The notes beneath the pieces are model-generated. The model worked only from the letters and a program-made list of their open reading frames with translations, had not been told where the DNA came from and made no database searches. From Flavonifractor sp. An112 (GTDB lineage Bacteria > Bacillota > Clostridia > Oscillospirales > Oscillospiraceae), in the NCBI RefSeq assembly GCF_002161085.1, contig NZ_NFLU01000009.1:62001-126000 (forward strand): a DNA stretch of 64,000 bases, given 5' to 3'. A program made the translations under genes and the position numbers. Within the stretch, counting starts at the first letter, position 1, and every line of letters starts with the position of its first letter. Positions 1 to 64,000 of this stretch are shown here, one piece after another.

Positions 1-305
1 TGGATAAGCTGCCCGGTATGACCGCCGTGTTTGCCATGTCCGACGTGCAGGCCTTGGGGGCCATGCGGGCCCTCCATGACCGGGGTCTGCGGGTGCCGGA
101 GGATATCTCCATATTGGGCTATGACGGCATTGTGCTGGGGCGGTACGCGGTGCCCCGGCTCACCACCGTCCGCCAGGACGCCCAGCGGCTGGCGGAGCGG
201 AGCGTGGATCTGCTGATCCACCAGATTCAGGACGGAGCGAAGCCCGCCCATGAATTGATCCCCTATACCTTTTTGGAAGGGGAGAGCGTGAAGGAAAGGA
301 CGTGA
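1..305 (+). CDS. LacI-family transcriptional regulator, C-terminal part (5' end outside window)
   Basis: The reading frame is open from the window edge and ends at a TGA at 303-305. The roughly 100 visible residues match the C-terminal half of the periplasmic-binding-like effector domain of LacI/GalR repressors: a stretch like AVFAMSDVQALGAMRAL, then RVPEDISILGYDG, then the PRLTTVRQD segment and a helical tail. The DNA-binding helix-turn-helix would lie upstream and cannot be seen. It sits 4 nt before malQ, so it is likely cotranscribed with it and may respond to a maltodextrin-type sugar; that ligand is inference from the neighbour only. Confidence 0.88.
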   Translation, partial: DKLPGMTAVFAMSDVQALGAMRALHDRGLRVPEDISILGYDGIVLGRYAVPRLTTVRQDAQRLAERSVDLLIHQIQDGAKPAHELIPYTFLEGESVKERT

Positions 306-309
306 AACT

Positions 310-1803
310 ATGCGGACCGGCGGCATCCTGATGCACCTCACTTCGCTGCCATCCCCCTACGGCGTGGGCACCATGGGCGCCTGTGCCCGGCGGTTCGTGG
401 ATTTCCTCCAGGCGGCGGGCCAGTCCCTGTGGCAGATTCTGCCCATCTGTCCCACCAGCTATGGAGATTCCCCCTATCAGAGCTTTTCCACCTTTGCCGG
501 TAACCCCTACCTCATTGATCTGGACGACCTGGCGGCCGACGGCCTGCTGGACCGGGCGGATTATGAGGGACTGGACTGGGGGAGCGACCCACAGCGGGTG
601 GATTACGGCAAGCTGTATCAGAACCGCTATCCGGTGCTGCGGAAGGCCTGCAAGGCGCTGCTGGCCGCACCCACCGCGGATTACTGGGCCTTCTGCGAGG
701 AAAACTCCTTCTGGCTGGAGGACTACGCCCTCTTTATGGCTATGAAGGAGGCCAACGGCGGAGAGCCCTGGACCGACTGGGAACCGGCCATCCAGAACCG
801 GGACCGGGTGGCCCTCAACCGGGTGCGGCGGGCCCTGGCCGCCGATCTGGCCTTCTGGCGGGGGGTGCAGTACCTCTTTTTCCGCCAGTGGAAGGCACTC
901 AAGGAATACGCCAATGGGAAAGGCATCCGAATCATTGGGGACCTGCCGATCTATGTCTCCGCCGACAGCGTGGACGTGTGGGCCCACCCGGAGCAGTTCC
1001 AGCTGGACGAGCACCGGCGGCCCACCGAGGTGGCGGGCTGTCCCCCCGACGGCTTCTCCGCCGACGGCCAGCTGTGGGGCAACCCCCTCTTTGACTGGGA
1101 CTACATGGAGCGGGACAATTTCTCCTGGTGGGTGCGCCGCATCGCCTATCAGTGTGAGATCTACGATGTGCTGCGGATCGACCACTTCCGGGGCTTTGAC
1201 GCCTACTACGCCATCCCCTATGGGGAGCCCACCGCTCAGAACGGGCGGTGGCGGCAGGGACCGGGGATTAAACTGTTTCAGGCTGTGGAGCGGGCTCTGG
1301 GCAAAAAAGAGATCATCGCGGAGGATCTGGGCTTTTTGACCCCCTCGGTCCACCGGCTCCGGGATGAGACCGGATTTCCCGGCATGAAGGTGCTGGAGTT
1401 TGCCTTTGACAGCCGGGATAAGGAGGGACCGGCCTATCTGCCCCACAACTATCCGGTCAACTGTGTGGTCTATGTGGGCACTCACGACAACGAGCCCGCC
1501 ATGGGCTGGCTGGTGACTGCCCGGCCGGAGGATGTGGCCTATGCCCGGGAGTATCTCCACCTGGACCAGCAGGAGGGGGAGAACTGGGGCATGATGCGGA
1601 CGGTTTGGGCCAGTGTGGGCCGGTGCGCCGTGGTGCAGATCCAGGATGTGCTGGGCCTGGGTTCGGAGGCCCGGATGAATATCCCCTCCACCCTGGGCCA
1701 CAACTGGACCTGGCGGGCGGCGGAGGGCTTTGACAGCCCGGAACTGGCGGCCAAACTCCACCGGCAGATGGAACTGTATGGACGGTTGCCAAAAACAGAA
1801 TAA
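310..1803 (+). CDS. malQ: 4-alpha-glucanotransferase (amylomaltase)
   Basis: A 497-residue GH77 enzyme, the normal length for bacterial MalQ. It transfers alpha-1,4-glucan segments between maltodextrins in the cytoplasm. Visible family marks are the N-terminal SPYGVGTMG and GDSPYQSFSTFAGNPYLI, the middle IIGDLPIYVSADSVDVW, the nucleophile region DVLRIDHFRGFDAYYAIP (Asp in RIDHFR), the acid/base region IIAEDLGFLTP (Glu-Asp), and VYVGTHDNEP. The ATG lies 4 nt after the stop of the LacI-type regulator, consistent with one transcript. A strong hairpin terminator follows directly. Confidence 0.96.
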   Translation: MRTGGILMHLTSLPSPYGVGTMGACARRFVDFLQAAGQSLWQILPICPTSYGDSPYQSFSTFAGNPYLIDLDDLAADGLLDRADYEGLDWGSDPQRVDYGKLYQNRYPVLRKACKALLAAPTADYWAFCEENSFWLEDYALFMAMKEANGGEPWTDWEPAIQNRDRVALNRVRRALAADLAFWRGVQYLFFRQWKALKEYANGKGIRIIGDLPIYVSADSVDVWAHPEQFQLDEHRRPTEVAGCPPDGFSADGQLWGNPLFDWDYMERDNFSWWVRRIAYQCEIYDVLRIDHFRGFDAYYAIPYGEPTAQNGRWRQGPGIKLFQAVERALGKKEIIAEDLGFLTPSVHRLRDETGFPGMKVLEFAFDSRDKEGPAYLPHNYPVNCVVYVGTHDNEPAMGWLVTARPEDVAYAREYLHLDQQEGENWGMMRTVWASVGRCAVVQIQDVLGLGSEARMNIPSTLGHNWTWRAAEGFDSPELAAKLHRQMELYGRLPKTE

Positions 1804-1804
1804 A

Positions 1805-1844
1805 GGCAAGAAAAAAGTGCGCGTCAGCGCACTTTTTTCTTGCC
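1805..1844. terminator. Bidirectional intrinsic terminator between malQ and the SLH glycosidase
   Basis: An extended perfect-looking hairpin (arms GGCAAGAAAAAAGTGCGC and its complement) with A-tract on one side and T-tract on the other. It serves two convergent genes, malQ on plus and the glycosidase on minus. Confidence 0.9.
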
Positions 1845-1853
1845 TGTTTCATA

Positions 1854-4800
1854 TTACAGCATGGCGTACAGCAGCTTGGCCACCTCGCCCCGGGTGATGG
1901 AGTCGGAGGGGCGGATCAGATTGTTGTTGCCGCTGACTACGCCCTGGGTGACCAGAATCTGTGTGTAGGAGAGGGCCCAGGAGGGGACCTGACCGGCGTC
2001 GTCAAAGGTTAGATCGTTGGCGGTGTATCCCTTGGCCTGAGTGCGGCCCAGAATGGTGATGGCCTCTGCCCGGGTGATGGTGGACATGGGATTGGCCAGC
2101 AGCTGGCCGCTGCTGGAGGCGCCCTGAAGGATACCCAGGCTGTACATGGCCTTGATCTCGTTGAGAGCCCAGGAGGGAATGGAGTCGGCATCGGCAAAGG
2201 GCAGCTCCACATTGGCATACTGCTCCAGGTCCAGATCCATCCACCGGGCAACCAGAGCGAAGAACTCTGCCCGGGAGATGTTCTTGTTGGGCTCGTACTG
2301 GGGAGTGGCTCCACCGGTACCCTGGGAGATGCCCTGGTCGTACAGGAAGGTGGCATAGGGTTCGGCCCAGTGGCCGGTCATGTCGCCGAAGGGGCTGGTC
2401 CGGCTGGAGGAGGGCTTCACATCGGCGGAAGCCCGGGCCAGATTGCCGCTGGCATCAGAGGCAGTAACGGTGACCCGATGATAGCCGCTGTCGGCGGCAG
2501 GCAGAGTGGCAGTGAGGGTACCGGTGCTCTCATTCCAGGTGCCGGTCAGGACCTTGCCGTCGTAGGTGAGAGTGACATTGCTCTGGGGGATGGTCTGGTC
2601 CAGATCGTCCTTGACTGTGGCAGTGAGCTGGGTGCCCTTTACCGACACGGAGACGGTGGGGGCGGTGTTATCAGTAACCTGCTGATTGGCAGTGACCAAC
2701 TGATCCAGCCAGATGGAGCCGATTTGCCGCTCCGCACCGCCGCCATAGACCACATCCAGACCGGACAGGGAGGAGGCGCCGGTGGGCAGCTGGACCATGA
2801 CATACTTCCAGCCGGTGAAGTCCAGAGCGGTCAGGAGGAATTGCTGGGTCTGCCCATCCTTGTCAGCGGTGGTAGCCATCAGGGTATTGCCCGAACCGTT
2901 GCCATAGACCCACATACCCAGCCAGCTCTCCCCTTCGGGAATGGAAAGGGAGGTAGACAGACTGGCGGAGCCGCTGGTGGCGTCATAGGACAGCTTCAGG
3001 CTCTGGTTGCCGTTGTGTACAAAATCCAGGCCGGTTTCTGCCTCGGCGGTGGCGGTATCGGTATTCTGGAAGGAGGACAGGTTGCCCTCACAGGTATCCA
3101 GCGTCTTGACATGGCTGGCGATGGTCACGGGAATGGTGACGCTTTTGCCGCCGGCGGAGACGGTGAGCTTGCCGCTGCCGCTGTTCTGGGAGGCGGTCAG
3201 TACACCGTTTGCATCTACCGTGCCCAGTGAAGCGTCCATAGACCAGGTGAAGCAGGTGTCCTGGGCGGTGAGAGCCAGGGTGCGGTAGGTGGCGGAGGCC
3301 TTCAGATCGATCTGCTGGCCGGGATTCAGGTTCAGGGAGGTGACTTTGGAGCCGGTAGACTCATTGGAAATGGTGATGGTGTCCGGCGTGGCCACAGTGG
3401 TCAGATAGGCGGTGCCCGAGTGCTCACCGTCCGTTGCAGTGACCTGGTAGAAGCCGCTCTTGCTGCCGGCGGTAAAGAGTCCGCTTTCATTGACGGTTCC
3501 GCCACCGTCAGAAACGGACCAGGATACTGTGTTTCCGGTGGTAGGATAATAGTTGGTATCCAGGCCGGTGGCGGAGAGCTGAACTGTGGCGCCGGAGAGC
3601 AGCATGGAGTCGGTGGGGGTCACATAGTAGCTATCCAGCTCACCGGTGGGCTGAAGGGTGGTGGTCAGGAAGATGGCGGTGCTGTTGGAGCGTTGAGAGC
3701 CGTCGGAAGGCCGGTTGACTACCTGCATTCCATCGGTCTCCGGATAAGTAACGCCGATGGTGGTGGAGCCGCCGCCGTCCATGGCGATGGCCTCCACACA
3801 ACCCAGTTCCACCAGGCGCTGAGCCGCCTGGGACAGGGTGCAGCCCACACTATAGCCGGACTGCTTGCCGTCCAGAGTGTAGAAAATCACGGTGCCATCG
3901 GCCTTGACGCCCACTGCAGTCCAGGCGGTGCGTTCCGAGGGCAGGCCGGAGGAGACCACCTTGCCGTCAGTGACGATCTTATAAGTACCGCCCAGAGCCT
4001 GGGTAACCGAGTTCCAGCGCTCATCAGTGCTGGTGATGGACAGGGTCACCGTATCGCCGGGCTGGAGGGCGCGGAGCTTGGCCAGAATGTCGGTGTTGTC
4101 CTTGGCATTCATGGTGAGGACGGCCTTGCCCTCGGGAATGGCGATGCTGCCGGTGGACTCCAGTACCTGGTCCACAGTGTACTGGACTTCCTTGCCGATG
4201 GTGGGCTGAGTGGCATAGACTCCTGTGCCGTCGTCCACCGGGGTGAGGATTACGTCCACGCCGGGGTCGGTGTTCTGGGTGGTGGAAGCAAAGTCGGAGG
4301 TGAGCAGGGTCAGTCCGCCGCTGGTGTCGCTGGCGGTGATCTTGCGGACCTTGTTGATGGCGCCGCTTAATTTATAGGTGGCGCCGCCAAAGGTAACGGT
4401 GGTGGAGAGGGCGGGCTGACCGATGAAGGCGGTGCCGTCCTCGTTGAAGCCAATGGCCCAGGAGCTGTTGTAGTAGGGGGTGGCCCGCACCACGCCATCG
4501 GTGACCAGCAGGCCTACCGTAGAGCCGGTGGAGAGTACATACCAGTCTCCGTTGATGCCGGAGACTACCCGCTTCCCCTGGTTTTCCAGATTCTTGGCCA
4601 TGCTGGACAGGGTGAGCCGGTCCAGTACCTTGTTTCCGTAGGCCACAGTGGGCACTACATTTTCATTGGGGCTGTAAGAGATGTAGTACTCGTGGCGCAG
4701 ATCGGAGTAGGTGTCGCTCCAGAAAATGTTTTTTCCCAGAGTGGCGCCCTGAGACAGAGGGACCTGTCCTGTGTGCAGGTCCCAGCCCAGGGCGTATGAG

Positions 4801-4871
4801 GCCGACGCCGCAGTGACCGTCAGGGCCAGAGCCAGGCCTGCTGCGGCGCATCGCCGGATGAAGTGCTTCAT
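1854..4871 (-). CDS. Secreted phosphodiester glycosidase-family protein with Ig-like and SLH domains
   Basis: A 1005-residue exported surface protein. Residues 1-28 form a signal peptide (basic start, then AAAGLALALTVTAASASYA). Residues about 60-400 fit the NAGPA/phosphodiester glycosidase fold, with INGDWYVLSTGSTVGLLV and the glycine-rich AIAMDGGGSTTIGV. Then follow bacterial Ig-like segments (about 420-590), a jelly-roll-like stretch (about 595-740), another Ig-like unit, and three SLH repeats from about residue 835 (GHWAEPYATFLYDQGISQG and relatives), which normally bind pyruvylated secondary wall polymer. It is probably wall-attached and acts on a glycan or phosphodiester-linked sugar; the exact substrate is unknown. 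It is monocistronic, closed by the shared terminator. Confidence 0.88.
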   Translation of the reverse strand: MKHFIRRCAAAGLALALTVTAASASYALGWDLHTGQVPLSQGATLGKNIFWSDTYSDLRHEYYISYSPNENVVPTVAYGNKVLDRLTLSSMAKNLENQGKRVVSGINGDWYVLSTGSTVGLLVTDGVVRATPYYNSSWAIGFNEDGTAFIGQPALSTTVTFGGATYKLSGAINKVRKITASDTSGGLTLLTSDFASTTQNTDPGVDVILTPVDDGTGVYATQPTIGKEVQYTVDQVLESTGSIAIPEGKAVLTMNAKDNTDILAKLRALQPGDTVTLSITSTDERWNSVTQALGGTYKIVTDGKVVSSGLPSERTAWTAVGVKADGTVIFYTLDGKQSGYSVGCTLSQAAQRLVELGCVEAIAMDGGGSTTIGVTYPETDGMQVVNRPSDGSQRSNSTAIFLTTTLQPTGELDSYYVTPTDSMLLSGATVQLSATGLDTNYYPTTGNTVSWSVSDGGGTVNESGLFTAGSKSGFYQVTATDGEHSGTAYLTTVATPDTITISNESTGSKVTSLNLNPGQQIDLKASATYRTLALTAQDTCFTWSMDASLGTVDANGVLTASQNSGSGKLTVSAGGKSVTIPVTIASHVKTLDTCEGNLSSFQNTDTATAEAETGLDFVHNGNQSLKLSYDATSGSASLSTSLSIPEGESWLGMWVYGNGSGNTLMATTADKDGQTQQFLLTALDFTGWKYVMVQLPTGASSLSGLDVVYGGGAERQIGSIWLDQLVTANQQVTDNTAPTVSVSVKGTQLTATVKDDLDQTIPQSNVTLTYDGKVLTGTWNESTGTLTATLPAADSGYHRVTVTASDASGNLARASADVKPSSSRTSPFGDMTGHWAEPYATFLYDQGISQGTGGATPQYEPNKNISRAEFFALVARWMDLDLEQYANVELPFADADSIPSWALNEIKAMYSLGILQGASSSGQLLANPMSTITRAEAITILGRTQAKGYTANDLTFDDAGQVPSWALSYTQILVTQGVVSGNNNLIRPSDSITRGEVAKLLYAML

Positions 4872-4918
4872 GATTGTCCTCCTATGGTAGGGTGAAAAGA
4901 TACATACGTTATGTTAAC

Positions 4919-4956
4919 ACAAATACCCCCGCTTGTAAACAAGCGGGGGTATTTGT
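4919..4956 (-). terminator. Intrinsic terminator of hemW
   Basis: A symmetric hairpin with arms ACAAATACCCCCGCTTGT / ACAAGCGGGGGTATTTGT lies just after the hemW stop (minus strand) and just before the start of the next minus-strand gene. It is nearly perfectly palindromic. Confidence 0.88.
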
Positions 4957-4966
4957 ACCCAAATCT

Positions 4967-6169
4967 TTATTCTGCGTCCTCGGGACGGCCTTGTTTCAAT
5001 CGAGGAAGGGTTTTCTCCAAGGTCGCCTCTTCCTGGATCACCAGCAGATCTCCAATGAGCTGATTGGACACCAGGAAACCCTTGGGGGTCAGATGCCAGC
5101 GGCGGTCGTGGCGCTCCGCCCAACCGTGGCGTTCGTAGTCCTCCAGCTTCTGCTCGATGGGGTCGAAGTCCAGGAAGAACTCCCGGCGGTATTCCCACTC
5201 CTCAATGCCCCGGGTGGTACGCAGCCGGAGCATGAGGTACTCACTGCCCCGCTCCCGGGCGGGGATCAAGTCGGAGGAGTCGATCACCACGCCTCCCTCC
5301 AAAACGCCGGAGATATAGCCCTCCAGGTCCCGGATAAAGGAGTAGCGCCGCCCGCCGAAGTCGGAGTGAGCGCCGGGGCCAAAGCCAATATAGGGATGGC
5401 CCATCCAATACTTCAGATTATGGCGGGACTGATAGCCGGAACGGGCGAAGTTGGAGATTTCATACTGGCGGTAGCCCTCTTTTTCCAGCCGTTCCACGGT
5501 CCAGAGGTACATATCCGCCTGGGCGTCATCGTCGGGCAGCTTTTCGCCCCGGGAGACCCGGTAGTCCAGAGGGGTACCCGACTCCACCTTCAGGCCGTAG
5601 CAGCTCAGATGCTCCGGTTTGAGGGTGAGAACCTGCTCCACCGTGTCCTGCCAGCTTGCCAGATCCTGACCGGGCAGACCGTAGATCAGGTCCAGACTCA
5701 GGTTCTGAAACTTGGCCTGCCGTGCCAGGGTGACCGCCTGAACCGCCTGTTCAAAGGTATGGGGGCGGTGAAGGCTCTGGAGGGCCTGGTCACAGGCGGA
5801 CTGAACGCCCAGGGAGAGCCGGTTGACCCCAGCCCGACGGAGGGCCTGGAGCATTTTCAGATCCACACTGTCCGGATTGCACTCCACGGTAATTTCTGCG
5901 TCCTTAGCCAGATCAAAGCGTTTGGCGATCAGCCGCAGCAGCTCCCGCAGCCGCTTTTCTCCATAAAAGCTGGGTGTGCCGCCTCCAAAGTAGACAGTAT
6001 CGATTTGCCAGCCCCTGGCCTGAGGGGCGGTTTCCTTGAGATGGGCCAGTAAGGCCTTCTGGTAGTCGTCCATCCGTCCCTCTTGCCCGGCCAGAGAGTA
6101 AAAATCGCAGTAGTCGCATTTGCTGCGGCAAAAGGGAATGTGGATGTAGATACCCAGTTTTTCTGCCAT
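4967..6169 (-). CDS. hemW: Radical SAM heme chaperone HemW (oxygen-independent coproporphyrinogen oxidase-like)
   Basis: A 400-residue radical SAM protein of the HemN/HemW family. The N-terminal YIHIPFCRSKCDYCDFYS carries the CxxxCxxC cluster motif followed by a fourth Cys, as in HemW. Then come VYFGGGTPSF, the SAM-binding VECNPDSV, and SLGVQSACDQALQSLHR. The C-terminal part has the HemW signature around RHNLKYWMGHPYIGFGPGAHS. HemW binds heme and delivers it to respiratory proteins, while true HemN needs extra N-terminal residues not seen here. It is single, closed by its own terminator. Confidence 0.93.
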   Translation of the reverse strand: MAEKLGIYIHIPFCRSKCDYCDFYSLAGQEGRMDDYQKALLAHLKETAPQARGWQIDTVYFGGGTPSFYGEKRLRELLRLIAKRFDLAKDAEITVECNPDSVDLKMLQALRRAGVNRLSLGVQSACDQALQSLHRPHTFEQAVQAVTLARQAKFQNLSLDLIYGLPGQDLASWQDTVEQVLTLKPEHLSCYGLKVESGTPLDYRVSRGEKLPDDDAQADMYLWTVERLEKEGYRQYEISNFARSGYQSRHNLKYWMGHPYIGFGPGAHSDFGGRRYSFIRDLEGYISGVLEGGVVIDSSDLIPARERGSEYLMLRLRTTRGIEEWEYRREFFLDFDPIEQKLEDYERHGWAERHDRRWHLTPKGFLVSNQLIGDLLVIQEEATLEKTLPRLKQGRPEDAE

Positions 6170-6309
6170 AGACGGCGCCTCGCTTCCTGGAAAGGTGCAG
6201 TGGTGCTACCCAAGTATCACTTGCTTATCTAACTATTATACATGAAAAAGCTCAATTTGAAAAGCATAGCCTGCCATGCTATACTCAAAAAAGAGAGGAG
6301 GGGGACACA

Positions 6310-7212
6310 ATGCCCCAACAGGATGGACGGCGGCTGATACTGACGGTGGCCTCGGCATGGGATGGAGAGAAGATCGACACCTTGCTCCGCCGGGAGCTGG
6401 GACTGTCAGGTACTGTGATCAAACGGATCAAATGGTTGGAGGACGGCATCCTGCTGGATGGCGTCCGGGCTATCACCGGCCAGCGGGCAGCGGCGGGACA
6501 GGTTCTCTCGGTGCGGGTGGACGATCCGGAGCGGCCTGAGGCTGTGGCCCCCACGCCTGGGCCGGTGGATGTGGTCTATGAGGACCAGGACCTGCTGGTG
6601 GTCAACAAGGCCCCCGGTGTACCGGTTCATCCTGGACCAGGCAACGGCAGAGAGACCCTGTGCAACTATGTAGCTTATTATTACCAGCAGAAGGGAGAAC
6701 CGGCGGGGGTCCATCCGGTCCATCGGCTGGACAGGGGTACCTCCGGCCTGATGGTGATTGCCAAACACCCGTTGGCCCAGGAGCGGCTGAAGGAGCAGCT
6801 CCATACGGCTGCCTTTCGGCGGATCTATCTGGCGGTGTGCGACGGGGTACCGGTGCCGGAACAGGGGAGGGTGGAGGTCCCCATCGGGCGGGTCCCTGGT
6901 TCTCTGATCCAGCGTCAGGTGGATCCGGCGGGCCAGCCTGCGGCCACCTGCTACCGGGTAGTAGAACAGACAGGGAACCGGACCCTGGTAGAGCTCATTC
7001 TGGAGACGGGCCGCACCCATCAGATACGGGTTCACATGGCATGGCTGGGCTGTCCTCTCACCGGCGACTTCCTCTACGGCAGGGAGGACAAGGGTCTCAT
7101 TGCCCGGCCAGCCCTCCACTCATCAGAGCTCTTTCTGACCCATCCCATCACCGGGGCGGCTCTCCACTGGACTGCACCTCTGCCGGATGATATGGCAGTG
7201 CTGCTGCGTTAA
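6310..7212 (+). CDS. RluA-family pseudouridine synthase
   Basis: A 300-residue rRNA or tRNA uridine isomerase. An S4-like RNA-binding domain occupies about residues 10-80 (LLRRELGLSGTVIKRIKWLEDGILLDG), followed by the RluA catalytic domain with the active-site Asp in VHRLDRGTSGLMVIAK and the C-terminal LVELILETGRTHQIRVHMAWLGCPLTGD. The ATG is preceded by AGAGAGGAGGGGGACACA, a strong ribosome site. Which uridine is modified cannot be told from the sequence; RluC/RluD-like is likely. Confidence 0.93.
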   Translation: MPQQDGRRLILTVASAWDGEKIDTLLRRELGLSGTVIKRIKWLEDGILLDGVRAITGQRAAAGQVLSVRVDDPERPEAVAPTPGPVDVVYEDQDLLVVNKAPGVPVHPGPGNGRETLCNYVAYYYQQKGEPAGVHPVHRLDRGTSGLMVIAKHPLAQERLKEQLHTAAFRRIYLAVCDGVPVPEQGRVEVPIGRVPGSLIQRQVDPAGQPAATCYRVVEQTGNRTLVELILETGRTHQIRVHMAWLGCPLTGDFLYGREDKGLIARPALHSSELFLTHPITGAALHWTAPLPDDMAVLLR

Positions 7213-7246
7213 AAAGGGGCTGCTGCAAAATGCAGCAGCCCCTTTT
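7211..7246. terminator. Bidirectional terminator between the pseudouridine synthase and ribH
   Basis: Hairpin with arms AAAAAGGGGCTGCTGCA and its complement, ending in TTTT. It separates convergent transcripts, so it probably stops both the rib operon and the pseudouridine synthase gene. Confidence 0.88.
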
Positions 7247-7255
7247 AGTCCTGTT

Positions 7256-7723
7256 TCAGCCCAGTTTGCTGAAGAGATTGACCATCTCGATGGCGGACAG
7301 GGCGCAGTCGTAGCCCTTGTTGCCTGCCTTGGTGCCGGCACGCTCGATGGCCTGCTCAATGGTGTCGGTGGTGAGTACCCCGAAGAGCACCGGCTTGCCG
7401 GTCTGGAGAGAGGCCTGAGCCACGCCCTTGGACACCTCGGCGCACACATAGTCGTAGTGGGAGGTGGAACCACGGATGACAGCGCCCAGGCAGATTACCG
7501 CGTTATACTTGCCGCTCTGGGCCAGGTGGAGGGCAGCTACCGGAATCTCAAAGGCACCGGGTACCCAGGCAACGTCAATGTTCTCGGTGGGAATGCCGTG
7601 ACGTACCAGGCCGTCCTCCGCGCCGGAGAGCAGCTTGCTCACGATAAACTCGTTGAATCGGGACGCCACAATGGCGATATGCAGGCTTTCGCTGCCGATC
7701 AGTTTTCCTTCCAGAATGTTCAT
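7256..7723 (-). CDS. ribH: 6,7-dimethyl-8-ribityllumazine synthase
   Basis: A 155-residue lumazine synthase, the penultimate step of riboflavin biosynthesis, joining 5-amino-6-ribitylaminouracil and 3,4-dihydroxy-2-butanone 4-phosphate. Seen: [20 protein letters not shown], the [20 protein letters not shown] loop, [19 protein letters not shown] with the catalytic His, and [17 protein letters not shown]. Length and motifs are typical for the icosahedral or pentameric enzyme. It is the last gene of the rib operon and starts a base or two after the ribBA stop. Confidence 0.96.
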
Positions 7724-7724
7724 G

Positions 7725-8954
7725 TCAAATACCTCCCTGAATCTTATCGTCGTCGGTCACCTGCTCCAGCAGGTGGCCCATTTTTTCACGTTTGGTCCAC
7801 AGATAGAAATGGTCGTGTTCCTGGGGCGCGATCTCGATTGGAACGCGTTCGGTGATCTCCAGGCCAAAGCCGGACAGACCGTAGATCTTGTCCGGATTAT
7901 TGGTCAGAAGGCGCAGTTCCTTGACTCCCAGATCTCGAAGAATCTGAGCCCCGATCCAGTACTCCCGCAGGTCGGGGGCGAAGCCCAGTTTGATGTTGGC
8001 CTCCACCGTGTCATACCCCTGCTCCTGGAGGGTGTAGGTTTTCAGCTTGTTGATGAGACCGATGCCCCGGCCCTCCTGCCGCATATAGAGCACCACGCCC
8101 CGGCCCTCTTTTTCGATGCGCTCCATGGCAGCGGCCAGCTGCTGGCCGCAGTCGCACCGCTGGGAGCCGAACACGTCGCCGGTAAGGCACTCGGAGTGGA
8201 CCCGGCACAGCACACCCATGCCGTCCCCAATATCGCCTTTGACCAGAGCCACATGGCTCTCGCCGGTGAGATCGTTGGTGTAGCCGTAGATGGTGAAGTC
8301 ACCATACTTGGTGGGCATTTTGGCCACCGCCTCCCGGATCACGTGCTTGTCGTGGAGGCGGCAGTAGTCCTGGAGATCCTTGATGGTGATGACCTTGATG
8401 CCCCAGGCGGCGGCATTTTCCAGCAGCTCGGTGGTACGCATCATGGTGCCGTCCTCCCGCATGATCTCGCAGCACAGGCCGCACTCGGCAAGGCCTGCGT
8501 GGCGGCACAGGTCTACCGTGGCCTCGGTGTGTCCGTTGCGGGCCAGCACCCCGCCCCGGCGGGCCACCAGGGGGAACACATGGCCGGGTCGCCGGAACTC
8601 CTCCGGCCTGGCGTCGGGAGCGGCGCACCGGCGGCAAGTGAAGCCACGTTCCTCGGCGGAGATGCCGGTGGTGGTGTCCACATGGTCAATGGATACGGTG
8701 AAGGCGGTCTGATGGTTATCGGTGTTTACCTTTACCATCTGCTCCAGCCCCAGCCGGGCGGCCACAGCCTCCGACATGGGGGTGCAGATCAGGCCCTTGG
8801 CATGGACTGCCATAAAGTTTACGTTCTCGGTGGTGGCAAACTGGGCGGCGCAGATCAGATCGCCCTCATTTTCCCGGTCCGGGTCGTCGATGCACATGAT
8901 GAGGTGTCCGGCCCGCAGCTCCTCCAGGGCCTCCTCAATGGTGGCAAATCCCAT
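7725..8954 (-). CDS. ribBA: Bifunctional DHBP synthase / GTP cyclohydrolase II
   Basis: A 409-residue fusion. Residues 1-200 are RibB ([19 protein letters not shown], the [18 protein letters not shown] loop, [26 protein letters not shown]), making 3,4-dihydroxy-2-butanone 4-phosphate from ribulose 5-phosphate. Residues 205-409 are RibA ([18 protein letters not shown] zinc site, [20 protein letters not shown]), which opens GTP. The two activities feed both branches of the riboflavin pathway. It lies between ribE and ribH in the operon and has a good AAGGAGG ribosome site. Confidence 0.96.
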
Positions 8955-8969
8955 GGTATGTATCCTCCT

Positions 8970-9599
8970 TTAAAATCCGTGTTGAGCCAGAAATTCCATG
9001 GTGATGCCGGAGGGCTTGGGTGCCTCCCGGCCCAGCAGTCTGGCCACGTACTTTCCCAAAATATCGGTCTCCAGGTTGACGGTGTCTCCCGCCTTCCGGT
9101 CCAGCAGGGTGGTCTGGGCCCCGGTGTGGGGGATGATGGAGACGGAGAAATCCCGGTCAGTGACGGCGGCTACCGTCAGGCTGATGCCGTCAATGGCGAT
9201 AGAGCCCTTCTCCACAATGCCGGAGAGCAGTTCCGGGGTGGTGGAGATGGTGACCCACACCGCGTTGCCCTCCCGCCGGAGGGAGGTTACCGTGCCGGTG
9301 CCGTCGATGTGGCCGGTGACGATGTGGCCCCCGAAACGGCCATCCGCAGCCATCGCCCGCTCCAGATTGACCTGGGAGCCGGGATGGAGCCCGCCTAGGC
9401 CGGTGCGCCGGAAGGTCTCGGGCATCACGTCGGCGGTAAAGCCGGCGGGGGAGAGGGCGGTTACCGTCAGGCACACCCCATTTACCGCGATAGAGTCCCC
9501 CAGCTTGGTGCCCTCCAGTACTGTACGGGCGGCCAGTTCCAGGCTGCCTGCTCCCACTTTGCGGACGGTGCCCAGTTCTTCAATGATTCCTGTGAACAT
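8970..9599 (-). CDS. ribE: Riboflavin synthase alpha chain
   Basis: A 209-residue protein made of two similar lumazine-binding domains. The first begins MFTGIIEELGTVRKV and has GDSIAVNGVCLTVT; the second begins GHIVTGHIDGTGTV and has KGSIAIDGISLTVAAV. It dismutates two 6,7-dimethyl-8-ribityllumazine molecules to riboflavin. The start overlaps the end of ribD by 20 nt, consistent with translational coupling within the operon. Confidence 0.96.
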   Translation of the reverse strand: MFTGIIEELGTVRKVGAGSLELAARTVLEGTKLGDSIAVNGVCLTVTALSPAGFTADVMPETFRRTGLGGLHPGSQVNLERAMAADGRFGGHIVTGHIDGTGTVTSLRREGNAVWVTISTTPELLSGIVEKGSIAIDGISLTVAAVTDRDFSVSIIPHTGAQTTLLDRKAGDTVNLETDILGKYVARLLGREAPKPSGITMEFLAQHGF

Positions 9600-10686
9600 T
9601 CTGTATCACCTCGTATTCCAGCAGCAGGTCCTCGCCCATGGGGGTGCAGGTGGGGGAAGAGAGCTGCCAGCAGTCCTCCGGGCGGTCCACTCCCCGGCCC
9701 TCCACCGGGCTTTTGGCTTCCGCTCCGCCAAAGAGCTTGGGGGCCAGGTAGCAGTAGACCTTATGTACCAGCCCCTGCCGCAGCATGGACTCATTGAGTC
9801 CGCCGCCCCCCTCCAGCAGGATGCCGTCAATCTCCCGTTTTCCCAGCTCTGTCATCAGGGAGGGCAGGTCCACTCTGCCGTCGGCGCCGGGCAGGTCCAG
9901 TACTGTGATCCCAAGGCCCTCCAGGGCAGCCCGCTTGTCAGGCATGGGGGAGGCACAGGCCACGATGGTGGGCACCTCCTTGGCGGTGCGGACCAGGTTG
10001 GAGGTGAGGGGGATGCGTAGCTGGGAGTCGCAGATGATGCGCACCGGATTGCGGCCGCCCTCCATCCGGCAGGTGAGCATGGGGTCGTCCTGGAGCACCG
10101 TACCAATACCTGCCAGAATGCCACGGTACTGGTGCCGCAGAGTCTGAACGTGAGCCCGGGCGGTCTCTCCGGTGACCCACTGGGACAGGCCGGTATGGCA
10201 GGCGATCTTGCCGTCGGCGGTCATGGCGTATTTCATGGCCACATAGGGAGTCTTGTGGGTGATGTAGTGGAAGAATACCGGGTTCAGGGTATCGCACTGG
10301 TCCCTCATGAAATCTTCTTCCACGTCTACCCCGGCTTGCCGCAGCAGGGCCGCTCCCTTGCCGTGGACCAGGGGGTTGGGGTCCCGGGAGCCGATGACCA
10401 CCTTGGCGATGCTCGCATCCAGAATGGCCTGAGTGCAGGGGGGCTGGCGGCCCTGGTGGCAGCAGGGTTCCAGGGTGACATACAGGGTGGCTCCTGTCGG
10501 GTCCTCTGTGCAGGCAGCCAGAGCCTCCCGCTCGGCGTGGAGGCCGCCGCAGCGGCGGTGCCAGCCCTGGCCAATGATGCGGCCCTCCTTCACCAGCACC
10601 GCCCCGACCAGGGGATTTGGGCTGGTCCATCCGGTACCCCGTTGGGCCAGCTTTATAGCCAGCCCCATATAGTCGGTGTCGTTCAT
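9580..10686 (-). CDS. ribD: Bifunctional diaminohydroxyphosphoribosylaminopyrimidine deaminase / reductase
   Basis: A 368-residue RibD. The N-terminal deaminase domain has GWHRRCGGLHAEREAL (HAE zinc and catalytic pair) and TLYVTLEPCCHQGRQPPC (PCxxxGxxxPC). The C-terminal reductase domain has YVAMKYAMTADGKIA and DGILLEGGGGLNESML. The ATG at 10686 is chosen because AAGGAGGGAG precedes it; the longer upstream frame runs into the riboswitch expression platform and is not likely translated. First gene of the riboswitch-controlled rib operon. Confidence 0.95.
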   Translation of the reverse strand: MNDTDYMGLAIKLAQRGTGWTSPNPLVGAVLVKEGRIIGQGWHRRCGGLHAEREALAACTEDPTGATLYVTLEPCCHQGRQPPCTQAILDASIAKVVIGSRDPNPLVHGKGAALLRQAGVDVEEDFMRDQCDTLNPVFFHYITHKTPYVAMKYAMTADGKIACHTGLSQWVTGETARAHVQTLRHQYRGILAGIGTVLQDDPMLTCRMEGGRNPVRIICDSQLRIPLTSNLVRTAKEVPTIVACASPMPDKRAALEGLGITVLDLPGADGRVDLPSLMTELGKREIDGILLEGGGGLNESMLRQGLVHKVYCYLAPKLFGGAEAKSPVEGRGVDRPEDCWQLSSPTCTPMGEDLLLEYEVIQNVHRNH

Positions 10687-10713
10687 ATTCGCTTCTCCCT
10701 CCTTTTCGGGACG

Positions 10714-10745
10714 AAAAAAGCGCCCCGAAGCAACTTCGGGGCGCT
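10714..10745 (-). terminator. Riboswitch-controlled intrinsic terminator before ribD
   Basis: On the minus strand a hairpin with arms AGCGCCCCGAAG / CTTCGGGGCGCT is followed by a run of six T. It lies between the FMN aptamer and the ribD ribosome site, the place expected for an expression platform that ends transcription when FMN is bound. Confidence 0.85.
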
Positions 10746-10810
10746 GAGAAAGCATCTACGGGGCGGAATGAAACGGATATAAAGCAGGGGTAAGATTCAT
10801 TCCCACCGGC

Positions 10811-10920
10811 GTCTTCTTCCATCCAGACTTTAACTGTCGGTTTTGGAATTGCACCAAATCCTGCGCTTACGCGCTCGCGGACTTTACCGCCGATCGGGAA
10901 TTTCACCCTGCCCTGAAGAC
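10811..10920 (-). promoter_or_regulatory. FMN riboswitch (RFN element)
   Basis: Read on the minus strand, the outer stem GTCTTC/GAAGAC encloses the hallmark RFN blocks: AGGGCAGGGTGAAATTCCC, GATCGGCGGTAAAGTCCGCG, a variable GC-rich arm, GGTGCAATTCC, and AACCGACAGTTAAAGTCTGG followed by ATGGAAGA. This is the standard FMN aptamer of riboflavin operons. It is followed by the terminator hairpin and then ribD, so FMN probably represses rib transcription. Confidence 0.96.
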
Positions 10921-10971
10921 TGCATATGAACTTGTTGGCCTTATCATAGCACTGTGGAAAAGTGTTGTCAA

Positions 10972-12357
10972 CTATTTATCTACGCTGGGGATCTCCGTGG
11001 TGTCCACTTCGTCCAGGTGGCTCAGGTAATATTTCGTCTCTTTTGCGATGACTCCGGACAGCAAAAGAACCGCGATCAGGTTGGGGATGGCCATGAGGGC
11101 GTTGAGGATATCAGCAATGGTCCACACCAGGTCCAGAGCCAGCACGGGGCCCACCACCACAACGGCTACAAAGAGAATCTTGTAGGGGAGAATGGCCTTC
11201 TTGCCCCACAAATACTGGGCGCACCGTTCGCCGTAGTAGGACCAGCCCAGGATGGTGGACCAGGCAAAAGTGATGATACCCACCACCAGAATTACCGGTC
11301 CCAGTACGGGGATCTGGGAGAAGGCCAGGGTGGTCAGCTTGCCGCCGTCGGTGATGTCGGCCATGTTGATGGCGGGATTTTTCATAATGGTGGATACCAG
11401 CACCAGGCCGGTCATGAGGCACACCACCACTGTGTCCCAAAAGGTGCCGGTGGCGGACACCAGGGCCTGACGCACCGGATTGCGGGTCTGGGCGGCGGAG
11501 GCCACTAAGGGGGCGGAGCCCATGCCGGACTCGTTGGAGAACAGGCCGCGGGCCACGCCGAAGCGCATGGCGATCATCAGACCCTGACCCACCAGACCGC
11601 CGGCCACCGCGCCAGGGGTGAAGGCCAGACGAACAATGGCGCCGATGGCGGGGAGGATGAAGTCGTAATTGAAGCCAAGGATGATGATACAGCCCAGTAC
11701 ATAGAAGGCGGCCATGAAGGGTACCAGTTTTTCACAGACGCTGGCAATGGAGTTGATGCCGCCAATGATAACGATGGCGGTGAGCAGGCCGCCTACAATG
11801 CCTACCACGATGGGCGGAATGGGCAGGGGGATGTTGTTCTCAATGACCTCGGCAATGGCGTTAATCTGGGTGCCGCAGCCGATACCGAAGGAGGCCAGAG
11901 CAGCCAGGGCGGCAAAGAGCACGCCCAGCCATTTCAGGCCCAGGCCCCGCTCCAGCGCGTACATGGCGCCGCCCTGCATTTTACCGTCAGGGGTGCGGAC
12001 CCGGTACTTTACGGCGATGAGGGACTCGGCGTACTTGGTGGCAATACCGAAGATGCCGGCGATCCAGCACCAGAACACCGCGCCTGGGCCGCCCAGGAAA
12101 ATGGCGGTGCCCACGCCGATGATGTTGCCGGTGCCGATGGTGGAGGCCAGAGCAGTTGTGAGGGCCTGAAACTGACTCACGTCGCCGGGGGAGTCGGGGT
12201 CACGGGTCACTGACAGGCGAATGCCCGTAAAGGTTTTGCGCTGGATGAAGCCGGTGCGTGCCGTCATAAACAGGTGGGTGCCGAAGAGCAGCACGATCAT
12301 GGGGATACCCCAGATAAAGTCGTCCAGCCAGTTGATGAAGGATACGATTACATCCAT
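10972..12357 (-). CDS. Sodium:alanine (AGCS-family) symporter
   Basis: A 461-residue membrane protein of the alanine or glycine:cation symporter family. It has about 10-11 hydrophobic segments, the family block ALTTALASTIGTGNIIGVGT near residue 70, GGPGAVFWCWIAGIFGIATKYAES, and the FSNESGMGSAPLVASAAQT block. Such carriers take up small neutral amino acids with sodium. No obvious terminator lies between its stop and the FMN riboswitch of the next transcription unit on the same strand. The substrate cannot be fixed from sequence alone. Confidence 0.94.
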   Translation of the reverse strand: MDVIVSFINWLDDFIWGIPMIVLLFGTHLFMTARTGFIQRKTFTGIRLSVTRDPDSPGDVSQFQALTTALASTIGTGNIIGVGTAIFLGGPGAVFWCWIAGIFGIATKYAESLIAVKYRVRTPDGKMQGGAMYALERGLGLKWLGVLFAALAALASFGIGCGTQINAIAEVIENNIPLPIPPIVVGIVGGLLTAIVIIGGINSIASVCEKLVPFMAAFYVLGCIIILGFNYDFILPAIGAIVRLAFTPGAVAGGLVGQGLMIAMRFGVARGLFSNESGMGSAPLVASAAQTRNPVRQALVSATGTFWDTVVVCLMTGLVLVSTIMKNPAINMADITDGGKLTTLAFSQIPVLGPVILVVGIITFAWSTILGWSYYGERCAQYLWGKKAILPYKILFVAVVVVGPVLALDLVWTIADILNALMAIPNLIAVLLLSGVIAKETKYYLSHLDEVDTTEIPSVDK

Positions 12358-12389
12358 AGAAATCCCTCTTTTCTCTCTCTAATTCTCTC

Positions 12390-14570
12390 TTATTTGTTCT
12401 GTTCCAGCCACTTTTTCAGCTGCTCGGCCATGGCGGAGTTGCCGCTGTCCTTCTGCTGTTCCTGCTGCTGGAGATAGCGGCGCACATCTCCCTTACCGGC
12501 GGATTTGGTCTCCCGCCGTTTCTTGAAGTCGCTGAGCCGTTCCCGGTAGCCGCACACGCAGGCGAAGAGTTGCTTGTCTCCCTCGCCCCGCAGCTCCATC
12601 TTCTTGTGACAGTTGGGGCAGCGGGCGTTGGTGGTCTGGGTGACCGAGCGGCGGTAGCCGCATTCCCGGTCGGGACACACCAGCATCTTGCCCCGTTTAC
12701 CCTTGACGCTGAGCAGGAATTTGCCACAGTCAGGGCACTTCTCACGGGTCACATTGTCGTGGGTATAGGTGGCGTCGCTGGCCTTCACTTCGGCCACCAG
12801 ATGGGAGGCGTAGCCCTTCATTTCGCCCACGAAGGCATCCTCCTTTTCCTTGCCCTGGGCGATGTCACCCAGCCGTTTTTCCCACTGGGCGGTGAGAGAG
12901 GCCGAGCGCAGGTCGGAAGGGGCCAGGCCTACCACCTGGACGCCCTTGGAGGTGGGTATCAACTCCTTGCCCCGGCGCTCGATATAGAAAGCGGAGAACA
13001 GCTTTTCAATGATATCTGCCCGGGTGGCGGGGGTGCCCAGGCCGCCGGTTTCCTCCAGAATCTTACTCTGGTCCCGGTCCTGTACCTGAGCGGCAGGGTG
13101 CTCCATGGCGGTGAGCAGGGTAGCCTCGGTGTACCGCTTGGGAGGTGCGGTCTTGCCCACATTGGCCCGGACGGACAGCACAGGCAGCTTGTCCCCCTGG
13201 CGCAGGTCGGGCAGAGACTGCTCCCGCTCCTCTTCATCCTCGGGCTCCTCCAGGTCGAAGGAACGATCATAGGCCGCTTTCCAGCCCGGCTCCTTCACGA
13301 TTTTGCCTCGGGCGTGGAAGGCCTCGCCGTCGATGGTCAGCTTGAGGGAGACCTCCTCATACTCGAAGGGGGGCAGCAGCACCGCCAAAAATCGGCGTGC
13401 CACCAGGTCGAAGATGTTGCGCTCGGGCCCGGACAGCCGCCACAGGTCCACCTGCTCCTCGGTGGGGATGATGGCATGGTGGTCGCTCACCTTGGCGTTG
13501 TTTACCAAATAGCGGGTCTGAAGGGGACGATGGCTCATGATCTGCCGGGCCAGGGGAGCGTATTCGTCGATCATCACGCTGCGCAGCCGCTCAGGCAGGG
13601 TGGGTACCACATCGTCGGAGATATAGCGGGAGTCGGTGCGGGGGTAGGTGAGGATCTTGTGGACCTCATAGAGGTTCTGCATGACGGACAGGGTCTCCTT
13701 GGCGGAGTAGGCGTACTTTTTGTTCGCATCCCGCTGCAGCTCGGTCAGGTCGTAGGCAGCGGGCGGAGGTGTTTGCTTCCAGGTGCGCTTGATTTCGGTC
13801 AGCACAGCGGTCTTTCCAGCCAGTTTATTGACAAGGGAATCTGCTTGCTCCTTGCTGAAAATACGGGCCTGTCCGTTTTTATCACGCCATGTTGCTGTGA
13901 AGCCATTTAGCTTCACGGAAACGGTATAAAATTCCTTGGGTTGGAACTTGCGGATCTCCTCCTCACGGTCCACAATGAGGGCCAGGGTGGGGGTCTGGAC
14001 CCGTCCGGCGGACAGCTGAGCGTTGTACTTGCAGGTGAGAGCCCGGGTGACATTGAGACCCACCACCCAGTCGGCCACGCTGCGGGCCCGGGCGGAGTGG
14101 TACAGGTTGTCGTAGTCGGCGGCGGGGCGCAGGTGGGCAAAGCCCTCCTTGATGGCCTTATCAGTCTGGGAGGAGATCCACAGCCGTTTGGCCGGCTTCT
14201 TCCAGCCCGCCTTCTCCATGATCCACCGGGCTACCAATTCTCCCTCACGGCCGGCATCGGTGGCGATGACCAGATCGCTGACGTCGCCACGGCGCATCTG
14301 GGCCTGTACCGCCCGGAACTGCCGCCCGGACTGAGGAATGACCACCGTTTTCATTCTGTCAGGCAGCATGGGCAGAGTAAGCATATCCCACTTGGCCCAA
14401 GCCTTGTCATAGTCCTCCGGGGGCGCCAGCTCCACCAGATGGCCCAGGGCCCAGGTGACAATGTAGCGCTCCCCCTCCAGAAAGCCCTCGCCGGACTTTT
14501 TGCAGCCCAACACACGGGCCAATTCCCGCGCTACCGAGGGCTTTTCCGCCAATACCAATGTTTTAGCCAT
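12390..14570 (-). CDS. topB: DNA topoisomerase III (type IA)
   Basis: A 726-residue enzyme starting MAKTLVLAEKPSVARELARV (Toprim). The ATG at 14570 is chosen because AGGAG lies just upstream and it begins with the family motif; the frame stays open further upstream without family similarity. Seen: the Toprim DAGREGELVARWIM, the active-site Tyr in ILTYPRTDSRYIS, the PTPTL-like region at VQTPTLALIVDREEEI, GTPATRADIIEKL, and two C-terminal zinc-finger units (CPDCGKFL...CPDRECGYRR and CPNCHKKM...CVCGYRE). It relaxes and decatenates DNA. Chromosomal-type TopB rather than a plasmid relic. Confidence 0.94.
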   Translation of the reverse strand: MAKTLVLAEKPSVARELARVLGCKKSGEGFLEGERYIVTWALGHLVELAPPEDYDKAWAKWDMLTLPMLPDRMKTVVIPQSGRQFRAVQAQMRRGDVSDLVIATDAGREGELVARWIMEKAGWKKPAKRLWISSQTDKAIKEGFAHLRPAADYDNLYHSARARSVADWVVGLNVTRALTCKYNAQLSAGRVQTPTLALIVDREEEIRKFQPKEFYTVSVKLNGFTATWRDKNGQARIFSKEQADSLVNKLAGKTAVLTEIKRTWKQTPPPAAYDLTELQRDANKKYAYSAKETLSVMQNLYEVHKILTYPRTDSRYISDDVVPTLPERLRSVMIDEYAPLARQIMSHRPLQTRYLVNNAKVSDHHAIIPTEEQVDLWRLSGPERNIFDLVARRFLAVLLPPFEYEEVSLKLTIDGEAFHARGKIVKEPGWKAAYDRSFDLEEPEDEEEREQSLPDLRQGDKLPVLSVRANVGKTAPPKRYTEATLLTAMEHPAAQVQDRDQSKILEETGGLGTPATRADIIEKLFSAFYIERRGKELIPTSKGVQVVGLAPSDLRSASLTAQWEKRLGDIAQGKEKEDAFVGEMKGYASHLVAEVKASDATYTHDNVTREKCPDCGKFLLSVKGKRGKMLVCPDRECGYRRSVTQTTNARCPNCHKKMELRGEGDKQLFACVCGYRERLSDFKKRRETKSAGKGDVRRYLQQQEQQKDSGNSAMAEQLKKWLEQNK

Positions 14571-14700
14571 ATAGATTCTCCTAACCGCCGTTAAACGGCG
14601 TTTCTGGGTGATTTTCAACGGTTGACTTTTGGATACCGCTCTGGTATGTTTAAGCCAGAAGGAATCCCTGTTACTGGTGCGACTGAGAAAGGAGTACAGT

Positions 14701-14889
14701 ATGTTCGGGTTTGCTGGTTTGCAGATCAAGATGAGCCAGACTTTGCCCCCCGAGGACCGGATGAGTTCTGCCGAGCGGGTTTGCCGCAGGCAGGCCAGGG
14801 ACGCGGAATGGAAGTTCCGGGTCTCCAAGGGATACGAGAAGGATACCTTCTGGAACCGGGTCAAGTTCAATATGACCCACAAAGACTGA
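14701..14889 (+). CDS. Small hypothetical protein, 62 aa
   Basis: ATG at 14701 is preceded by AAAGGAG at a 6-nt spacing, better than the TTG at 14629 that would extend the frame. The 62-residue product is charged and soluble (KMSQTLPPEDRMSSAERV, RDAEWKFRVSKGYEKDTFW), with no Cys pair, signal peptide or membrane segment. It sits alone between topB and hxlR and is closed by its own terminator, which supports a real small gene. I do not recognise the family. Confidence 0.6.
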   Translation: MFGFAGLQIKMSQTLPPEDRMSSAERVCRRQARDAEWKFRVSKGYEKDTFWNRVKFNMTHKD

Positions 14890-14900
14890 GTTTCTATCCA

Positions 14901-14928
14901 GCCGCGGGCTTTGCCCGCGGCTTTTTTG
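14901..14928 (+). terminator. Intrinsic terminator of the small ORF
   Basis: Arms GCCGCGGGC / GCCCGCGGC with TTTTTT on the plus strand. It is only a few bases from the hxlR stop on the other strand, so it could also limit read-through there. Confidence 0.85.
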
Positions 14929-14931
14929 CAT

Positions 14932-15252
14932 TTAGAGGGAGATGCTCCAGTTACCCAACTGATCCAGAATGGGGATCAGCTGTTTGCAGGGCTCTGTGAT
15001 GCTGTATTCCACCCGCACCGGTACCTCCAGATACTCTGTCCGGGTGACCAGCTTGTCCTCTTCCAGCTCCCGAAGGGCATTGGCCAGCACAGTGTTGGAT
15101 ACCCCGTCCAGGGTCTTTTTCAGCTGGTTGTACCGGGTGGGGCCATTATTATACAGGGAGCACAGGATCTGCATCTTCCACTTGCCGCCGATAAGGGACA
15201 GGGCGTGGTTCAGAGGGCAGGTATCCATGCAGGGACAGTTTTCATGTTCCAC
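14932..15252 (-). CDS. HxlR-family winged-helix transcriptional regulator
   Basis: A 106-residue protein with the HxlR layout: N-terminal CPCMDTCPLNHALSLIGGKW with several Cys, ILCSLYNNGPTRYNQLKKTL (first helix pair), GVSNTVLANALRELEEDKLV (recognition region), then VEYSITEPCKQLIPILDQL. HxlR proteins often sense redox or electrophiles and control a divergent gene. Here it is divergent from the LysE-type exporter, and a split palindrome flanks the exporter promoter, so it probably represses that gene. Confidence 0.9.
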   Translation of the reverse strand: MEHENCPCMDTCPLNHALSLIGGKWKMQILCSLYNNGPTRYNQLKKTLDGVSNTVLANALRELEEDKLVTRTEYLEVPVRVEYSITEPCKQLIPILDQLGNWSISL

Positions 15253-15268
15253 AGGTCAGTTCCTCCTT

Positions 15269-15331
15269 ACCTGGTACGAAATTTCTGCGTTCTTGCGTTG
15301 GGAGAAGATAGGTACTATAATACTACCAGGT
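15269..15331 (+). promoter_or_regulatory. Exporter promoter with flanking inverted arms (candidate HxlR operator)
   Basis: TTGCGT at 15293-15298 and TATAAT at 15316-15321, 17 nt apart, form a good housekeeping promoter reading toward the LysE-type gene. The arms ACCTGGTA (15269-15276) and TACCAGGT (15324-15331) are exact reverse complements and bracket it. Operator function is inference. Confidence 0.65.
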
Positions 15332-15367
15332 TGTAAAAATGAAAAGTATTTTTTAGGAGGAATTTCC

Positions 15368-15979
15368 ATGCCGCCCTATTTGACCGGTCTTGGCATTGGC
15401 CTGGCCTATGTGGCCCCCATCGGAATGCAGAACCTATTCGTCATCAATTCAGCTCTGACTCAGCCTCGGCACAAGGCGCTGCTGACTGCCCTCATCGTGG
15501 TATTCTTCGATGTGACCCTGGCGCTGGCCTGCTTCTTTGGCATCGGCGCGCTGATGGAACACTTCACCTGGCTGCAGATGGTTATTCTGCTGGTGGGCGG
15601 CGCCATCGTGATCTGGATCGGCATCAGTCTGCTGCGGGATAAGCCCACCATGGACAACAATGTGGATGTAAACATCTCTCTGCCCAAGGTGGCGGCCAAG
15701 GCCTGCGTGGTCACCTGGTTCAATCCCCAGGCCATTATCGATGGTACCATGCTGTTTGGCGGTTTCCGGGCAGGCAACCCCGGCGGGGTGAGCACCCAGC
15801 TGATTCTGGGTTCCTCCACCGCCTCCTTCCTGTGGTTCTTCGGCATCACGGTGCTGATCTCCCTCTTCTCCGCCCGCTTCAACGACAAGATCCTGCGGGT
15901 CATCAACATTGTCTGCGGTATTATTATTATTTTCTACGGCGGCAAGCTGATTTGGCAGTTCTTCCAAATGGTGATGTAA
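15368..15979 (+). CDS. LysE/ArgO-family amino acid exporter
   Basis: A 203-residue membrane protein with about six hydrophobic segments. The start block PPYLTGLGIGLAYVAPIGMQNLFVIN matches LysE/ArgO exporters (PIGxQN motif). Other family parts are FFDVTLALACFFGIGALM and CVVTWFNPQAIIDGTMLFGG. The ATG at 15368 has AGGAGGAATTTCC before it; the longer upstream frame crosses the promoter and the hxlR gene and is rejected. It exports basic amino acids or a related compound and is probably controlled by the divergent HxlR regulator. Confidence 0.93.
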   Translation: MPPYLTGLGIGLAYVAPIGMQNLFVINSALTQPRHKALLTALIVVFFDVTLALACFFGIGALMEHFTWLQMVILLVGGAIVIWIGISLLRDKPTMDNNVDVNISLPKVAAKACVVTWFNPQAIIDGTMLFGGFRAGNPGGVSTQLILGSSTASFLWFFGITVLISLFSARFNDKILRVINIVCGIIIIFYGGKLIWQFFQMVM

Positions 15980-16010
15980 AAAAGTCCCCTCCCAACGGAG
16001 GGGACTTTTT
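15978..16010 (+). terminator. Intrinsic terminator of the LysE-type exporter
   Basis: Hairpin AAGTCCCCTCC / GGAGGGGACTT with flanking A and T tracts starting in the stop codon region of the exporter gene. Confidence 0.88.
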
Positions 16011-16117
16011 CTGTCCAACCGGCGGCAGGAGAATCTGATGCAGCGGCTGGAAATATGAACCGGTCTATGCTATGCTTAATAAAAACAGTAAATCAGCACC
16101 CAGGAGGATCGGAAGTC

Positions 16118-18868
16118 ATGACAGATGTGCAGCAGCGGGCGGCGGCGAAGGAGTTTACAGCCTATTGGGCAGGCCGGGGCGACGAGAAGCAGGAGACCCA
16201 GCGTTTCTGGATCGACCTGCTTCGGAATGTCTACGGTGTGGCGGAGCCGGAGAAGGCCATTGAGTTTGAGTGTCCTGTGAAGCTGGACCATGTCAGCTTC
16301 ATTGACGGATATATCAAGGATACCCGTGTCCTCATTGAGCAAAAGGGGGCGGACATCGACCTGCGGCGGGGCTACAAGCAGTCCGATGGCTCCATGCTGA
16401 CGCCCTATCAGCAGGCCCGCCGTTACGCGGGCTATCTGCCCCACGACAAGAACCCCCGGTGGATCGTGGTATGCAATTTCCGGGAGTTCCACGTCCACGA
16501 CATGAACCGCCCTAATGACGAGCCGGAAGTAGTGGCCCTGGCCGGCCTGGAGAAGGAATATCACCGCCTGAATTTCCTGGTGGACACCGGGGATGAAAAC
16601 ATCAAAAAGGAGATGGAGATCTCCTTACAGGCCGGTGAGATCGTGGGTACCCTGTACGATGCGCTTTTGAAGCAGTACAAGGACCCGGAATCCCCGGAGA
16701 CGCTGAAGAGCCTGAACGCCCTGTGCGTCCGGCTGGTGTTCTGCCTGTACGCCGAGGACGCGGAGATTTTCGGGGGCCACGGCAAATTTCACGACTATAT
16801 GCAGCGCCACCAGAGCGACGCCCGCCGCGCCCTCATGGATCTGTTCCAGGTGCTGGATACCAGGCCGGAGGACCGGGACCCCTATATGGACGATGATCTG
16901 GCTTCCTTTCCCTATGTCAACGGCGGGCTGTTTGCCGATGAGCATATTATCATTCCACGGCTGGACGAGACCATTGTGGAACTGATTCTCCAGCGGGCCA
17001 GCGCGGACTTTGACTGGTCGGCCATCAGCCCCACCATCTTCGGCGCGGTCTTTGAGAGCACCCTGAACCCGGAGACCCGGCGCTCCGGCGGGATGCACTA
17101 CACCAGCATCGAGAATATCCACAAGGTCATTGACCCGCTGTTTCTGGACGACTTACGGGGGGAACTGGCGGACATTCAGGCCGTGGCGGTGGAGACCACC
17201 CGGAAACGCCGCCTGAAAGACTTTCAGCATAAGCTGGCGGGCCTGAAATTTCTGGACCCGGCCTGCGGTTCGGGCAACTTCCTGACCGAGACTTATATCT
17301 CCCTGCGCAAGCTGGAAAACGAGGTGCTGCGCAGCCTCAGCAACCAGATCGTCCTGGGTGACTTTATCAACCCCATTCAGGTCTCCATCGGCCAGTTCTA
17401 CGGCATCGAGATCAACGATTTCGCCGTCTCGGTGGCCAAGACCGCCCTGTGGATCGCCGAGAGCCAGATGATGAAGGAGACTGAGGACATCATACATATG
17501 TCTTTGGATTTCCTGCCGCTGAAATCCTACGCCAACATCGTGGAGGGCAACGCCCTGCGGATGGATTGGGAGAGCGTGGTGCCCAAGCATGAGCTGGATT
17601 ATATCATGGGCAATCCGCCGTTTCATGGCTTTACATTTATGACTAAAGAGCAAAAGGCGGATATGCAAATATTATTTCCAGATGTAAAAAACTTAGATCT
17701 TGTGTGCGGCTGGTATAAGAAAGCCTCAGATTTTACTGTAGGAACTGGAATTGAAACGGGTTTTGTTTCTACAAATTCGATAGTGCAAGGTGAGACTGTT
17801 GCGCGATTTTGGGACTTCTTACCGAATGATATTATTAATTTTGCATATCGGACCTTTGTGTGGGACAGCGAAGCTGCCGTAAAAGCCCATGTACATTGTG
17901 TTATTATTGGATTTTCAAAGATTTCTCGAAAAGAAAAATATATTTATGATGGCGAGCGGAAAAAGCAGGCTTCAAATATTAATCGATATTTGTTTGATGG
18001 TGAAAACATCCTTGTGAGAAGTCGGAATAAGCCGATTTGTGAAGTCCCTAAAATGATATACGGAAATAAGCCAGCGGATGGAGGCCATCTTATTATTGAA
18101 GATGAAGATTTGGATAATTTCATTGGAAAAGATCCACTATCAGTTAAATTTATAAAGCCACTGTTAGGTGCGGCGGAATACATCAAAGGTAAGAAACGTT
18201 GGTGTCTATGGCTTGAAAACGCTAATCCAAGCGAAGTGCGCAAATGCCCCATGATAATGGAACGAGTAAAACAATGTAAAGAGAGTAGAGAAGGAAGCAT
18301 TGCTGAAGGAATTCGAAAATTTGCTGCAACACCGACACTTTTTGCTCAGAGAACACAACCGATTGATAAAGACTTTATTATTATCCCGAGAGTATCCTCT
18401 CAGAATAGACGTTATGTTCCAATCGGGTTTATCAAAGCTGGCACAATAGTGACTGATCGTGTACAAATCATACCTGACGCTAATTTGTATGAATTTGGGG
18501 TTATAATATCTAATGTTCATATGGCGTGGATGCGTACAACTTGTATGAGGATGAAAAGCGATTACAGTTACTCTAAGGATATTGTCTACAATAACTTCCC
18601 CTGGCCCACGCCTACCGACGAACAGAAGGCCAAAATCGAGGAGACCGCCCAGGCCATTCTGGACGCCCGGGCCCTCTATCCCGACTCCAGCCTGGCCGAT
18701 CTCTACGACGAAACCACCATGCCCCCGGAGCTGCGGAAAGCCCACCAGCAGAACGACAAGGCGGTCATGCGGGCATACGGCTTCGACATCAAGACCACCA
18801 CCGAGACCACCTGCGTGGCGGAGTTGATGAAGCTGTATCAGAAATTGACAGAAGCCACGGGCAAATAA
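16118..18868 (+). CDS. MmeI-like single-chain restriction-modification enzyme (type IIL/IIG)
   Basis: A 916-residue protein; the ATG at 16118 is preceded by CAGGAGGATC. An N-terminal PD-(D/E)xK-like nuclease motif is seen as FIDGYIKDTRVLIEQKG (Asp then ExK). The N6-adenine methyltransferase has motif I FLDPACGSGNFL near residue 377 and motif IV NPPFHG near residue 497. The C-terminal third should carry the target recognition domain. One chain cutting and methylating is the MmeI family plan. DNA from about 17,636 to 18,592 is clearly AT-rich while both ends are GC-rich, so the recognition half seems to have been swapped in from another source. It stands alone, without a separate nuclease or helicase gene. 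Confidence 0.9.
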   Translation: MTDVQQRAAAKEFTAYWAGRGDEKQETQRFWIDLLRNVYGVAEPEKAIEFECPVKLDHVSFIDGYIKDTRVLIEQKGADIDLRRGYKQSDGSMLTPYQQARRYAGYLPHDKNPRWIVVCNFREFHVHDMNRPNDEPEVVALAGLEKEYHRLNFLVDTGDENIKKEMEISLQAGEIVGTLYDALLKQYKDPESPETLKSLNALCVRLVFCLYAEDAEIFGGHGKFHDYMQRHQSDARRALMDLFQVLDTRPEDRDPYMDDDLASFPYVNGGLFADEHIIIPRLDETIVELILQRASADFDWSAISPTIFGAVFESTLNPETRRSGGMHYTSIENIHKVIDPLFLDDLRGELADIQAVAVETTRKRRLKDFQHKLAGLKFLDPACGSGNFLTETYISLRKLENEVLRSLSNQIVLGDFINPIQVSIGQFYGIEINDFAVSVAKTALWIAESQMMKETEDIIHMSLDFLPLKSYANIVEGNALRMDWESVVPKHELDYIMGNPPFHGFTFMTKEQKADMQILFPDVKNLDLVCGWYKKASDFTVGTGIETGFVSTNSIVQGETVARFWDFLPNDIINFAYRTFVWDSEAAVKAHVHCVIIGFSKISRKEKYIYDGERKKQASNINRYLFDGENILVRSRNKPICEVPKMIYGNKPADGGHLIIEDEDLDNFIGKDPLSVKFIKPLLGAAEYIKGKKRWCLWLENANPSEVRKCPMIMERVKQCKESREGSIAEGIRKFAATPTLFAQRTQPIDKDFIIIPRVSSQNRRYVPIGFIKAGTIVTDRVQIIPDANLYEFGVIISNVHMAWMRTTCMRMKSDYSYSKDIVYNNFPWPTPTDEQKAKIEETAQAILDARALYPDSSLADLYDETTMPPELRKAHQQNDKAVMRAYGFDIKTTTETTCVAELMKLYQKLTEATGK

Positions 18869-18882
18869 AACAGAAGGACCAT

Positions 18883-18921
18883 AAAAAACAGCGCCATCTG
18901 TTCAACAGATGGCGCTGTTTT
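18883..18921. terminator. Bidirectional terminator between the MmeI-like gene and pepT
   Basis: Long hairpin, arms AACAGCGCCATCTGTT / AACAGATGGCGCTGTT with A and T tracts, between two convergent genes. Confidence 0.9.
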
Positions 18922-18929
18922 GCGCTTGT

Positions 18930-20141
18930 TCAGGCCTTCACCAGATGGACCAGCACGTCGGTCATCTTGTGCAGGGCGTCCACCGGGATATACTCGTGGA
19001 CCCCGTGGAAGTTGACGCCGCCGGTACACAGATTGGGGCAGGGGAGACCCATATAGCTGAGACGGGCGCCGTCGGTGCCGCCACGGATAGGTACCTCCAG
19101 AGGCGTGACACCCACCGCCTCCATGGCGGCCCGGGCGCGATGGATCAGGTACATATGGGGCTCGATTTGCTCCAGCATATTATAGTAGGAATCCTTCAGT
19201 TCCAGCTCCACCGTGCCGGCGCCGTATTTGGCGTTGAGGTAGTCGGCAATGCGGGTCAGGCAGGCCTTGCGGTCCTCAAACTTGGCCCGGTCGTGGTCCC
19301 GGATGATATAGGAGAGGGTAGCGGTGGTCTCATCGCCGGACATCTCGCACAGGTGGTAGAAGCCCTCCCGGCCCTCGGTGTGGGCAGGGGTCTCGGCGGG
19401 AGGCAGCAGGTTGACCAGTTCCACGGCCATGAGAATGGCACTCTTCATCTTGTTTTTGGCGGAGCCGGGGTGGATGTTCACGCCATGAATGGTGATCTGA
19501 GCGCTAGCGGCGTTGAAGTTTTCATACTCCAGCTCGCCCAGCTCGCCGCCGTCCACGGTGTAGGCCACCGCCGCGCCGAAGCCCGCCACGTCAAAGTGGT
19601 CGGCGCCGCTGCCCACCTCCTCGTCGGGGGTGAAGCCTACGGCAATGCGGCCATGGGGGATCTCGGGGTGGAGGGTGAGATATTCCACAGCGGACATGAT
19701 CTCCGCCACGCCGGCCTTGTCGTCGGCTCCCAGCAGGGTGGTGCCGTCGGTGACGATCAGGTCCTGGCCCACATATTTGGACAGGCTCTCAAACTCGGCG
19801 GCCTTCATGGTGATCTGCTTTTCCTCATTCAGGAGGATGTCGCCCCCCTCATAGTGGACAATGCGGGGCTTTACATCAGCGCCGGGGGCGCTGGGGGAGG
19901 TGTCCATGTGGGCAATGAGGCCCATACAGGGGATGCCCTCACAGCCCGGAGTGGCGGGCAGCCAGCCGTAGACGTAGCCATACTCGTCCATGTGAGCGTT
20001 GTGCAGACCCATCTGACTCAGTTCCGCGGCCAGGGTTTCCCCGAGTACCTTCTGCTTTTCGGTGGTGGGAGTGGTCTGGCTGTGCTCGTCTGACTGGGTA
20101 TCATAGGTGACGTACTTTAAAAACCGTTCCACAGCGTTCAT
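18930..20141 (-). CDS. pepT: Peptidase T (tripeptide aminopeptidase)
   Basis: A 403-residue M20B metallopeptidase, the usual length. Two-zinc site residues are visible in MGLIAHMDTSPSAPG (HxD), TTLLGADDKAGVAEIMSA (GADDKAG), GFTPDEEVGSGADHFD (catalytic Glu, EE), and VPIRGGTDGARLSYMGLPCPNL; the C-terminal FHGVHEYIPVDAL holds the last ligand His. It removes the N-terminal residue from tripeptides in the cytoplasm. It is divergent from the lipase gene and closed by the hairpin after its stop. Confidence 0.97.
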   Translation of the reverse strand: MNAVERFLKYVTYDTQSDEHSQTTPTTEKQKVLGETLAAELSQMGLHNAHMDEYGYVYGWLPATPGCEGIPCMGLIAHMDTSPSAPGADVKPRIVHYEGGDILLNEEKQITMKAAEFESLSKYVGQDLIVTDGTTLLGADDKAGVAEIMSAVEYLTLHPEIPHGRIAVGFTPDEEVGSGADHFDVAGFGAAVAYTVDGGELGELEYENFNAASAQITIHGVNIHPGSAKNKMKSAILMAVELVNLLPPAETPAHTEGREGFYHLCEMSGDETTATLSYIIRDHDRAKFEDRKACLTRIADYLNAKYGAGTVELELKDSYYNMLEQIEPHMYLIHRARAAMEAVGVTPLEVPIRGGTDGARLSYMGLPCPNLCTGGVNFHGVHEYIPVDALHKMTDVLVHLVKA

Positions 20142-20254
20142 GTTCTGCGTCCTTTCTCCCGGTTTCCGTTCCTTGCTCTTGACGGATACCGGGCAATGGA
20201 ATAGACTAAACTAAATAGCACCCGATATTATACCATAAGAGGAGCCGGATTTCT

Positions 20255-21202
20255 ATGGTGACGACGCAGGAATTTACCTTCCCCTCCAGCGATGGAGTCC
20301 ATCTGGTGGGAGCCACCTGGTGGAAAGGGGAGACGGAGCGGCCCAGGGCCATCGTGCAGCTGGTCCACGGCATTTCGGAGTATATCGGCCGGTATGACGA
20401 CTTTGCCCGGTTTCTGGCAGAGTGCGGCTACTGGGTGGTGGGTCACGACCATCTGGGCCACGGCCGCACGGCGACGGACCCGTCGGAGTACGGCTGGTTT
20501 GCCGACAAAGATGGGTGGAAGTATGTGCTGAAGGACACCCGCACCCTGCGGCGGTTGGCAGGGGAGGCCTGCCCGGAGGCTCCCTATTTTATCATGGGTC
20601 ACTCCATGGGCTCCTTTGTGGTGCGGGGTTATCTCAGTTACTGGCCGGGTACAGTGGACGGGGCCATCCTGTCGGGTACAGGCCAGGAAGCGCCCACCAA
20701 AGTGAACGCGGGGCTGGCCCTCTCCGGCCTGCTTCTGAAAACCAAAGGCCCCAGGGCCCACAGCAAACTGCTGGACAACCTGTCCGTTGGGGCCTACAAC
20801 AAGCAGTTCAAGCCCACCCGCACCGGGGCGGACTGGATCTCCCGGGATCAGGCGGTGGTGGACGCCTACTGCGCCGACCCGCTGTGTCAGTTCCTGCCCA
20901 CGGTGAGTATGTTCCACGACATGATGCACGGGCTCAATCTGCTGGCCAGGAAGAGCACTCTGGCCCGGCTGGACCCGAATACGCCGGTGTACTTCTTTGC
21001 CGGAGACCGGGACCCGGTGGGCCAGCAGGGCAAAGGTGTCAAAAAAGTGGCCCGCTGGTTCAAGGAGGCGGGTGTAAAGGATGTTGCTGTCAAGCTTTAC
21101 CCGGAGGGCCGCCACGAAATGCTCAACGAGACCAACCACCAGCAGGTCTATGAGGATGTGCTGGCCTGGCTGGAGGGGCATTTAAAGAAGAAAGAGGCAT
21201 GA
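20255..21202 (+). CDS. Alpha/beta hydrolase, monoacylglycerol lipase / lysophospholipase-like
   Basis: A 315-residue serine hydrolase of the Hydrolase_4 (PldB-like) group. Seen: VQLVHGISEYIGRYDDFARF (oxyanion-hole HG), GHDHLGHGRT, the nucleophile elbow FIMGHSMGSF (GHSMG), the acid region YFFAGDRDPVG, and the His in YPEGRHEMLNE. No signal peptide, so a cytoplasmic or membrane-associated enzyme. Substrate is probably a lysolipid or monoglyceride. It is alone, with its own terminator. Confidence 0.92.
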   Translation: MVTTQEFTFPSSDGVHLVGATWWKGETERPRAIVQLVHGISEYIGRYDDFARFLAECGYWVVGHDHLGHGRTATDPSEYGWFADKDGWKYVLKDTRTLRRLAGEACPEAPYFIMGHSMGSFVVRGYLSYWPGTVDGAILSGTGQEAPTKVNAGLALSGLLLKTKGPRAHSKLLDNLSVGAYNKQFKPTRTGADWISRDQAVVDAYCADPLCQFLPTVSMFHDMMHGLNLLARKSTLARLDPNTPVYFFAGDRDPVGQQGKGVKKVARWFKEAGVKDVAVKLYPEGRHEMLNETNHQQVYEDVLAWLEGHLKKKEA

Positions 21203-21203
21203 C

Positions 21204-21234
21204 AAAAGCGGCCGCGCACAGCGCGGCCGCTTTT
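21204..21234. terminator. Terminator between the lipase and HIT genes
   Basis: Arms AAAAGCGGCCGCGC / GCGCGGCCGCTTTT, between convergent genes and likely active in both directions. Confidence 0.9.
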
Positions 21235-21244
21235 CTTTGGGGGA

Positions 21245-21583
21245 TTAGCCCGGAGGCCAGGTCATATCCCGGCCCGCCAGCACATGGAAGTGCAGGTGGT
21301 GGACCGACTGGCCCGCCTGCTCTCCGCAGTTGGACACCACTCGGAAGTCGGTGATGCCAAGCTGGGCGGTCACTTTGGAAATGACCTCAAAGATATGGGC
21401 CACCACGCCGGCATTGTCGGCGGTGATCTCGCCGCAGGAGCCGATGTGGGCCTTGGGGATCACCAGGAAATGGGTGGGCGCCTGGGGATCGATGTCATAG
21501 AAGGCAAAGACCTGATCGTCCTCATAGACCTTGTTGGACGGGATCTCCCCGGCGGCGATCTTACAGAACAGACAGTCGCTCAT
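21245..21583 (-). CDS. HIT-family nucleotide hydrolase (HINT-like)
   Basis: A 112-residue histidine triad protein. It starts MSDCLFCKIAAGEIPSNKVYEDD with a CxxC, goes through FYDIDPQAPTHFLVIPKAHI and ends with the triad VHHLHFHVLAGRDMTWPPG, where the middle His attacks the phosphoramidate. HINT enzymes hydrolyse AMP-lysine-type adducts. It is short and typical for Clostridia. Confidence 0.95.
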   Translation of the reverse strand: MSDCLFCKIAAGEIPSNKVYEDDQVFAFYDIDPQAPTHFLVIPKAHIGSCGEITADNAGVVAHIFEVISKVTAQLGITDFRVVSNCGEQAGQSVHHLHFHVLAGRDMTWPPG

Positions 21584-21655
21584 AGCAGGACCTCCTCATT
21601 TGTCAAGCTGGGTTCAGTATAGCACAGAAGGGTGGGCTTGTCATGCCTGAAAACG

Positions 21656-21690
21656 AAAAAAGGACCGCCCGACTGGGCAGTCCTTTTTCT
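21656..21690 (-). terminator. Intrinsic terminator of rpmB
   Basis: Arms AGGACCGCCC / GGGCAGTCCT with A and T tracts, just downstream of the rpmB stop on the minus strand. Confidence 0.82.
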
Positions 21691-21699
21691 ATCGGTCAA

Positions 21700-21888
21700 T
21701 CACACAGCGCGGGTGACCTTACCCGAACGGAGGCATCTGGTGCACACATAAACGTGCTTGGGCGTGCCGTTGACGATCGCCTTGACGCGCTTCACATTGG
21801 GCTTCCAGGGGCGGTTGGTGCGGCGGTGAGAGTGGGACACCTTGATACCGAACACGACACCCTTGTCGCAAAATTCACATTTGGCCAT
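21700..21888 (-). CDS. rpmB: 50S ribosomal protein L28
   Basis: A 62-residue L28 starting MAKCEFCDKGVVFG, with HSHRRTNRPWKPNVKRV and VYVCTRCLRSGKVTRAV. It has two CxxC pairs (CEFC and CTRC), so it is the zinc-binding form. It is a monocistronic gene preceded by AGGAGG and closed by a hairpin. L28 is a late-assembling component near the exit region of the large subunit. Confidence 0.97.
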   Translation of the reverse strand: MAKCEFCDKGVVFGIKVSHSHRRTNRPWKPNVKRVKAIVNGTPKHVYVCTRCLRSGKVTRAV

Positions 21889-22059
21889 TCGCTTATACCT
21901 CCTCGCTCGTCAGGATACGCTTACAAAAGCATCGAACGATATGATAGCAGAACTTTCGAAAAAATGCAAGTGCTTTTTTCAAAATGACTGGAATTTTTCT
22001 GCGGGGGCCTGTACACAGGTTCTTACCACACCGCTTCTTTTGGCAAATTGCCTTCCCGG

Positions 22060-22089
22060 TTGCAAATCGGGAGGAGAGAATGGTATAAT
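22060..22089 (+). promoter_or_regulatory. Housekeeping promoter before the structured hprK leader
   Basis: TTGCAA at 22060-22065 and TATAAT at 22084-22089 with an 18-nt spacer. The start point would fall near 22096, exactly where the folded element begins, so the element is probably transcribed. Confidence 0.75.
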
Positions 22090-22095
22090 AATGTC

Positions 22096-22347
22096 TACTG
22101 AATAAACCGCGATGCGGTTTATTCGCGCGGAGGTAGCCGCGCAATTTCATAAAAACAGCTCGAAGTGGCCGTTTTTATGAAATTCAGCCATTGTTACAAT
22201 GCGTATTTCCGTTGGCGCGTCTCAACGCACCAACGGAAAGTGCGAGGTTTTTTGGACGATCTCGTCCAAAACCCTTGCACTTGAACAAAGCCATTTGGCC
22301 TTGAAAACCTTGGTTTTCAAGGTTTGTGGCTTTGTTCAGTACGCATT
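22096..22347 (+). ncRNA. Multi-hairpin structured element in the hprK leader (candidate ncRNA or mobile palindromic element)
   Basis: About 250 nt almost wholly made of stems. Hairpins: 22101-22123 (AATAAACCGC / GCGGTTTATT), 22124-22142 (GCGCGG / CCGCGC), 22143-22184 (AATTTCATAAAAAC / GTTTTTATGAAATT), then a cloverleaf closed by AATGCGTA (22198-22205) with TACGCATT (22340-22347), holding three arms at 22206-22239, 22240-22280 and 22283-22337. The ends TACTGAA (22096) and TTCAGTA (22335) are also inverted and would compete with the closing stem. No protein frame fits. Whether it is a riboswitch-like leader, a separate RNA or a dispersed palindromic repeat is open. Confidence 0.6.
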
Positions 22348-22412
22348 ATAATAAAACAAATCGCTTTGAAATGACCGGCGGGGGACAACCCGCCTTTATA
22401 GGAGGAAGAGCT

Positions 22413-23366
22413 ATGGAAAGCTTGTACACCGTCAAACTGGGCGAATTGATCAAAAAGTTTAATCTGGAGGTGCTCCGCGGGGCGGAGGGCTATGAGGACC
22501 AGGCTATCTGCACGGAGGACGTGAATCGTCCCGGCCTGCAGCTTACCGGATTTTTCGACTACTTCGATCCCCATCGGCTCCAGGTCATTGGCAAGGTGGA
22601 GGATACCTACCTCTCCGGCCTGACGCCGGATCAGCGGCGGGAGAGCTTTGAGCTGCTGCTGAGTCAGGATATTCCCGCCCTTATCGTCTCCCGGGGCATT
22701 GATCCCTTCCCGGAGTGCATGGAAATGGCGGAGAAATACGACCGGACGGTGCTCCGCAGCCAGGACACCACCAGTGTGCTCATGAGCACCATCATTGCCT
22801 CCCTGAAATCCTACCTGGCCCCCCGCATCACCCGCCACGGTGTGCTGGTGGAGGTATATGGCGAGGGCGTGCTGCTGCTGGGCGAGTCCGGCGTGGGCAA
22901 GAGTGAGACCGCCATCGAGCTGGTGAAGCGTGGACACCGCCTCATCGCCGACGACGCGGTGGAGATCAAGCAGACTGTCACCGGCGGCCTGATGGGTACT
23001 GCGCCCGAGCTCATCCGCCATTATATCGAGCTGCGGGGCATCGGCGTCATTGACGTGCGCCGCCTGTTCGGTATGAGCGCTGTTAAAGAAGAGGCTGAGA
23101 TCGACATGGTCATCAGCTTGGAGCAGTGGAAGGACGGGGCCATGTATGACCGGCTGGGTCTGGAGAACCTGTACACCACCATTCTGGACGTACAGGTGCC
23201 CTCCCTCACCATCCCGGTGAAGCCGGGCCGGAATCTGGCGGTCATCATCGAGGTGGCGGCCATGAACAACCGCCACAAGAAGATGGGCTACAATGCTGCT
23301 CTGGAGTTCACCAAGCAGATCAACGAGCACTTTGACCAGGCCATGAGCGCCCAGATGAACAAGTAA
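22413..23366 (+). CDS. hprK: HPr kinase/phosphorylase
   Basis: A 317-residue bifunctional enzyme that phosphorylates HPr at Ser46 and reverses it, the centre of catabolite control in Firmicutes. ATG at 22413 is preceded by AGGAGGAAGAGCT; the longer frame enters the structured leader and is rejected. Seen: the N-terminal domain with SRGIDPFPECMEMAEKYD, the Walker A GESGVGKSETAIELVKRGH, the LIADDAVEIKQ segment, the signature ELRGIGVIDVRRLFG and the C-terminal VPVKPGRNLA-like IPVKPGRNLAVIIEVAAM. Length and motifs are normal. Confidence 0.96.
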   Translation: MESLYTVKLGELIKKFNLEVLRGAEGYEDQAICTEDVNRPGLQLTGFFDYFDPHRLQVIGKVEDTYLSGLTPDQRRESFELLLSQDIPALIVSRGIDPFPECMEMAEKYDRTVLRSQDTTSVLMSTIIASLKSYLAPRITRHGVLVEVYGEGVLLLGESGVGKSETAIELVKRGHRLIADDAVEIKQTVTGGLMGTAPELIRHYIELRGIGVIDVRRLFGMSAVKEEAEIDMVISLEQWKDGAMYDRLGLENLYTTILDVQVPSLTIPVKPGRNLAVIIEVAAMNNRHKKMGYNAALEFTKQINEHFDQAMSAQMNK

Positions 23367-23419
23367 TCCCTCAGATCACGGCCCGCCGCGGCGGACTTCG
23401 GAGCCAGAGGCCCCGGAGC

Positions 23420-23438
23420 AAAGCCCGGCGGGCTTTTT
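23420..23438 (+). terminator. Possible short terminator after hprK
   Basis: AAAGCCC / GGGCTTT with a 3-nt loop and a T-tract lies 55 nt after the hprK stop and just before the MBOAT ribosome site. Weak but well placed. Confidence 0.55.
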
Positions 23439-23455
23439 AAAGGATGTGACCGCTC

Positions 23456-24898
23456 TTGACCTTTTTATCCCTGCCCTTCTTCTGCTTTTTTCCGGTAACA
23501 GCGCTGGGCTATTTTCTGCTGCCCCGGAAGGTGCGGAACCTGTGGCTGCTGTTGGCAAGCTGGTTTTTCTATCTGTGTGCCAAGCCGGTCTATCTCACCC
23601 TGCTGCTCTTTGTGATCCTCACCTCCTATGGAGCGGGGATCTCCCTAGGAAAGAAGAAAAAGCGGTGGGTGTTGGTGCTCTGCCTGCTGACCGACGTGGT
23701 ACTGCTTTTCCTATTCAAATATGTCAACTTCGCCCTCTCTATGGTGGGAGAAGTTCTTCACGGCATGGGGATTGCCTGGAATGTGCCGGTACTGGACATT
23801 GTGCTGCCGGTGGGTATCTCCTTCTACCTCTTCCAGGCCATGGGCTATGTAATCGACGTATGGCGGGGCAAGGCGGAGGCCCAGGGAAATTTCCTGCTCC
23901 ATGCCCTCTTTCTCTCCTTCTTCCCCCAGGTAGTGTCCGGCCCCATCGGTCGGGCGGGGGAGCTTACCCCCCAGTTCCGGGAACCGCACCCCTTTGACTG
24001 GGACAAGTTCCGGGAGGGTTTGGTGCGCTTTTTGTGGGGTGCCTTTAAGAAAATGGTGCTGGCTGACCGGCTGGCGGTGTTGGTCAACACCATCTTCGGG
24101 GCGCCGGAGACCTTTGGCGCGGTGCAGGTGATGGGAGCGGCGGCGGCCTTTTCCCTCCAGATCTACTGTGATTTCTCCTCCTACACAGACATGGCCCTGG
24201 GTGTGGCCCACAGCATGGGCTTCACCCTGCGGGAGAACTTTGACACACCCTATTTTTCCCGGTCCATTGCAGAATTCTGGCGGCGGTGGCATATGTCCCT
24301 GTCCAACTGGTTCCGGGACTACCTCTACATCCCCTTGGGCGGCTCCCGGCGGGGCACTGCCCGGAAATATCTGAATGTACTCATCGTCTTTGCAGTCAGC
24401 GGCCTGTGGCACGGGGCGGCCATGACCTTTGTAGTGTGGGGCGTGCTCAACGGCCTCTATCAGGTGATGGGGGCGGTTACTGCGCCCCTGCGGGATGGCG
24501 GGTACCGGCTGCTCCACATCAGGGAGGACGGTCCCTTCCGGCATGGGGTGCAGATCCTGATCACCTTTCTGCTGGCCACGGTGGCCTGGGTGTTCTTCAA
24601 GGCCAGTTCTCTGTCCAATGCCCTGGCGGTTCTGGGCGGGATGCTCCACGGCCCCCTGTGGGTGCGCCAGAGCATGGGCCTGGACCGGTGGGAGCTGCTG
24701 GCGGCCGCTGCAGGGCTTCTGCTGCTCTTGCTGGTAGATTTGTTGAGCAAGCGATACAATCTATGGAAGACCTATTTGCAACAGCCCCGGCTAGTACGGT
24801 GGTGCATCCTGTGGGTGCTCCTCTTTGGTTGCCTGATCTTCGGCAGCTATGGAGCAGGGTATGACGCTCAGGATTTTATGTATGGATTTAGTTTTTAA
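23456..24898 (+). CDS. MBOAT-family O-acyltransferase (AlgI/DltB-like)
   Basis: A 480-residue membrane protein with about 11 hydrophobic spans. The family core is seen in YFSRSIAEFWRRWHMSLSNW, DYLYIPLGGSRRG and the catalytic His in VSGLWHGAAMTFVVWG. Such proteins pass an acyl group across the membrane for O-acetylation of a surface polysaccharide. The start is a TTG at 23456 with AAAGGATG upstream; an in-frame stop just before it leaves no longer option. It is followed 15 nt later by an SGNH/AlgJ-like gene, the usual partner. Confidence 0.92.
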   Translation: MTFLSLPFFCFFPVTALGYFLLPRKVRNLWLLLASWFFYLCAKPVYLTLLLFVILTSYGAGISLGKKKKRWVLVLCLLTDVVLLFLFKYVNFALSMVGEVLHGMGIAWNVPVLDIVLPVGISFYLFQAMGYVIDVWRGKAEAQGNFLLHALFLSFFPQVVSGPIGRAGELTPQFREPHPFDWDKFREGLVRFLWGAFKKMVLADRLAVLVNTIFGAPETFGAVQVMGAAAAFSLQIYCDFSSYTDMALGVAHSMGFTLRENFDTPYFSRSIAEFWRRWHMSLSNWFRDYLYIPLGGSRRGTARKYLNVLIVFAVSGLWHGAAMTFVVWGVLNGLYQVMGAVTAPLRDGGYRLLHIREDGPFRHGVQILITFLLATVAWVFFKASSLSNALAVLGGMLHGPLWVRQSMGLDRWELLAAAAGLLLLLLVDLLSKRYNLWKTYLQQPRLVRWCILWVLLFGCLIFGSYGAGYDAQDFMYGFSF

Positions 24899-24913
24899 GG
24901 AGGGGATACACCA

Positions 24914-25933
24914 ATGAAGCGCCTGAACAAGGGGAAAGAGTGCTTCTTTGCCCTCCTCTTCCTGCTGCTGACGGCAGTGATGGTCAATTTTATCTCCGAC
25001 GTTCTGCGGCCCTCACAGACCATGTACGGAGCCACCTGGAGTGCCTTCCGGGCGGAACCGGAGGACAGCCTGGACGTGATCTATCTGGGCAGCTCCTTTG
25101 CCTACTGCGATTTCAACCCCTCAGTGGTGTACGATGCCTCCGGCCTGACGGGGTATGTGATGGCGGGCTCGGAACAGCCTCTGTCCATTACCTATTGGTA
25201 TTTGAAGGAGATTTTCCGTACGCAGTCTCCCTCCGCCGTGGTGCTGGAGGGCACTTCGCTGTACTTTAAGCAGTACCAGAACTATACCCAGCAGAATGTG
25301 AGCCAAATGCCGTTCTCGGTCAACAAACTGGGCGCTATTTTCACAGCGTCTGAGGAGAACCTGCGGACCGGACTGCTCTTTGACCTGTCCCTCTACCACA
25401 GCCGTTGGAAGGAGATGGGTAAAAGCGATCTGAAAAAAGCGGTGGTTCCGTTACAGGGGGACCACTACAAGGGCTTTACGCCGGTGGATCAGGTACTGGA
25501 CGGCGTGGGAGAAACGGTGGTGGAAGGTAACCGCACGGTGTCGGAGGAGGACTACGCCGCCAACCTGGTATGGCTGGGCAGGATCCTGGACCTCTGCCGG
25601 GAGCACGGCGCCCAGCCTATCGTCACCTTCAATCCCAGCTATACCCGCTGCACCCAGGAACAGTACGCCCGCAATACGGCAGACATTCTGGCTCTGGATG
25701 GGGAGACGCTGGTATACAACTGGTCGGACAGCTTCGAGGAGATGGGGCTGATCCCTACGGAGCATCTCTATGACGGCGGACACCTGAACCAGGACGGGGC
25801 AGCTATTTTCTCCGCCTGGCTGGGCCGGTTCCTGACCGACGAGGTGGGGCTGGTCCCCAGAACTCAGACTACGGAAAATACCGCTGCCTGGCAGAAATCT
25901 GCCGCCTGGTGGCGGGAGAAAAACCAGAGCTGA
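24914..25933 (+). CDS. Membrane-anchored SGNH/AlgJ-like acetyltransferase partner
   Basis: A 339-residue protein with an N-terminal anchor (FFALLFLLLTAVMVNFI) and an extracellular SGNH-like domain. The Ser nucleophile block is VIYLGSSFAYCDFNPSV and the Asp/His block is YDGGHLNQDGAAIFSAWL. It lies 15 nt after the MBOAT gene and has its own AAGGAGGGG ribosome site. Together they look like a two-part O-acetylation machine: the MBOAT carries acetyl across, this one attaches it to the polymer. The polymer is unknown; the pairing is inference from gene order. Confidence 0.82.
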   Translation: MKRLNKGKECFFALLFLLLTAVMVNFISDVLRPSQTMYGATWSAFRAEPEDSLDVIYLGSSFAYCDFNPSVVYDASGLTGYVMAGSEQPLSITYWYLKEIFRTQSPSAVVLEGTSLYFKQYQNYTQQNVSQMPFSVNKLGAIFTASEENLRTGLLFDLSLYHSRWKEMGKSDLKKAVVPLQGDHYKGFTPVDQVLDGVGETVVEGNRTVSEEDYAANLVWLGRILDLCREHGAQPIVTFNPSYTRCTQEQYARNTADILALDGETLVYNWSDSFEEMGLIPTEHLYDGGHLNQDGAAIFSAWLGRFLTDEVGLVPRTQTTENTAAWQKSAAWWREKNQS

Positions 25934-25936
25934 CTT

Positions 25937-25966
25937 GAAAAACCTCCGGCTTCGGCCGGAGGTTTT
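25937..25966 (+). terminator. Terminator after the SGNH gene
   Basis: AAAACCTCCGGC / GCCGGAGGTTTT hairpin with T-tract 3 nt beyond the stop. The next open frame (truncated DUF4179-like) reads straight out of it. Confidence 0.9.
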
Positions 25967-25968
25967 GT

Positions 25969-27033
25969 CACGTTTGGCTTTGCCCAGGTGTAGCGGCCAT
26001 CTCCCTGCTGGTGGGAGCGGTAGGCGCGGTATCTCTGGCAGGGGTATCTCCCGCCTTCCGGGAACTGTTTGGTATTACCGATGATGCTCAGGCCCAGCAG
26101 CTGGGCGCGGAGCAGTTGAATTTGGTCTTTGAGGATCAAAATGGCTCCGGCGCCTCCATTACCGTCAAAGAGGTAGTCAAGGATCAGGAGCGGGTCTATG
26201 TGCTGCTGGACTTCACCGCTCCGGCAGGGGTGGCGCTTCCCATACCGGAGGAGACGGCGGACGGCCGGAATTTCTGGCTGGGGGAGGAAGAGGGGGACTG
26301 CTCCGCAGCCTTCTATGGAGATGAGGCTTGCACCCAGCGGGTGGACCCCCGCAGCTGGGGCTGGGGGTTCCGGGCAGTGGACGATACGGATACCACCGAC
26401 CAAGTGATCCACCTGATGCTCCAGATTACCTGCGATGAGACCCTGCCTGAAGAAGCGACCTGGCTGAAGGTTACCCACCTGTCCAACCTGTGGGCACTGG
26501 AAGACGGGAAAGAGACCCGTGTGCTGTCCGGAATGGACTTTACCCTCGCCATTCCGATCGAGACCACGGCGGAGATCTACTCCTTTGAGGGGCGCTGCGG
26601 CGTGAATCTGAACGGCGTCACGCTGGCCACGGCAGAAAATCTGACCATCTCACCGGTCAGCGTGGCCATGGATCTGGTGATCCCCGACGGGGCGGCCTAC
26701 GATGCTGCGTTTGAGGCCCAGGGCCCCTGGCAGGTGTATGTGCTGCTGGAGGACGGTACCCAGGTGTGGACCAAGTTTGAAAAGGGCGGCGGCGTTCAGG
26801 ATGTGTTCCACGACGACGCGGGGCAGACCTTCTTCCGGGCTGACCACGTCCGCTTTGAGTTGGACTCCCCCGTTGATGTGGGCCAGATCAAAGATATCGT
26901 CTTTGTAGGCGACAACAGTCTGGCGTATGGGGAGGAAGAGAGTGACGCGGTGATCCACTTCCGCTTTACCCCCCACTATTTCCGTAACGAGACCTACTGG
27001 AACCAGGTCAATGAAGGGTGGAAGAACAGCTGA
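25969..27033 (+). pseudogene. N-terminally truncated DUF4179-like (anti-sigma-type) protein
   Basis: About 340 residues are open from the GTG at 26011, but the frame continues upstream through a hydrophobic stretch (GVAAISLLVGAVGAVSLAG) into the terminator of the previous gene with no ATG or ribosome site. DUF4179 proteins normally have a cytosolic N-terminus, one membrane helix, then an extracellular domain. Here the helix is cut and the extracellular part (FRELFGITDDAQAQQL, QERVYVLLDFTAPAGVALP, LEDGTQVWTKFEKGGG) remains intact. A partner sigma-factor gene is absent. I read it as a remnant of an ECF-type regulator, though a rare internal start at GTG 26011 cannot be excluded. Confidence 0.6.
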
Positions 27034-27042
27034 ATCCAGATG

Positions 27043-27075
27043 AAAAAGAGCTCGGAATGATCCGGGCTCTTTTTC
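27043..27075 (+). terminator. Terminator before the rpsB promoter
   Basis: Arms AAAGAGCTCGG / CCGGGCTCTTT with T-tract. It insulates rpsB from upstream transcription. Confidence 0.85.
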
Positions 27076-27097
27076 GTTTTTTGCGGCGAAAAAATCC

Positions 27098-27126
27098 TTG
27101 CAAAACTGGAAACACTGTGATATTAT
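27098..27126 (+). promoter_or_regulatory. rpsB promoter and leader
   Basis: TTGCAA at 27098-27103 and TATTAT at 27121-27126 with the ideal 17-nt spacing. The transcript would carry about 110 nt of GC-rich leader before rpsB, the place where S2 often controls its own mRNA; no specific structure was assigned. Confidence 0.75.
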
Positions 27127-27242
27127 ATTCGGGCATGATTACGCACACCCGCGGACGGGGGGCCAGGTGCTTCCGCTTGGAGGTTGGCCGGCTCCGAATG
27201 AACCGGGTGGAGGAATCAACAATTAAAGGAGGAATTTTTACC

Positions 27243-27968
27243 ATGGCAGTCGTATCTATGAAGCAGCTTCTCGAGGCGGGCGTTCACTTCGGTCACCAGA
27301 CCCGTCGCTGGAACCCCAAGATGGCCACCTATATCTACACCGAGCGCAACGGCATCTATATCATCGACCTGCAGAAGACCGTGAAGAAGCTGGAGGAGGC
27401 CTATAACTTCGTCCGTTCTCTGGGCGAGTCCGGCCAGACCCTGCTGTTCGTGGGCACCAAGAAGCAGGCTCAGGAGGCTATCAAGGAAGAGGCTGAGCGC
27501 GTTGGTATGTACTATGTCAATGCCCGTTGGCTGGGCGGTATGCTCACCAACTTCAAGACCATGCGCGGCCGCGTGGAGCGTCTGAACCAGCTGAAGAAGA
27601 TGCAGGAGGACGGCACCTTCGATATGCTCCCCAAGAAGGAAGTCATGAAGCACCTGGGCGAGATCGCCAAGCTGGAGAAGTACCTGGGCGGCGTCGTGGA
27701 GATGAAGAAGCTCCCCGGTGCTCTGTTCGTGGTTGACCCCCGCAAGGAGCGCAACGCCATCAACGAGGCCCGCAAGCTGAACATCCCCATCGTGGCTATC
27801 GTGGACACCAACTGCGATCCCGACGAGATCGACTATGTGATTCCCGGCAACGATGATGCCATCCGCGCCATCAAGCTGATCTCCGGTGTGATGGCCAACG
27901 CCATCCAGGAGGGCAAGCAGGGCCAGGACGCCGCTGAGGAGACCGAGAAGACCGAGGCCGCTGAGTAA
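27243..27968 (+). CDS. rpsB: 30S ribosomal protein S2
   Basis: A 241-residue S2. It starts [20 protein letters not shown], then [20 protein letters not shown], the family signature [14 protein letters not shown] and the C-terminal [20 protein letters not shown]. The ATG has AAAGGAGGAATTTTTACC before it. The longer frame upstream has no family match. First gene of the rpsB-tsf pair, with highly expressed codon use. Confidence 0.98.
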
Positions 27969-27986
27969 TTTACCCAAACAAAGGAC

Positions 27987-28025
27987 AGGAGCGCCCGCCC
28001 GCGCGGGCGGGCGCTCCTTTTTATA
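27987..28025 (+). terminator. Strong hairpin between rpsB and tsf
   Basis: Arms AGGAGCGCCCGCCCGC / GCGGGCGGGCGCTCCT followed by TTTTTAT. It would end or attenuate transcription between the two genes, and no clear tsf promoter was found. Confidence 0.85.
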
Positions 28026-28048
28026 ATTGAGATGGAGGTAATGTGATC

Positions 28049-28963
28049 ATGGCAATCACTGCAAAAGACGTACAGGCCCTGCGCGAGATGACCGGCGTGG
28101 GCATGATGGACTGCAAGAAGGCCCTCACCGAGGCCGAGGGCAACATGGATAAGGCTGTTGAGATCCTGCGCGAGAAGGGTCTGGCTGCTTCTCAGAAGAA
28201 GGCTGGCCGCATCGCCGCCGAGGGTATGGCTTACGCTACCGTGGTGGACGGCATCGGCGTGGTGGTCGAGGTTAACGCCGAGACCGACTTCGTGGGCAAG
28301 AACGAGAAGTTCGTCGACTTCGTGAAGGGTGTTGCCGCTGTTGTGGCCGCCAACAAGCCCGCTGACCTGGACGCTCTGATGGCTCTGCCCTATGGCAACG
28401 GCCGCACCGTGCAGGAGGAGCAGCAGGAGATGGTGCTGGTCATCGGCGAGAACATCAAGGTCCGCCGCTTTGCCTTCTTCACCGATGGTATCTCCGTGCC
28501 CTATGTCCATGCCGGCGGCAAGATCGGCGTGCTGGTGAACCTGGAGACCAGCCTGTCCGCCGAGCAGGTTGAGACCGTTGGTAAGGACGTGGCCATGCAG
28601 ATCGCCGCTCTGAATCCCCGCTTCTGGGATAAGAGCCAGGTGGATCAGGCCACTCTGGACGAGGAGAAGAAGATCCTGCTGGTCCAGATGGAGAACGATC
28701 CCAAGATGGCTTCCAAGCCTGAGAAGGTGAAGGAGGGCATCGTGGCTGGCAAGCTGGGCAAGTTCTATAAGGAGAACTGCCTGCTGCAGCAGGAGTTCGT
28801 GAAGGACAACTCCATGACCGTGGAGCAGTATATCGCTTCCGCTGCCAAGGCTCTGGGCGGCGCTGTGACCTTCAAGAACGCTGTTCGCTTTGAGAAGGGC
28901 GAGGGCATCGAGAAGAAGCAGGAGAACTTCGCTGAGGAGATCGCCAAGCAGCTGGGCAAGTAA
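28049..28963 (+). CDS. tsf: Elongation factor Ts
   Basis: A 304-residue EF-Ts, nucleotide exchange factor for EF-Tu. It starts MAITAKDVQALREMTGVGMM with the classic GMMDCKKALTEAEG, then LAASQKKAGRIAAEGMAYA and VVVEVNAETDFVGKNEKF. ATG at 28049 follows GGAGG by 10 nt. pyrH and frr, its common followers, are not seen; instead the Tn7-like element starts right after the terminator. Confidence 0.97.
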   Translation: MAITAKDVQALREMTGVGMMDCKKALTEAEGNMDKAVEILREKGLAASQKKAGRIAAEGMAYATVVDGIGVVVEVNAETDFVGKNEKFVDFVKGVAAVVAANKPADLDALMALPYGNGRTVQEEQQEMVLVIGENIKVRRFAFFTDGISVPYVHAGGKIGVLVNLETSLSAEQVETVGKDVAMQIAALNPRFWDKSQVDQATLDEEKKILLVQMENDPKMASKPEKVKEGIVAGKLGKFYKENCLLQQEFVKDNSMTVEQYIASAAKALGGAVTFKNAVRFEKGEGIEKKQENFAEEIAKQLGK

Positions 28964-29016
28964 TTGTGTACTTGTCCCCCCGCAAACAAGCACATTGTCC
29001 CTAAATAATGACTCAC

Positions 29017-29057
29017 AAAAGAGTCCGAGGAAATTCGTTTCCCCGGGCTCTTTTTTA
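29017..29057 (+). terminator. tsf terminator
   Basis: Arms AAGAGTCCG-GGAAA / TTTCC-CCGGGCTCTT followed by TTTTTT. It marks the last chromosomal feature before the transposon-like DNA. Confidence 0.85.
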
Positions 29058-29139
29058 TTTATTTTCTGTTTTTAGCCCGGGTTTGGCTTGATTTAGAACT
29101 AATTTAGAATTTTTTGAGAAAGAGATTGGGCGAGCAGCT

Positions 29140-29353
29140 TGTGGTCAAAATGGTTGGACAAACGACCAGGTTGGAGTGGGATGATCACATGGTATCTAAG
29201 GGAAATGGCAATTAACTCAAAAAATTGACAGCGAAATTTGAATTAAATGAAAAATTTGCGGGTAGTATCATCAAATTTTTGATTTAATTCAATTTTTGGA
29301 CGCAAAATTTTGAGCTAATTCCGTGCCATCATCAAAATTTTGAGTTAATTCAA
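29140..29353 (+). repeat. Candidate Tn7-like transposon end with TnsB-site-like repeats
   Basis: Three direct copies of a 20-nt motif: 29271-29290 tcaaatttttgatttaattc, 29302-29321 gcaaaattttgagctaattc and 29332-29351 tcaaaattttgagttaattc, spaced 31 and 30 nt. One shorter inverted copy lies at 29210-29228 and a degenerate one at 29231-29249. This spacing is what TnsB-binding sites in Tn7-like ends look like. TGTGGTC at 29140 could be the tip, but no matching far end was found. Confidence 0.6.
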
Positions 29354-29421
29354 GGGAGATAAGCAAAAATTGCTGGTACAGAAATAGCTGGAGGAGTAAC
29401 TATTTAGGGGGGGCAAGATAC

Positions 29422-29805
29422 ATGGAACGGACGGGAGAGCGCACACGAGACATCCGATTTTACAGTAACAAGAACGGAGATATCGTATGCCTGCACAGTA
29501 AGTGGGCGAGGAATTACGCACGATGGTTGGAGGAGCAAGCGTGGGTGCAGAGTTATCAGGTAGGTTGTCCTCTGGATGCCGACATCATGGGCCGCATATC
29601 ACGGGCGGGCATACGCACGGACTACCTACAGACCGGGTGGGCTACCGACTTTGTCATCCGGTACGCTGATGGACACAAAGGCGTAAGAGAGCTAGTGCAG
29701 CGAGGACAGTTGAAGAAAAAGGCCCATGTAGAGCGCCTGGAGCTATCTCGCAGGTACTGGGCGGCGACCGATACGGAGTGGATGGTGGTGATCGTAGATG
29801 GATAG
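29422..29805 (+). CDS. tnsA: TnsA-like transposase nuclease subunit, apparently active-site degenerate
   Basis: A 127-residue single-domain TnsA, about half the length of Tn7 TnsA and lacking the C-terminal winged helix. The fold is recognisable: SKWARNYARWLEEQAWVQSY, then GWATDFVIRYADGHKGVREL, then HVERLELSRRYW. Family members normally have Glu in the first block, Asp in the middle and a Lys two after the third acid. Here Ala29 replaces the Glu, Asp76 is kept, and Val92 replaces the Lys after Glu90. Its stop overlaps the tnsB start by 8 nt. In Tn7 this subunit nicks the 5' ends, so its loss would give replicative cointegrates. Confidence 0.82.
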   Translation: MERTGERTRDIRFYSNKNGDIVCLHSKWARNYARWLEEQAWVQSYQVGCPLDADIMGRISRAGIRTDYLQTGWATDFVIRYADGHKGVRELVQRGQLKKKAHVERLELSRRYWAATDTEWMVVIVDG

Positions 29806-31516
29806 ACCACTGCGCTTTGTGAAACGATTGGGCGCCATATATCGAGTTTTGCTTGAGACTCCGGCCGGCTGCTGGCTGACTGACTGTAACGGCCCCTCTC
29901 CACCATTTTTTGAGGTCAGCTTGGACAGGTATGAGCGAGTACCAGCACCGAATAGTTGGATGGACGAGCACACTATAACACCGGCTCAAGAAGTCCGCCT
30001 GAGGATGATCCAGCCGATGATGGACTGCGACGACTGCATCTCAGACAAAACCCTGCGCTACAAGATGGCGGCAGAGGCGGCACAGCAGCACCAGACTACG
30101 ACACGCCGCATCCTGCGGCTGTACTACCGGTATCTTGCCACAGGACGACTCACGCAAAAGCGGACACAGCAGGCCAGCAAAAGCAATCAGATGATAGAGC
30201 GGGCAATCCGGCGATACTATTTTGGTGCCAAACGGCTATCCCTAAGATCCGCTTATGAGATGATGCTGCTGGAGGACTATGTGGGACCCGAGGGAGAGAT
30301 GGATAGCGATGCTCCGACATGGTCTCAATTCCGGCACTACTACTATGGACACGGGTTTCATCGTGATCCTCAAAAAATCATTGCCCGGGAAGGCCTTACC
30401 AAATATCAGAGAGACCATCGGCCTGCATGGGGATCCTCTGCCGGATGGCGGTCACAGCCCGGGAGCTATCAGATGGATGCCACACAGGCGGATATCTACC
30501 TGGTGTCCAGGCAGGAACGATCCATCGTGGTGGGCAGGCCGTATATCTACTTGGCGGTAGACACAGCCACCCACCTGATTGCTGGTGTCTATATCGGATT
30601 TTCATGCGATGAGACTGCTGTGATGGCTTGCATTGAGCAGGCCACTATGGATAAGGTAGCATATTGTGCCCGCTATGGAATCGAGATCACTCCGGAGCAA
30701 TGGCCATCTGCTGGGATGCCATCGGAGATCATCACGGATCAGGGGCGTGAGTTTTTTGGTCCCAGAATGTCGGAACTATGCCGCCGGTATGGTCTGGAAG
30801 TACTGACCTTACCGCCATTTCGGCCGGACTGCAAGGGGGCCGTCGAAAAAACGATTGATCTGCTGCAGCAAAGATACAAGCCTATGCTGCGGGGCCGTGG
30901 CGTAATCGAGGATGACGCACAAGAGCGATGGGCTACCGACTACCGCACGCAGGCAACCCTTGACCTTGATGATTTTGCACGGGTTGTAATCCACTCTGTA
31001 CTGTACCTAAACAGCGGGAGACTTGTCGATGGCAAGACTCCAGCAGAAAGATGGACGGAGCTATCACCCCGATTGATGGCGGTGGATCCTCAGGAGCTGC
31101 ACATACAGACGCTGCCACGGGATACCGCCAAGCTGACCCGTAAGGGCCTCCGGATCAATCGTATGTGGTACGCCCCGGATGATGCAGATGGGTTGACCAT
31201 TGGAGACAGCTATACGGTTGCCTATGACCCGGCAGACCTGCGCCGTATCCATATCATCTTGGCTGACTGGATCTGTCCATGTCATGCAATTGGGATTGGC
31301 CAGCCGCTTTCCGAAATTGAATGGGAAAAAGCACATAAAGCAGCCAAGAAGAACAGGGGAGCGGCCCGTGCAAAAGAGACAGCATCAAGTATTGCCGCCA
31401 CCCAGGCCATCCGAGCCATCATTGAGCACGCAGATAGTCACAGGGAGACAATACAGCGAGTCGATGGAGAGCAAATTAAACAGGACAAGCTCACAGAAAG
31501 GGGGCAACTGACATGA
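29798..31516 (+). CDS. tnsB: TnsB-like DDE transposase
   Basis: A 572-residue integrase-fold transposase that cuts and joins the 3' ends. N-terminal helix-turn-helix regions are seen at about residues 85-150, then the catalytic core: Asp227 in SYQMDATQADIYL, Asp314 in IITDQGREFFGPRM, and Glu350 in CKGAVEKTIDLLQQ, giving D-D-35-E spacing. A beta-barrel follows at ERWTELSPRLMAVDP and the C-terminal tail is basic, for contact with TnsC. Start overlaps tnsA and end overlaps tnsC by 4 nt, so the three are one translational unit. Confidence 0.93.
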   Translation: MDRPLRFVKRLGAIYRVLLETPAGCWLTDCNGPSPPFFEVSLDRYERVPAPNSWMDEHTITPAQEVRLRMIQPMMDCDDCISDKTLRYKMAAEAAQQHQTTTRRILRLYYRYLATGRLTQKRTQQASKSNQMIERAIRRYYFGAKRLSLRSAYEMMLLEDYVGPEGEMDSDAPTWSQFRHYYYGHGFHRDPQKIIAREGLTKYQRDHRPAWGSSAGWRSQPGSYQMDATQADIYLVSRQERSIVVGRPYIYLAVDTATHLIAGVYIGFSCDETAVMACIEQATMDKVAYCARYGIEITPEQWPSAGMPSEIITDQGREFFGPRMSELCRRYGLEVLTLPPFRPDCKGAVEKTIDLLQQRYKPMLRGRGVIEDDAQERWATDYRTQATLDLDDFARVVIHSVLYLNSGRLVDGKTPAERWTELSPRLMAVDPQELHIQTLPRDTAKLTRKGLRINRMWYAPDDADGLTIGDSYTVAYDPADLRRIHIILADWICPCHAIGIGQPLSEIEWEKAHKAAKKNRGAARAKETASSIAATQAIRAIIEHADSHRETIQRVDGEQIKQDKLTERGQLT

Positions 31517-32841
31517 GCAAGTATCCAGCTGGCCATGCGGCCAGCGCCATCTATGAGGGCTCATCAGGCAACCCATACCTGGACGCCATGCCCGACATGC
31601 TCTCACCGGAGCAATTTGCCCGGGTCATCGCAAGTTACCCACCTATCCCCCATGATCTGGCTCAGATGTCGCCTGAGGAGCGCCGGGGGCTGCTGCCGTC
31701 TCTGGCATCCATCTATGTGCCGATGCCATACCAGTACGCCATCTATGACACGCTATACCGGGCAATCGCCACGACATACCGTACGGCCGATGTGGTAGAG
31801 TCGACCAGGGCAATCAACGCCTACTACTGCGGCCAGAGCACCGACTATGCCACGCAGGCAGACAGCGGGTCAATCTTAGGGGTTCCAGGGTGCGGCAAGA
31901 CGGCCACCGTGCGCCGATGTCTATCCACGATGCCACAGGTGATCGAGCATGTGGAGTACCAGGGGCAGCCCTTGTTCTGTAAGCAGATACTGTGGCTCCA
32001 TGTTGAATGTCCGAGTGACTGCTCGGTCAAGACGCTTGGATTTGGGATTATGGCCGCACTTGATCGGGCTATCGGCTCAAAATACTTACAATCAACACAG
32101 GGTCTAAGGTCGGCCTCGGCATCTGCAATCTCAGTACAGACAAAAATCCTGCTTACCAACCATCATGTGGGGCTATTGGTAGTCGACGAGATCCAGAATG
32201 CAGTGCTGACCGCCCGTAAAAACCGTCAGGAAAAGCCCCTGCTTAGGTTTTTGGTCGAGCTCACCAACGAGACGATGACCTCAATCTATTTTGTTGGCAC
32301 CCCAATGGCAGAAGAGCTTTTTGTATCCCAGGAGCATCTCAAACGGCGCACCAGAGGTATCCGACTGGCCCCATTTAAACCAGATGGTGCGTACTTGGAG
32401 TTTGTCAGCAGAATCTGGCCATACCAATACACATGGCAATTGGCAGAGCTGACTACCTCGCTTACCAATAAGCTATACGATTGCAGCGGTGGCATACCAG
32501 CCTACATCATCAAGATATTTGGGGAATCACAGGTCCAGGCCCTGCTGCAAGGTCGTAGCTGCATAAATGAAAAAGTCATTCAGCAAGCGGTAGACATTTT
32601 GGCTATCAAGGTGCCCCGGACTTATGCAGCGGGCACCCACATTTCGGACTTTGAAATTGGGGTACAAGCGCCAGAGCCGCCTCCAGAGCAAGAAGAGGTG
32701 CCCAGGAAATACGCAGTCAAAAGAGGCCGTAAGGCAGCACAGAGGGATGATGGAGATTTACTTGTTGCGTACAACAATAAAGTGGATATCCAGGCTCATC
32801 TCAGTGAAAACGGATATCTGGAGGCGGATTATCATGGGTAG
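31513..32841 (+). CDS. tnsC: TnsC-like AAA+ ATPase
   Basis: A 442-residue regulator that links target recognition to the transposase. Walker A is GVPGCGKTATVRR near residue 123, Walker B is VGLLVVDEIQNAV near residue 221, sensor-type SIYFVGTPM follows and an RTRGIRLAP stretch comes next. The start ATG overlaps the tnsB stop. Tn7 TnsC forms filaments on target DNA, and this is expected to do the same with the TniQ protein encoded next. Confidence 0.92.
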   Translation: MSKYPAGHAASAIYEGSSGNPYLDAMPDMLSPEQFARVIASYPPIPHDLAQMSPEERRGLLPSLASIYVPMPYQYAIYDTLYRAIATTYRTADVVESTRAINAYYCGQSTDYATQADSGSILGVPGCGKTATVRRCLSTMPQVIEHVEYQGQPLFCKQILWLHVECPSDCSVKTLGFGIMAALDRAIGSKYLQSTQGLRSASASAISVQTKILLTNHHVGLLVVDEIQNAVLTARKNRQEKPLLRFLVELTNETMTSIYFVGTPMAEELFVSQEHLKRRTRGIRLAPFKPDGAYLEFVSRIWPYQYTWQLAELTTSLTNKLYDCSGGIPAYIIKIFGESQVQALLQGRSCINEKVIQQAVDILAIKVPRTYAAGTHISDFEIGVQAPEPPPEQEEVPRKYAVKRGRKAAQRDDGDLLVAYNNKVDIQAHLSENGYLEADYHG

Positions 32842-32895
32842 CCCAAAGACGCACCGGGGCACTGTTGCACTTGCACATCTGATGGTCTTGCACTG

Positions 32896-34104
32896 ATGCT
32901 GACCTATTTTCCATCCCCATACCCAGACGAGTGGTGGTACTCGGTCCTTTGCCGTTACCATGTGCAATCTGGGCACCCCAAGCACGCAACCACCATCAGT
33001 GAGTTGTACAATGGCCGTCCAATGGTGCATGGCAGGCTTGTCCCAGGTGGTGACTGCACCGCCGTCTTATCCAATTTACCGCCAGGGGTGCTGTCGATCG
33101 ATGATGTACTGGCCAATCATACCTTGCTGCCATACTATACCAGATTCTTTCAAGCGGATAAAAAGCGACAGGTATGGGATGCATTACGGGCTGGCCATGG
33201 ATCAGGAATTACCAGCGTTCGAACGCAGACGCCAGATGGTACGGAGGGGCTCAAATTCTGCCCTCTCTGCTATCGAGTGGACGAGTCGAAGTATGGGGAG
33301 CCATACTGGCACAGGGTCCACCAGATACCATTGATGCCATTATGCCCGACCCATAAGATCCCGCTCGTATCCGTGCCAGTCAAATTCGCACGCCTTTCGG
33401 AACTATTTCTTCCGCTGGCATCTGTTCGCATTCAGGAAGCTGAAAGCGTGATTGAAACATGGATGGAACCGCTGACAGATATGATTACTGCTCTGTTGTG
33501 CGGTAACTATGCGCCAACAATCGGACACAGCAACCTACACACGGCGTTGATCGCACACGGATATGGAGAGGATCGGGTAAGCCGATATCAATCAATCGAT
33601 GTATCAAAGATTCAGCGGGCCGTGCTGGAGTACTATGGGCAGCATATCTACGAGCAATATTTTGGAAAACTGTCCGCCTCCGTGATGGCAAGAATGACAC
33701 GATGGCAGTTATCTTCGCCAGATCGGTATGCACTGCTCGCTGTGATGGTTGGGATGGATGCAGACACTCTATTTGGGCCGGCCATTGAGCCAACCGATCC
33801 ACTGCTGGAGCGGTTACTGCGTTACAAGGCGACCGGCCTTGTCTACGGCAAAAATGACTTGGCTGCAAAGATGGGCATCCAACCCGGGCAGCTGGACTCG
33901 TTGTCGGCAAAGTATCATATAGAGCCCTTTTGGCGGCAGATCCGGCAGGAGCGCAACCGGTGTATCCGGTTGTTGCTAACAGACAATGAGTATGATGTTA
34001 TCGCACGAGCAGCGAAAGAAAACGGCAACACACAGCTTGCTGTGTTTGTAAGATCAGTCATCTTGGAGGTTTTGAAAAACAAGGAGGAATTGTTATGCGA
34101 ATGA
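32896..34104 (+). CDS. tniQ: TniQ/TnsD-family target-selection protein
   Basis: A 402-residue TniQ protein. The N-terminus YFPSPYPDEWWYSVLCRYHVQSG is the TniQ hallmark (pPDElwySwlaRyh). Zinc ligands are seen in LKFCPLCYRVDESKYGEPYWHR and LMPLCPTHKIPL. The rest is helical with a C-terminal helix-turn-helix-like part. Longer TnsD proteins bind a specific attachment site; this may read the site next to tsf, which is inference. Its ATG overlaps the end of a 20-codon frame that starts at 32834 (TGATG), giving coupling in place of a clear ribosome site. Confidence 0.9.
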   Translation: MLTYFPSPYPDEWWYSVLCRYHVQSGHPKHATTISELYNGRPMVHGRLVPGGDCTAVLSNLPPGVLSIDDVLANHTLLPYYTRFFQADKKRQVWDALRAGHGSGITSVRTQTPDGTEGLKFCPLCYRVDESKYGEPYWHRVHQIPLMPLCPTHKIPLVSVPVKFARLSELFLPLASVRIQEAESVIETWMEPLTDMITALLCGNYAPTIGHSNLHTALIAHGYGEDRVSRYQSIDVSKIQRAVLEYYGQHIYEQYFGKLSASVMARMTRWQLSSPDRYALLAVMVGMDADTLFGPAIEPTDPLLERLLRYKATGLVYGKNDLAAKMGIQPGQLDSLSAKYHIEPFWRQIRQERNRCIRLLLTDNEYDVIARAAKENGNTQLAVFVRSVILEVLKNKEELLCE

Positions 34105-34397
34105 AACAGCACCGGCGAATATTAAAGGAAGTATTGGAAACAGACGAAAAAGAACGCGAGCAGGAGATTGAGCGCATGATGCCAACATTGTGCAGTTTAG
34201 TAGATGACGCCACCTATATAACAGGGCTGGAAGATGGCGTAGGTGCATTGATAGCGCTGTACATCCTGTGTACCAGTCACAATATCAATACCGTTGATTA
34301 TTATCAGGATATTAAAACCCGCTTGATGAATCTGATCGATCATCTGCAGGATAATATGCTGCGAAAATTCCCTCCTCAAGGTTCAACGGAGGCCTAA
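34095..34397 (+). CDS. Transposon-borne small protein, paralogue A
   Basis: A 100-residue acidic helical protein with no recognised family. The block GLEDGVGALIALYILCTSHNINTVDYYQDIKTRL is clearly related to the next gene (VEDGAAAIAAMYTLCVDDGLNTVAEYLELKDRL), so the two are tandem paralogues. It overlaps the end of tniQ by 10 nt, which suggests it belongs to the transposition operon. No membrane, Cys pair or catalytic motif seen. Confidence 0.7.
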   Translation: MRMKQHRRILKEVLETDEKEREQEIERMMPTLCSLVDDATYITGLEDGVGALIALYILCTSHNINTVDYYQDIKTRLMNLIDHLQDNMLRKFPPQGSTEA

Positions 34398-34399
34398 GT

Positions 34400-34753
34400 A
34401 TGGACAAGTATCGCAAGATTTTGCAGGTAGCGAGAGAAAAAAGCGAGAAAAAAGATCAGCTGAAAACGGCAGAGGTCATCGCAGAGACTATGTGTCTGTC
34501 GGTCGATGAGAGCCCGCACATGATTGCCGTGGAGGATGGGGCAGCAGCGATTGCCGCTATGTATACCCTGTGCGTAGATGATGGACTCAACACTGTAGCG
34601 GAATATCTTGAACTCAAGGATCGCCTTGATGGACTCCTGGGCGACATGCACGACAAGATGCGGGAGATATACCCGGTACCTGCGCAGAGGGATCCAGGGG
34701 ACAAGTCCATGCCGTGCATTGGCGCCGATGCGGTCCAGGAGGAGTGTATATGA
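34400..34753 (+). CDS. Transposon-borne small protein, paralogue B
   Basis: A 117-residue protein related to the preceding gene and separated from it by 2 nt. Its N-terminal KYRKILQVAREKSEKKDQL and the shared central helix block suggest a helical dimer. The C-terminal 25 residues (after VPAQRDP) are extra. It ends with an ATGA overlap to the next gene. Role unknown; a transposition accessory factor or a cargo regulator are both possible. Confidence 0.7.
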   Translation: MDKYRKILQVAREKSEKKDQLKTAEVIAETMCLSVDESPHMIAVEDGAAAIAAMYTLCVDDGLNTVAEYLELKDRLDGLLGDMHDKMREIYPVPAQRDPGDKSMPCIGADAVQEECI

Positions 34754-35034
34754 TATGGATGGATAGTTACGCCAAGATCCACGCACTTACTTTCAGCTGG
34801 ATTTCCTGCGAGGATGACTTGACTGATTGGACGGATGAGGCCCTATGGCCTCTGATATCCCACGCTGATATCGAGTCCATGATGTGGGCCATGTCTGCGT
34901 TTGTGGCGATTACCTCCAGGCCACCCCCTGCTGGTGTTAACCCTCGTGTCTACCGGCTGGCGTGTAGGATAATTGCCGATAAAATTGAGCAGGCAATCGA
35001 AGCAAAGCTCAAAATGGCAGAGGTGTGTCCATAA
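34750..35034 (+). CDS. Hypothetical small protein, 94 aa
   Basis: Start ATG overlaps the stop of paralogue B (ATGA). The 94-residue product is Trp-rich in the first half (MIWMDSYAKIHALTFSWIS, ALWPLISHADIESMMWAM) and ends in a basic helix. No family recognised. It lies in the same reading-coupled series as the tns genes and the resolvase, so probably an element-specific accessory. Confidence 0.6.
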   Translation: MIWMDSYAKIHALTFSWISCEDDLTDWTDEALWPLISHADIESMMWAMSAFVAITSRPPPAGVNPRVYRLACRIIADKIEQAIEAKLKMAEVCP

Positions 35035-35098
35035 AGCATGTGATTGGCGTTACACACGGGAGGCCCCTATTTGGAGGCCTCCAAGAGGGGGAAATGAG

Positions 35099-35728
35099 GT
35101 GAAATCTGCAACGAAAACGGCAGAGGGGATTATCGTTACACATGGGTATGCCAGATGCAGCACAAATGAGACCCGTCAAGTTATCGACCGACAAGTGAGG
35201 GAACTCAAGGCAGCTGGGGCAACCAGAATATGGATGGAGTATGAGCACGGGGATGCCGAAATCAAAGAGCAGCAGGCTATGATGTGGGATACAGTCCATC
35301 CTGGGGACACAGTAATCATCACAGAGCCATCCCGCCTGTCTCGCTCGGTGCAGCAGTTTTGCTCTATCGTTGAGATAATCAAGTCCAAGCGCATCAGGCT
35401 ACAAATCTTAGGGAGTATCACTATCGACTGTAGAACGACTGAGCCGGACCCGATGACTGTGGCCTTTCTCCAGCTCATAGCTGTCTTTAGCGAGCTTGAA
35501 TTGAGTATGATCCGGGCCAGAGTGCGCTCCGGTGTGGCCAACGCCAGGGCCAAAGGCAAACAGTTGGGCCGCCCGCCCATCACGGTAGAGCGCATCCCAG
35601 ATAGTTTTTTTCGATACTATGTGAAATACCAATGCAAAGAAATCAATGTGACAGAGCTGGCCAGACTGGCACAGGTAAGTCGCCCCACAGTCTACCGATA
35701 TTTGTCCGCCATTCGGGCTAGGAAATAA
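35099..35728 (+). CDS. Serine recombinase (resolvase/invertase family)
   Basis: A 209-residue serine resolvase. The GTG at 35099 is chosen because AGAGGGGG lies just upstream and it leaves the normal N-terminus; the longer frame overlaps the previous gene. Catalytic Ser21 is in HGYARCSTNETRQVIDRQ, then the arginine-bearing SRLSRSVQQFCSIVE, the ELELSMIRARVRSGVANARA core helix and a C-terminal helix-turn-helix (NVTELARLAQVSRPTVYRYL). Small resolvases of this kind split cointegrates made by replicative transposons, which fits the defective-looking TnsA. Confidence 0.92.
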   Translation: MKSATKTAEGIIVTHGYARCSTNETRQVIDRQVRELKAAGATRIWMEYEHGDAEIKEQQAMMWDTVHPGDTVIITEPSRLSRSVQQFCSIVEIIKSKRIRLQILGSITIDCRTTEPDPMTVAFLQLIAVFSELELSMIRARVRSGVANARAKGKQLGRPPITVERIPDSFFRYYVKYQCKEINVTELARLAQVSRPTVYRYLSAIRARK

Positions 35729-35750
35729 AAAAGAAGGAAGGCTAAGTGAT

Positions 35751-36074
35751 ATGACGGAATGCTACCGCTATGCTGTCGACACCTACGCGCAGATGACAGA
35801 GGATGAAAAAGCGAAAATCTCCCTGGAGTTGCTATATAACGCCATCTGTTACTATCATGGTGAGGCAGAAGAAATCGTACAAGAGTTGCTGCGCATGGAT
35901 CAGGAAACTCTTAGCAAATTTGAGGCCTCATTAGCTGCAACGAGACAGCAAGTCAAAAAGATGCATCAGGCTGCACTGGCTGCAATGTCTGCCCTGAGAC
36001 AGTCTGTATTTGCGTCCGGAGATGTGGAAGACATCTTATTTTATCGCATAGCCAATAACCTGCCCATTGAATAA
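35751..36074 (+). CDS. Hypothetical small helical protein, 107 aa
   Basis: Preceded by AAGAAGGAAGG. A 107-residue protein predicted to be mostly helix (LLYNAICYYHGEAEEIVQEL, then KFEASLAATRQQVKKMHQAA). No membrane span or metal motif. It follows the resolvase and is read in the same direction, so it is probably cargo of the same element. Family not recognised. Confidence 0.6.
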   Translation: MTECYRYAVDTYAQMTEDEKAKISLELLYNAICYYHGEAEEIVQELLRMDQETLSKFEASLAATRQQVKKMHQAALAAMSALRQSVFASGDVEDILFYRIANNLPIE

Positions 36075-36131
36075 CACTAGGGACTTGCTAGTAATCAGGA
36101 GATATATCACTTGGATAAGGAGGAAATCATT

Positions 36132-36458
36132 ATGAAAAAAGAAGGAAATACTAATCCGACTGTGGATGAAATCCTTGAAGAGATTGAAAATGCCGGACTG
36201 GATGTCCCGAAGGTGCAATGCAGCATCTGCGGCAGGGATAGACCGGCCCATGCTGTATACACATTACCGGAGGTCTGGCGCCATGGGAGACGGCTGGCGC
36301 TATATATGCTGGGCAAGGCGCCCAGGCCGGCGCCGGTGGACGAGGAGGCAATGATCCGCAAATATGGGTACACGGCCCGGGATGTATTTTGCTGTGACTG
36401 CTGGCTGGATCTCATCCTGGATGGTGTGCATAAACACGGAGAGTCAACTGATAAATAG
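36132..36458 (+). CDS. Small zinc-finger-like protein, 108 aa
   Basis: ATG at 36132 has AAGGAGGAAATCATT before it. The 108-residue product has two Cys pairs, CSICGRDR near residue 30 and CCDCW near residue 88, spaced as a zinc-knuckle pair. Between them is an Arg-rich helix (EVWRHGRRLALYMLG). No recognised family. It is the last protein gene before the non-coding zone and is followed by the palindromic terminator-like hairpin at 36491. Confidence 0.6.
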   Translation: MKKEGNTNPTVDEILEEIENAGLDVPKVQCSICGRDRPAHAVYTLPEVWRHGRRLALYMLGKAPRPAPVDEEAMIRKYGYTARDVFCCDCWLDLILDGVHKHGESTDK

Positions 36459-37082
36459 GTGTTTTGGTCAAGATTATTAACATGAAAAACATCGGGCTCG
36501 ATCGCTTGATCGGGCCCGATAGTTTGTTTTGGTACCGCATTGAATTTATCCGACCAGGTATATTGTGGCTTGACTCCACATCAAAATAGCCTGATCCGGT
36601 GTTTGTGCCAATGAAGTCCATCCTGTTTGCATATATACTATATGGACAGGTTGCAAGTGTGGATATCTCCTGACCTGTTTATCTTATTTGCTTATTTGCC
36701 TTGTACACAAAGAAAAGAGACAGACAGGTATGCACTCCCGATTGTTTTGTTGCATCTTTGGCTCGCATTTTCTAAAACCCGCTGCAAGACAACCTGTAGG
36801 TACCCTGGTGTTTATATAATGCGTCAATAAAGCAAGGGGAAACGAATTAAAATATTTAAATAATCGCATATTATGAAACTATTTTATTGCAAAACAGTTG
36901 GCTGTTGTATAAAACAATGAACACTGGATTTGTGCCGCATAAAAAATTTTTTAGGAATTTTAGTTCTTATATTATTTCGAAAAATGTCAAATAACAATGT
37001 ATTTTATAACTTTTATTAAAGAAAATCGTTCTTTGTTTTGTCAAACAGAGAAATTTGTGGAATTGAATCCGAAAACACGCAT

Positions 37083-37560
37083 AGGATGTAATAGACATAG
37101 CCAGACAGCGCACGGAGACGACGGGGCTAGTACAGGAGGAGACCCATAATTCCTGACGAATCCCCCGCAGCGGGCTGGCTGCATACAGACTCTTTCCGGT
37201 GCATCCGGAAACGGGGGTTTAGGCGATCACGGCCCTCGATATCAACAAGCGCGATTAGGTCTGGCGGAGCCGCTGCAATAAATCCGCTCGGGGGAATGTG
37301 TGGGAAAGATGATCCAAGAACTCCCGTCAACCGGGTGTGCCTGTCCGGGAATAGAAATTAGGCAGGAGGGTTTCTCGCCGGCGGTGAGCCGGGGGAGCTT
37401 GCTCAAGGATGGTCGCCGAGGAGCGAGAATACGGCGGAGAGCAGGCTGGTCGATCATCGCTGACAAGATCAAATGAGGTCTTGGACTCCCCTGAGCAGCG
37501 CAAAAGAGTCGTATTATACTCTTTTCGCGATGCTCAGGGGGTGTTGCATTCTTTTCAAGA
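37083..37560 (+). ncRNA. Candidate large structured RNA, copy 1
   Basis: No protein frame survives in both copies (a 2-nt indel shifts it). 37385-37557 is identical to 40645-40817 over 173 nt while flanks diverge by about one in ten bases. The hairpin TTTCCGG/CCGGAAA (37193-37211) becomes TCTCCGG/CCGGAGA in copy 2, a compensatory change. A long stem with arms CCCCTGAGCA...AAAAGAGT / ACTCTTTT...TGCTCAGGGG lies at about 37,488-37,540. Strand is not certain. No match to a known RNA class was recognised. Confidence 0.45.
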
Positions 37561-37790
37561 TAAGCTCATGCCTTCCAGCCTTATCTCGACAGCCAAGGCT
37601 CATGATTCTTTGACACAAAAGAAATGCGCAGTGAGTGTGGTCCATTTGCCAGGTGCAGGTGTGGCAGCGCCTTTGGCTCATGGCCTCCCAGGGCAGGTAC
37701 AGGGTGGTCAAGACGCTTGACTCAAGGGCTTGCCTCCAGTGGTCTGCCAGGCAGTCTTTCAACATCTGACTGATTTCCCCCTGCAGCACA

Positions 37791-38110
37791 GGACGCAGTC
37801 AGTAATCCGTTCCGGTTTCACAGAGCCAATATCAACAATACCTACTGGCTTGGACAGGGGTGCTGATTAACTCATCCACAGATGTATTTAATGGTTTACC
37901 TTGCTGAAGCGACAGGATAGACACGATTGCAGTACAGGAGGTAGTCAGTAATCCACTCCGGTTACACAGAGCCGATATCAACAATCCCCACTGGCTCGGA
38001 CAGGGGGTGGTGATTAACTCATCCTCAGAAGCGTTCAACAATTTACCTTGCTAAAGCCTTGGGGTGAACACGATTGTAGCATAGGACGCAGTCAGTAATC
38101 CGCTCCGGCG
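37791..38110. repeat. 146/147-bp tandem repeats, copy 1
   Basis: Units begin GGACGCAGTCAGTAATCC at 37,791, again at 37,937 (GGAGGTAGTCAGTAATCC) and a partial one at 38,084. The unit includes a conserved GATTAACTCATCC segment. The same family is seen at 41,022 and 41,168 in copy 2. These are too long and too similar in the middle to be a CRISPR. Confidence 0.8.
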
Positions 38111-38248
38111 TTGTGGAGGCTTGTGTTATAACTCTTTTTCCGGCTCACCATGCGACTTCATGAACTATCCGGAATTCCCGGATAGTTGTATTCTCTGTCA
38201 GTTCGGCATCCGCATGGAACGGTCTGACACACTTTGTTCTTCTATGAG

Positions 38249-38515
38249 TCACGCCTCCGATATCACGCGATCCAAATAGGCCGACACTTCATCCAGCGTG
38301 TGATCTGTAACCCCATGAAAACGGTCTTCTTCAACAGCCAGGAGTTGTTCCCACAGTTTGAGCATCTTTTCACGCCGAGTAAAGTTCTCGATGTCCATGA
38401 CCACCAGGTCACCTTCACCGTTTTTGGTCAGGTAAACAGGTTTCCCAGTTTCCCTGCAAAGATTTGCAATCTCATCGTAATCTTGCCTAATAGCTTCAGA
38501 TGGACGAATGTTCAT
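38249..38515 (-). CDS. Phd/YefM-family antitoxin, no toxin beside it
   Basis: An 88-residue protein with the Phd/YefM pattern: NIRPSEAIRQDYDEIANLCRETGKPVYLTKNGEGDLVVMD, where residues 1-50 bind DNA and dimerise, and an extended C-terminal part that would wrap a toxin. It has an AAGAGGG ribosome site. No RelE- or YoeB-type partner is seen next to it. It sits in the duplicated zone and is missing from copy 2, so it looks like an inserted solo antitoxin. Confidence 0.85.
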   Translation of the reverse strand: MNIRPSEAIRQDYDEIANLCRETGKPVYLTKNGEGDLVVMDIENFTRREKMLKLWEQLLAVEEDRFHGVTDHTLDEVSAYLDRVISEA

Positions 38516-38520
38516 ATGGA

Positions 38521-38612
38521 AGCCCTCTTTTCAATTTGGAGAGATAATTCTTGGCAATGGACACATCATATTTCTGGATCTTTCCGTCCGGATACTGCTT
38601 CAAGAAGGTCAG
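38521..38612 (-). pseudogene. RhuM-family gene remnant, copy 1
   Basis: Minus-strand translation gives LTFLKQYPDGKIQKYD and VSIAKNYLSKLK, the C-terminal block of RhuM-like proteins (LTSW...GKxxKADVSIAKNYLSEEEL). Only about 30 residues remain. A second, better copy is at 41,558. No intact RhuM gene is in the window. Confidence 0.65.
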
Positions 38613-39000
38613 GTACATCAGCATGAGAGTCGGCTCCCTGTTTTGCTTTCCCGCCTGTCATTTGGAGCCACACCTGTTCTTTTAACATTGATACCATCAT
38701 ACCACATGAGGGATATTCAGTCCAATCCACATTCGCAGGATTAGCTATTTATCCGCTCAGCGCTCATACATCGGTTTCCGCCCCGTCCTAGAGCCACCGC
38801 CCTCTGATTACCTAGTGTCCGGAAATTGAGGCTGCGTGATCGGCGGATATCGGCAAACTTTGCACCAAACTACTATCATAGACCACACTCGAAGACGGTC
38901 ATTGACAATTGACTAAAAGCGGGGACGGACGGCTCCTTGGATAAATCGCCTGGATATTTCAGCATAATCATGCTAAAATTCTCGCAAGGAGGTTGATATT
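38613..39000. other. Non-coding stretch, nothing recognised
   Basis: No protein frame, repeat or hairpin that I can support. It has a mixed GC-rich composition and ends with a good AAGGAGG ribosome site for the next antitoxin. Confidence 0.5.
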
Positions 39001-39270
39001 ATGAATATGGTTAGACCTGTTTCTGATTTGACAAATAACTTTGTAGACATATCAAAGACAGTTCATGAAACAGCTCAACCTGTTTTCTTGACGAAAAACG
39101 GATATATTGATATGGTGGTTTTGAGCATGGAGGCATTCGAAAACTTGCAGTTCGGAGGTGAAGTATATTTCAAGTTACAGGAGGCTGAGAAAGAAACTGA
39201 GTTGACAGAGCAACGCTATTCCTCCAAGGATGCGCTGAAGGCGATGAAAGACACCATTGGAGGGGAATAG
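39001..39270 (+). CDS. Phd/YefM-family antitoxin
   Basis: An 89-residue antitoxin with an AAGGAGGTTGATATT ribosome site. The pattern MVRPVSDLTNNFVDISKTVH, AQPVFLTKNGYIDMVVLSME is close to other YefM/Phd proteins and distantly alike to the one at 38,249. No toxin follows: after its stop come an IS256-like remnant and a palindrome. It may be an orphan or have lost its toxin to the insertion. Confidence 0.85.
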   Translation: MNMVRPVSDLTNNFVDISKTVHETAQPVFLTKNGYIDMVVLSMEAFENLQFGGEVYFKLQEAEKETELTEQRYSSKDALKAMKDTIGGE

Positions 39271-39354
39271 GTTGTATAGTTTAGGTATTTGCTTGCTACC
39301 CGAAAAGATGTGCTTAAAACCCTACGACTTATCAGTAGGATACTGCAAAACTCG

Positions 39355-39612
39355 GACGCAGCGAATCTTCAATGTGGACATACGCTTTCTCATTTAGCCC
39401 ACTGATGGTGGAGGGAGAGACCTTGCTGCCCCACAGGGCCTCGGTGATGTCCTCTACACGCCGGACTGATACACCTGCCAGGTACATTTTAAGAGTCTCT
39501 TCCACACTACTCTCCCGGCGGCGATACCGTTCAATGATGGCAGTTTCAAAGGAGATTCCCTTGAGCTTAGGTACCTTGAGAGTGACATCCCCAGAAGTGG
39601 TGGTGAGGTTAA
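39355..39612 (-). pseudogene. IS256-family transposase remnant
   Basis: Minus-strand translation gives LTTTSGDVTLKVPKLKGI, SFETAIIERYRRRESSVEE and YLAGVSVRRVEDITEALWGS, all hallmark IS256/mutator transposase stretches, then SKVSPSTISGLNEKAYVHI. Both ends of the gene are missing, about 85 of roughly 400 residues left. It marks past insertion and deletion in the rearranged zone. Confidence 0.85.
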
Positions 39613-39693
39613 TGAAAAATATCGGGCTCGATCGCTTGATCGGGCCCGATGTTTTGTCCTGTTACCGTGATTATTTTTACATGATTGGGGGAA

Positions 39694-39885
39694 TTATGCT
39701 TGTTCTGTTTGTGCCTCTTGGTCCGCTTTTAGATAAGCAATAGCTTTTTCTGTGTCATAGATACACCAATGGCAAAACTGGTTGATCAAATCTCCGATGC
39801 TAATACCCATGGGCTTGATCAGATCTTCGACTTGAGCCATTAACTCACTATCGATTGTAATTGTGATAATTTCTGTCTTACCCAT
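39694..39885 (-). CDS. RelB/DinJ-like ribbon-helix-helix protein, 63 aa
   Basis: A 63-residue protein starting MGKTEIITITIDSELMAQVEDLIKPMG, a short beta strand then an amphipathic helix as in RelB/DinJ and related ribbon-helix-helix antitoxins, followed by ISIGDLINQFCHWCIYDTEKAI. It has GGAGCCAATTGAT upstream. No toxin partner adjacent. Family call is by pattern only. Confidence 0.65.
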   Translation of the reverse strand: MGKTEIITITIDSELMAQVEDLIKPMGISIGDLINQFCHWCIYDTEKAIAYLKADQEAQTEQA

Positions 39886-40344
39886 ATCAATTGGCTCCTA
39901 TGCAAACTTTTTGATGCACTTACAATCTACGCGATTGTTAGCAGCCTGCAAGATGTCCTTGCAGACTTTGTCCAGATGCTGGGGTAATTTCTCGGCTTCT
40001 TTGTTTATGATCCTTATATTTACTATCTTATCAGAGAGTTTTGTGTCCTGCAACTTTTTTATTCTACGGTTACATTCTTTTGCACAAAGAAAAATGCATT
40101 AAAATGTTTAAATAATCTCTAAATTAGAATATTATAAAACTATTTTTCCGAAAAACAGTTGGCTGTCGTATGAAATAATGAACACTGGATTTGTGCCGCA
40201 CAAAAAATTTTTAGGAATTTTAGTTCTTATATTATTTCAAAAATGTCTAATAAAAATATATTCTGCAACTTTTATTGAAGAAAATTGTCCCTTGTTATAT
40301 AAAACAATCAAAAAGTGGAAATACAAAAAAAGAAAACCGCATAA

Positions 40345-40820
40345 GATGTAATAGACATAGCCAGACAGCGCACGGAGATGAGGGGCTAGTACAGGAGGAG
40401 ACCCATAATTCCTGACGAATCCCCAGCAGCGGGCTGGCTGCATACAGCTCTCTCCGGTTCATCCGGAGACGGGGGTTTAGGCGATCACGGCCCTCGATAT
40501 CAACAAGCGCGATCAGGTCTGGCGGAGCCGCCGCAATGCGTCCGCTCGGGGGAATGTGTGGGAAAGATGATCCAAGAACTCCCGTCAACCGGGTGTGCCT
40601 GTCCGGGATTATAGAAATTAGGCAGGAGGGTTTCTCGCCGGCGATGAGCCGGGGGAGCTTGCTCAAGGATGGTCGCCGAGGAGCGAGAATACGGCGGAGA
40701 GCAGGCTGGTCGATCATCGCTGACAAGATCAAATGAGGTCTTGGACTCCCCTGAGCAGCGCAAAAGAGTCGTATTATACTCTTTTCGCGATGCTCAGGGG
40801 GTGTTGCATTCTTTTCACGA
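40345..40820 (+). ncRNA. Candidate large structured RNA, copy 2
   Basis: Copy of the block at 37,083. The covarying hairpin is TCTCCGG/CCGGAGA at 40,451-40,469. The 173-nt identical core is 40,645-40,817. An open frame on the minus strand (184 codons) exists only in this copy, broken by an indel in copy 1, so it is unlikely to be a gene. Confidence 0.45.
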
Positions 40821-41021
40821 CAGCCAAGGATCTCATGATTCTTTGACACAAAAGGAATGTGCTGAACGGTCGGTCCATTTGCCAGGTGCAGATGTGGCAG
40901 CGTCTTTGGCTCATGGCCTCCCAGGGCAGGTACAGGGTGGTCAGGACGCTTGGCTCAAGGGCTTGCTTCCAGTGGTCTGCCAAACAGTCTTTCAACAGCT
41001 GACTGCCTTCACAAAAGCGCA

Positions 41022-41240
41022 GAACGCAGTCAGTGATCCACTCCGGTTGCACATAGCCAGTATCAACAATCCCTACCCGATCGGACAGGGTTGCTGATTA
41101 ACTCATCCACAGATACATTTAATGGCTTACCTTGATAAAGTTGCAGGGTGAACACGATTGCAGTACAGGACGCAGTCAGTGATTCCCTCCGGTTGTACAA
41201 ACCGGTGTTAGCAATCCTCAGCAGCTCAGATAGAGATTTT
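41022..41240. repeat. 146-bp tandem repeats, copy 2
   Basis: Two units start at 41,022 (GAACGCAGTCAGTGATCC) and 41,168 (GGACGCAGTCAGTGATTC); the second is truncated. They are related to the units in copy 1 and repeat at the same period. Confidence 0.75.
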
Positions 41241-41311
41241 TCAAATAATTCATACAAGAAACTCTTAAATCTATGGCATATAATCCTATTTTTTATTGGA
41301 AGCACACAAAA

Positions 41312-41533
41312 ATGAGTAGAGTGTCGATGCTAGAAGAACGCATTAACGGGCGAGAAGTGATGGCCTATGTCCAGGGTAAGTACTCATACCATAGCACATC
41401 CAAACTGACACGCACGATTAAGGCGCTGGGCTTGGACCCCGAGGAAGAGGACAAGACCTGGGCTGTAGTTGTTGGTGGCCGAGCTGGAGCGGCCTGGAGC
41501 GCTGGCTACAAGATGGCTATTGTGCGACTTTGA
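41312..41533 (+). CDS. Hypothetical small ORF, 73 aa
   Basis: ATG at 41,312 with a weak upstream site. The product ends HSTSKLTRTIKALGLDPEEE then TWAVVVGGRAGAAWSAGYKM and looks like a compact globular fold, with better composition than random frames nearby. No recognised family. It lies in a zone full of decayed genes, so it could also be a fragment. Confidence 0.4.
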   Translation: MSRVSMLEERINGREVMAYVQGKYSYHSTSKLTRTIKALGLDPEEEDKTWAVVVGGRAGAAWSAGYKMAIVRL

Positions 41534-41557
41534 TGGTAACAATGTGTCCAGCGCCTG

Positions 41558-41650
41558 CAGTCCCTCTTTGGAGAGATAATTCTTGGCGATGGACACTTCA
41601 TACTTCTGAATCTTCCCATCCGGATACTGCTCCCAGGAGGTCAGCCTCAT
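41558..41650 (-). pseudogene. RhuM-family gene remnant, copy 2
   Basis: Minus translation reads MRLTSWEQYPDGKIQKYE and VSIAKNYLSKEGLQALDTLL. RhuM proteins end with this block. Only this C-terminal stretch is left; upstream is unrelated. It matches the shorter remnant at 38,521. Confidence 0.65.
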
Positions 41651-42544
41651 GTGCGGCTTTTCTGCTGAAACATTGGGTCTTTAGTCTCCCTAATAGAGGC
41701 TGCCTCCTTTCCTGGTTTTCTTATCTATATAATATGCGGTTGCAAAAACTGAAATTTTAGTTGTTCGGTGCGCTTTATACCACCGGAAGAAAAGAGAGCG
41801 TCGCAGCTTCAAAACTGCAGCGCTCTCTTTGTTGATCATGTAGTTTGCGCAGACTGTAGGTGGATATGGAGATTATAACCCCAGCTGGCAATGTCCAGGT
41901 GTGTTAAACGAAGAAAGCCCCCTACCGTATGGTGGGGCTTTTTTAGCAATTGTAATATGCATCTAATATATTTTCAATTTTGGCAATATGCGTCTTATAT
42001 CTATCTAATATTTAACTAATAGTTGACTAATAAGCAAGCAATATGTGAAATATGCAGATAATATGTAGATAATAGGCAAAATGCCTCTGGTGTATCTAAG
42101 AGCAGCGGATGGGGGCTTGGGCAGGTCTGCTGCAGCAGGCGGCTGATAGCTGCACAGACCTGGAGGGGTGACGATAAAATTGGCCAATCTATAGGTGATC
42201 CAGCAGGAACACTTATGCCGGCCCCGGGACAGAAGACAGCAGAATGTAACTGAGAATTGTGTTTGAAACAACAATGAGAGTTTTACACCCGGTTCTATTT
42301 TCGCCGAACACCCCTACCTCCCTGGCAATCTTGGTTTTTGCTTTGCCATCCGTACTAAAATGGTATCCGCACCGGCGTAATCCCGGCGTAAAACAGTATG
42401 GAGTCATGAGCTAAAACGCAAAAAACCGTGGTATCTGCGGCTATATTACTAATATAATTTGCACTATTTCTTGTTCGGGTTTAGAAAGCACAGGGATTGG
42501 ATGTATTGCGGCAACGGGACAGTCACATCACTCAGACAGCACGA
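41651..42544. other. Non-coding AT-rich stretch with two hairpins
   Basis: Two terminator-like hairpins are seen: AGAGAGCG...CGCTCTCT at about 41,793-41,832 and AAGCCCC...GGGGCTT at about 41,909-41,943. From 41,945 to 42,085 there are many short related words (TCTAATAT, AATATGTG, AGATAATA), perhaps a degenerate repeat. No gene seen. Confidence 0.5.
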
Positions 42545-42865
42545 CTACACAGTTTTCTTTGACGCTCGCTGCTGGATTTTTAACTGAATATCCTGTAATT
42601 TTTTCTGTAGGATATCATCTTTAGCAACTAAAAGTAAGTCAGCAGTCATATCGTTGAGCGCATGTAATACATTGGCATAGGCCCCAATCGACACGGAGGG
42701 AGAGCCATTTTCAATTTTGGCCAGAGTCTGCCGACTGATTTTTGCACGATCCGCAGCGAGTTGGCAAGATATCCCTCTGCGGAGCCGAGCAAGACGAATC
42801 TGTGCACCCATCTGAGCCAGTATCTTACGGGTAGATGGGGTAACGATAATTGATTTTTTGCTCAC
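42545..42865 (-). CDS. XRE-type helix-turn-helix regulator (HipB/HigA-like)
   Basis: A 106-residue protein with a clear helix-turn-helix, QIRLARLRRGISCQLAADRA then KISRQTLAKIENGSPSVSIGAY, followed by a short charged tail. The gene has AGGAGGCGG upstream. It resembles HipB-like antitoxins but no HipA or other toxin follows in the window. A palindrome overlaps its promoter, consistent with autoregulation. Confidence 0.85.
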   Translation of the reverse strand: MSKKSIIVTPSTRKILAQMGAQIRLARLRRGISCQLAADRAKISRQTLAKIENGSPSVSIGAYANVLHALNDMTADLLLVAKDDILQKKLQDIQLKIQQRASKKTV

Positions 42866-42896
42866 GACTACCGCCTCCTGTTATAATGTTTTAGAT

Positions 42897-42921
42897 AACA
42901 AAGAGTGTTGCATTCTTTGTT
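42897..42921. promoter_or_regulatory. Palindromic operator before the XRE gene
   Basis: Arms AACAAAGA (42897-42904) and TCTTTGTT (42914-42921) are exact reverse complements with a 9-nt spacer, just upstream of the XRE gene. Probably its own binding site. Confidence 0.6.
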
Positions 42922-43211
42922 GTGTCTTTAAATTTGTAGGATACAACGAGCCAAAGATATTGCTGCGCCATATCGGCAAGATAATATAAATCTTCGCTAA
43001 ACTCTTTTTGTGAAAAAGAAACGGGTGGGGACTTTCACACAAAAGAATTTTTGGGGAAGGAATGCTTGCTAGTAAGCTCGACTGCCGTATCTTTGGCTCA
43101 TTATATTCTGAGGGTGTCTTTAATCGGATGTATGCCCAATCCCCAAAGAAGGATATGCCGCAAAACCAATTATTTTACGACATATCCTTCACTTAGTGCC
43201 ATGGTCGCTGG
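42922..43211. other. Short non-coding gap
   Basis: No gene or repeat supported. It ends just after the GmrSD-like stop codon. Confidence 0.5.
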
Positions 43212-45059
43212 TTACAGCCCAAAGATGAACCGAAGTATTCTTTCGCTGGCCCTATCCGTTGCGGCTGCAATATCGGATTTCTTCCAATATGGTTTGTTTT
43301 TATCCTGGTACTGGGAGACCAATGCGCGTGCAAGTGGATATTTGCTATCAATATAGCCTGTTTTATTTTCAAGTTTAGTTGAGACCTTTGTGCGGAACCA
43401 TTCATTTCCGATTGCTCTATTGATTTTTTCTTCTAAAAGTATTTTGTTGCCTAACTTATTTACAAGCCCGGCAAATTCAGCTTCGTTCTCAATCTCAGCA
43501 TCAGCTCTGATCTCCTGAAGATTATTCCCGCTGTGAGGCATGATATGTTCAATATCACATTTTGCTCCAAGTGTAAAATCAGCTTTTGTTTCTTTTGAAA
43601 ACAGGTATTCGTTTAGATATACAAGTGCATTTCCGTCATAATCATGTAGTGCTGCGTCTATTACATTGCTGTCCCAATTAGCACTAATATGTTCACAGAA
43701 ATCGGCTTCAATTTCATCTTCTGAAATCGTTTTGTCTGAGAGCTTAGTCTCTTCTTTAAACAAGAATGTTTTGAAATATTTACTTGAGTACCCCGCATCG
43801 CCAAGTTCAAGAAGCGAAAATAAGCGAATCAGGCAATTAACAATGGGCTCTACATTTTCCGCTGAGATATCTTCCTCATTGAACCTATAAAAATAGCTGG
43901 CCAAAAATAATTTTGAGTTTTCGTTAAATTTTAATAATACCTTTACCTGAGTGTAGTCTGAAACCTGTTTCCATATCTTGCTTAATTTAATCATATCCGC
44001 ACACATTTTAATCGGATCAGAAACCGGAACCTTGTTAATTTCGGTAAAGTACCTCCTTAACCCGGGGGTAGTGACATTGATTGCTCCCGTATCACTAATA
44101 GTTTCGTGATTAACGGTACGAATATAATACATATATTGCATCAAAATAGAGTTAATATCTGCAATACCGATTATTTCCAATTCATTTATAATGTCACCCA
44201 GTTGCCTCCACGAATCTGCAAATTCTTTCTCTCTTCCAATTCTCTCTGCTGCTGCATACAGTTTAGCGGAGATGATATCCGAATCATAAAGAGGTAGCCC
44301 ATCAGAATTGAGAGAGTTAAACATTGTAATGGCTTGCTCAACCTGCCAACTCTTAATTTCAATGACTTCACAATTGTCAGTGATTGCTTTTGCAATATTG
44401 TTCAGTTGGGAATCTGATAGTTCGCTGATTTTGTTGTAGAAAAATTTGAAATTTCTAAAGAAGTTGGTATACCGGTTGTCTTTTTGCTTATATTTAATTT
44501 TGGTAACTCTTGCTTCTGCTGATTCATAATCTGTCACTTGTAGAATCGTTTCAAGTTCAGTCTTGTATTGTTCATTTATTGAAAAATTTTGGAGGATAAT
44601 GGCGCGATGACATATCTCGGCGTCTTTTTCCGAATTAGGGGTGTCCGAAATATCCTCTGTTTCTGCCTTATATAAAATACCCATGATTCTTCTTCTGCGC
44701 TCTTGCAGTCCACGGCGAAGGCTGGCAGAGTCATCATCATTTGAGGTCCGTTCGATTGCGATATTGGTTCTGATCAACAGTGCCTTTAGGAGAAGTAAAA
44801 AAGTTGTTGTCCGCTGCTGCCCGTCAATCAGCCCATATTTCGTATCATTATCCTGACAGTTAATAATGATTGTCCCGAAAAAATATCTGTCCTTGCTTTC
44901 GCTTTCGACAAAATCATTGATGTCTTGCCACAGCTTATCACAATTCTCAATTCCCCATGAGTAGGCGCGTTGATATTCCGGTATGGTAAATACGGTATCC
45001 TCATCAAGTTTTAGGTAATCACCAATTTTCTTTAGCTTGGGTTCTATATTCTTAGCCAT
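43212..45059 (-). CDS. DUF262/DUF1524 protein, GmrSD-like type IV restriction enzyme
   Basis: A 615-residue protein with the two GmrSD parts fused. The DUF262 half has IPEYQRAYSWGIENCDKLWQ and GLIDGQQRTTTFLLLLKAL (QQRTTT near residue 80), thought to bind and hydrolyse nucleotide. The DUF1524 half has an HNH-type nuclease motif CDIEHIMPHSGN near residue 505 and LGNKILLEEKINRAIGN. Such enzymes cut DNA with modified bases. ATG has GGAGGATTTAAG upstream. It lies next to the type III res gene on the same strand but with a gap of about 80 nt, so it may be a separate system in the island. Confidence 0.9.
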   Translation of the reverse strand: MAKNIEPKLKKIGDYLKLDEDTVFTIPEYQRAYSWGIENCDKLWQDINDFVESESKDRYFFGTIIINCQDNDTKYGLIDGQQRTTTFLLLLKALLIRTNIAIERTSNDDDSASLRRGLQERRRRIMGILYKAETEDISDTPNSEKDAEICHRAIILQNFSINEQYKTELETILQVTDYESAEARVTKIKYKQKDNRYTNFFRNFKFFYNKISELSDSQLNNIAKAITDNCEVIEIKSWQVEQAITMFNSLNSDGLPLYDSDIISAKLYAAAERIGREKEFADSWRQLGDIINELEIIGIADINSILMQYMYYIRTVNHETISDTGAINVTTPGLRRYFTEINKVPVSDPIKMCADMIKLSKIWKQVSDYTQVKVLLKFNENSKLFLASYFYRFNEEDISAENVEPIVNCLIRLFSLLELGDAGYSSKYFKTFLFKEETKLSDKTISEDEIEADFCEHISANWDSNVIDAALHDYDGNALVYLNEYLFSKETKADFTLGAKCDIEHIMPHSGNNLQEIRADAEIENEAEFAGLVNKLGNKILLEEKINRAIGNEWFRTKVSTKLENKTGYIDSKYPLARALVSQYQDKNKPYWKKSDIAAATDRASERILRFIFGL

Positions 45060-45141
45060 CTTAAATCCTCCAATACGATGTTGGTGGTAAAGATTACATT
45101 CAATGGTTATTACAGCGGATAGCCTTCCGGTTTCACAAATA

Positions 45142-48100
45142 TTAAGAAACCAGATTCAACAGCTGATCAAAATCCTTTACCACATCATAGGTAATGCTGC
45201 TGTTGCTGATTGCCGCAAAGTGGGCCTTGGCACACTCGATTTTGGCCTCTTCCACGCCGCGCAGCTCCATAGTGTCATTGCTTCCTTTTGTCTCCGCAAC
45301 AAAATAGACATGCTTCACAGTGCCTTCGTGGAAAGCAATCGCCCAGTCGGGGCTATATTTTCCAACCGGCGTAGAGATGAAGAAGGCCTTGGGCAATTTT
45401 ACATAGAGAGCAACCTTTTCATTGATGTCAAGCTGTCCGGCGAACTTGCGCTCGCCATCCGAATCATAGATCAGATAGTCATAGATGCTTCGGTCCACCG
45501 GCATGGCATTCTGCCCCAGTTTTCCCCGCAGCGTGGCAGCAGTAAAGATATCAGTATCGTAGACCGCATCCAGCTTGTTATAGGCGATATGCTGGATAAT
45601 GGCCGTGGCCTTTTCGTTGTTGATAATTTTCCCCGCCTTGAGAATGAACTCCTCCGGGTTGAGGCGGTACATGGCAAACTTCTGCGGAGCCATCCCGGCA
45701 AGGATGGCCGCAACCGTAGCGCGGGTCAGACCGCTTTCCTCCACCAGCTTGCCCACCAGATCGTAGCGCACACTGCCCAGAACAGAATGATCCGCCACTT
45801 CCTGATCCGCTTTCCGCTGCTTGAAGCCTTCTCCCTGGAGCAGCTGATCCTTCGACTGAATCTTCGATTCCTGCTCACCATATTCCTTTTTCACAAAAAT
45901 ACGGGAGACCTCCAGATGACCGTTCAGCTTGTCAATGGCTTTCTGAATAAGATCCTTGGTGTCAAAAGAGACCGTATAGAAGGATTTCTGGTTGATCTTC
46001 TCCCAGAGAGCCAAGAACTTCTTCTTTTTCAGCTTGTCGGGATCCACCTTGGCCTCTACATTATTTCCGTGGGCATCCTCAAGCTCCACAGAGTGGCTGT
46101 CATAAATGGTGGACAGGATGGATACCACGGAAGCGGCGCAGTCCTTGACCTCTTCGGCCACCTGAACGGTGCCGCTGGCTTTGTCGGTGTAGTACTTGTC
46201 CGTCAATTCGCCACGCTTGACATAGCCGTTTCCGATCAAATCCTCGTAGATAGCCTCTGCCAAATCGCGGGTGACCTTGACGGTATCCCCGTTGGCATTG
46301 GTGAGTACCTTGTCCAGGAACAGCTGTACATCCACCTTCTTGGGCCGGTCAGCCAGGGACTCAGCCAGGCCGGATTGTAACGCCTCGGCGAACTTACCGA
46401 AGGCCATATCAGTGACCAGGGTCAGCTTGTTCAGCTCCTGTACCTCGCTGCCCAGTACGCTCTCGTCCATACGCTCACCCTGCTGGTTGACGCACAGGCG
46501 CAAGCCCCGCCCGATTTCCTGACGGCTGCGGATCTCCGACTCGCTCTGGGGCTTCAGGGTGCAGATCTGGAACACATTGGGGTTGTCCCAACCTTCCCGG
46601 AGGGCGGAGTGGGAGAAAATGAACCGTACCGGCTCATCCAGACTGAGCAGCCGCTCCTTGTCCTTCATGATCAGGTCGTAGGCATCGGCGTCATCGGAGG
46701 TCTGGGTTTTGCGATCCACCTTACTCTCCACAAAGCGAGCCTTCTTGCCCTTTTTCTTGTCGATGGAGAAGTAGCCTTGGTGTGTCTCATGGGCGGAGAT
46801 TTTATCCAGATAGCTGAGATAGGCCTCGTCGCCAATCTCCCGCTGGAGCTCGCTTACCACATTTTCATACTCTTCCTCAAACATCCGAGCATACTCGCCG
46901 TTACGGCCATCGTCGTTATCGCCGTCGTACAAGCGGTATTTGGCCACCTCATCGATGAAGAACAGACTGAGTACCTTGATGCCCTTGGGGTAGAGATCCC
47001 GCTCCCGACGGATGTGGGTGCGGATGGTTTCACGGATCTGGACACGCCGCTGGAGGGCGGTCATCTGCTCATTGCCCTGGATCTGTCCGGCGTAGAGTTT
47101 CAGACCATTCAGGAAAGTGACCGAGTTGTCCCGGCCGTCAATGCCGTCAGGCAGGATCACATAGCGGTCGGAGTACTCCTCCAGACCGTTGGACAGGGCA
47201 AAGAGGTCATCACCGCCGCTGACTTTTTTGACCACGGTTTTGGTGCCGGATGCCCCCTTGACCTCGAACCCCAGGCGGGCGGTGGGTGCCTTGTTTTTGT
47301 AGAGATCGATGCCCTCCAGATAGACATAGCTGTTGGTGGCGGTGGAGCCGGTGAGGGTGACACCCAGAGCGGCAATTTTCTTTACCAGGTGTTGATTGTA
47401 GGCATCCATGGCGTCCAGCCGGTACACCATGTTGTACTTTTCTTTGTGGGTGGCAGAGTAGCGCAGGGTAAAAAGAGGATTGAATTTCTTCAGGCTCTCC
47501 TTGGTCTGCTTGCCCTCCACGCTCTGGGGTTCGTCAATAATCAGGATGGGATTGGTCTTTGCGATGATGTCAATGGGCTTGCGGCTGCGGAAGGTATCCA
47601 GCTTTTTGTCAATGATCCGCTGGTTCTTACTGGAGTTAAACGCCTGCATATTGATGATCATCACATTGATGGCACTGTCTGAGGCGAAGCGGTCCACCTC
47701 GGTGAGCCGGTCGGAGGAATAGATAAAGAACCGGATCTTCTTGCCGTACTCCCCTGCAAAGTGCTCCTGGGTGGTCTGGAGAGACTTGTAGACGCCCTCT
47801 CGAATGGCCACCGACGGCACTACGATGATAAACTTGCTCCAGCCATAGCGGGCGTTGAGCTCGTACATGGTTTTGACATAAGTATAGGTCTTGCCGGTGC
47901 CCGTCTCCATCTCAATAGACAGATTGATACCCGGCCCGGCCAAAGTGTCGGAGGGCCTCAGGCCGCCCCGGCGCTGGACAGCGTGCAGGTTGTCCAGAAT
48001 GCGGGCATGGGTCAGCTCCGGCACCAATGGGTGGTTCCGGAAGCCGGTATCCGTCATATCCATGCTCTGCTGGACATTGGTCATATCACCCAGATCCAGA

Positions 48101-48198
48101 CGGTAGGTGGTGGTGCGCATGGGCTGGCCGTTGAATACATCGCAGACTGCTGCAGCTGCCTCCGCCTGAAAGGGCTGGTGTTTGAATTGAAGTTTCAT
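45142..48198 (-). CDS. res: Type III restriction endonuclease subunit Res
   Basis: A 1018-residue helicase-nuclease. It starts with LQFKHQPFQAEAAAAVCDVF. Walker A is IEMETGTGKTYTYVKT near residue 99, the DEAD-type box is ILIIDEPQSVEG near residue 221, SATHKEK is motif III and SEIRSRQEIGRGLRL is motif VI. The C-terminal nuclease has a PD-(D/E)xK core: SPDWAIAFHE then VYFVAETKGS. It translocates on DNA and cuts when two sites face each other, with the Mod subunit. The HEPN gene separates it from mod. GC-rich throughout. Confidence 0.94.
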   Translation of the reverse strand: MKLQFKHQPFQAEAAAAVCDVFNGQPMRTTTYRLDLGDMTNVQQSMDMTDTGFRNHPLVPELTHARILDNLHAVQRRGGLRPSDTLAGPGINLSIEMETGTGKTYTYVKTMYELNARYGWSKFIIVVPSVAIREGVYKSLQTTQEHFAGEYGKKIRFFIYSSDRLTEVDRFASDSAINVMIINMQAFNSSKNQRIIDKKLDTFRSRKPIDIIAKTNPILIIDEPQSVEGKQTKESLKKFNPLFTLRYSATHKEKYNMVYRLDAMDAYNQHLVKKIAALGVTLTGSTATNSYVYLEGIDLYKNKAPTARLGFEVKGASGTKTVVKKVSGGDDLFALSNGLEEYSDRYVILPDGIDGRDNSVTFLNGLKLYAGQIQGNEQMTALQRRVQIRETIRTHIRRERDLYPKGIKVLSLFFIDEVAKYRLYDGDNDDGRNGEYARMFEEEYENVVSELQREIGDEAYLSYLDKISAHETHQGYFSIDKKKGKKARFVESKVDRKTQTSDDADAYDLIMKDKERLLSLDEPVRFIFSHSALREGWDNPNVFQICTLKPQSESEIRSRQEIGRGLRLCVNQQGERMDESVLGSEVQELNKLTLVTDMAFGKFAEALQSGLAESLADRPKKVDVQLFLDKVLTNANGDTVKVTRDLAEAIYEDLIGNGYVKRGELTDKYYTDKASGTVQVAEEVKDCAASVVSILSTIYDSHSVELEDAHGNNVEAKVDPDKLKKKKFLALWEKINQKSFYTVSFDTKDLIQKAIDKLNGHLEVSRIFVKKEYGEQESKIQSKDQLLQGEGFKQRKADQEVADHSVLGSVRYDLVGKLVEESGLTRATVAAILAGMAPQKFAMYRLNPEEFILKAGKIINNEKATAIIQHIAYNKLDAVYDTDIFTAATLRGKLGQNAMPVDRSIYDYLIYDSDGERKFAGQLDINEKVALYVKLPKAFFISTPVGKYSPDWAIAFHEGTVKHVYFVAETKGSNDTMELRGVEEAKIECAKAHFAAISNSSITYDVVKDFDQLLNLVS

Positions 48199-48210
48199 GC
48201 TTTTTCACCA

Positions 48211-48795
48211 TCAACTTTGGTTTTTAAGTATGTCATCGTTGCGATACAGACTAACAATCACAGACTTGAATGCAGAAAGCATGGCATTTTCTACATTGCT
48301 TTCATCATAAGTACCCGGGAGAACTATTCCACTAATAGGGAATTCAATCTCGTTGAGCCACCACTTATCGAGTTTTCTATACAATTCTAATAGCTTGAAA
48401 AACCATTGAATATTCTCCAGGGGAACGCCTTCAATGATAAGGCGCGGCATTTCATGCGCATAGGTATTTCTAATAGATTTGATTTGTAAAAAATCAGAAT
48501 AATCTTGAGCACTCATAGCTCCTTTGTCTTGCAACCATAACATGGTAGCCTTTAGTGCATCTTTGTTTCCGTTTTGATCAATCACTCGGTTTTTGATTTT
48601 TTCGCGATACAGCGCAGTCTCTCCGTAATTTAGTTTTCCATCTTTAATACCGAGATCACATAGGAAGGCCTTTACATTCTCTATAAATGTTGCGGTAAAA
48701 TTTTCGTATAAGGCAATATAGAGGGCCATAAAGGTAAGATGATTTTGAATGGTGTCTTTATCAGAAATGTTCTGTAAAAACTCATTTTTCTCCAT
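48211..48795 (-). CDS. HEPN-like protein between mod and res
   Basis: A 194-residue protein. ATG at 48795 shares its first base with the mod stop (TGATG), so it is coupled to mod. The HEPN RNase signature R-x4-H is seen as Arg109-NTYA-His114 in SIRNTYAHEMPRL, with helical surroundings. It is AT-rich while res downstream is GC-rich, so it was probably added to an older mod-res pair. It could be an abortive-infection RNase triggered by the R-M complex; this is inference. I do not know a named family for it. Confidence 0.75.
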   Translation of the reverse strand: MEKNEFLQNISDKDTIQNHLTFMALYIALYENFTATFIENVKAFLCDLGIKDGKLNYGETALYREKIKNRVIDQNGNKDALKATMLWLQDKGAMSAQDYSDFLQIKSIRNTYAHEMPRLIIEGVPLENIQWFFKLLELYRKLDKWWLNEIEFPISGIVLPGTYDESNVENAMLSAFKSVIVSLYRNDDILKNQS

Positions 48796-50813
48796 CAAAT
48801 CACCTTCACCTTAGTATCCGGGGAGAGGTTTTTGAAGATCTCCGTCACATTGATCTTGGCGTCGTCGGAGGCGAAGGCGCTGTCCCGGAAGACGGCGCGG
48901 AGGGGCTGCTGCTTTGCCATATACTCCACCACGGAGCGGGGCACATTGGGGCTGAAGCAGGCCATGAGGGCGCCGTTGTCCACATTGTGGACGGTGCAGC
49001 CGTCCAGGTCGGTGCTGGTGTGGGGGAGGTGGATCTCCACGCCCCAGTCCAGCAGGCAGGCGTAGAGCAGATCCATATCAGTACGGTCGTCCTTGATGTT
49101 GGACACGAGATTGAAGATGGACTGCTGATCCAGCTCCTCCGGCTGGTAGTACACATCTTTCATGTTACTGCTGTCCACCCGGAAGACCCGGAAACCAATG
49201 TCCAGATCCTGTGTGCCCAGGGGGTTGTCCTCTTTGATTTTGTCCCCGGCCCGGCGGATGCGCTCCTTACCAATATCACATAGTGTTTTATATTGCGGAG
49301 ATGCGCTTTCCTCTGGCACCTGAACAAGAATAAACTTTCTGTGTCCACCATCCTGCGCATTTTTGCTCATGACTGCATGGGCAGTGGTAGCAGAACCAGA
49401 GAAAAAATCCATAATAATGCCGTCTTTGTCAGTTGAAATGGTAAGTATGCGCTCTATCAACCGGGCTGGTTTTGGTGTGTCAAAGACAGCCACGCCATCA
49501 AACATCACTTTAAGCAAGCGAGATGCTTCATCTGTGTGTCCTGTTTCGCTATATGGCCAAAGATTTGTAACAGGCCGCCCTCCCATCTGCTGTAAATAAG
49601 CCTTGCGGCTTAATGCACCTGTCCCATTTCGAGAAAAGAAGAATTCAGGGAGCGGACCTTTCTGATATATCTCTGTCGCTTTTTGTCGAGCACGAATAGG
49701 ATCTTCCTTCAGAACAATTGCCATTACATCTTTCCGAACATCATCCACTGACACATTGCATACTTGGGCGCGGGCCTCATAGTCTTTGATGTCTTTTAAT
49801 TCATACTCGCACCATTTACACATCGCTTCCAGCATCTGTTCTTGACCCAAACTCCAATGTCGTCCTTGTGGCGGATAATTTAATTCACCCGTAATTGGAT
49901 TTTGGATTGCGTAGACCATCCCTTGATGGGCTATGGAATCTGGTGCACTGGCAACAATATTTCTCCAGTCGCCTTTGGGGTCATTATCAGGATTCTTATA
50001 CTTTGAATCCATAGATTCAGTGCGCTCAAGCTTTCGAGGCTGCCAATCCACACTCCTGCTATAAACTAAAATGTGTTCGACTTCTGCCGGAATTCCTTTG
50101 GCATCGTTGCGCATAGAATAAGTCCTCTGCCACGAAATGTTAGCAACAAAGTTGCTTTCACCAAAGATCTCACCACATATATTCAGAAGATTGGCGCATT
50201 CATTATCATCAATTGAAATAAAAATAACGCCGTCATCAGTCAGTAGATTGCGTGCCAGTGCCAATCTGGAATACATCATACTGCACCAATCAGAATGAAA
50301 ACGGCCATTACTTTCCGTGTTCTCAAACATCTGCTTTTCATCTTCATCGTACATTCCCATCTGCTCGTTCTCTTCCTGCTGGGAGCGCTGGAACTTATCC
50401 CGATAGATGAAGTCGTGGCCGGTGTTGTAGGGCGGGTCGATGTAGATCATCTTCACCTTGCCCAGATAGCTCTCCTGGAGGATTTTCAGCACCTCCAGGT
50501 TGTCCCCCTCGATATAGAGGTTCTGGGTGGTATCCCAGTCCCGGCTGTCCTCCTTCACCGGACGCAGGGTCTTGGTAATGGGACGGGCGGCCTCGGCCTT
50601 GGCGGCATTCTTACCCACCCAGGTGAACTCATAGCACTCGTTGCCGTCTAACACATCCCGGCTGAGCAGCTGCTTGAGTACTTTAAAATTGATACCCTTC
50701 CGGATTTGTCCGTCCTCGCCCTGCATTTCCGTAATAGCAGAAGGAAAAAGCGCCCCGATTTTTTCGATATTCCCGGCCACCATATCCGGGGTTTCAAATT
50801 TCATTTTGTCCAT
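48795..50813 (-). CDS. mod: Type III DNA methyltransferase subunit Mod
   Basis: A 672-residue beta-class N6-adenine methyltransferase. Motif IV IYIDPPYNTGHDFIYRDKF is near residue 125, then SDWCSMMYSRLALARNLLTDDG, and motif I FFSGSATTAHAVMS near residue 471. The region between should hold the recognition domain. DNA from about 49,268 to 50,335 is AT-rich inside GC-rich ends, so the recognition part was probably exchanged. Preceded by GGAGGAAATCC overlapping the end of the unknown gene at 50,814, so cotranscribed. Confidence 0.94.
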   Translation of the reverse strand: MDKMKFETPDMVAGNIEKIGALFPSAITEMQGEDGQIRKGINFKVLKQLLSRDVLDGNECYEFTWVGKNAAKAEAARPITKTLRPVKEDSRDWDTTQNLYIEGDNLEVLKILQESYLGKVKMIYIDPPYNTGHDFIYRDKFQRSQQEENEQMGMYDEDEKQMFENTESNGRFHSDWCSMMYSRLALARNLLTDDGVIFISIDDNECANLLNICGEIFGESNFVANISWQRTYSMRNDAKGIPAEVEHILVYSRSVDWQPRKLERTESMDSKYKNPDNDPKGDWRNIVASAPDSIAHQGMVYAIQNPITGELNYPPQGRHWSLGQEQMLEAMCKWCEYELKDIKDYEARAQVCNVSVDDVRKDVMAIVLKEDPIRARQKATEIYQKGPLPEFFFSRNGTGALSRKAYLQQMGGRPVTNLWPYSETGHTDEASRLLKVMFDGVAVFDTPKPARLIERILTISTDKDGIIMDFFSGSATTAHAVMSKNAQDGGHRKFILVQVPEESASPQYKTLCDIGKERIRRAGDKIKEDNPLGTQDLDIGFRVFRVDSSNMKDVYYQPEELDQQSIFNLVSNIKDDRTDMDLLYACLLDWGVEIHLPHTSTDLDGCTVHNVDNGALMACFSPNVPRSVVEYMAKQQPLRAVFRDSAFASDDAKINVTEIFKNLSPDTKVKVI

Positions 50814-51671
50814 TTATGGATTTCCTCCTGAAATTGTCGTCTTCAAATCATCGATATCATGCATTCGCTTCATATTGTCTAACTCCAAATTAGCCAACAA
50901 AATCATTTGATATAGCTCATCATACCAATGTTCCAAGTCTGTCGGTGTCATAGAAGCTACCGCTTTTTTATAGTTCTTGTCTCCCTCAGCACAATTGTTG
51001 TGCCGGAGATTTAAATTGTTAAGCATAAAGAAAATTCCGCTCTCCAATGCGTGATTAATACCTTTTAAAACATTTCTTTTGGGTTCTAATTCTGCCCCCA
51101 TTGTAAGAAGAATGCGTTTTTTCGCCTCAAAGTTTCCCTGCAATGTGCGGTGATTATATCGTATAATTTCAAAAGCTGTTTGGGGTTCTACGATTTCTGC
51201 TACGGCAGTTACCTCAGGCTTGTCCTCAACTACTATGAGTTGCTCTGCTTCTGCATTATAATATGCTTTGTAATTAAAATCAGAAAGACAATCATCGAGT
51301 AATTTTTTAAGTATATCATAAGTTATATAGAATTTAGGTGGCTTCTCAGCTAAATATCGATAGTTTTTTGCAAGATACCATAGGTTATAGATCCCCTCGA
51401 TTCTGTCTAAATACGAATATAAATTGATTGTCTCATAGGGATCAATCGGATAGCAAATTGTATTTAGAAAATCATCTATATCGATGCAATGCCCTCTGTT
51501 TTTCCAGCTATAAAAGCAATGTTGCTGCACAAAACTTTTTAATGTAGATTTTTGACCAAAACCTTGCTCCATCATGTAGCGTTTTTGAAAAAGCTCATCA
51601 ATCCGAAACAAATTGCTTTCGAATGATTTATAGTTCTGTTCCAATAACTTGAAGATGTTATTCCGTTCCAT
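50814..51671 (-). CDS. Hypothetical accessory defence protein, 285 aa
   Basis: ATG at 51671 follows GGAG by 6 nt; the TTG at 51683 is less likely. The protein is helical and has a late FFMLNNLNLRHNNCAEG stretch with an RH pair and charged neighbours, like a HEPN-type motif but not a clean one. Other parts are VLKGINHALESGIFF and WYDELYQMILLANLELDNM. No family recognised. AT-rich, unlike mod or DUF4391, and directly bordered by a decayed copy of the DUF4391 3' end. Confidence 0.65.
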   Translation of the reverse strand: MERNNIFKLLEQNYKSFESNLFRIDELFQKRYMMEQGFGQKSTLKSFVQQHCFYSWKNRGHCIDIDDFLNTICYPIDPYETINLYSYLDRIEGIYNLWYLAKNYRYLAEKPPKFYITYDILKKLLDDCLSDFNYKAYYNAEAEQLIVVEDKPEVTAVAEIVEPQTAFEIIRYNHRTLQGNFEAKKRILLTMGAELEPKRNVLKGINHALESGIFFMLNNLNLRHNNCAEGDKNYKKAVASMTPTDLEHWYDELYQMILLANLELDNMKRMHDIDDLKTTISGGNP

Positions 51672-51675
51672 ATAA

Positions 51676-51928
51676 ATCTCCAATTTCTTTTTCTATGTGA
51701 ATAAGTTCCCGTCGAATCTCCATTTGCCTGCTGAGTTGCTTTTCCTTTTTCATCTTCGCTTTCAGCTGGGAGATCTGTTTTTCCGGCTTCTCCCGCTGCT
51801 AGGCGTGTTCTACAGCCTCTTTCAGGCTCTCGCCCTGGGGAGTGGCAATGGCGCCCCCGGCAATTTGGCGGACGATACTTTCATAGAGGGCATCCATATC
51901 CAGGTTGGTCAAGTTCAGGGACAGACTT
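51676..51928 (-). pseudogene. Decayed copy 1 of the DUF4391 gene 3' end
   Basis: Minus-strand translation matches the end of the intact gene at 53,674 almost line by line: LDMDALYESIVRQIAGGAI, PQGESLKEAVEHA, then a stop (51799-51801), then KQISQLKAKMKKEKQLSRQM. It is a fragment left by duplication, cut off at its 5' side. Confidence 0.85.
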
Positions 51929-51949
51929 GCGGCTGCATATGCTCCTCAT

Positions 51950-52621
51950 TTAAACTTGCCCATGAGCCATCTCCTTCGTTTGTATCCCACTTTCCAGCAG
52001 AGCCAAAAGATGCTCTACATTTTCTGAACAAGCTGTTGGTGCATTAAAAAATGGAGACTCAATTGAATTCGTAAATCCTATAATTATTGCGTTAACAAAG
52101 TCGCTTGCAAATTTAAGCAGTTGCTCTATTTCATCCAACGCTACAGGAAAATCATTTTCGACTTTATTCGGATTGAGTACAAAACGCTTATCACTATGTG
52201 CCCAAATTGTATCGCGTTGCGCTTTCAGGTTTTCAATTGCCTTACTGTTTCTTGCGAAATCCTTTTTAGCAAGCGCCAATACATTTGCGATACTATATGG
52301 TATTTCTGTACGCTCTCCGTTTTCGTCTTGCCGAGTGTTGAAGAACAGCTTCTGATTTTGTTCGCAAATTGAATAGAACTTCTTTATTCCTAACACTTGT
52401 TTGTCATCTTCGAATAATTTGCACATATCAATCATAATTGTGTGTGCCAAAGAACGGTATATCATCGTAAAAAACAACGGCGTTTGATTCATGGCATCTT
52501 GGTATTTTGCTCCGTTATCGCACAAACTTTTATAGGTATCTAGATATGCAAAAGTAATGCGGATACGACTCATTAGCGTATGTGCATAGGCTAAAATAGT
52601 ATCTCTATCAACAGAACTCAT
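51950..52621 (-). CDS. AbiU2-like HEPN protein
   Basis: A 223-residue helical protein; ATG has GGAGGAAATGCA upstream. The HEPN signature R-x5-H is Arg136-DTIWA-His142 in LKAQRDTIWAHSDKRF, with SLAHTIMIDMCKLFEDD in the N-terminal half, the pattern of AbiU2-type HEPN proteins. Such proteins are toxins in abortive infection. AT-rich. It lies between two decayed DUF4391 fragments. Confidence 0.7.
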   Translation of the reverse strand: MSSVDRDTILAYAHTLMSRIRITFAYLDTYKSLCDNGAKYQDAMNQTPLFFTMIYRSLAHTIMIDMCKLFEDDKQVLGIKKFYSICEQNQKLFFNTRQDENGERTEIPYSIANVLALAKKDFARNSKAIENLKAQRDTIWAHSDKRFVLNPNKVENDFPVALDEIEQLLKFASDFVNAIIIGFTNSIESPFFNAPTACSENVEHLLALLESGIQTKEMAHGQV

Positions 52622-52641
52622 TGCATTTCCTCCAATCCCAT

Positions 52642-52712
52642 GATCTCTCGTCTGCCCCCGCTGTTTTTCTTTCCTTATCTTCGCATTCAGTTAACTGATC
52701 TGCTCTGTCGGT
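52642..52712 (-). pseudogene. Decayed copy 2 of the DUF4391 gene 3' end
   Basis: Only about 70 nt remain, but TTTTTCTTTCCTTATCTTCG lines up with TTTTCTTTCTTCATCTTCGC of the intact gene and is followed by CATTCAG...GATCTG as CTTTCAG...AATCTG. Deletions break any frame. Weaker than copy 1. Confidence 0.55.
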
Positions 52713-52774
52713 TGATATGCCTCCCTTATAATTCATACCAAAAGGTTTAGCCAGCAACCGATTAGTGTTATATT

Positions 52775-53623
52775 TTAACCTAACTTAATAGCCCCTGAAG
52801 GTAATTTTTCGCTTTTTTTGAAGAAAGGACATCCAATCGTAGAATGACACTCTTTATTAAATTCTTCACACCGTCCAGTCTTGTTATAGTAGCACCAGGA
52901 AGGGTGCCTGGATATGTTGTGCGTTTTTACAGATTGCATTTCTGCGAACGCTACCATTGCATCCATTAGCAATGTGAAAATATTAAGGGGGTGGAAGTTT
53001 GAATATATGTCGTCTAATGTCTTAATAGAGTAATATTGCGTAAGACTTAAACTGGTTTTTGCGTGAATGGCCATGGATAGAATTTGAACATTGTTATCGG
53101 TTGCAAACTCATTTGCGAAAGTAGAATCCCCTCCAGAAAGTTTAAGAAGATATTGTCTTAACAGTGATTTTAAGGCACTTTTATTTTTGGGAAGTCCCTG
53201 TAATTGATATCGTCTTTCAAGATCTGAAATCATTGCTTTCCACTTGTGTGGGAACTTTACATCAACTAATTGTATGTAGAAAATCACATCATTTAGCTTG
53301 GTAGGAAAGTTAAAAAAAGATGATCTATATTTGACTATTGTGGAGAATGGGAGAACTTTTGATGCAAAAATTACATTTGTGGGTATAAGACGCCCCTCGC
53401 ACTTCAATCTTTGATATTTGTAGTGCTGTAAAAAATATCTGACTATGTTGATTATAGAGTCATTGGGCATCATCTGGAGATAAGAATCTTCAATTGATTT
53501 ATTTAAATCCTTAATTCTATTCTTTATTTCTTGACCATCTTTCCGTAACTGATTTTGATTTTCAAGAATGAGACGCATAGCTTCTTTCATAGATCTATTT
53601 AAAACAACAAGATAATCAGACAT
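52775..53623 (-). CDS. Hypothetical protein with C-terminal Cys cluster, 282 aa
   Basis: ATG at 53623 has GGGGGAATATC upstream; the longer frame has a poor start. Helical N-terminal half (MKEAMRLILENQNQLRKDG). The end WCYYNKTGRCEEFNKECHST then IGCPFFKK has four Cys (C-x7-C-x6-C-x5-C), a zinc-finger-like cluster that resembles the one in the small gene at 54,344. AT-rich. No family recognised. It is inserted upstream of another copy of the DUF4391 end, in this case the intact gene. Confidence 0.65.
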   Translation of the reverse strand: MSDYLVVLNRSMKEAMRLILENQNQLRKDGQEIKNRIKDLNKSIEDSYLQMMPNDSIINIVRYFLQHYKYQRLKCEGRLIPTNVIFASKVLPFSTIVKYRSSFFNFPTKLNDVIFYIQLVDVKFPHKWKAMISDLERRYQLQGLPKNKSALKSLLRQYLLKLSGGDSTFANEFATDNNVQILSMAIHAKTSLSLTQYYSIKTLDDIYSNFHPLNIFTLLMDAMVAFAEMQSVKTHNISRHPSWCYYNKTGRCEEFNKECHSTIGCPFFKKSEKLPSGAIKLG

Positions 53624-53673
53624 GATATTCCCCCAGAAACAACATCGTAACACTATATCATAGACGCAATCAT

Positions 53674-54330
53674 TTAATCTTTACTCTCAAACGCTTTTAT
53701 CAACGCTAATAAGTCTCGTCTCAGTTCCATCTGCCGTCCCAACTGCTTTTCTTTCTTCATCTTCGCTTTCAGCTGAGCAATCTGTTTTTCCAGCTTCTCC
53801 CGATGCTGGGCCTGCTCCACCGCCTCTTTCAGGCTCTCGCCTTGGGGCGCGTCGATGGCGTCCCCGGCGATCTGGCGGACGATACTCTCATAGAGGGCAT
53901 CCATATCCAGGGCGGTGAGATTCAGGGACAAGTCCTCCGGCTTGCTCCACTCTGTGTGATAACTCTGCCGGAGTTGGAAGGCGTTACTGCCGCTCTGGCT
54001 GGCCTCCTTATAGGTCACATGGAACCGGACACTGCCATCGGGCCGCTCCAGCAGAAACAGAATGTGGTAGGGAATCTGCCTGTCCATCAGGGACAGCACC
54101 CGCTCGTCCAACTCCTGCCCCAGAAGCGTCAGGCGAAACACTTCGACTTCGCACACCATTTGGCCGGGGGCAATATTCATGGTCTCGTGGGAGAGCTTGT
54201 TGGCCCAAGTGATCAGCTTCACCTGCTCCACAAAGAGCCGCTTGACATCAGCGGATACATCCAGGTTCTCATAGAATTTCTGCTTGGGGAACCGGCGGCC
54301 GAAGACTGTTGATTTTGGAAAGTCCAGCAT
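53674..54330 (-). CDS. DUF4391-domain protein
   Basis: A 218-residue protein with ATG at 54330 after GGAGGTAGTGCT. The longer frame lacks a ribosome site. It has FPKSTVFGRRFPKQKFYENL at the start, PYHILFLLERPDGSVRFHVTYKEA in the middle, LTALDMDALYESIVRQIAG and a C-terminal coiled coil (QIAQLKAKMKKEKQLGRQME). DUF4391 genes commonly stand beside SNF2-like helicase and Mod/Res genes, as here. Role unknown; perhaps a bridge in the complex. Two decayed copies of its 3' end lie downstream. Confidence 0.85.
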   Translation of the reverse strand: MLDFPKSTVFGRRFPKQKFYENLDVSADVKRLFVEQVKLITWANKLSHETMNIAPGQMVCEVEVFRLTLLGQELDERVLSLMDRQIPYHILFLLERPDGSVRFHVTYKEASQSGSNAFQLRQSYHTEWSKPEDLSLNLTALDMDALYESIVRQIAGDAIDAPQGESLKEAVEQAQHREKLEKQIAQLKAKMKKEKQLGRQMELRRDLLALIKAFESKD

Positions 54331-54343
54331 AGCACTACCTCCA

Positions 54344-54616
54344 TCAATACCAATATACCCCGTCATCGTCATCTCTACTGCTACGGGAAGAACTCCTTGC
54401 AGCCGCTTTCTGCTTTTTCACAGCGGCCTCCTCTTCGTCTGTCATTTTTTTATAGAGTGTACAATGAGCACTTCCCAGGCATATTCCGCCATAAGTACAT
54501 CTATTACTTTCCCATTTGTAATAAACACAGTGCGACTTGTGGCGACGCTCATCACCTTCTTGACGAGCAAATCTTTCTTTGTGCCAAGGGGTACCTGCCA
54601 TATGCTTGAGACCCAT
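54344..54616 (-). CDS. Small Cys-rich defence-associated protein, 90 aa
   Basis: ATG at 54616 has AGGAGGTGCAAT upstream. The centre SHCVYYKWESNRCTYGG then ICLGSAHCTLYKK has four Cys (C-x9-C-x5-C-x5-C), similar to the cluster ending the gene at 52,775. The tail is basic then acidic (AARSSSRSSRDDDDG). Probably zinc-binding. Located between the helicase and DUF4391 genes, all in one direction. No name recognised. Confidence 0.7.
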   Translation of the reverse strand: MGLKHMAGTPWHKERFARQEGDERRHKSHCVYYKWESNRCTYGGICLGSAHCTLYKKMTDEEEAAVKKQKAAARSSSRSSRDDDDGVYWY

Positions 54617-54626
54617 ATTGCACCTC

Positions 54627-57600
54627 CTATCGAACCACCAAGAAACAAATCAATTGAAAATCATCCAGCCCGGACACCTGACTGAGCAGAGCCGAGGTGC
54701 CGCCCGCCCGAAACAGACTATCCAGGTCGCTGTCTTCCTTGGCGTCCAGGATGGACAGCACCGCATCCTCCAGCAGACTGGAGTAGACGGCCATATTCCG
54801 CCCGTCATCGGTCTCCTGATTGAAGGGTCGGTACAGCGCCTCAATGGGCTTGTCCTTGCCCCGGCAAAGCTGCCGCATGGCGTCCAGGGTATCCTTGGGG
54901 GAGAGATGATCGTGGACGGTGACGCCGTCCTCAGACAGATAGACCAGATAATAGGGGTGGAGCCGGTTGCGGTTGTCGATGTTCACCTCGTTGTGGACAT
55001 TTTTCAGAATGAACACCACCCCTGCCGGAGCGTCCGCCGTGGCCGCCGCCACAGCACTGATGCCGCCGGGGCAGGTCTCCAGCTCCGGGTGGGTCTTGGC
55101 GTACTCCATCAGCTCCATGCGGAACTCGTTGAGGCCCAGGTCGGTGATGGACACGCCGGTGCCCATGTCCTCCAGATCCACCACCTCGGTCTGGAGACGC
55201 TGGAGCTGAGCTCTGCGGTACTCCAGGTCGCCCTGCTCCTCGGGGGAGAGCAGGTTGTCGTCGCCGGTGGAGGTCATGACCAGGGCCTTCATGCGGGTCT
55301 CCACCCGGGCTTTTAGGTTGATGTAGTCATCCAGCTGCATATCCGGCCAGAAGTTGATAAGTTGGATCTGCTCGTTCCGGCTGCCGATGCGGTCGATACG
55401 GCCAAATCGCTGCACCAGCCGCACCGGGTTCCAGTGGATATCGTAGTTGATGAGGCAGTCGCAGTCCTGCAGGTTCTGGCCCTCGGAAATACAGTCGGTG
55501 GCAATAAGCAGGTCGATGTCCGGACCGTCCGGCATCAGGGCCGCCTTGTCCTTGGAGAGGGGGGAGAAGCAGGTCAGCACATTGTTCAGATCAGCCTTAA
55601 ATCTGGGTATTGTCGTGCGGCCACTGACAGAGCCGGTGACCAGCGCGGTGTGCAGACCATATTCATCCTGGGCAAAGGCACTGACATGGTCATAGAGATA
55701 TTCTGCCGTGTCAGAAAAAGCGGTGAAGATGATCACTTTCCGGTTATCGGGGTTGATGGGGTGGTCGATTTTATCCGCTATGGTGGAGAGCAGCATCTGC
55801 AGCTTGCTGTCATGCTCCGGAGTAATATCAGCCACCATGTTGACCAGCACATAGAGGGTGTTGAAGTCCTCCTCCAGATCGTGCTGCCAGGTCACATAAT
55901 CCATATCTTCCAGGGCAATTTTTACTTTCTTACCCACGGCGAACAGATCCATTTCCTGGTCATCGGCGTCAAAGTCCACCGTGCTGGTCAGGTCGTTCAG
56001 TTCCAGGGTCAGACTGGGATCGTAGTGAGCGATGGTATCCAGGGTCGTGCAGATCAGGTCCTGAATGCGCTTCAAGGTCAGGCGGAAGGAGTGGATGGAA
56101 CTCTCCAGCCGCTTGAGCAGGTTGATGCTCATCAGCCGTCGGATGCCTTGCTCACGGCCTACCTGAGTCAGGCTGTTCTTGCCCTCGTGGTTCAGGTCGG
56201 CGTACTTCTCCATACGGCTGGGCAGGATGTAGTTGGAGGGAGTATAGATGCTTAGGGTCAGGCTGAGCAGCAGGTCATAGATTTCACTGTATGTAATGGC
56301 ATCGCTTAAATCAGTCAAAGGCGGGCGTTTGGAGATGGGCGGCAGACGGGTAGGGAATTTACCGATCTCGCCCACATTGTAGTATTTCTCAATGTGCCGT
56401 CTGGAGCGGGCGATGGTGACAGCGTCCAGAATCTCGAAGAAATCAAAGTCCAGCATCCGCATGAGTTTGTCGGTGGTGCGCAGCTCCACATCCCACTCAC
56501 TCCAGGTGTTAAAGGCTTTCTGAGCATTGCGGAAGATCTCCTCTACTGAGCGGGTGGTGTCCAGCTTGTCCCGCCAAGCCTCGCTGTTGCCCTCGTAGGC
56601 AAGGGCTAACTGGTTGCGCAGGTCATAGAAGCGGTTATTGACGGGCGTAGCTGAGAGCATCAGCACACGGGTGCGGGCGCCGGGGCGGATGACCTTTTCC
56701 ATCAGGGAATCGTAACGGTTATATTTTCCTTCGTCGCTGTGGCTGCTGCCGCCATTACGGAAGTTGTGAGACTCGTCAATGACCACCAGATCGTAAGCGC
56801 TCCAGTTGATTTTGGAGAGATCCAGTTCTCCGGAAAATCCTTTGCCACGGGACAAATCGGTATGGTAGAGAATATCGTACCGCAGCCGGTCACCAGCGAT
56901 GGGGTTATTCACATAGTTGGCTTTATAGGTCATCCAGTTATCGCTGAGCTTTTTAGGGCAGAGTACCAGCACCCGCAGGTTGCGGTTCTCATAGTACTTG
57001 ATAACAGCCAGAGCGGTAAAGGTTTTGCCCAAGCCTACGCTATCGGCTAGAATACAGCCATTGTACTGCTCCAGTTTACTGATGATGGCCAGCACGGCAT
57101 CCTTTTGGAAGGTGTAGAGTTTGTTCCAGACCAAGCTCTCCTTGAACCCATTTGCTTCGTTTGGCAGGTCATCCTCGCTGACATTTTCCAAAAAATCATT
57201 GAAGATATTGTAGAGCGCAAAAAAGTAAAGAAACTCCGGGCTGTTTTCCTGATAAGCGGTAGTGATCCTCTCCAGCACCTGCTCCGTGACATCCTGCATC
57301 CGCCGCTTATCGGCCCAAAGCTGATCGAACAGTTGTAAATAGGCCTTGCTCTCCGGCGCATCCAGCTGCTGGATCATGCTAAACATATTGCCGCCACGCT
57401 CACAACCCAAATCTGCCCGAGTGAAGCCGTTGATGGGAGCATACGCCACCGGGTGTTCACTATCGACGGCAAGGAAACCCGGCATTGTCTCATCGGTGCA
57501 GTTGGATTTGAACTGTGCTTTACGGCGTACCCAATCAGCACATTCTTTGGAGATGGTTTTCTGTGTAAACTCGTTGCGCAGTCGGATTTCAAACTCGCTG

Positions 57601-57851
57601 CCATGCAGTGTTTTTTCGCGCATTAGGCGGGGGATGTAGAACTCGCGTTTCTCCTTTGTAGTTGGTTCGGAAAGAAAAGTCGGCGAAGTAAAAATAAACC
57701 GCAATGATTCAATCTGATCCAACTGCTTTTTCAGTTCTTCATAAGCGTAAACAGAAAAACAGGCGGCAGCGATGGATATTTTGCTGTGGGGAACAATCCT
57801 TACTTGTAGGTCATCTGATAGTTTTTCTGTAATGTTATTGATAATCTTCAT
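54627..57851 (-). CDS. SNF2-type DEAD/DEAH helicase, PLD-like N-terminus
   Basis: A 1074-residue helicase. About the first 150 residues resemble a phospholipase D-like domain (KISIAAACFSVYAYEELKKQ, LRFIFTSPTF), although the usual HxK pair is not clear. Helicase motifs: ILADSVGLGKTFTALAVI near residue 274, LVVIDESHNFRNGG, LMLSATPVNNRFYDLRNQ, and QRFGRIDRIGSRN (motif VI). It is the first gene of the island operon, followed by the small Cys protein and DUF4391. With mod and res downstream it forms a recurring helicase-DUF4391-Mod-Res layout, presumably one defence complex. Confidence 0.9.
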   Translation of the reverse strand: MKIINNITEKLSDDLQVRIVPHSKISIAAACFSVYAYEELKKQLDQIESLRFIFTSPTFLSEPTTKEKREFYIPRLMREKTLHGSEFEIRLRNEFTQKTISKECADWVRRKAQFKSNCTDETMPGFLAVDSEHPVAYAPINGFTRADLGCERGGNMFSMIQQLDAPESKAYLQLFDQLWADKRRMQDVTEQVLERITTAYQENSPEFLYFFALYNIFNDFLENVSEDDLPNEANGFKESLVWNKLYTFQKDAVLAIISKLEQYNGCILADSVGLGKTFTALAVIKYYENRNLRVLVLCPKKLSDNWMTYKANYVNNPIAGDRLRYDILYHTDLSRGKGFSGELDLSKINWSAYDLVVIDESHNFRNGGSSHSDEGKYNRYDSLMEKVIRPGARTRVLMLSATPVNNRFYDLRNQLALAYEGNSEAWRDKLDTTRSVEEIFRNAQKAFNTWSEWDVELRTTDKLMRMLDFDFFEILDAVTIARSRRHIEKYYNVGEIGKFPTRLPPISKRPPLTDLSDAITYSEIYDLLLSLTLSIYTPSNYILPSRMEKYADLNHEGKNSLTQVGREQGIRRLMSINLLKRLESSIHSFRLTLKRIQDLICTTLDTIAHYDPSLTLELNDLTSTVDFDADDQEMDLFAVGKKVKIALEDMDYVTWQHDLEEDFNTLYVLVNMVADITPEHDSKLQMLLSTIADKIDHPINPDNRKVIIFTAFSDTAEYLYDHVSAFAQDEYGLHTALVTGSVSGRTTIPRFKADLNNVLTCFSPLSKDKAALMPDGPDIDLLIATDCISEGQNLQDCDCLINYDIHWNPVRLVQRFGRIDRIGSRNEQIQLINFWPDMQLDDYINLKARVETRMKALVMTSTGDDNLLSPEEQGDLEYRRAQLQRLQTEVVDLEDMGTGVSITDLGLNEFRMELMEYAKTHPELETCPGGISAVAAATADAPAGVVFILKNVHNEVNIDNRNRLHPYYLVYLSEDGVTVHDHLSPKDTLDAMRQLCRGKDKPIEALYRPFNQETDDGRNMAVYSSLLEDAVLSILDAKEDSDLDSLFRAGGTSALLSQVSGLDDFQLICFLVVR

Positions 57852-58433
57852 TTCGTAAATTCCCCCAATAACATATTGAGGAAAAGACTGCTTCCCCTAA
57901 TATGTTACAGAATATTCCATGAACAGAATAACACAGAAATGAATGAAACTCTATTGCAAATATTTTATTGTTTTAATTATCCTATAAACCGGACAGTAGT
58001 TTATGCCGGCATAGAAATATAAAGAACTAGATCAAAGTTATGGTTCTTGGCATAAATGGTTAAACAGGGCAATGAGCCAAAGACGCTACAATGAGCAAAC
58101 TCAAAAATATATGTGTTTGTCATCTTGCGGCATAAGACTTCCTCATGACTATTTTCTTTGTGAGAAAGAAAAGACCATATTGACTACCGACCTGTGACAA
58201 TAGGCGGCAAAGCCTCCATTACAGTGATAGATCATTAAAGATTGTAACACGGTACCTGGGCAATGAGAGCAGTAGAACTGTACGATTTTTTCGTACAGAT
58301 GAAAGTATCTGCGCCTGACAATAGAGGTGAGCAGCCGTTATTTTAAACACAGGACAGTTTAGCGCGAAGGCCATGATCGTGTGGCATAGACCGAGTTTCT
58401 TCTGCTGGTCAGATCCTTTCGGAACACCATATA
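57852..58433. other. Non-coding gap between the defence operon and the DUF4143 ATPase
   Basis: 580 nt with mixed composition. A 72-codon frame at 58,219-58,437 on minus has no start signal or family and is not supported. No clear terminator or promoter was assigned. Confidence 0.5.
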
Positions 58434-59789
58434 TCATGATGGATGGATGCGGTGGTCTTTTTCCTCCAATGCCAGACCGATCAAGCGGTCTGTCTGGTCA
58501 GCCAGAAACAGAGGGATGTTCAGCACATCATCGTCCAGTTTCAGATTATCCAGTGAAAAGCGTATGCGGAGCTTTACTTTATCAGGAAACAGCTCCTTGA
58601 ATTTTTTCAGACTTTTGCTGGCGGTATTGGCTTCCGATTTGACCTCCACAGGGAAAATATCATTTTCGCGCTGGATCAGGAAATCCACCTCATACGGCGG
58701 ATTGCTCTGTGTCCAGTACCGCGGAGCAACTTCAAACTGTGTTACCAGAGTCTGCAGCACAAAATTTTCTGTCAGCGCGCCTTTGAACTCGGTAAACAGG
58801 CGGTTGCCTTCTCCAAAGGCGGTAGGCGCCAACTGCGCCAAGCGGCGGAGCAGCCCCACATCCACCAAATAGATTTTAAAGGCTGACAGGTCATCATAAG
58901 CCGCGATCGGGAGCCCCGGTGCAGAGCTTCGGTAGACTTTGTGTACCAGTCTGGCATCTACCAGCCATTGCAGAGCATCTTCATATTCCCGGGCTCTTGC
59001 GCCTTCCTTGACGACCTTGTAGATGAACTTCTTGTTCTCACGCGCCAGCTGAGAGGGTATGGACTTCCATATCATCGAAATTTTGGGGAACTCGCTGAGG
59101 TTTGGGTGCTTTGCAAAGTCACGCTCATAGGCGCCGATAATGCCGGACAGGGCTTCCTGCATCGCAGACACATCACGGGCTTCTGTCCACATCAGGACGG
59201 GTTCGGGCATACCGCCGGTAACATAGTACATCTTCAATTTCTCGTACAGCGGATTGAAAAACGCATCGGGGATCAGCTCGATGGTATCCACTTGCTCCAG
59301 ATATGCGGCGAGATTTTCATCCCCATTTGCAAGCAGGAATTCCGAGAAAGTCATGGGATCGATCTGCATGAAATTGACCTTACCCACAGGGAAAGACGAT
59401 GGCCTTGCGAGGGCGATCCCCAACAGGGAGCCGGCACAGGCGATATGGTATTGGGGCGCATTCTCGCAGAAATACTTCATCGCATTGATCACTTTGGGGC
59501 AGTCCTGCACTTCATCAAAGATGATAAGCGTCTTTTCCGGCAGGATCTTTTGACCACTGGCCAGCATCAGATTCTGCAGGATCCGGTCAACATCTTTAGT
59601 GGTCTCAAAAAACTGTTTATATTCTTCATTTTCATCGAAGTTAAAATAAGCAGTATTTTCATAGTAGCGCCTGCCGAACTCTTTCAGGATCCAGGTCTTG
59701 CCCGCCTGACGCACACCTTTCAGGATCAAAGGCTTCCGATAGGGAGAGTTCTTCCAGTCCAGCAGCTTTTTCAAGATAAAGCGTTCCAC
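58434..59789 (-). CDS. DUF4143-type AAA+ ATPase
   Basis: A 451-residue protein. The GTG at 59789 is chosen because GAGGAG lies just before it and the result starts VERFILKKLLDWKN as in the family. Walker A PLILKGVRQAGKTWILKEFG is near residue 26, Walker B LIIFDEVQDCP near residue 93. The C-terminal DUF4143 part has FKGALTENFVLQTL and YEVDFLIQRENDIFPVEVKS, a nuclease-like core without clear activity. These are common single genes in Clostridia, of unclear role, sometimes linked to toxins or mobile DNA. Operator-like repeats lie upstream. Confidence 0.9.
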   Translation of the reverse strand: MERFILKKLLDWKNSPYRKPLILKGVRQAGKTWILKEFGRRYYENTAYFNFDENEEYKQFFETTKDVDRILQNLMLASGQKILPEKTLIIFDEVQDCPKVINAMKYFCENAPQYHIACAGSLLGIALARPSSFPVGKVNFMQIDPMTFSEFLLANGDENLAAYLEQVDTIELIPDAFFNPLYEKLKMYYVTGGMPEPVLMWTEARDVSAMQEALSGIIGAYERDFAKHPNLSEFPKISMIWKSIPSQLARENKKFIYKVVKEGARAREYEDALQWLVDARLVHKVYRSSAPGLPIAAYDDLSAFKIYLVDVGLLRRLAQLAPTAFGEGNRLFTEFKGALTENFVLQTLVTQFEVAPRYWTQSNPPYEVDFLIQRENDIFPVEVKSEANTASKSLKKFKELFPDKVKLRIRFSLDNLKLDDDVLNIPLFLADQTDRLIGLALEEKDHRIHPS

Positions 59790-59800
59790 AGGCTCACTCC

Positions 59801-59940
59801 TCACATTTTTATTGTGGTTTTTGTGTTTTGATATCACATTTTTATTATATGCTAAAATTTTAAAAAGAACAACTGCAATCACAAAATTATATAGTTTTTA
59901 TGTGTCGCTAATCACATTTTTATTTCAATCAAAAATGTGA
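59801..59940. promoter_or_regulatory. Repeated TCACATTTTTATT boxes upstream of the DUF4143 ATPase
   Basis: Three direct copies of TCACATTTTTATT: 59801-59813, 59834-59846 and 59912-59924, plus an inverted AAAAATGTGA at 59931-59940. They cover the promoter region of the ATPase gene. Direct repeats of this type suggest a bound regulator, perhaps the ATPase itself; inference only. Confidence 0.65.
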
Positions 59941-59956
59941 GATCAGGCAAAAGAAA

Positions 59957-59995
59957 AGAGCTGGATTCCACAGAAACGGAAACCAGCCCTTTTTG
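59957..59995 (-). terminator. Terminator after the zinc-ribbon membrane protein
   Basis: Read on minus, AAGGGCTGGTTTCC / GGAATCCAGCTCTT is an imperfect stem followed by TTTCTTTT just beyond the stop of the gene at 60,016. Confidence 0.7.
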
Positions 59996-60015
59996 GTGTA
60001 TGTTAAGGAGTGTTT

Positions 60016-60900
60016 CTAGTTAAATCCTTTGAAATAAGCGTTTTGCGTTAAAAGAGACAGAAGATATTCTTTCAGTGATCTTTCTTCAAACCAGTCACAC
60101 GCATCCAATAATTCACCCTGGATATCACTTACATAAGCGCTTTGGAACAGCTGCTGTGCCAGATGTTCATCCGCTTTGAGTTGAGTCAACAGCTGAGGTT
60201 GGACAGCTTGATCATGGCAGAGCTCGTATAGATCATTTCCCAGCAGCTGTTGGGCGGCTTCCGGCTCCTGAAGATGATTCTCTGCTGTGTCCAGCAAAAA
60301 TTTCATCATCTGGATACCCGTTTCTGGATTTCTCGCACCGACTTTTCCCAGAAGTTCCATGGTGTCCATCTCGGACATCTCCTCCGCATTCCAGAAGCGG
60401 ACTGCATCAGGAAAGGCAGCAATCAACAAGTCCCGACAGGCTTGCTCGTTTTCTGAAAAGTCCCACCGGCGGACCATATCCTCCAGTTCCGTGCGGGAGA
60501 AACTGCGTGGAGGTGCGTTTTCCTCCGGCTCCTCCGAGGTGTCTGCCACTGTGAAGGTGAGCTGAATGGACGGTGTATCCGCTTCCCGCAATTTTGCCTT
60601 TTCTGACGGGTGGAGGGAGGAGATACCACCAAAATCCCCGCAGTATCCGCACTCCCAGCGATCACCCCGGAGTGAGACAGGGCTTCCGCAGTTTGGGCAG
60701 CAAATTGTTTCCTGCGGCTGGATGCCTCTGCTGCTGTTCTGCCGGCGGCGATTAGTTTTGGAAGAAGTCTTTTGTACCTCGCCCACAATAAACAGAACCA
60801 ATACAAAGAGTACACCCATGACAAGGGGAACGGCGAGATTTCCGGTTGCCACAGTAATGACCAGGGCAACGATAATAAAGAGAAAAATCATCAGAGACAC
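60016..60900 (-). CDS. Membrane protein with zinc ribbon, 294 aa
   Basis: GTG at 60900 is preferred: AGGAGGTGATC, a perfect anti-16S match, lies before it, while the ATG at 60921 lies upstream of this site and has none itself. The start has two hydrophobic spans (IFLFIIVALVITVATG, VLFVLVLFIVG), then a CPNCGSPVSLRGDRWECGYC zinc ribbon (about residue 70), then a 180-residue helical tail with repeats of LLGKVGARNPETGIQMM type. Likely cytosolic tail facing inside. No family recognised. Confidence 0.65.
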   Translation of the reverse strand: MSLMIFLFIIVALVITVATGNLAVPLVMGVLFVLVLFIVGEVQKTSSKTNRRRQNSSRGIQPQETICCPNCGSPVSLRGDRWECGYCGDFGGISSLHPSEKAKLREADTPSIQLTFTVADTSEEPEENAPPRSFSRTELEDMVRRWDFSENEQACRDLLIAAFPDAVRFWNAEEMSEMDTMELLGKVGARNPETGIQMMKFLLDTAENHLQEPEAAQQLLGNDLYELCHDQAVQPQLLTQLKADEHLAQQLFQSAYVSDIQGELLDACDWFEERSLKEYLLSLLTQNAYFKGFN

Positions 60901-61122
60901 CAGAGGGATCACCTCCTGCATATGATACGACGCCTCTATTATAGCATAGGAATGTGTCTGGTGTCAGTTCTGCTTCTTATTTATATAAGGGGAGCGCTCG
61001 ACCTGCGGAACGGGTGTCATCTACCTGAATCCATTTTTTGTGCGGTTGCGTCTTGACGATGCTTGTCAACCTTTTGTAGGATTAGACCAGGATAAGCGCT
61101 TGTCCGGAAACGAGGAGTCGCC

Positions 61123-61944
61123 ATGAAAACCGCTCTTTATTACATCCGCACCCGATGCAACTACTCCCAAAGCATGGCCGCTCGGGAGATTGGGGTATCC
61201 CGCCAGATGTTCAGCGCCTGGGAGCGCGGAGATAAACCTATCCCCGACGCGCGGAAGGACGCTATTTCTGCGCTGTTTGGCGTGCCGGTTCCCATTCTGG
61301 AAGAAACCGACGAGGCCAAGCTGCTGGCCTTTTGTGACCGCCCCATGTTCACCACGGTCTGCCAGGGCAAACAGGTCTTTTCCTTCCTGCCCCCGGAGAA
61401 TCAGGCCAGAGTGTTTTTGGGAAGTCCCACTGAAACAAGGCCGGAAGAGCGATGCAGAGAATTGATGAGCCAAAAGACGGAACTGCTGGAGCAGATCGAT
61501 GGCCTGTTTCGCTTTGCGCCTCAGCAGCAGGTGGACGAATTACCCAATATGGAATTGAAACTCTCCCTGTTATCCTGCTTCTCTTCTGTGGCAGACGCGG
61601 CGGAGGCGGTGGAACCCCAATACCAGGGCCGGCTGCTCCGATTTGTGCTGGAGCAGATGAAGATCTTATCGGCCATGCTGCGGGGGATAGAGCTGCCGGA
61701 ACAGGATACCTGGGCACAGCAGCAGCTTCATCTGCTGCGCTATCGCTGGGGGCAGATCAACGATCTTCCTGACAACACGAGTATTAGTGAGACCGGCCGC
61801 AGCAAAAGCGGCGAGCCGGAAGAGTTGCTTCAGCGGATCGACTACTGGTATCAGAAGGCGAAAAAGCGGGGAGTAGATTGGACGGAACTGCAATGGTGGC
61901 TGAATCAAATTCTGGAACAGGAGAATGAGCATGAACTGGATTGA
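61123..61944 (+). CDS. XRE-family transcriptional regulator coupled to a PolC-like gene
   Basis: A 273-residue protein with GAGGAGTCGCC before the ATG. The helix-turn-helix is YYIRTRCNYSQSMAAREIGVSRQMFSAWERG at the very start, then a helical domain of about 200 residues with no known family. The stop overlaps the next ATG by 14 nt, so the PolC-like gene is translationally coupled. Divergent from the zinc-ribbon gene. The pair may form a small regulatory system. Confidence 0.85.
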   Translation: MKTALYYIRTRCNYSQSMAAREIGVSRQMFSAWERGDKPIPDARKDAISALFGVPVPILEETDEAKLLAFCDRPMFTTVCQGKQVFSFLPPENQARVFLGSPTETRPEERCRELMSQKTELLEQIDGLFRFAPQQQVDELPNMELKLSLLSCFSSVADAAEAVEPQYQGRLLRFVLEQMKILSAMLRGIELPEQDTWAQQQLHLLRYRWGQINDLPDNTSISETGRSKSGEPEELLQRIDYWYQKAKKRGVDWTELQWWLNQILEQENEHELD

Positions 61945-64000
61945 ATTGCATACTGACACTTCCGCCTCAGAACAACTGTCCTTTCTGGATGGAGCGCAGA
62001 TCGTCTCTTTGTGTGCCAAGTATGGATGTGCGGCGGTGGCCTGCACAGATCGGAATTCTATTTTGTCCTATCTTGCTATGGAGAAGGAAGCGGAGCGCAG
62101 AGGCATCCGGCTGATTTATGGTGTGACGCTGGACTGTGTGGATCGGGATGATCGCTACGCCATTACCTTGCTGGCTAAAAATGAGACAGGCCGGCGCAAT
62201 ATCTTCGCCCTGATGCGCCTGCTGGACGAAAATCAGTTTCCCTTTGGTTGCTGTGTGACCCGTCAGCAAATAGAAAATCACCGGGACGGTCTGCTGCTGG
62301 GGGCCAGCGCTGTGGACGGGCAGCTGATCCGGGCGATCCAGTTGCGCCGTGGGGTACACCGCCAGAAACAGATTGCCGGGGGGTATGATTATCTGGAATT
62401 TCCGCTGGAACCATACGACACGGCGGCGCAGCTTCTGCAGCTTGCCAAGGAAGTATCCGTCCCCCTCTGCGCCGTGCAGAATGCCAGAATGGATCAGGAG
62501 CCCTCAGAGGCGGAGATCCAGGCGTTTCAGGCTATCTCCTATGATGCGGGGAGTCATGAGCGGCCCGATCCGTACCTGCCCCCTGAAAAGTTAACGAAAC
62601 GGTTTCGCGCCCTCTATGTTCTGCCAGGGGAAGGGGAGGGGATGGAGCAGGCACTTTCCCAGGGACCGGCGCAGATCATGGAGCAGATCGAGCCGCTGGA
62701 ACCGCTGCGGCATCTGCTGTCTCGAAACGCGGATGCCGTGGAGCATGAGCGGCAGAAACAGCTCCGTATCATGGCGGAGGCGGCGCTGCAGCAGAGATGC
62801 GGGGAGCATCCTGCGCCTGGCATCGTCCGGCGATTTAACTGGGAGCTAGAACGGTTGGAGCAGCTTGGCATGGCAGGGCAGATCCTGCTGATGCAGGAGA
62901 TCGTCAAAACGGCGCGTGAGGCTGGAGGCCGTGTCAGCATCGCCGGGACCTGGAACAGTTCGTTCCTGCTTTACCTATTAGAAATTACAGAGTTGAATCC
63001 GCTGCCTCAGGAATTGGAGCCCAATGGGCTTGACCTTTGCCCGGTTTCGCTGCTGGGAACAGAAAAGGCACTGCTGTCCGCCGATCTGCGCCTGCCAGGA
63101 GAATTGATCCCTCTGGTCAAGGAGAGGGCTGCAAAGCAGTATGGGAACAAGCTGCTCCAGATCCGGCGGATGGTAAGAGGAACAAGAACAGAGGATGAGG
63201 TTAAAACCTTGATTGAGCAATATTTGATGGATTGCTGTTCCAAAGAGACAGCCGAAGTATTGCGGGAGGACGGTGCATTTTATTACGCAGTTCACGGTTA
63301 TAGCGGACGAATGCAGATGGACCCATTCTTTACTTCACTGCACCTGCTGCCGGAGGCGGCAGATCCGTCCGCACTGCCTGTTGGTCTGGGTGCGCCGGAG
63401 CATATTTTGAGCATGTCATCCTTTGGCTCCCGGGGAATAGAGAACATCCCTTCTGTGTTGCTTCTTGGAAGTCCTGCCCAATCTGTACTGGTGCGGTGCG
63501 CGGCAAGTACCGGCGTTCGTTATCAAGATATCCCTGTGGATGACAAGGCTGTTTATGCAGCTCTGGGGGAGGCCTACCGCGTCGGGGATACGGAAACTCC
63601 GGTGGCGGCGGCCTGCGGACTGCTGGGCACCGGTGTCAATGAATTTGACACGGAACTCTATCATGCCTTGGACTTTGCGGATCTTCACAGTCTGACCCGT
63701 TTTATGAGCCTTGCCCACAGCGCCGGGGCTTGGCAGGACAATCAGCAGTCTCTGCTCCAAGGCGGGACGATATCTCCGGCGCAGCTGATTACTTGTCGGG
63801 AGGATGTCTACCGGTATTTAACGGAGCGCGGCGCATCCTCATCGGAGGCGGCGGATTTTATGGAGTTTGTCCAATTCGGGAAAGCTGCCCGAGCGGGATA
63901 TTCGGAGGCCCAACGGGAACTGCTGCGGAAGTGCAAAGCCGAAGAATGGTTTGCTCAGGCCTGTCAAAACATCCACTATCTGTTTCCGGAGAGCCATTCC
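61931..64000 (+). CDS. PolC-like protein with degraded PHP and polymerase motifs (3' end outside window)
   Basis: About 690 residues seen. The order matches the PolC/DnaE3 alpha subunit: PHP-like start (MNWIELHTDTSASEQLSFLD, CAAVACTDRNSILSYLAME, RRGIRLIYGVTLDCVD) and then a segment like the polymerase palm (VSIAGTWNSSFLLYLLEITE, LNPLPQELEPNG). But the normal metal site HxH is LHT here, TDH is TDR, the glycine-rich GxRGSxGSSL is AGTWNSSFL, and the double Asp of DIDLNFSG is SADLRLPG. So the catalytic residues look mostly lost. It may be an inactive paralogue with a regulatory role; the window edge hides the rest. Confidence 0.7.
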   Translation, partial: MNWIELHTDTSASEQLSFLDGAQIVSLCAKYGCAAVACTDRNSILSYLAMEKEAERRGIRLIYGVTLDCVDRDDRYAITLLAKNETGRRNIFALMRLLDENQFPFGCCVTRQQIENHRDGLLLGASAVDGQLIRAIQLRRGVHRQKQIAGGYDYLEFPLEPYDTAAQLLQLAKEVSVPLCAVQNARMDQEPSEAEIQAFQAISYDAGSHERPDPYLPPEKLTKRFRALYVLPGEGEGMEQALSQGPAQIMEQIEPLEPLRHLLSRNADAVEHERQKQLRIMAEAALQQRCGEHPAPGIVRRFNWELERLEQLGMAGQILLMQEIVKTAREAGGRVSIAGTWNSSFLLYLLEITELNPLPQELEPNGLDLCPVSLLGTEKALLSADLRLPGELIPLVKERAAKQYGNKLLQIRRMVRGTRTEDEVKTLIEQYLMDCCSKETAEVLREDGAFYYAVHGYSGRMQMDPFFTSLHLLPEAADPSALPVGLGAPEHILSMSSFGSRGIENIPSVLLLGSPAQSVLVRCAASTGVRYQDIPVDDKAVYAALGEAYRVGDTETPVAAACGLLGTGVNEFDTELYHALDFADLHSLTRFMSLAHSAGAWQDNQQSLLQGGTISPAQLITCREDVYRYLTERGASSSEAADFMEFVQFGKAARAGYSEAQRELLRKCKAEEWFAQACQNIHYLFPESHS

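Follow-up and report, generated by a model that had tools for sequence, protein, structure and literature searches.

A Tn7-like element of Flavonifractor with a TnsA lacking catalytic residues and two directly repeated mini-transposons, an arrangement consistent with cointegrate-type transposition

Results

Genes and features downstream of tsf

The window analysed here is the whole stretch of 64,000 nucleotides from Flavonifractor sp. An112, and coordinates refer to it unless a contig is named. Directly behind tsf lies a short mini-transposon (designated R), followed by a long segment (designated X) that holds the tns genes, a recombinase gene and the entire cargo. The following features were identified:

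28049..28963, + strand: tsf, the host target gene (NCBIfam TIGR00116, E 2.8e-83); the insertion begins directly after its stop codon
28962..28966, + strand: left target duplication, AATTG; the right copy in the window's genome reads ATTG and is one base short
28967..29189, + strand: left R, a mini-transposon of 223 bp running from TGTAC to ATCACA
29020..29055, + strand: terminator-like hairpin with a T-run inside R, based on sequence and folding
29190..29201, + strand: left edge of X, TGGTATCTAAGG, an inverted repeat (11/12) with the right edge
29209..29351, no strand assigned: five repeats of about 17-22 bp in both orientations, spaced by about 31 bp, upstream of tnsA
29422..29805, + strand: TnsA-like protein, 127 aa, without equivalents of E63, K132 and E149 and without the C-terminal domain
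29798..31516, + strand: TnsB/TniA DDE transposase (D227, D314, E350)
31513..32841, + strand: TnsC/TniB AAA ATPase (AAA_22, E 2.7e-14; TniB, E 1.4e-10)
32896..34104, + strand: TniQ, the presumed target selector (PF06527, E 1.5e-20)
34095..35034, + strand: three small ORFs (34095-34397, 34400-34753 and 34714-35034, the first two alike), with homologues in loci L023, L025 and L027
35099..35728, + strand: small serine recombinase of the resolvase/invertase family, 209 aa (PF00239, E 2.2e-24)
35751..36458, + strand: two small ORFs (35751-36074 and 36111-36458), with homologues in the same three loci
43212..59882, - strand: cargo resembling defence genes (HEC-06-like, a type III restriction enzyme and methyltransferase, a Snf2-type helicase and PDC-S01)

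With a TnsB DDE transposase, a TnsC ATPase and TniQ present, the element is Tn7-like. The TnsB triad, which the first-pass annotation had described as kept, is invariant in all 16 sequences compared. PADLOC matched five of the ten proteins submitted from the cargo region; the remaining ORFs there had no match. The repeats upstream of tnsA, with five matches at up to three mismatches against 0.13 expected, are possible TnsB binding sites or an operator. Their motif shows no obvious match to the ends of R. The array was rejected as a transposon end: the window holds no second array, and no target duplication borders it.

The TnsA-like protein and its aligned relatives lack catalytic residues

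A scan of a genome collection yielded 28 loci encoding relatives. The TnsA proteins of 22 of these were aligned with that of the window (n = 23); L023, L024, L028, L033, L044 and L047, which closely resemble other loci, were not included. The columns of Tn7 TnsA residues E63, D114, Q130 and K132 correspond to A29, D76, E90 and V92 in the window, in agreement with the earlier suggestion of a 127-residue TnsA devoid of the catalytic Glu and Lys. Column 92 never holds Lys (V in 14 sequences, I in six, A, T and S in one each), and column 29 is occupied by Ala in 18, Glu in three and Gln in two. The column of Tn7 E149 is Ser in 23/23. D76 and E90 are invariant, as are E104, E107 and S109 (23/23 each). 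The only invariant Lys is K17; its counterpart in Tn7 TnsA is also Lys and lies away from K132 in the sequence. All 23 proteins match PF08722 (E up to 0.1), and none was listed with a match to PF08721. A start codon further upstream was considered for the window's protein, whose open frame extends over 153 codons, but the first ATG, GTG or TTG in it is at 29422.

Two TnsA proteins from the same bacterial family (genomes G063 and G035; 263 and 254 aa) have the C-terminal region and, with columns read by eye, retain the equivalents of E63, D114, K132 and E149, with T in the Q130 column. Judged from the alignment, the TnsA defect is a conserved trait rather than a single broken gene. Retention as a structural adaptor, as proposed earlier, is plausible for a protein whose fold is retained and whose catalytic residues and C-terminal domain are gone.

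R is a mini-transposon present in direct repeat at both borders of X

A second R, 88% identical to the left one and in direct repeat with it, lies beyond the window at C41:130671-130892 (window coordinates 68671-68892). X therefore extends from 29190 to C41:130670, a total of 39,481 bp, and its right edge is CCTTAGGTACCA (C41:130659-130670). The order in the window's genome is thus tsf, AATTG, R, X, R, ATTG. These two copies, both flanking X, are the only ones in that genome (E up to 0.001), which rules out a dispersed repeat.

R is a miniature Tn7-like transposon, with TG...CA termini and a terminator-like hairpin; four R types were folded in all, and a hairpin was also predicted in those of genomes G214, G271 and G024. 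The two ends of R form a clear inverted repeat in G271 and in both copies of G024 (0/500 shuffles), and a weak one in G214 (28/500) and in the left R of the window's genome (93/500). We infer that TnsB would act on these ends. Across the seven elements tested, the inverted repeat at the edges of X that adjoin R matches at 7 to 11 positions out of 12. It might be bound by TnsA or TnsB, since this donor flank would be constant in a circle.

R-X-R elements in eight genomes

Direct repeats were sought by self-comparison of 23, 11 and 5 stretches, among which several elements are represented twice. R-type repeats emerged in L046/G024 (one element), in contig C70 of G343 and in G366, and a partial one in G436; the repeats of L038/G334 (one element) are not of the R type. 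The other stretches showed no repeat, which is uninformative for most of them because X extends past the contig end. The remaining R pairs were located via homology to the window's R and to an XPF/ERCC4-like gene described below. R-X-R with both ends readable was found in eight genomes (target gene; target duplication; R pair; contigs):

G000, the window's genome: tsf; AATTG/ATTG; 88% identical; single contig
G118: tsf; AATTG; 86% identical; single contig
G246: tsf; AATTG; 90% identical; two contigs
G089: tsf; AATTG; identical, 225 bp; two contigs
G214: tsf; AATTG/AATTT; identical, 224 bp; two contigs
G271: nrdR; TGAGC; identical, 236 bp; single contig, X of 38,431 bp
G024: M18 aminopeptidase gene; ATTCC; 90% identical, 416/417 bp; single contig, X of about 6.9 kb
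G366: gatB; GCCGA; identical, 425 bp; single contig, X of about 53,950 bp

Both ends thus lie on one contig in five of the eight elements. Those on two contigs were paired by inference and include two of the four identical R pairs. A ninth genome, G343, carries an element at mgsA whose second R runs into the contig end, and it was excluded, as was G436, a case not understood in which a 139-bp partial repeat is accompanied by a copied end of the upstream gene. Members at era were readable on the left side only, era being confirmed for L031.

Insertion is directly downstream of a conserved gene at tsf, nrdR, gatB, mgsA and the M18 aminopeptidase gene. In G024 the first three bases of R restore the stop codon, so that the target gene is left whole. 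The outer 5-bp duplications are exact in six of the eight elements. Apart from the longer copies of G366 and G024, R measures 222-236 bp. In every element (8/8) each R copy has its two termini, as duplication of the whole R would predict. On single contigs, two identical copies in direct repeat around the donor, with an outer target duplication, were found in G271 and G366, where they flank X of 38 and 54 kb; the pairs of G000, G118, G246 and G024 are not identical.

The R pairs of G000, G118 and G246 appear mosaic. Left and right copies from different tsf elements are 78-97% identical, and within the five tsf elements R likeness is not significantly greater than between them (13/120 permutations reach the observed mean), because three of the five are mosaic. 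These mosaic elements have probably recombined with R copies already resident, and the window's own copy may have arisen in this way. The X of G118 has tnsA and a 151-residue tnsB remnant, and no match to tnsC, tniQ or the recombinase.

Empty site, solo R and an X-R-X junction

In genome G022, tsf continues without R (AAGTAATTGCATCAG), constituting an empty site, and in G182 a solo R stands between exact 5-bp target duplications (AATTG-R-AATTG). Together these sites define R as an insertion that starts with TGTAC, ends with CACA and is accompanied by a 5-bp duplication. R-like copies after tsf or in tandem, with no visible X, occur in G305, G308 and G311. On L036, a MAG contig of 3,913 bp, a 236-bp R is preceded by the far-end gene of X and followed by the repeat array and tnsA. 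This order, the sole X-R-X junction among the loci fetched, is as expected of either a circle or a head-to-tail tandem.

A single scan of viral contigs yielded no relatives. Plasmid and phage records held no TnsB above 60% identity; 3913 and 4 records, respectively, matched weakly. Matches to nrdR were present in 16 other genomes of the genus; 11 of these sites were read, and none has R.

The serine recombinase and the XPF/ERCC4-like gene are not present in all elements

Of the 28 other loci, many of them incomplete, 9 encode a homologue of the window's recombinase; that of G271 is 73% identical. No homologue was recognisable in G024, G118 or G366, X being complete in G024 and G366. With R as the only duplicated segment, any res site would have to be within it; a repeat search by the recombinase gene found only short repeats and palindromes, and no res site was demonstrated. 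Judged by its distribution, the recombinase is not universal among R-X-R elements and its resolving role is putative. That a resolvase finishes the cointegrate, as the first-pass annotation has it, is a tentative proposal, as two complete X segments have no recognisable homologue of it and no res site was demonstrated in R.

Some members carry an XPF/ERCC4-like gene at the right end of X, pointing inward. It was found in 7 of 300 genomes of the family, all seven among the 17/300 with a TnsA match, and matched in 3 of the 19 genomes behind the named loci. Pfam ERCC4 was hit by two of three proteins at values below the cut-off (E 0.0011 and 0.0021), and by the third not at all; a profile of these proteins finds the XPF endonuclease 2bgw (E 0.0017). 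The GDY, DRK and LEL residues are invariant in 6/6 proteins; the catalytic motif of ERCC4/XPF nucleases is of the GDx(n)ERK type. The complete X of G024 and that of G366 contain no homologue (E up to 0.01).

Discussion

A cointegrate as the proposed resident form

The loss of catalytic residues, the R-X-R arrangement, the target duplications, the solo R and one X-R-X junction are present in the sequences themselves. They support cointegrate-type transposition, although through an architecture that had escaped the earlier annotation. What stood of its proposal of a shift to cointegrates is that two R copies flank a donor, X, and are enclosed by 5-bp duplications; what did not stand is the nature of the duplicated unit, which is a mini-element of 222-425 bp without tns genes, these residing in X. 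On balance we favour a reading in which a circle made of X and one R inserts by TnsB action alone as a cointegrate, giving target-R-X-R-target as the stable form. The mobile donor would be a circle in which X contributes tnsA, tnsB, tnsC, tniQ and the cargo, and the one R bears both transposon ends. TniQ would choose the place where a conserved gene ends (the 3' end of tsf in the window), and TnsB would nick the 3' ends of R and link them to target strands staggered by 5 bp. With TnsA unable to cut, the 5' strands would remain attached to X, and replication through R would then produce the integrated cointegrate. If the two R copies recombined, through host RecA or, in elements that have it, the serine recombinase, the circle would be freed and a solo R left behind. 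The loss of catalysis in a TnsA that has kept its fold could be understood in these terms, because with an active TnsA only the 223-bp R would be excised, without the genes.

More tentatively, and with slightly less confidence than would make it an even bet, the family can be regarded as an inside-out Tn7-like lineage. Its ends would be fused into R, its transposase genes would sit outside R in the donor circle, and TnsA would have been disarmed so that R stays with the genes. The cointegrate would then be the normal state, with R regenerated at each insertion like the LTRs of retrotransposons. In such a lineage the dead TnsA may have turned into a sequence-specific reader of the donor flank of R, since that flank, with its inverted repeats in the seven elements compared, would be constant in the circle.

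Alternative explanations

The same structures could arise if R-X-R moved as a whole via its outermost ends, by cut-and-paste or replicatively, with the inner ends as passengers. The R copies would then be kept alike by gene conversion, and solo R and X-R-X would stem from homologous recombination. The outermost ends do form a proper left and right pair with a target duplication, the older R pairs resemble recombinants, and KolobokP elements of eukaryotes combine such an architecture with solo repeats (PMC9587614). Passenger ends should decay, yet both termini persist in both copies of all eight elements, and the loss of TnsA catalysis is left without a reason; we therefore consider movement as a composite unit unlikely, if worth keeping in mind. 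Recombination of the circle with an R already at tsf, which would act as an attachment site, has a rather small chance of being the general route, whether homologous, catalysed by the serine recombinase or targeted in the manner of IS26. It would account for the left and right R of G000 and G118, which differ in blocks swapped between genomes, and draws on the solo or tandem R copies within the genus, but it explains neither how R arrived with its own target duplication nor the fresh identical pairs at nrdR (G271) and gatB (G366), the 11 other nrdR sites being devoid of R.

Transposition could still be cut-and-paste if another nuclease cut the 5' strands. The XPF/ERCC4-like protein is the candidate: its gene adjoins the right end in several members, its GDY, DRK and LEL residues are conserved, and every family genome with the gene also has TnsA. 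Since two complete X segments have no homologue of the gene at E up to 0.01, and cuts at the ends of R would release only R, this is improbable. That TnsA itself is an active nuclease with migrated catalytic residues, R-X-R being unrelated, we regard as hardly credible. The invariant D76 and E90 may still bind metal and Glu occupies column 29 in three of 23 sequences, but the Lys is lost in all of them, K17 aligns with a Lys of Tn7 TnsA away from K132, and the E149 column is Ser throughout.

Relation to known elements

The family has several close counterparts among known systems. With Tn7 and its relatives it shares the order tnsA-tnsB-tnsC-tniQ, a DDE TnsB, a 5-bp target duplication, the 3' ends of conserved genes as insertion sites and cargo resembling defence genes. 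It differs from them in a TnsA without catalytic residues and C-terminal domain, and in having two complete R mini-transposons in direct repeat in place of one left and one right end. To our knowledge, the switch of a Tn7-type system to cointegrates has so far been known from engineered TnsA mutants and from lineages without tnsA. Experimentally, TnsA D90A in a V. cholerae CRISPR transposon leads to cointegrates (PMC8188705), and Benler et al. (2021) inferred replicative transposition for lineages that have a recombinase and no tnsA (PMC8649781). Tn5053/Tn402 and the TnsA-less Tn7-like clades have in common with the present family a cointegrate pathway inferred from missing TnsA function and a serine recombinase in some members (PMC8649781). 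They lack the conserved, catalytically dead TnsA seen here, and the present family apparently resides in the genome as the cointegrate itself.

Translocatable units and pseudo-compound transposons of IS26 likewise have direct repeats around a body and form cointegrates (PMC6952201, PMC7986276), and a circular translocatable unit is mentioned for IS26 (PMC9587614). There, however, the transposase lies inside the repeated unit, whereas R has no tns gene. The nearest architecture that we found in print is that of KolobokP of animals, with terminal direct repeats that have their own inverted ends, solo repeats, an internal DDE transposase and an added nuclease gene; KolobokP differs in being eukaryotic, in its Kolobok superfamily transposase, in duplications of 3-5 bp depending on the family and in the absence of TniQ gene-end targeting (PMC9587614). 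In the accessible literature on dead TnsA, Tn7-like direct repeats, tsf sites and Oscillospiraceae elements we recognised no description of such an element. PMC8649781 does not mention tsf, nrdR or ERCC4, and PMC10293859 does not mention tsf, resolvase or cointegrate, although "co-integrate" is used. From the sequences compared, what seems distinct here is a duplicated unit without tns genes and a cointegrate as the resident form.

If the proposed route is correct, R-X-R elements would be drawn wrongly in surveys that seek a single left and a single right end. In this family, a Tn7-type machine would have changed naturally from cut-and-paste to cointegrates, a conserved switch that would account for a set of TnsA proteins lacking catalytic residues. 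Whole circles would be inserted at chosen gene ends, with no double-strand break in the donor, and R-X-R elements would be a bacterial counterpart of the terminal-direct-repeat DNA transposons of animals.

Repeats at the edges of the element

The 39.5-kb body X, which carries tnsABC-tniQ, is bordered by inverted repeats that adjoin the mini Tn7-like transposon R, an arrangement seen in all seven elements compared. Repeats were also found 5' of tnsA.

29190-29201 and C41:130659-130670 (C41, the contig): inverted repeats marking the left and right boundaries of X, immediately outside R
29209-29351, both orientations: five repeats of about 17-22 bp each, spaced about 31 bp, 5' of tnsA

As judged by eye, arrays of related motifs likewise precede tnsA in loci L027, L036, L037 and L038 and in genome G271. 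The Flavonifractor genome encodes another TnsA (C22:337-717, L076), 40% identical and with its own TnsB. Within the module, two adjacent small ORFs (34095-34753) resemble each other, as indicated by phmmer cross-hits.

Copies of R and of the tsf 3' end in other genomes

Tandem, diverged copies of R occur in L064 (G305), L070 (G311) and L072 (G308), apparently separated by short target duplications. A partial R-like repeat lies in L160 (G436:C33, approximately 443,677-443,815); ahead of it, the 3' end of the upstream target gene is present as a further copy. In L065 (G022), L066 (G310), L067 (G304) and L068 (G271), genomes lacking R at the tsf site, the tsf 3' end recurs at least once as 40-43 bp copies, about 200-400 bp 3' of tsf.

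Cargo and far end of X

PADLOC matched five of the ten cargo proteins submitted.

43212-59882: cargo with defence-gene matches to type III restriction-modification, HEC-06-like, Snf2 helicase and PDC-S01
C41:129595-130500 on the minus strand (window coordinates 67595-68500, beyond the window; also L059:3596-4501): putative XPF/ERCC4-like nuclease gene, 302 aa

The XPF/ERCC4-like gene is oriented inward at the far end of X, and homologues are present in G118, G246, G271, G100 (L036) and G342.
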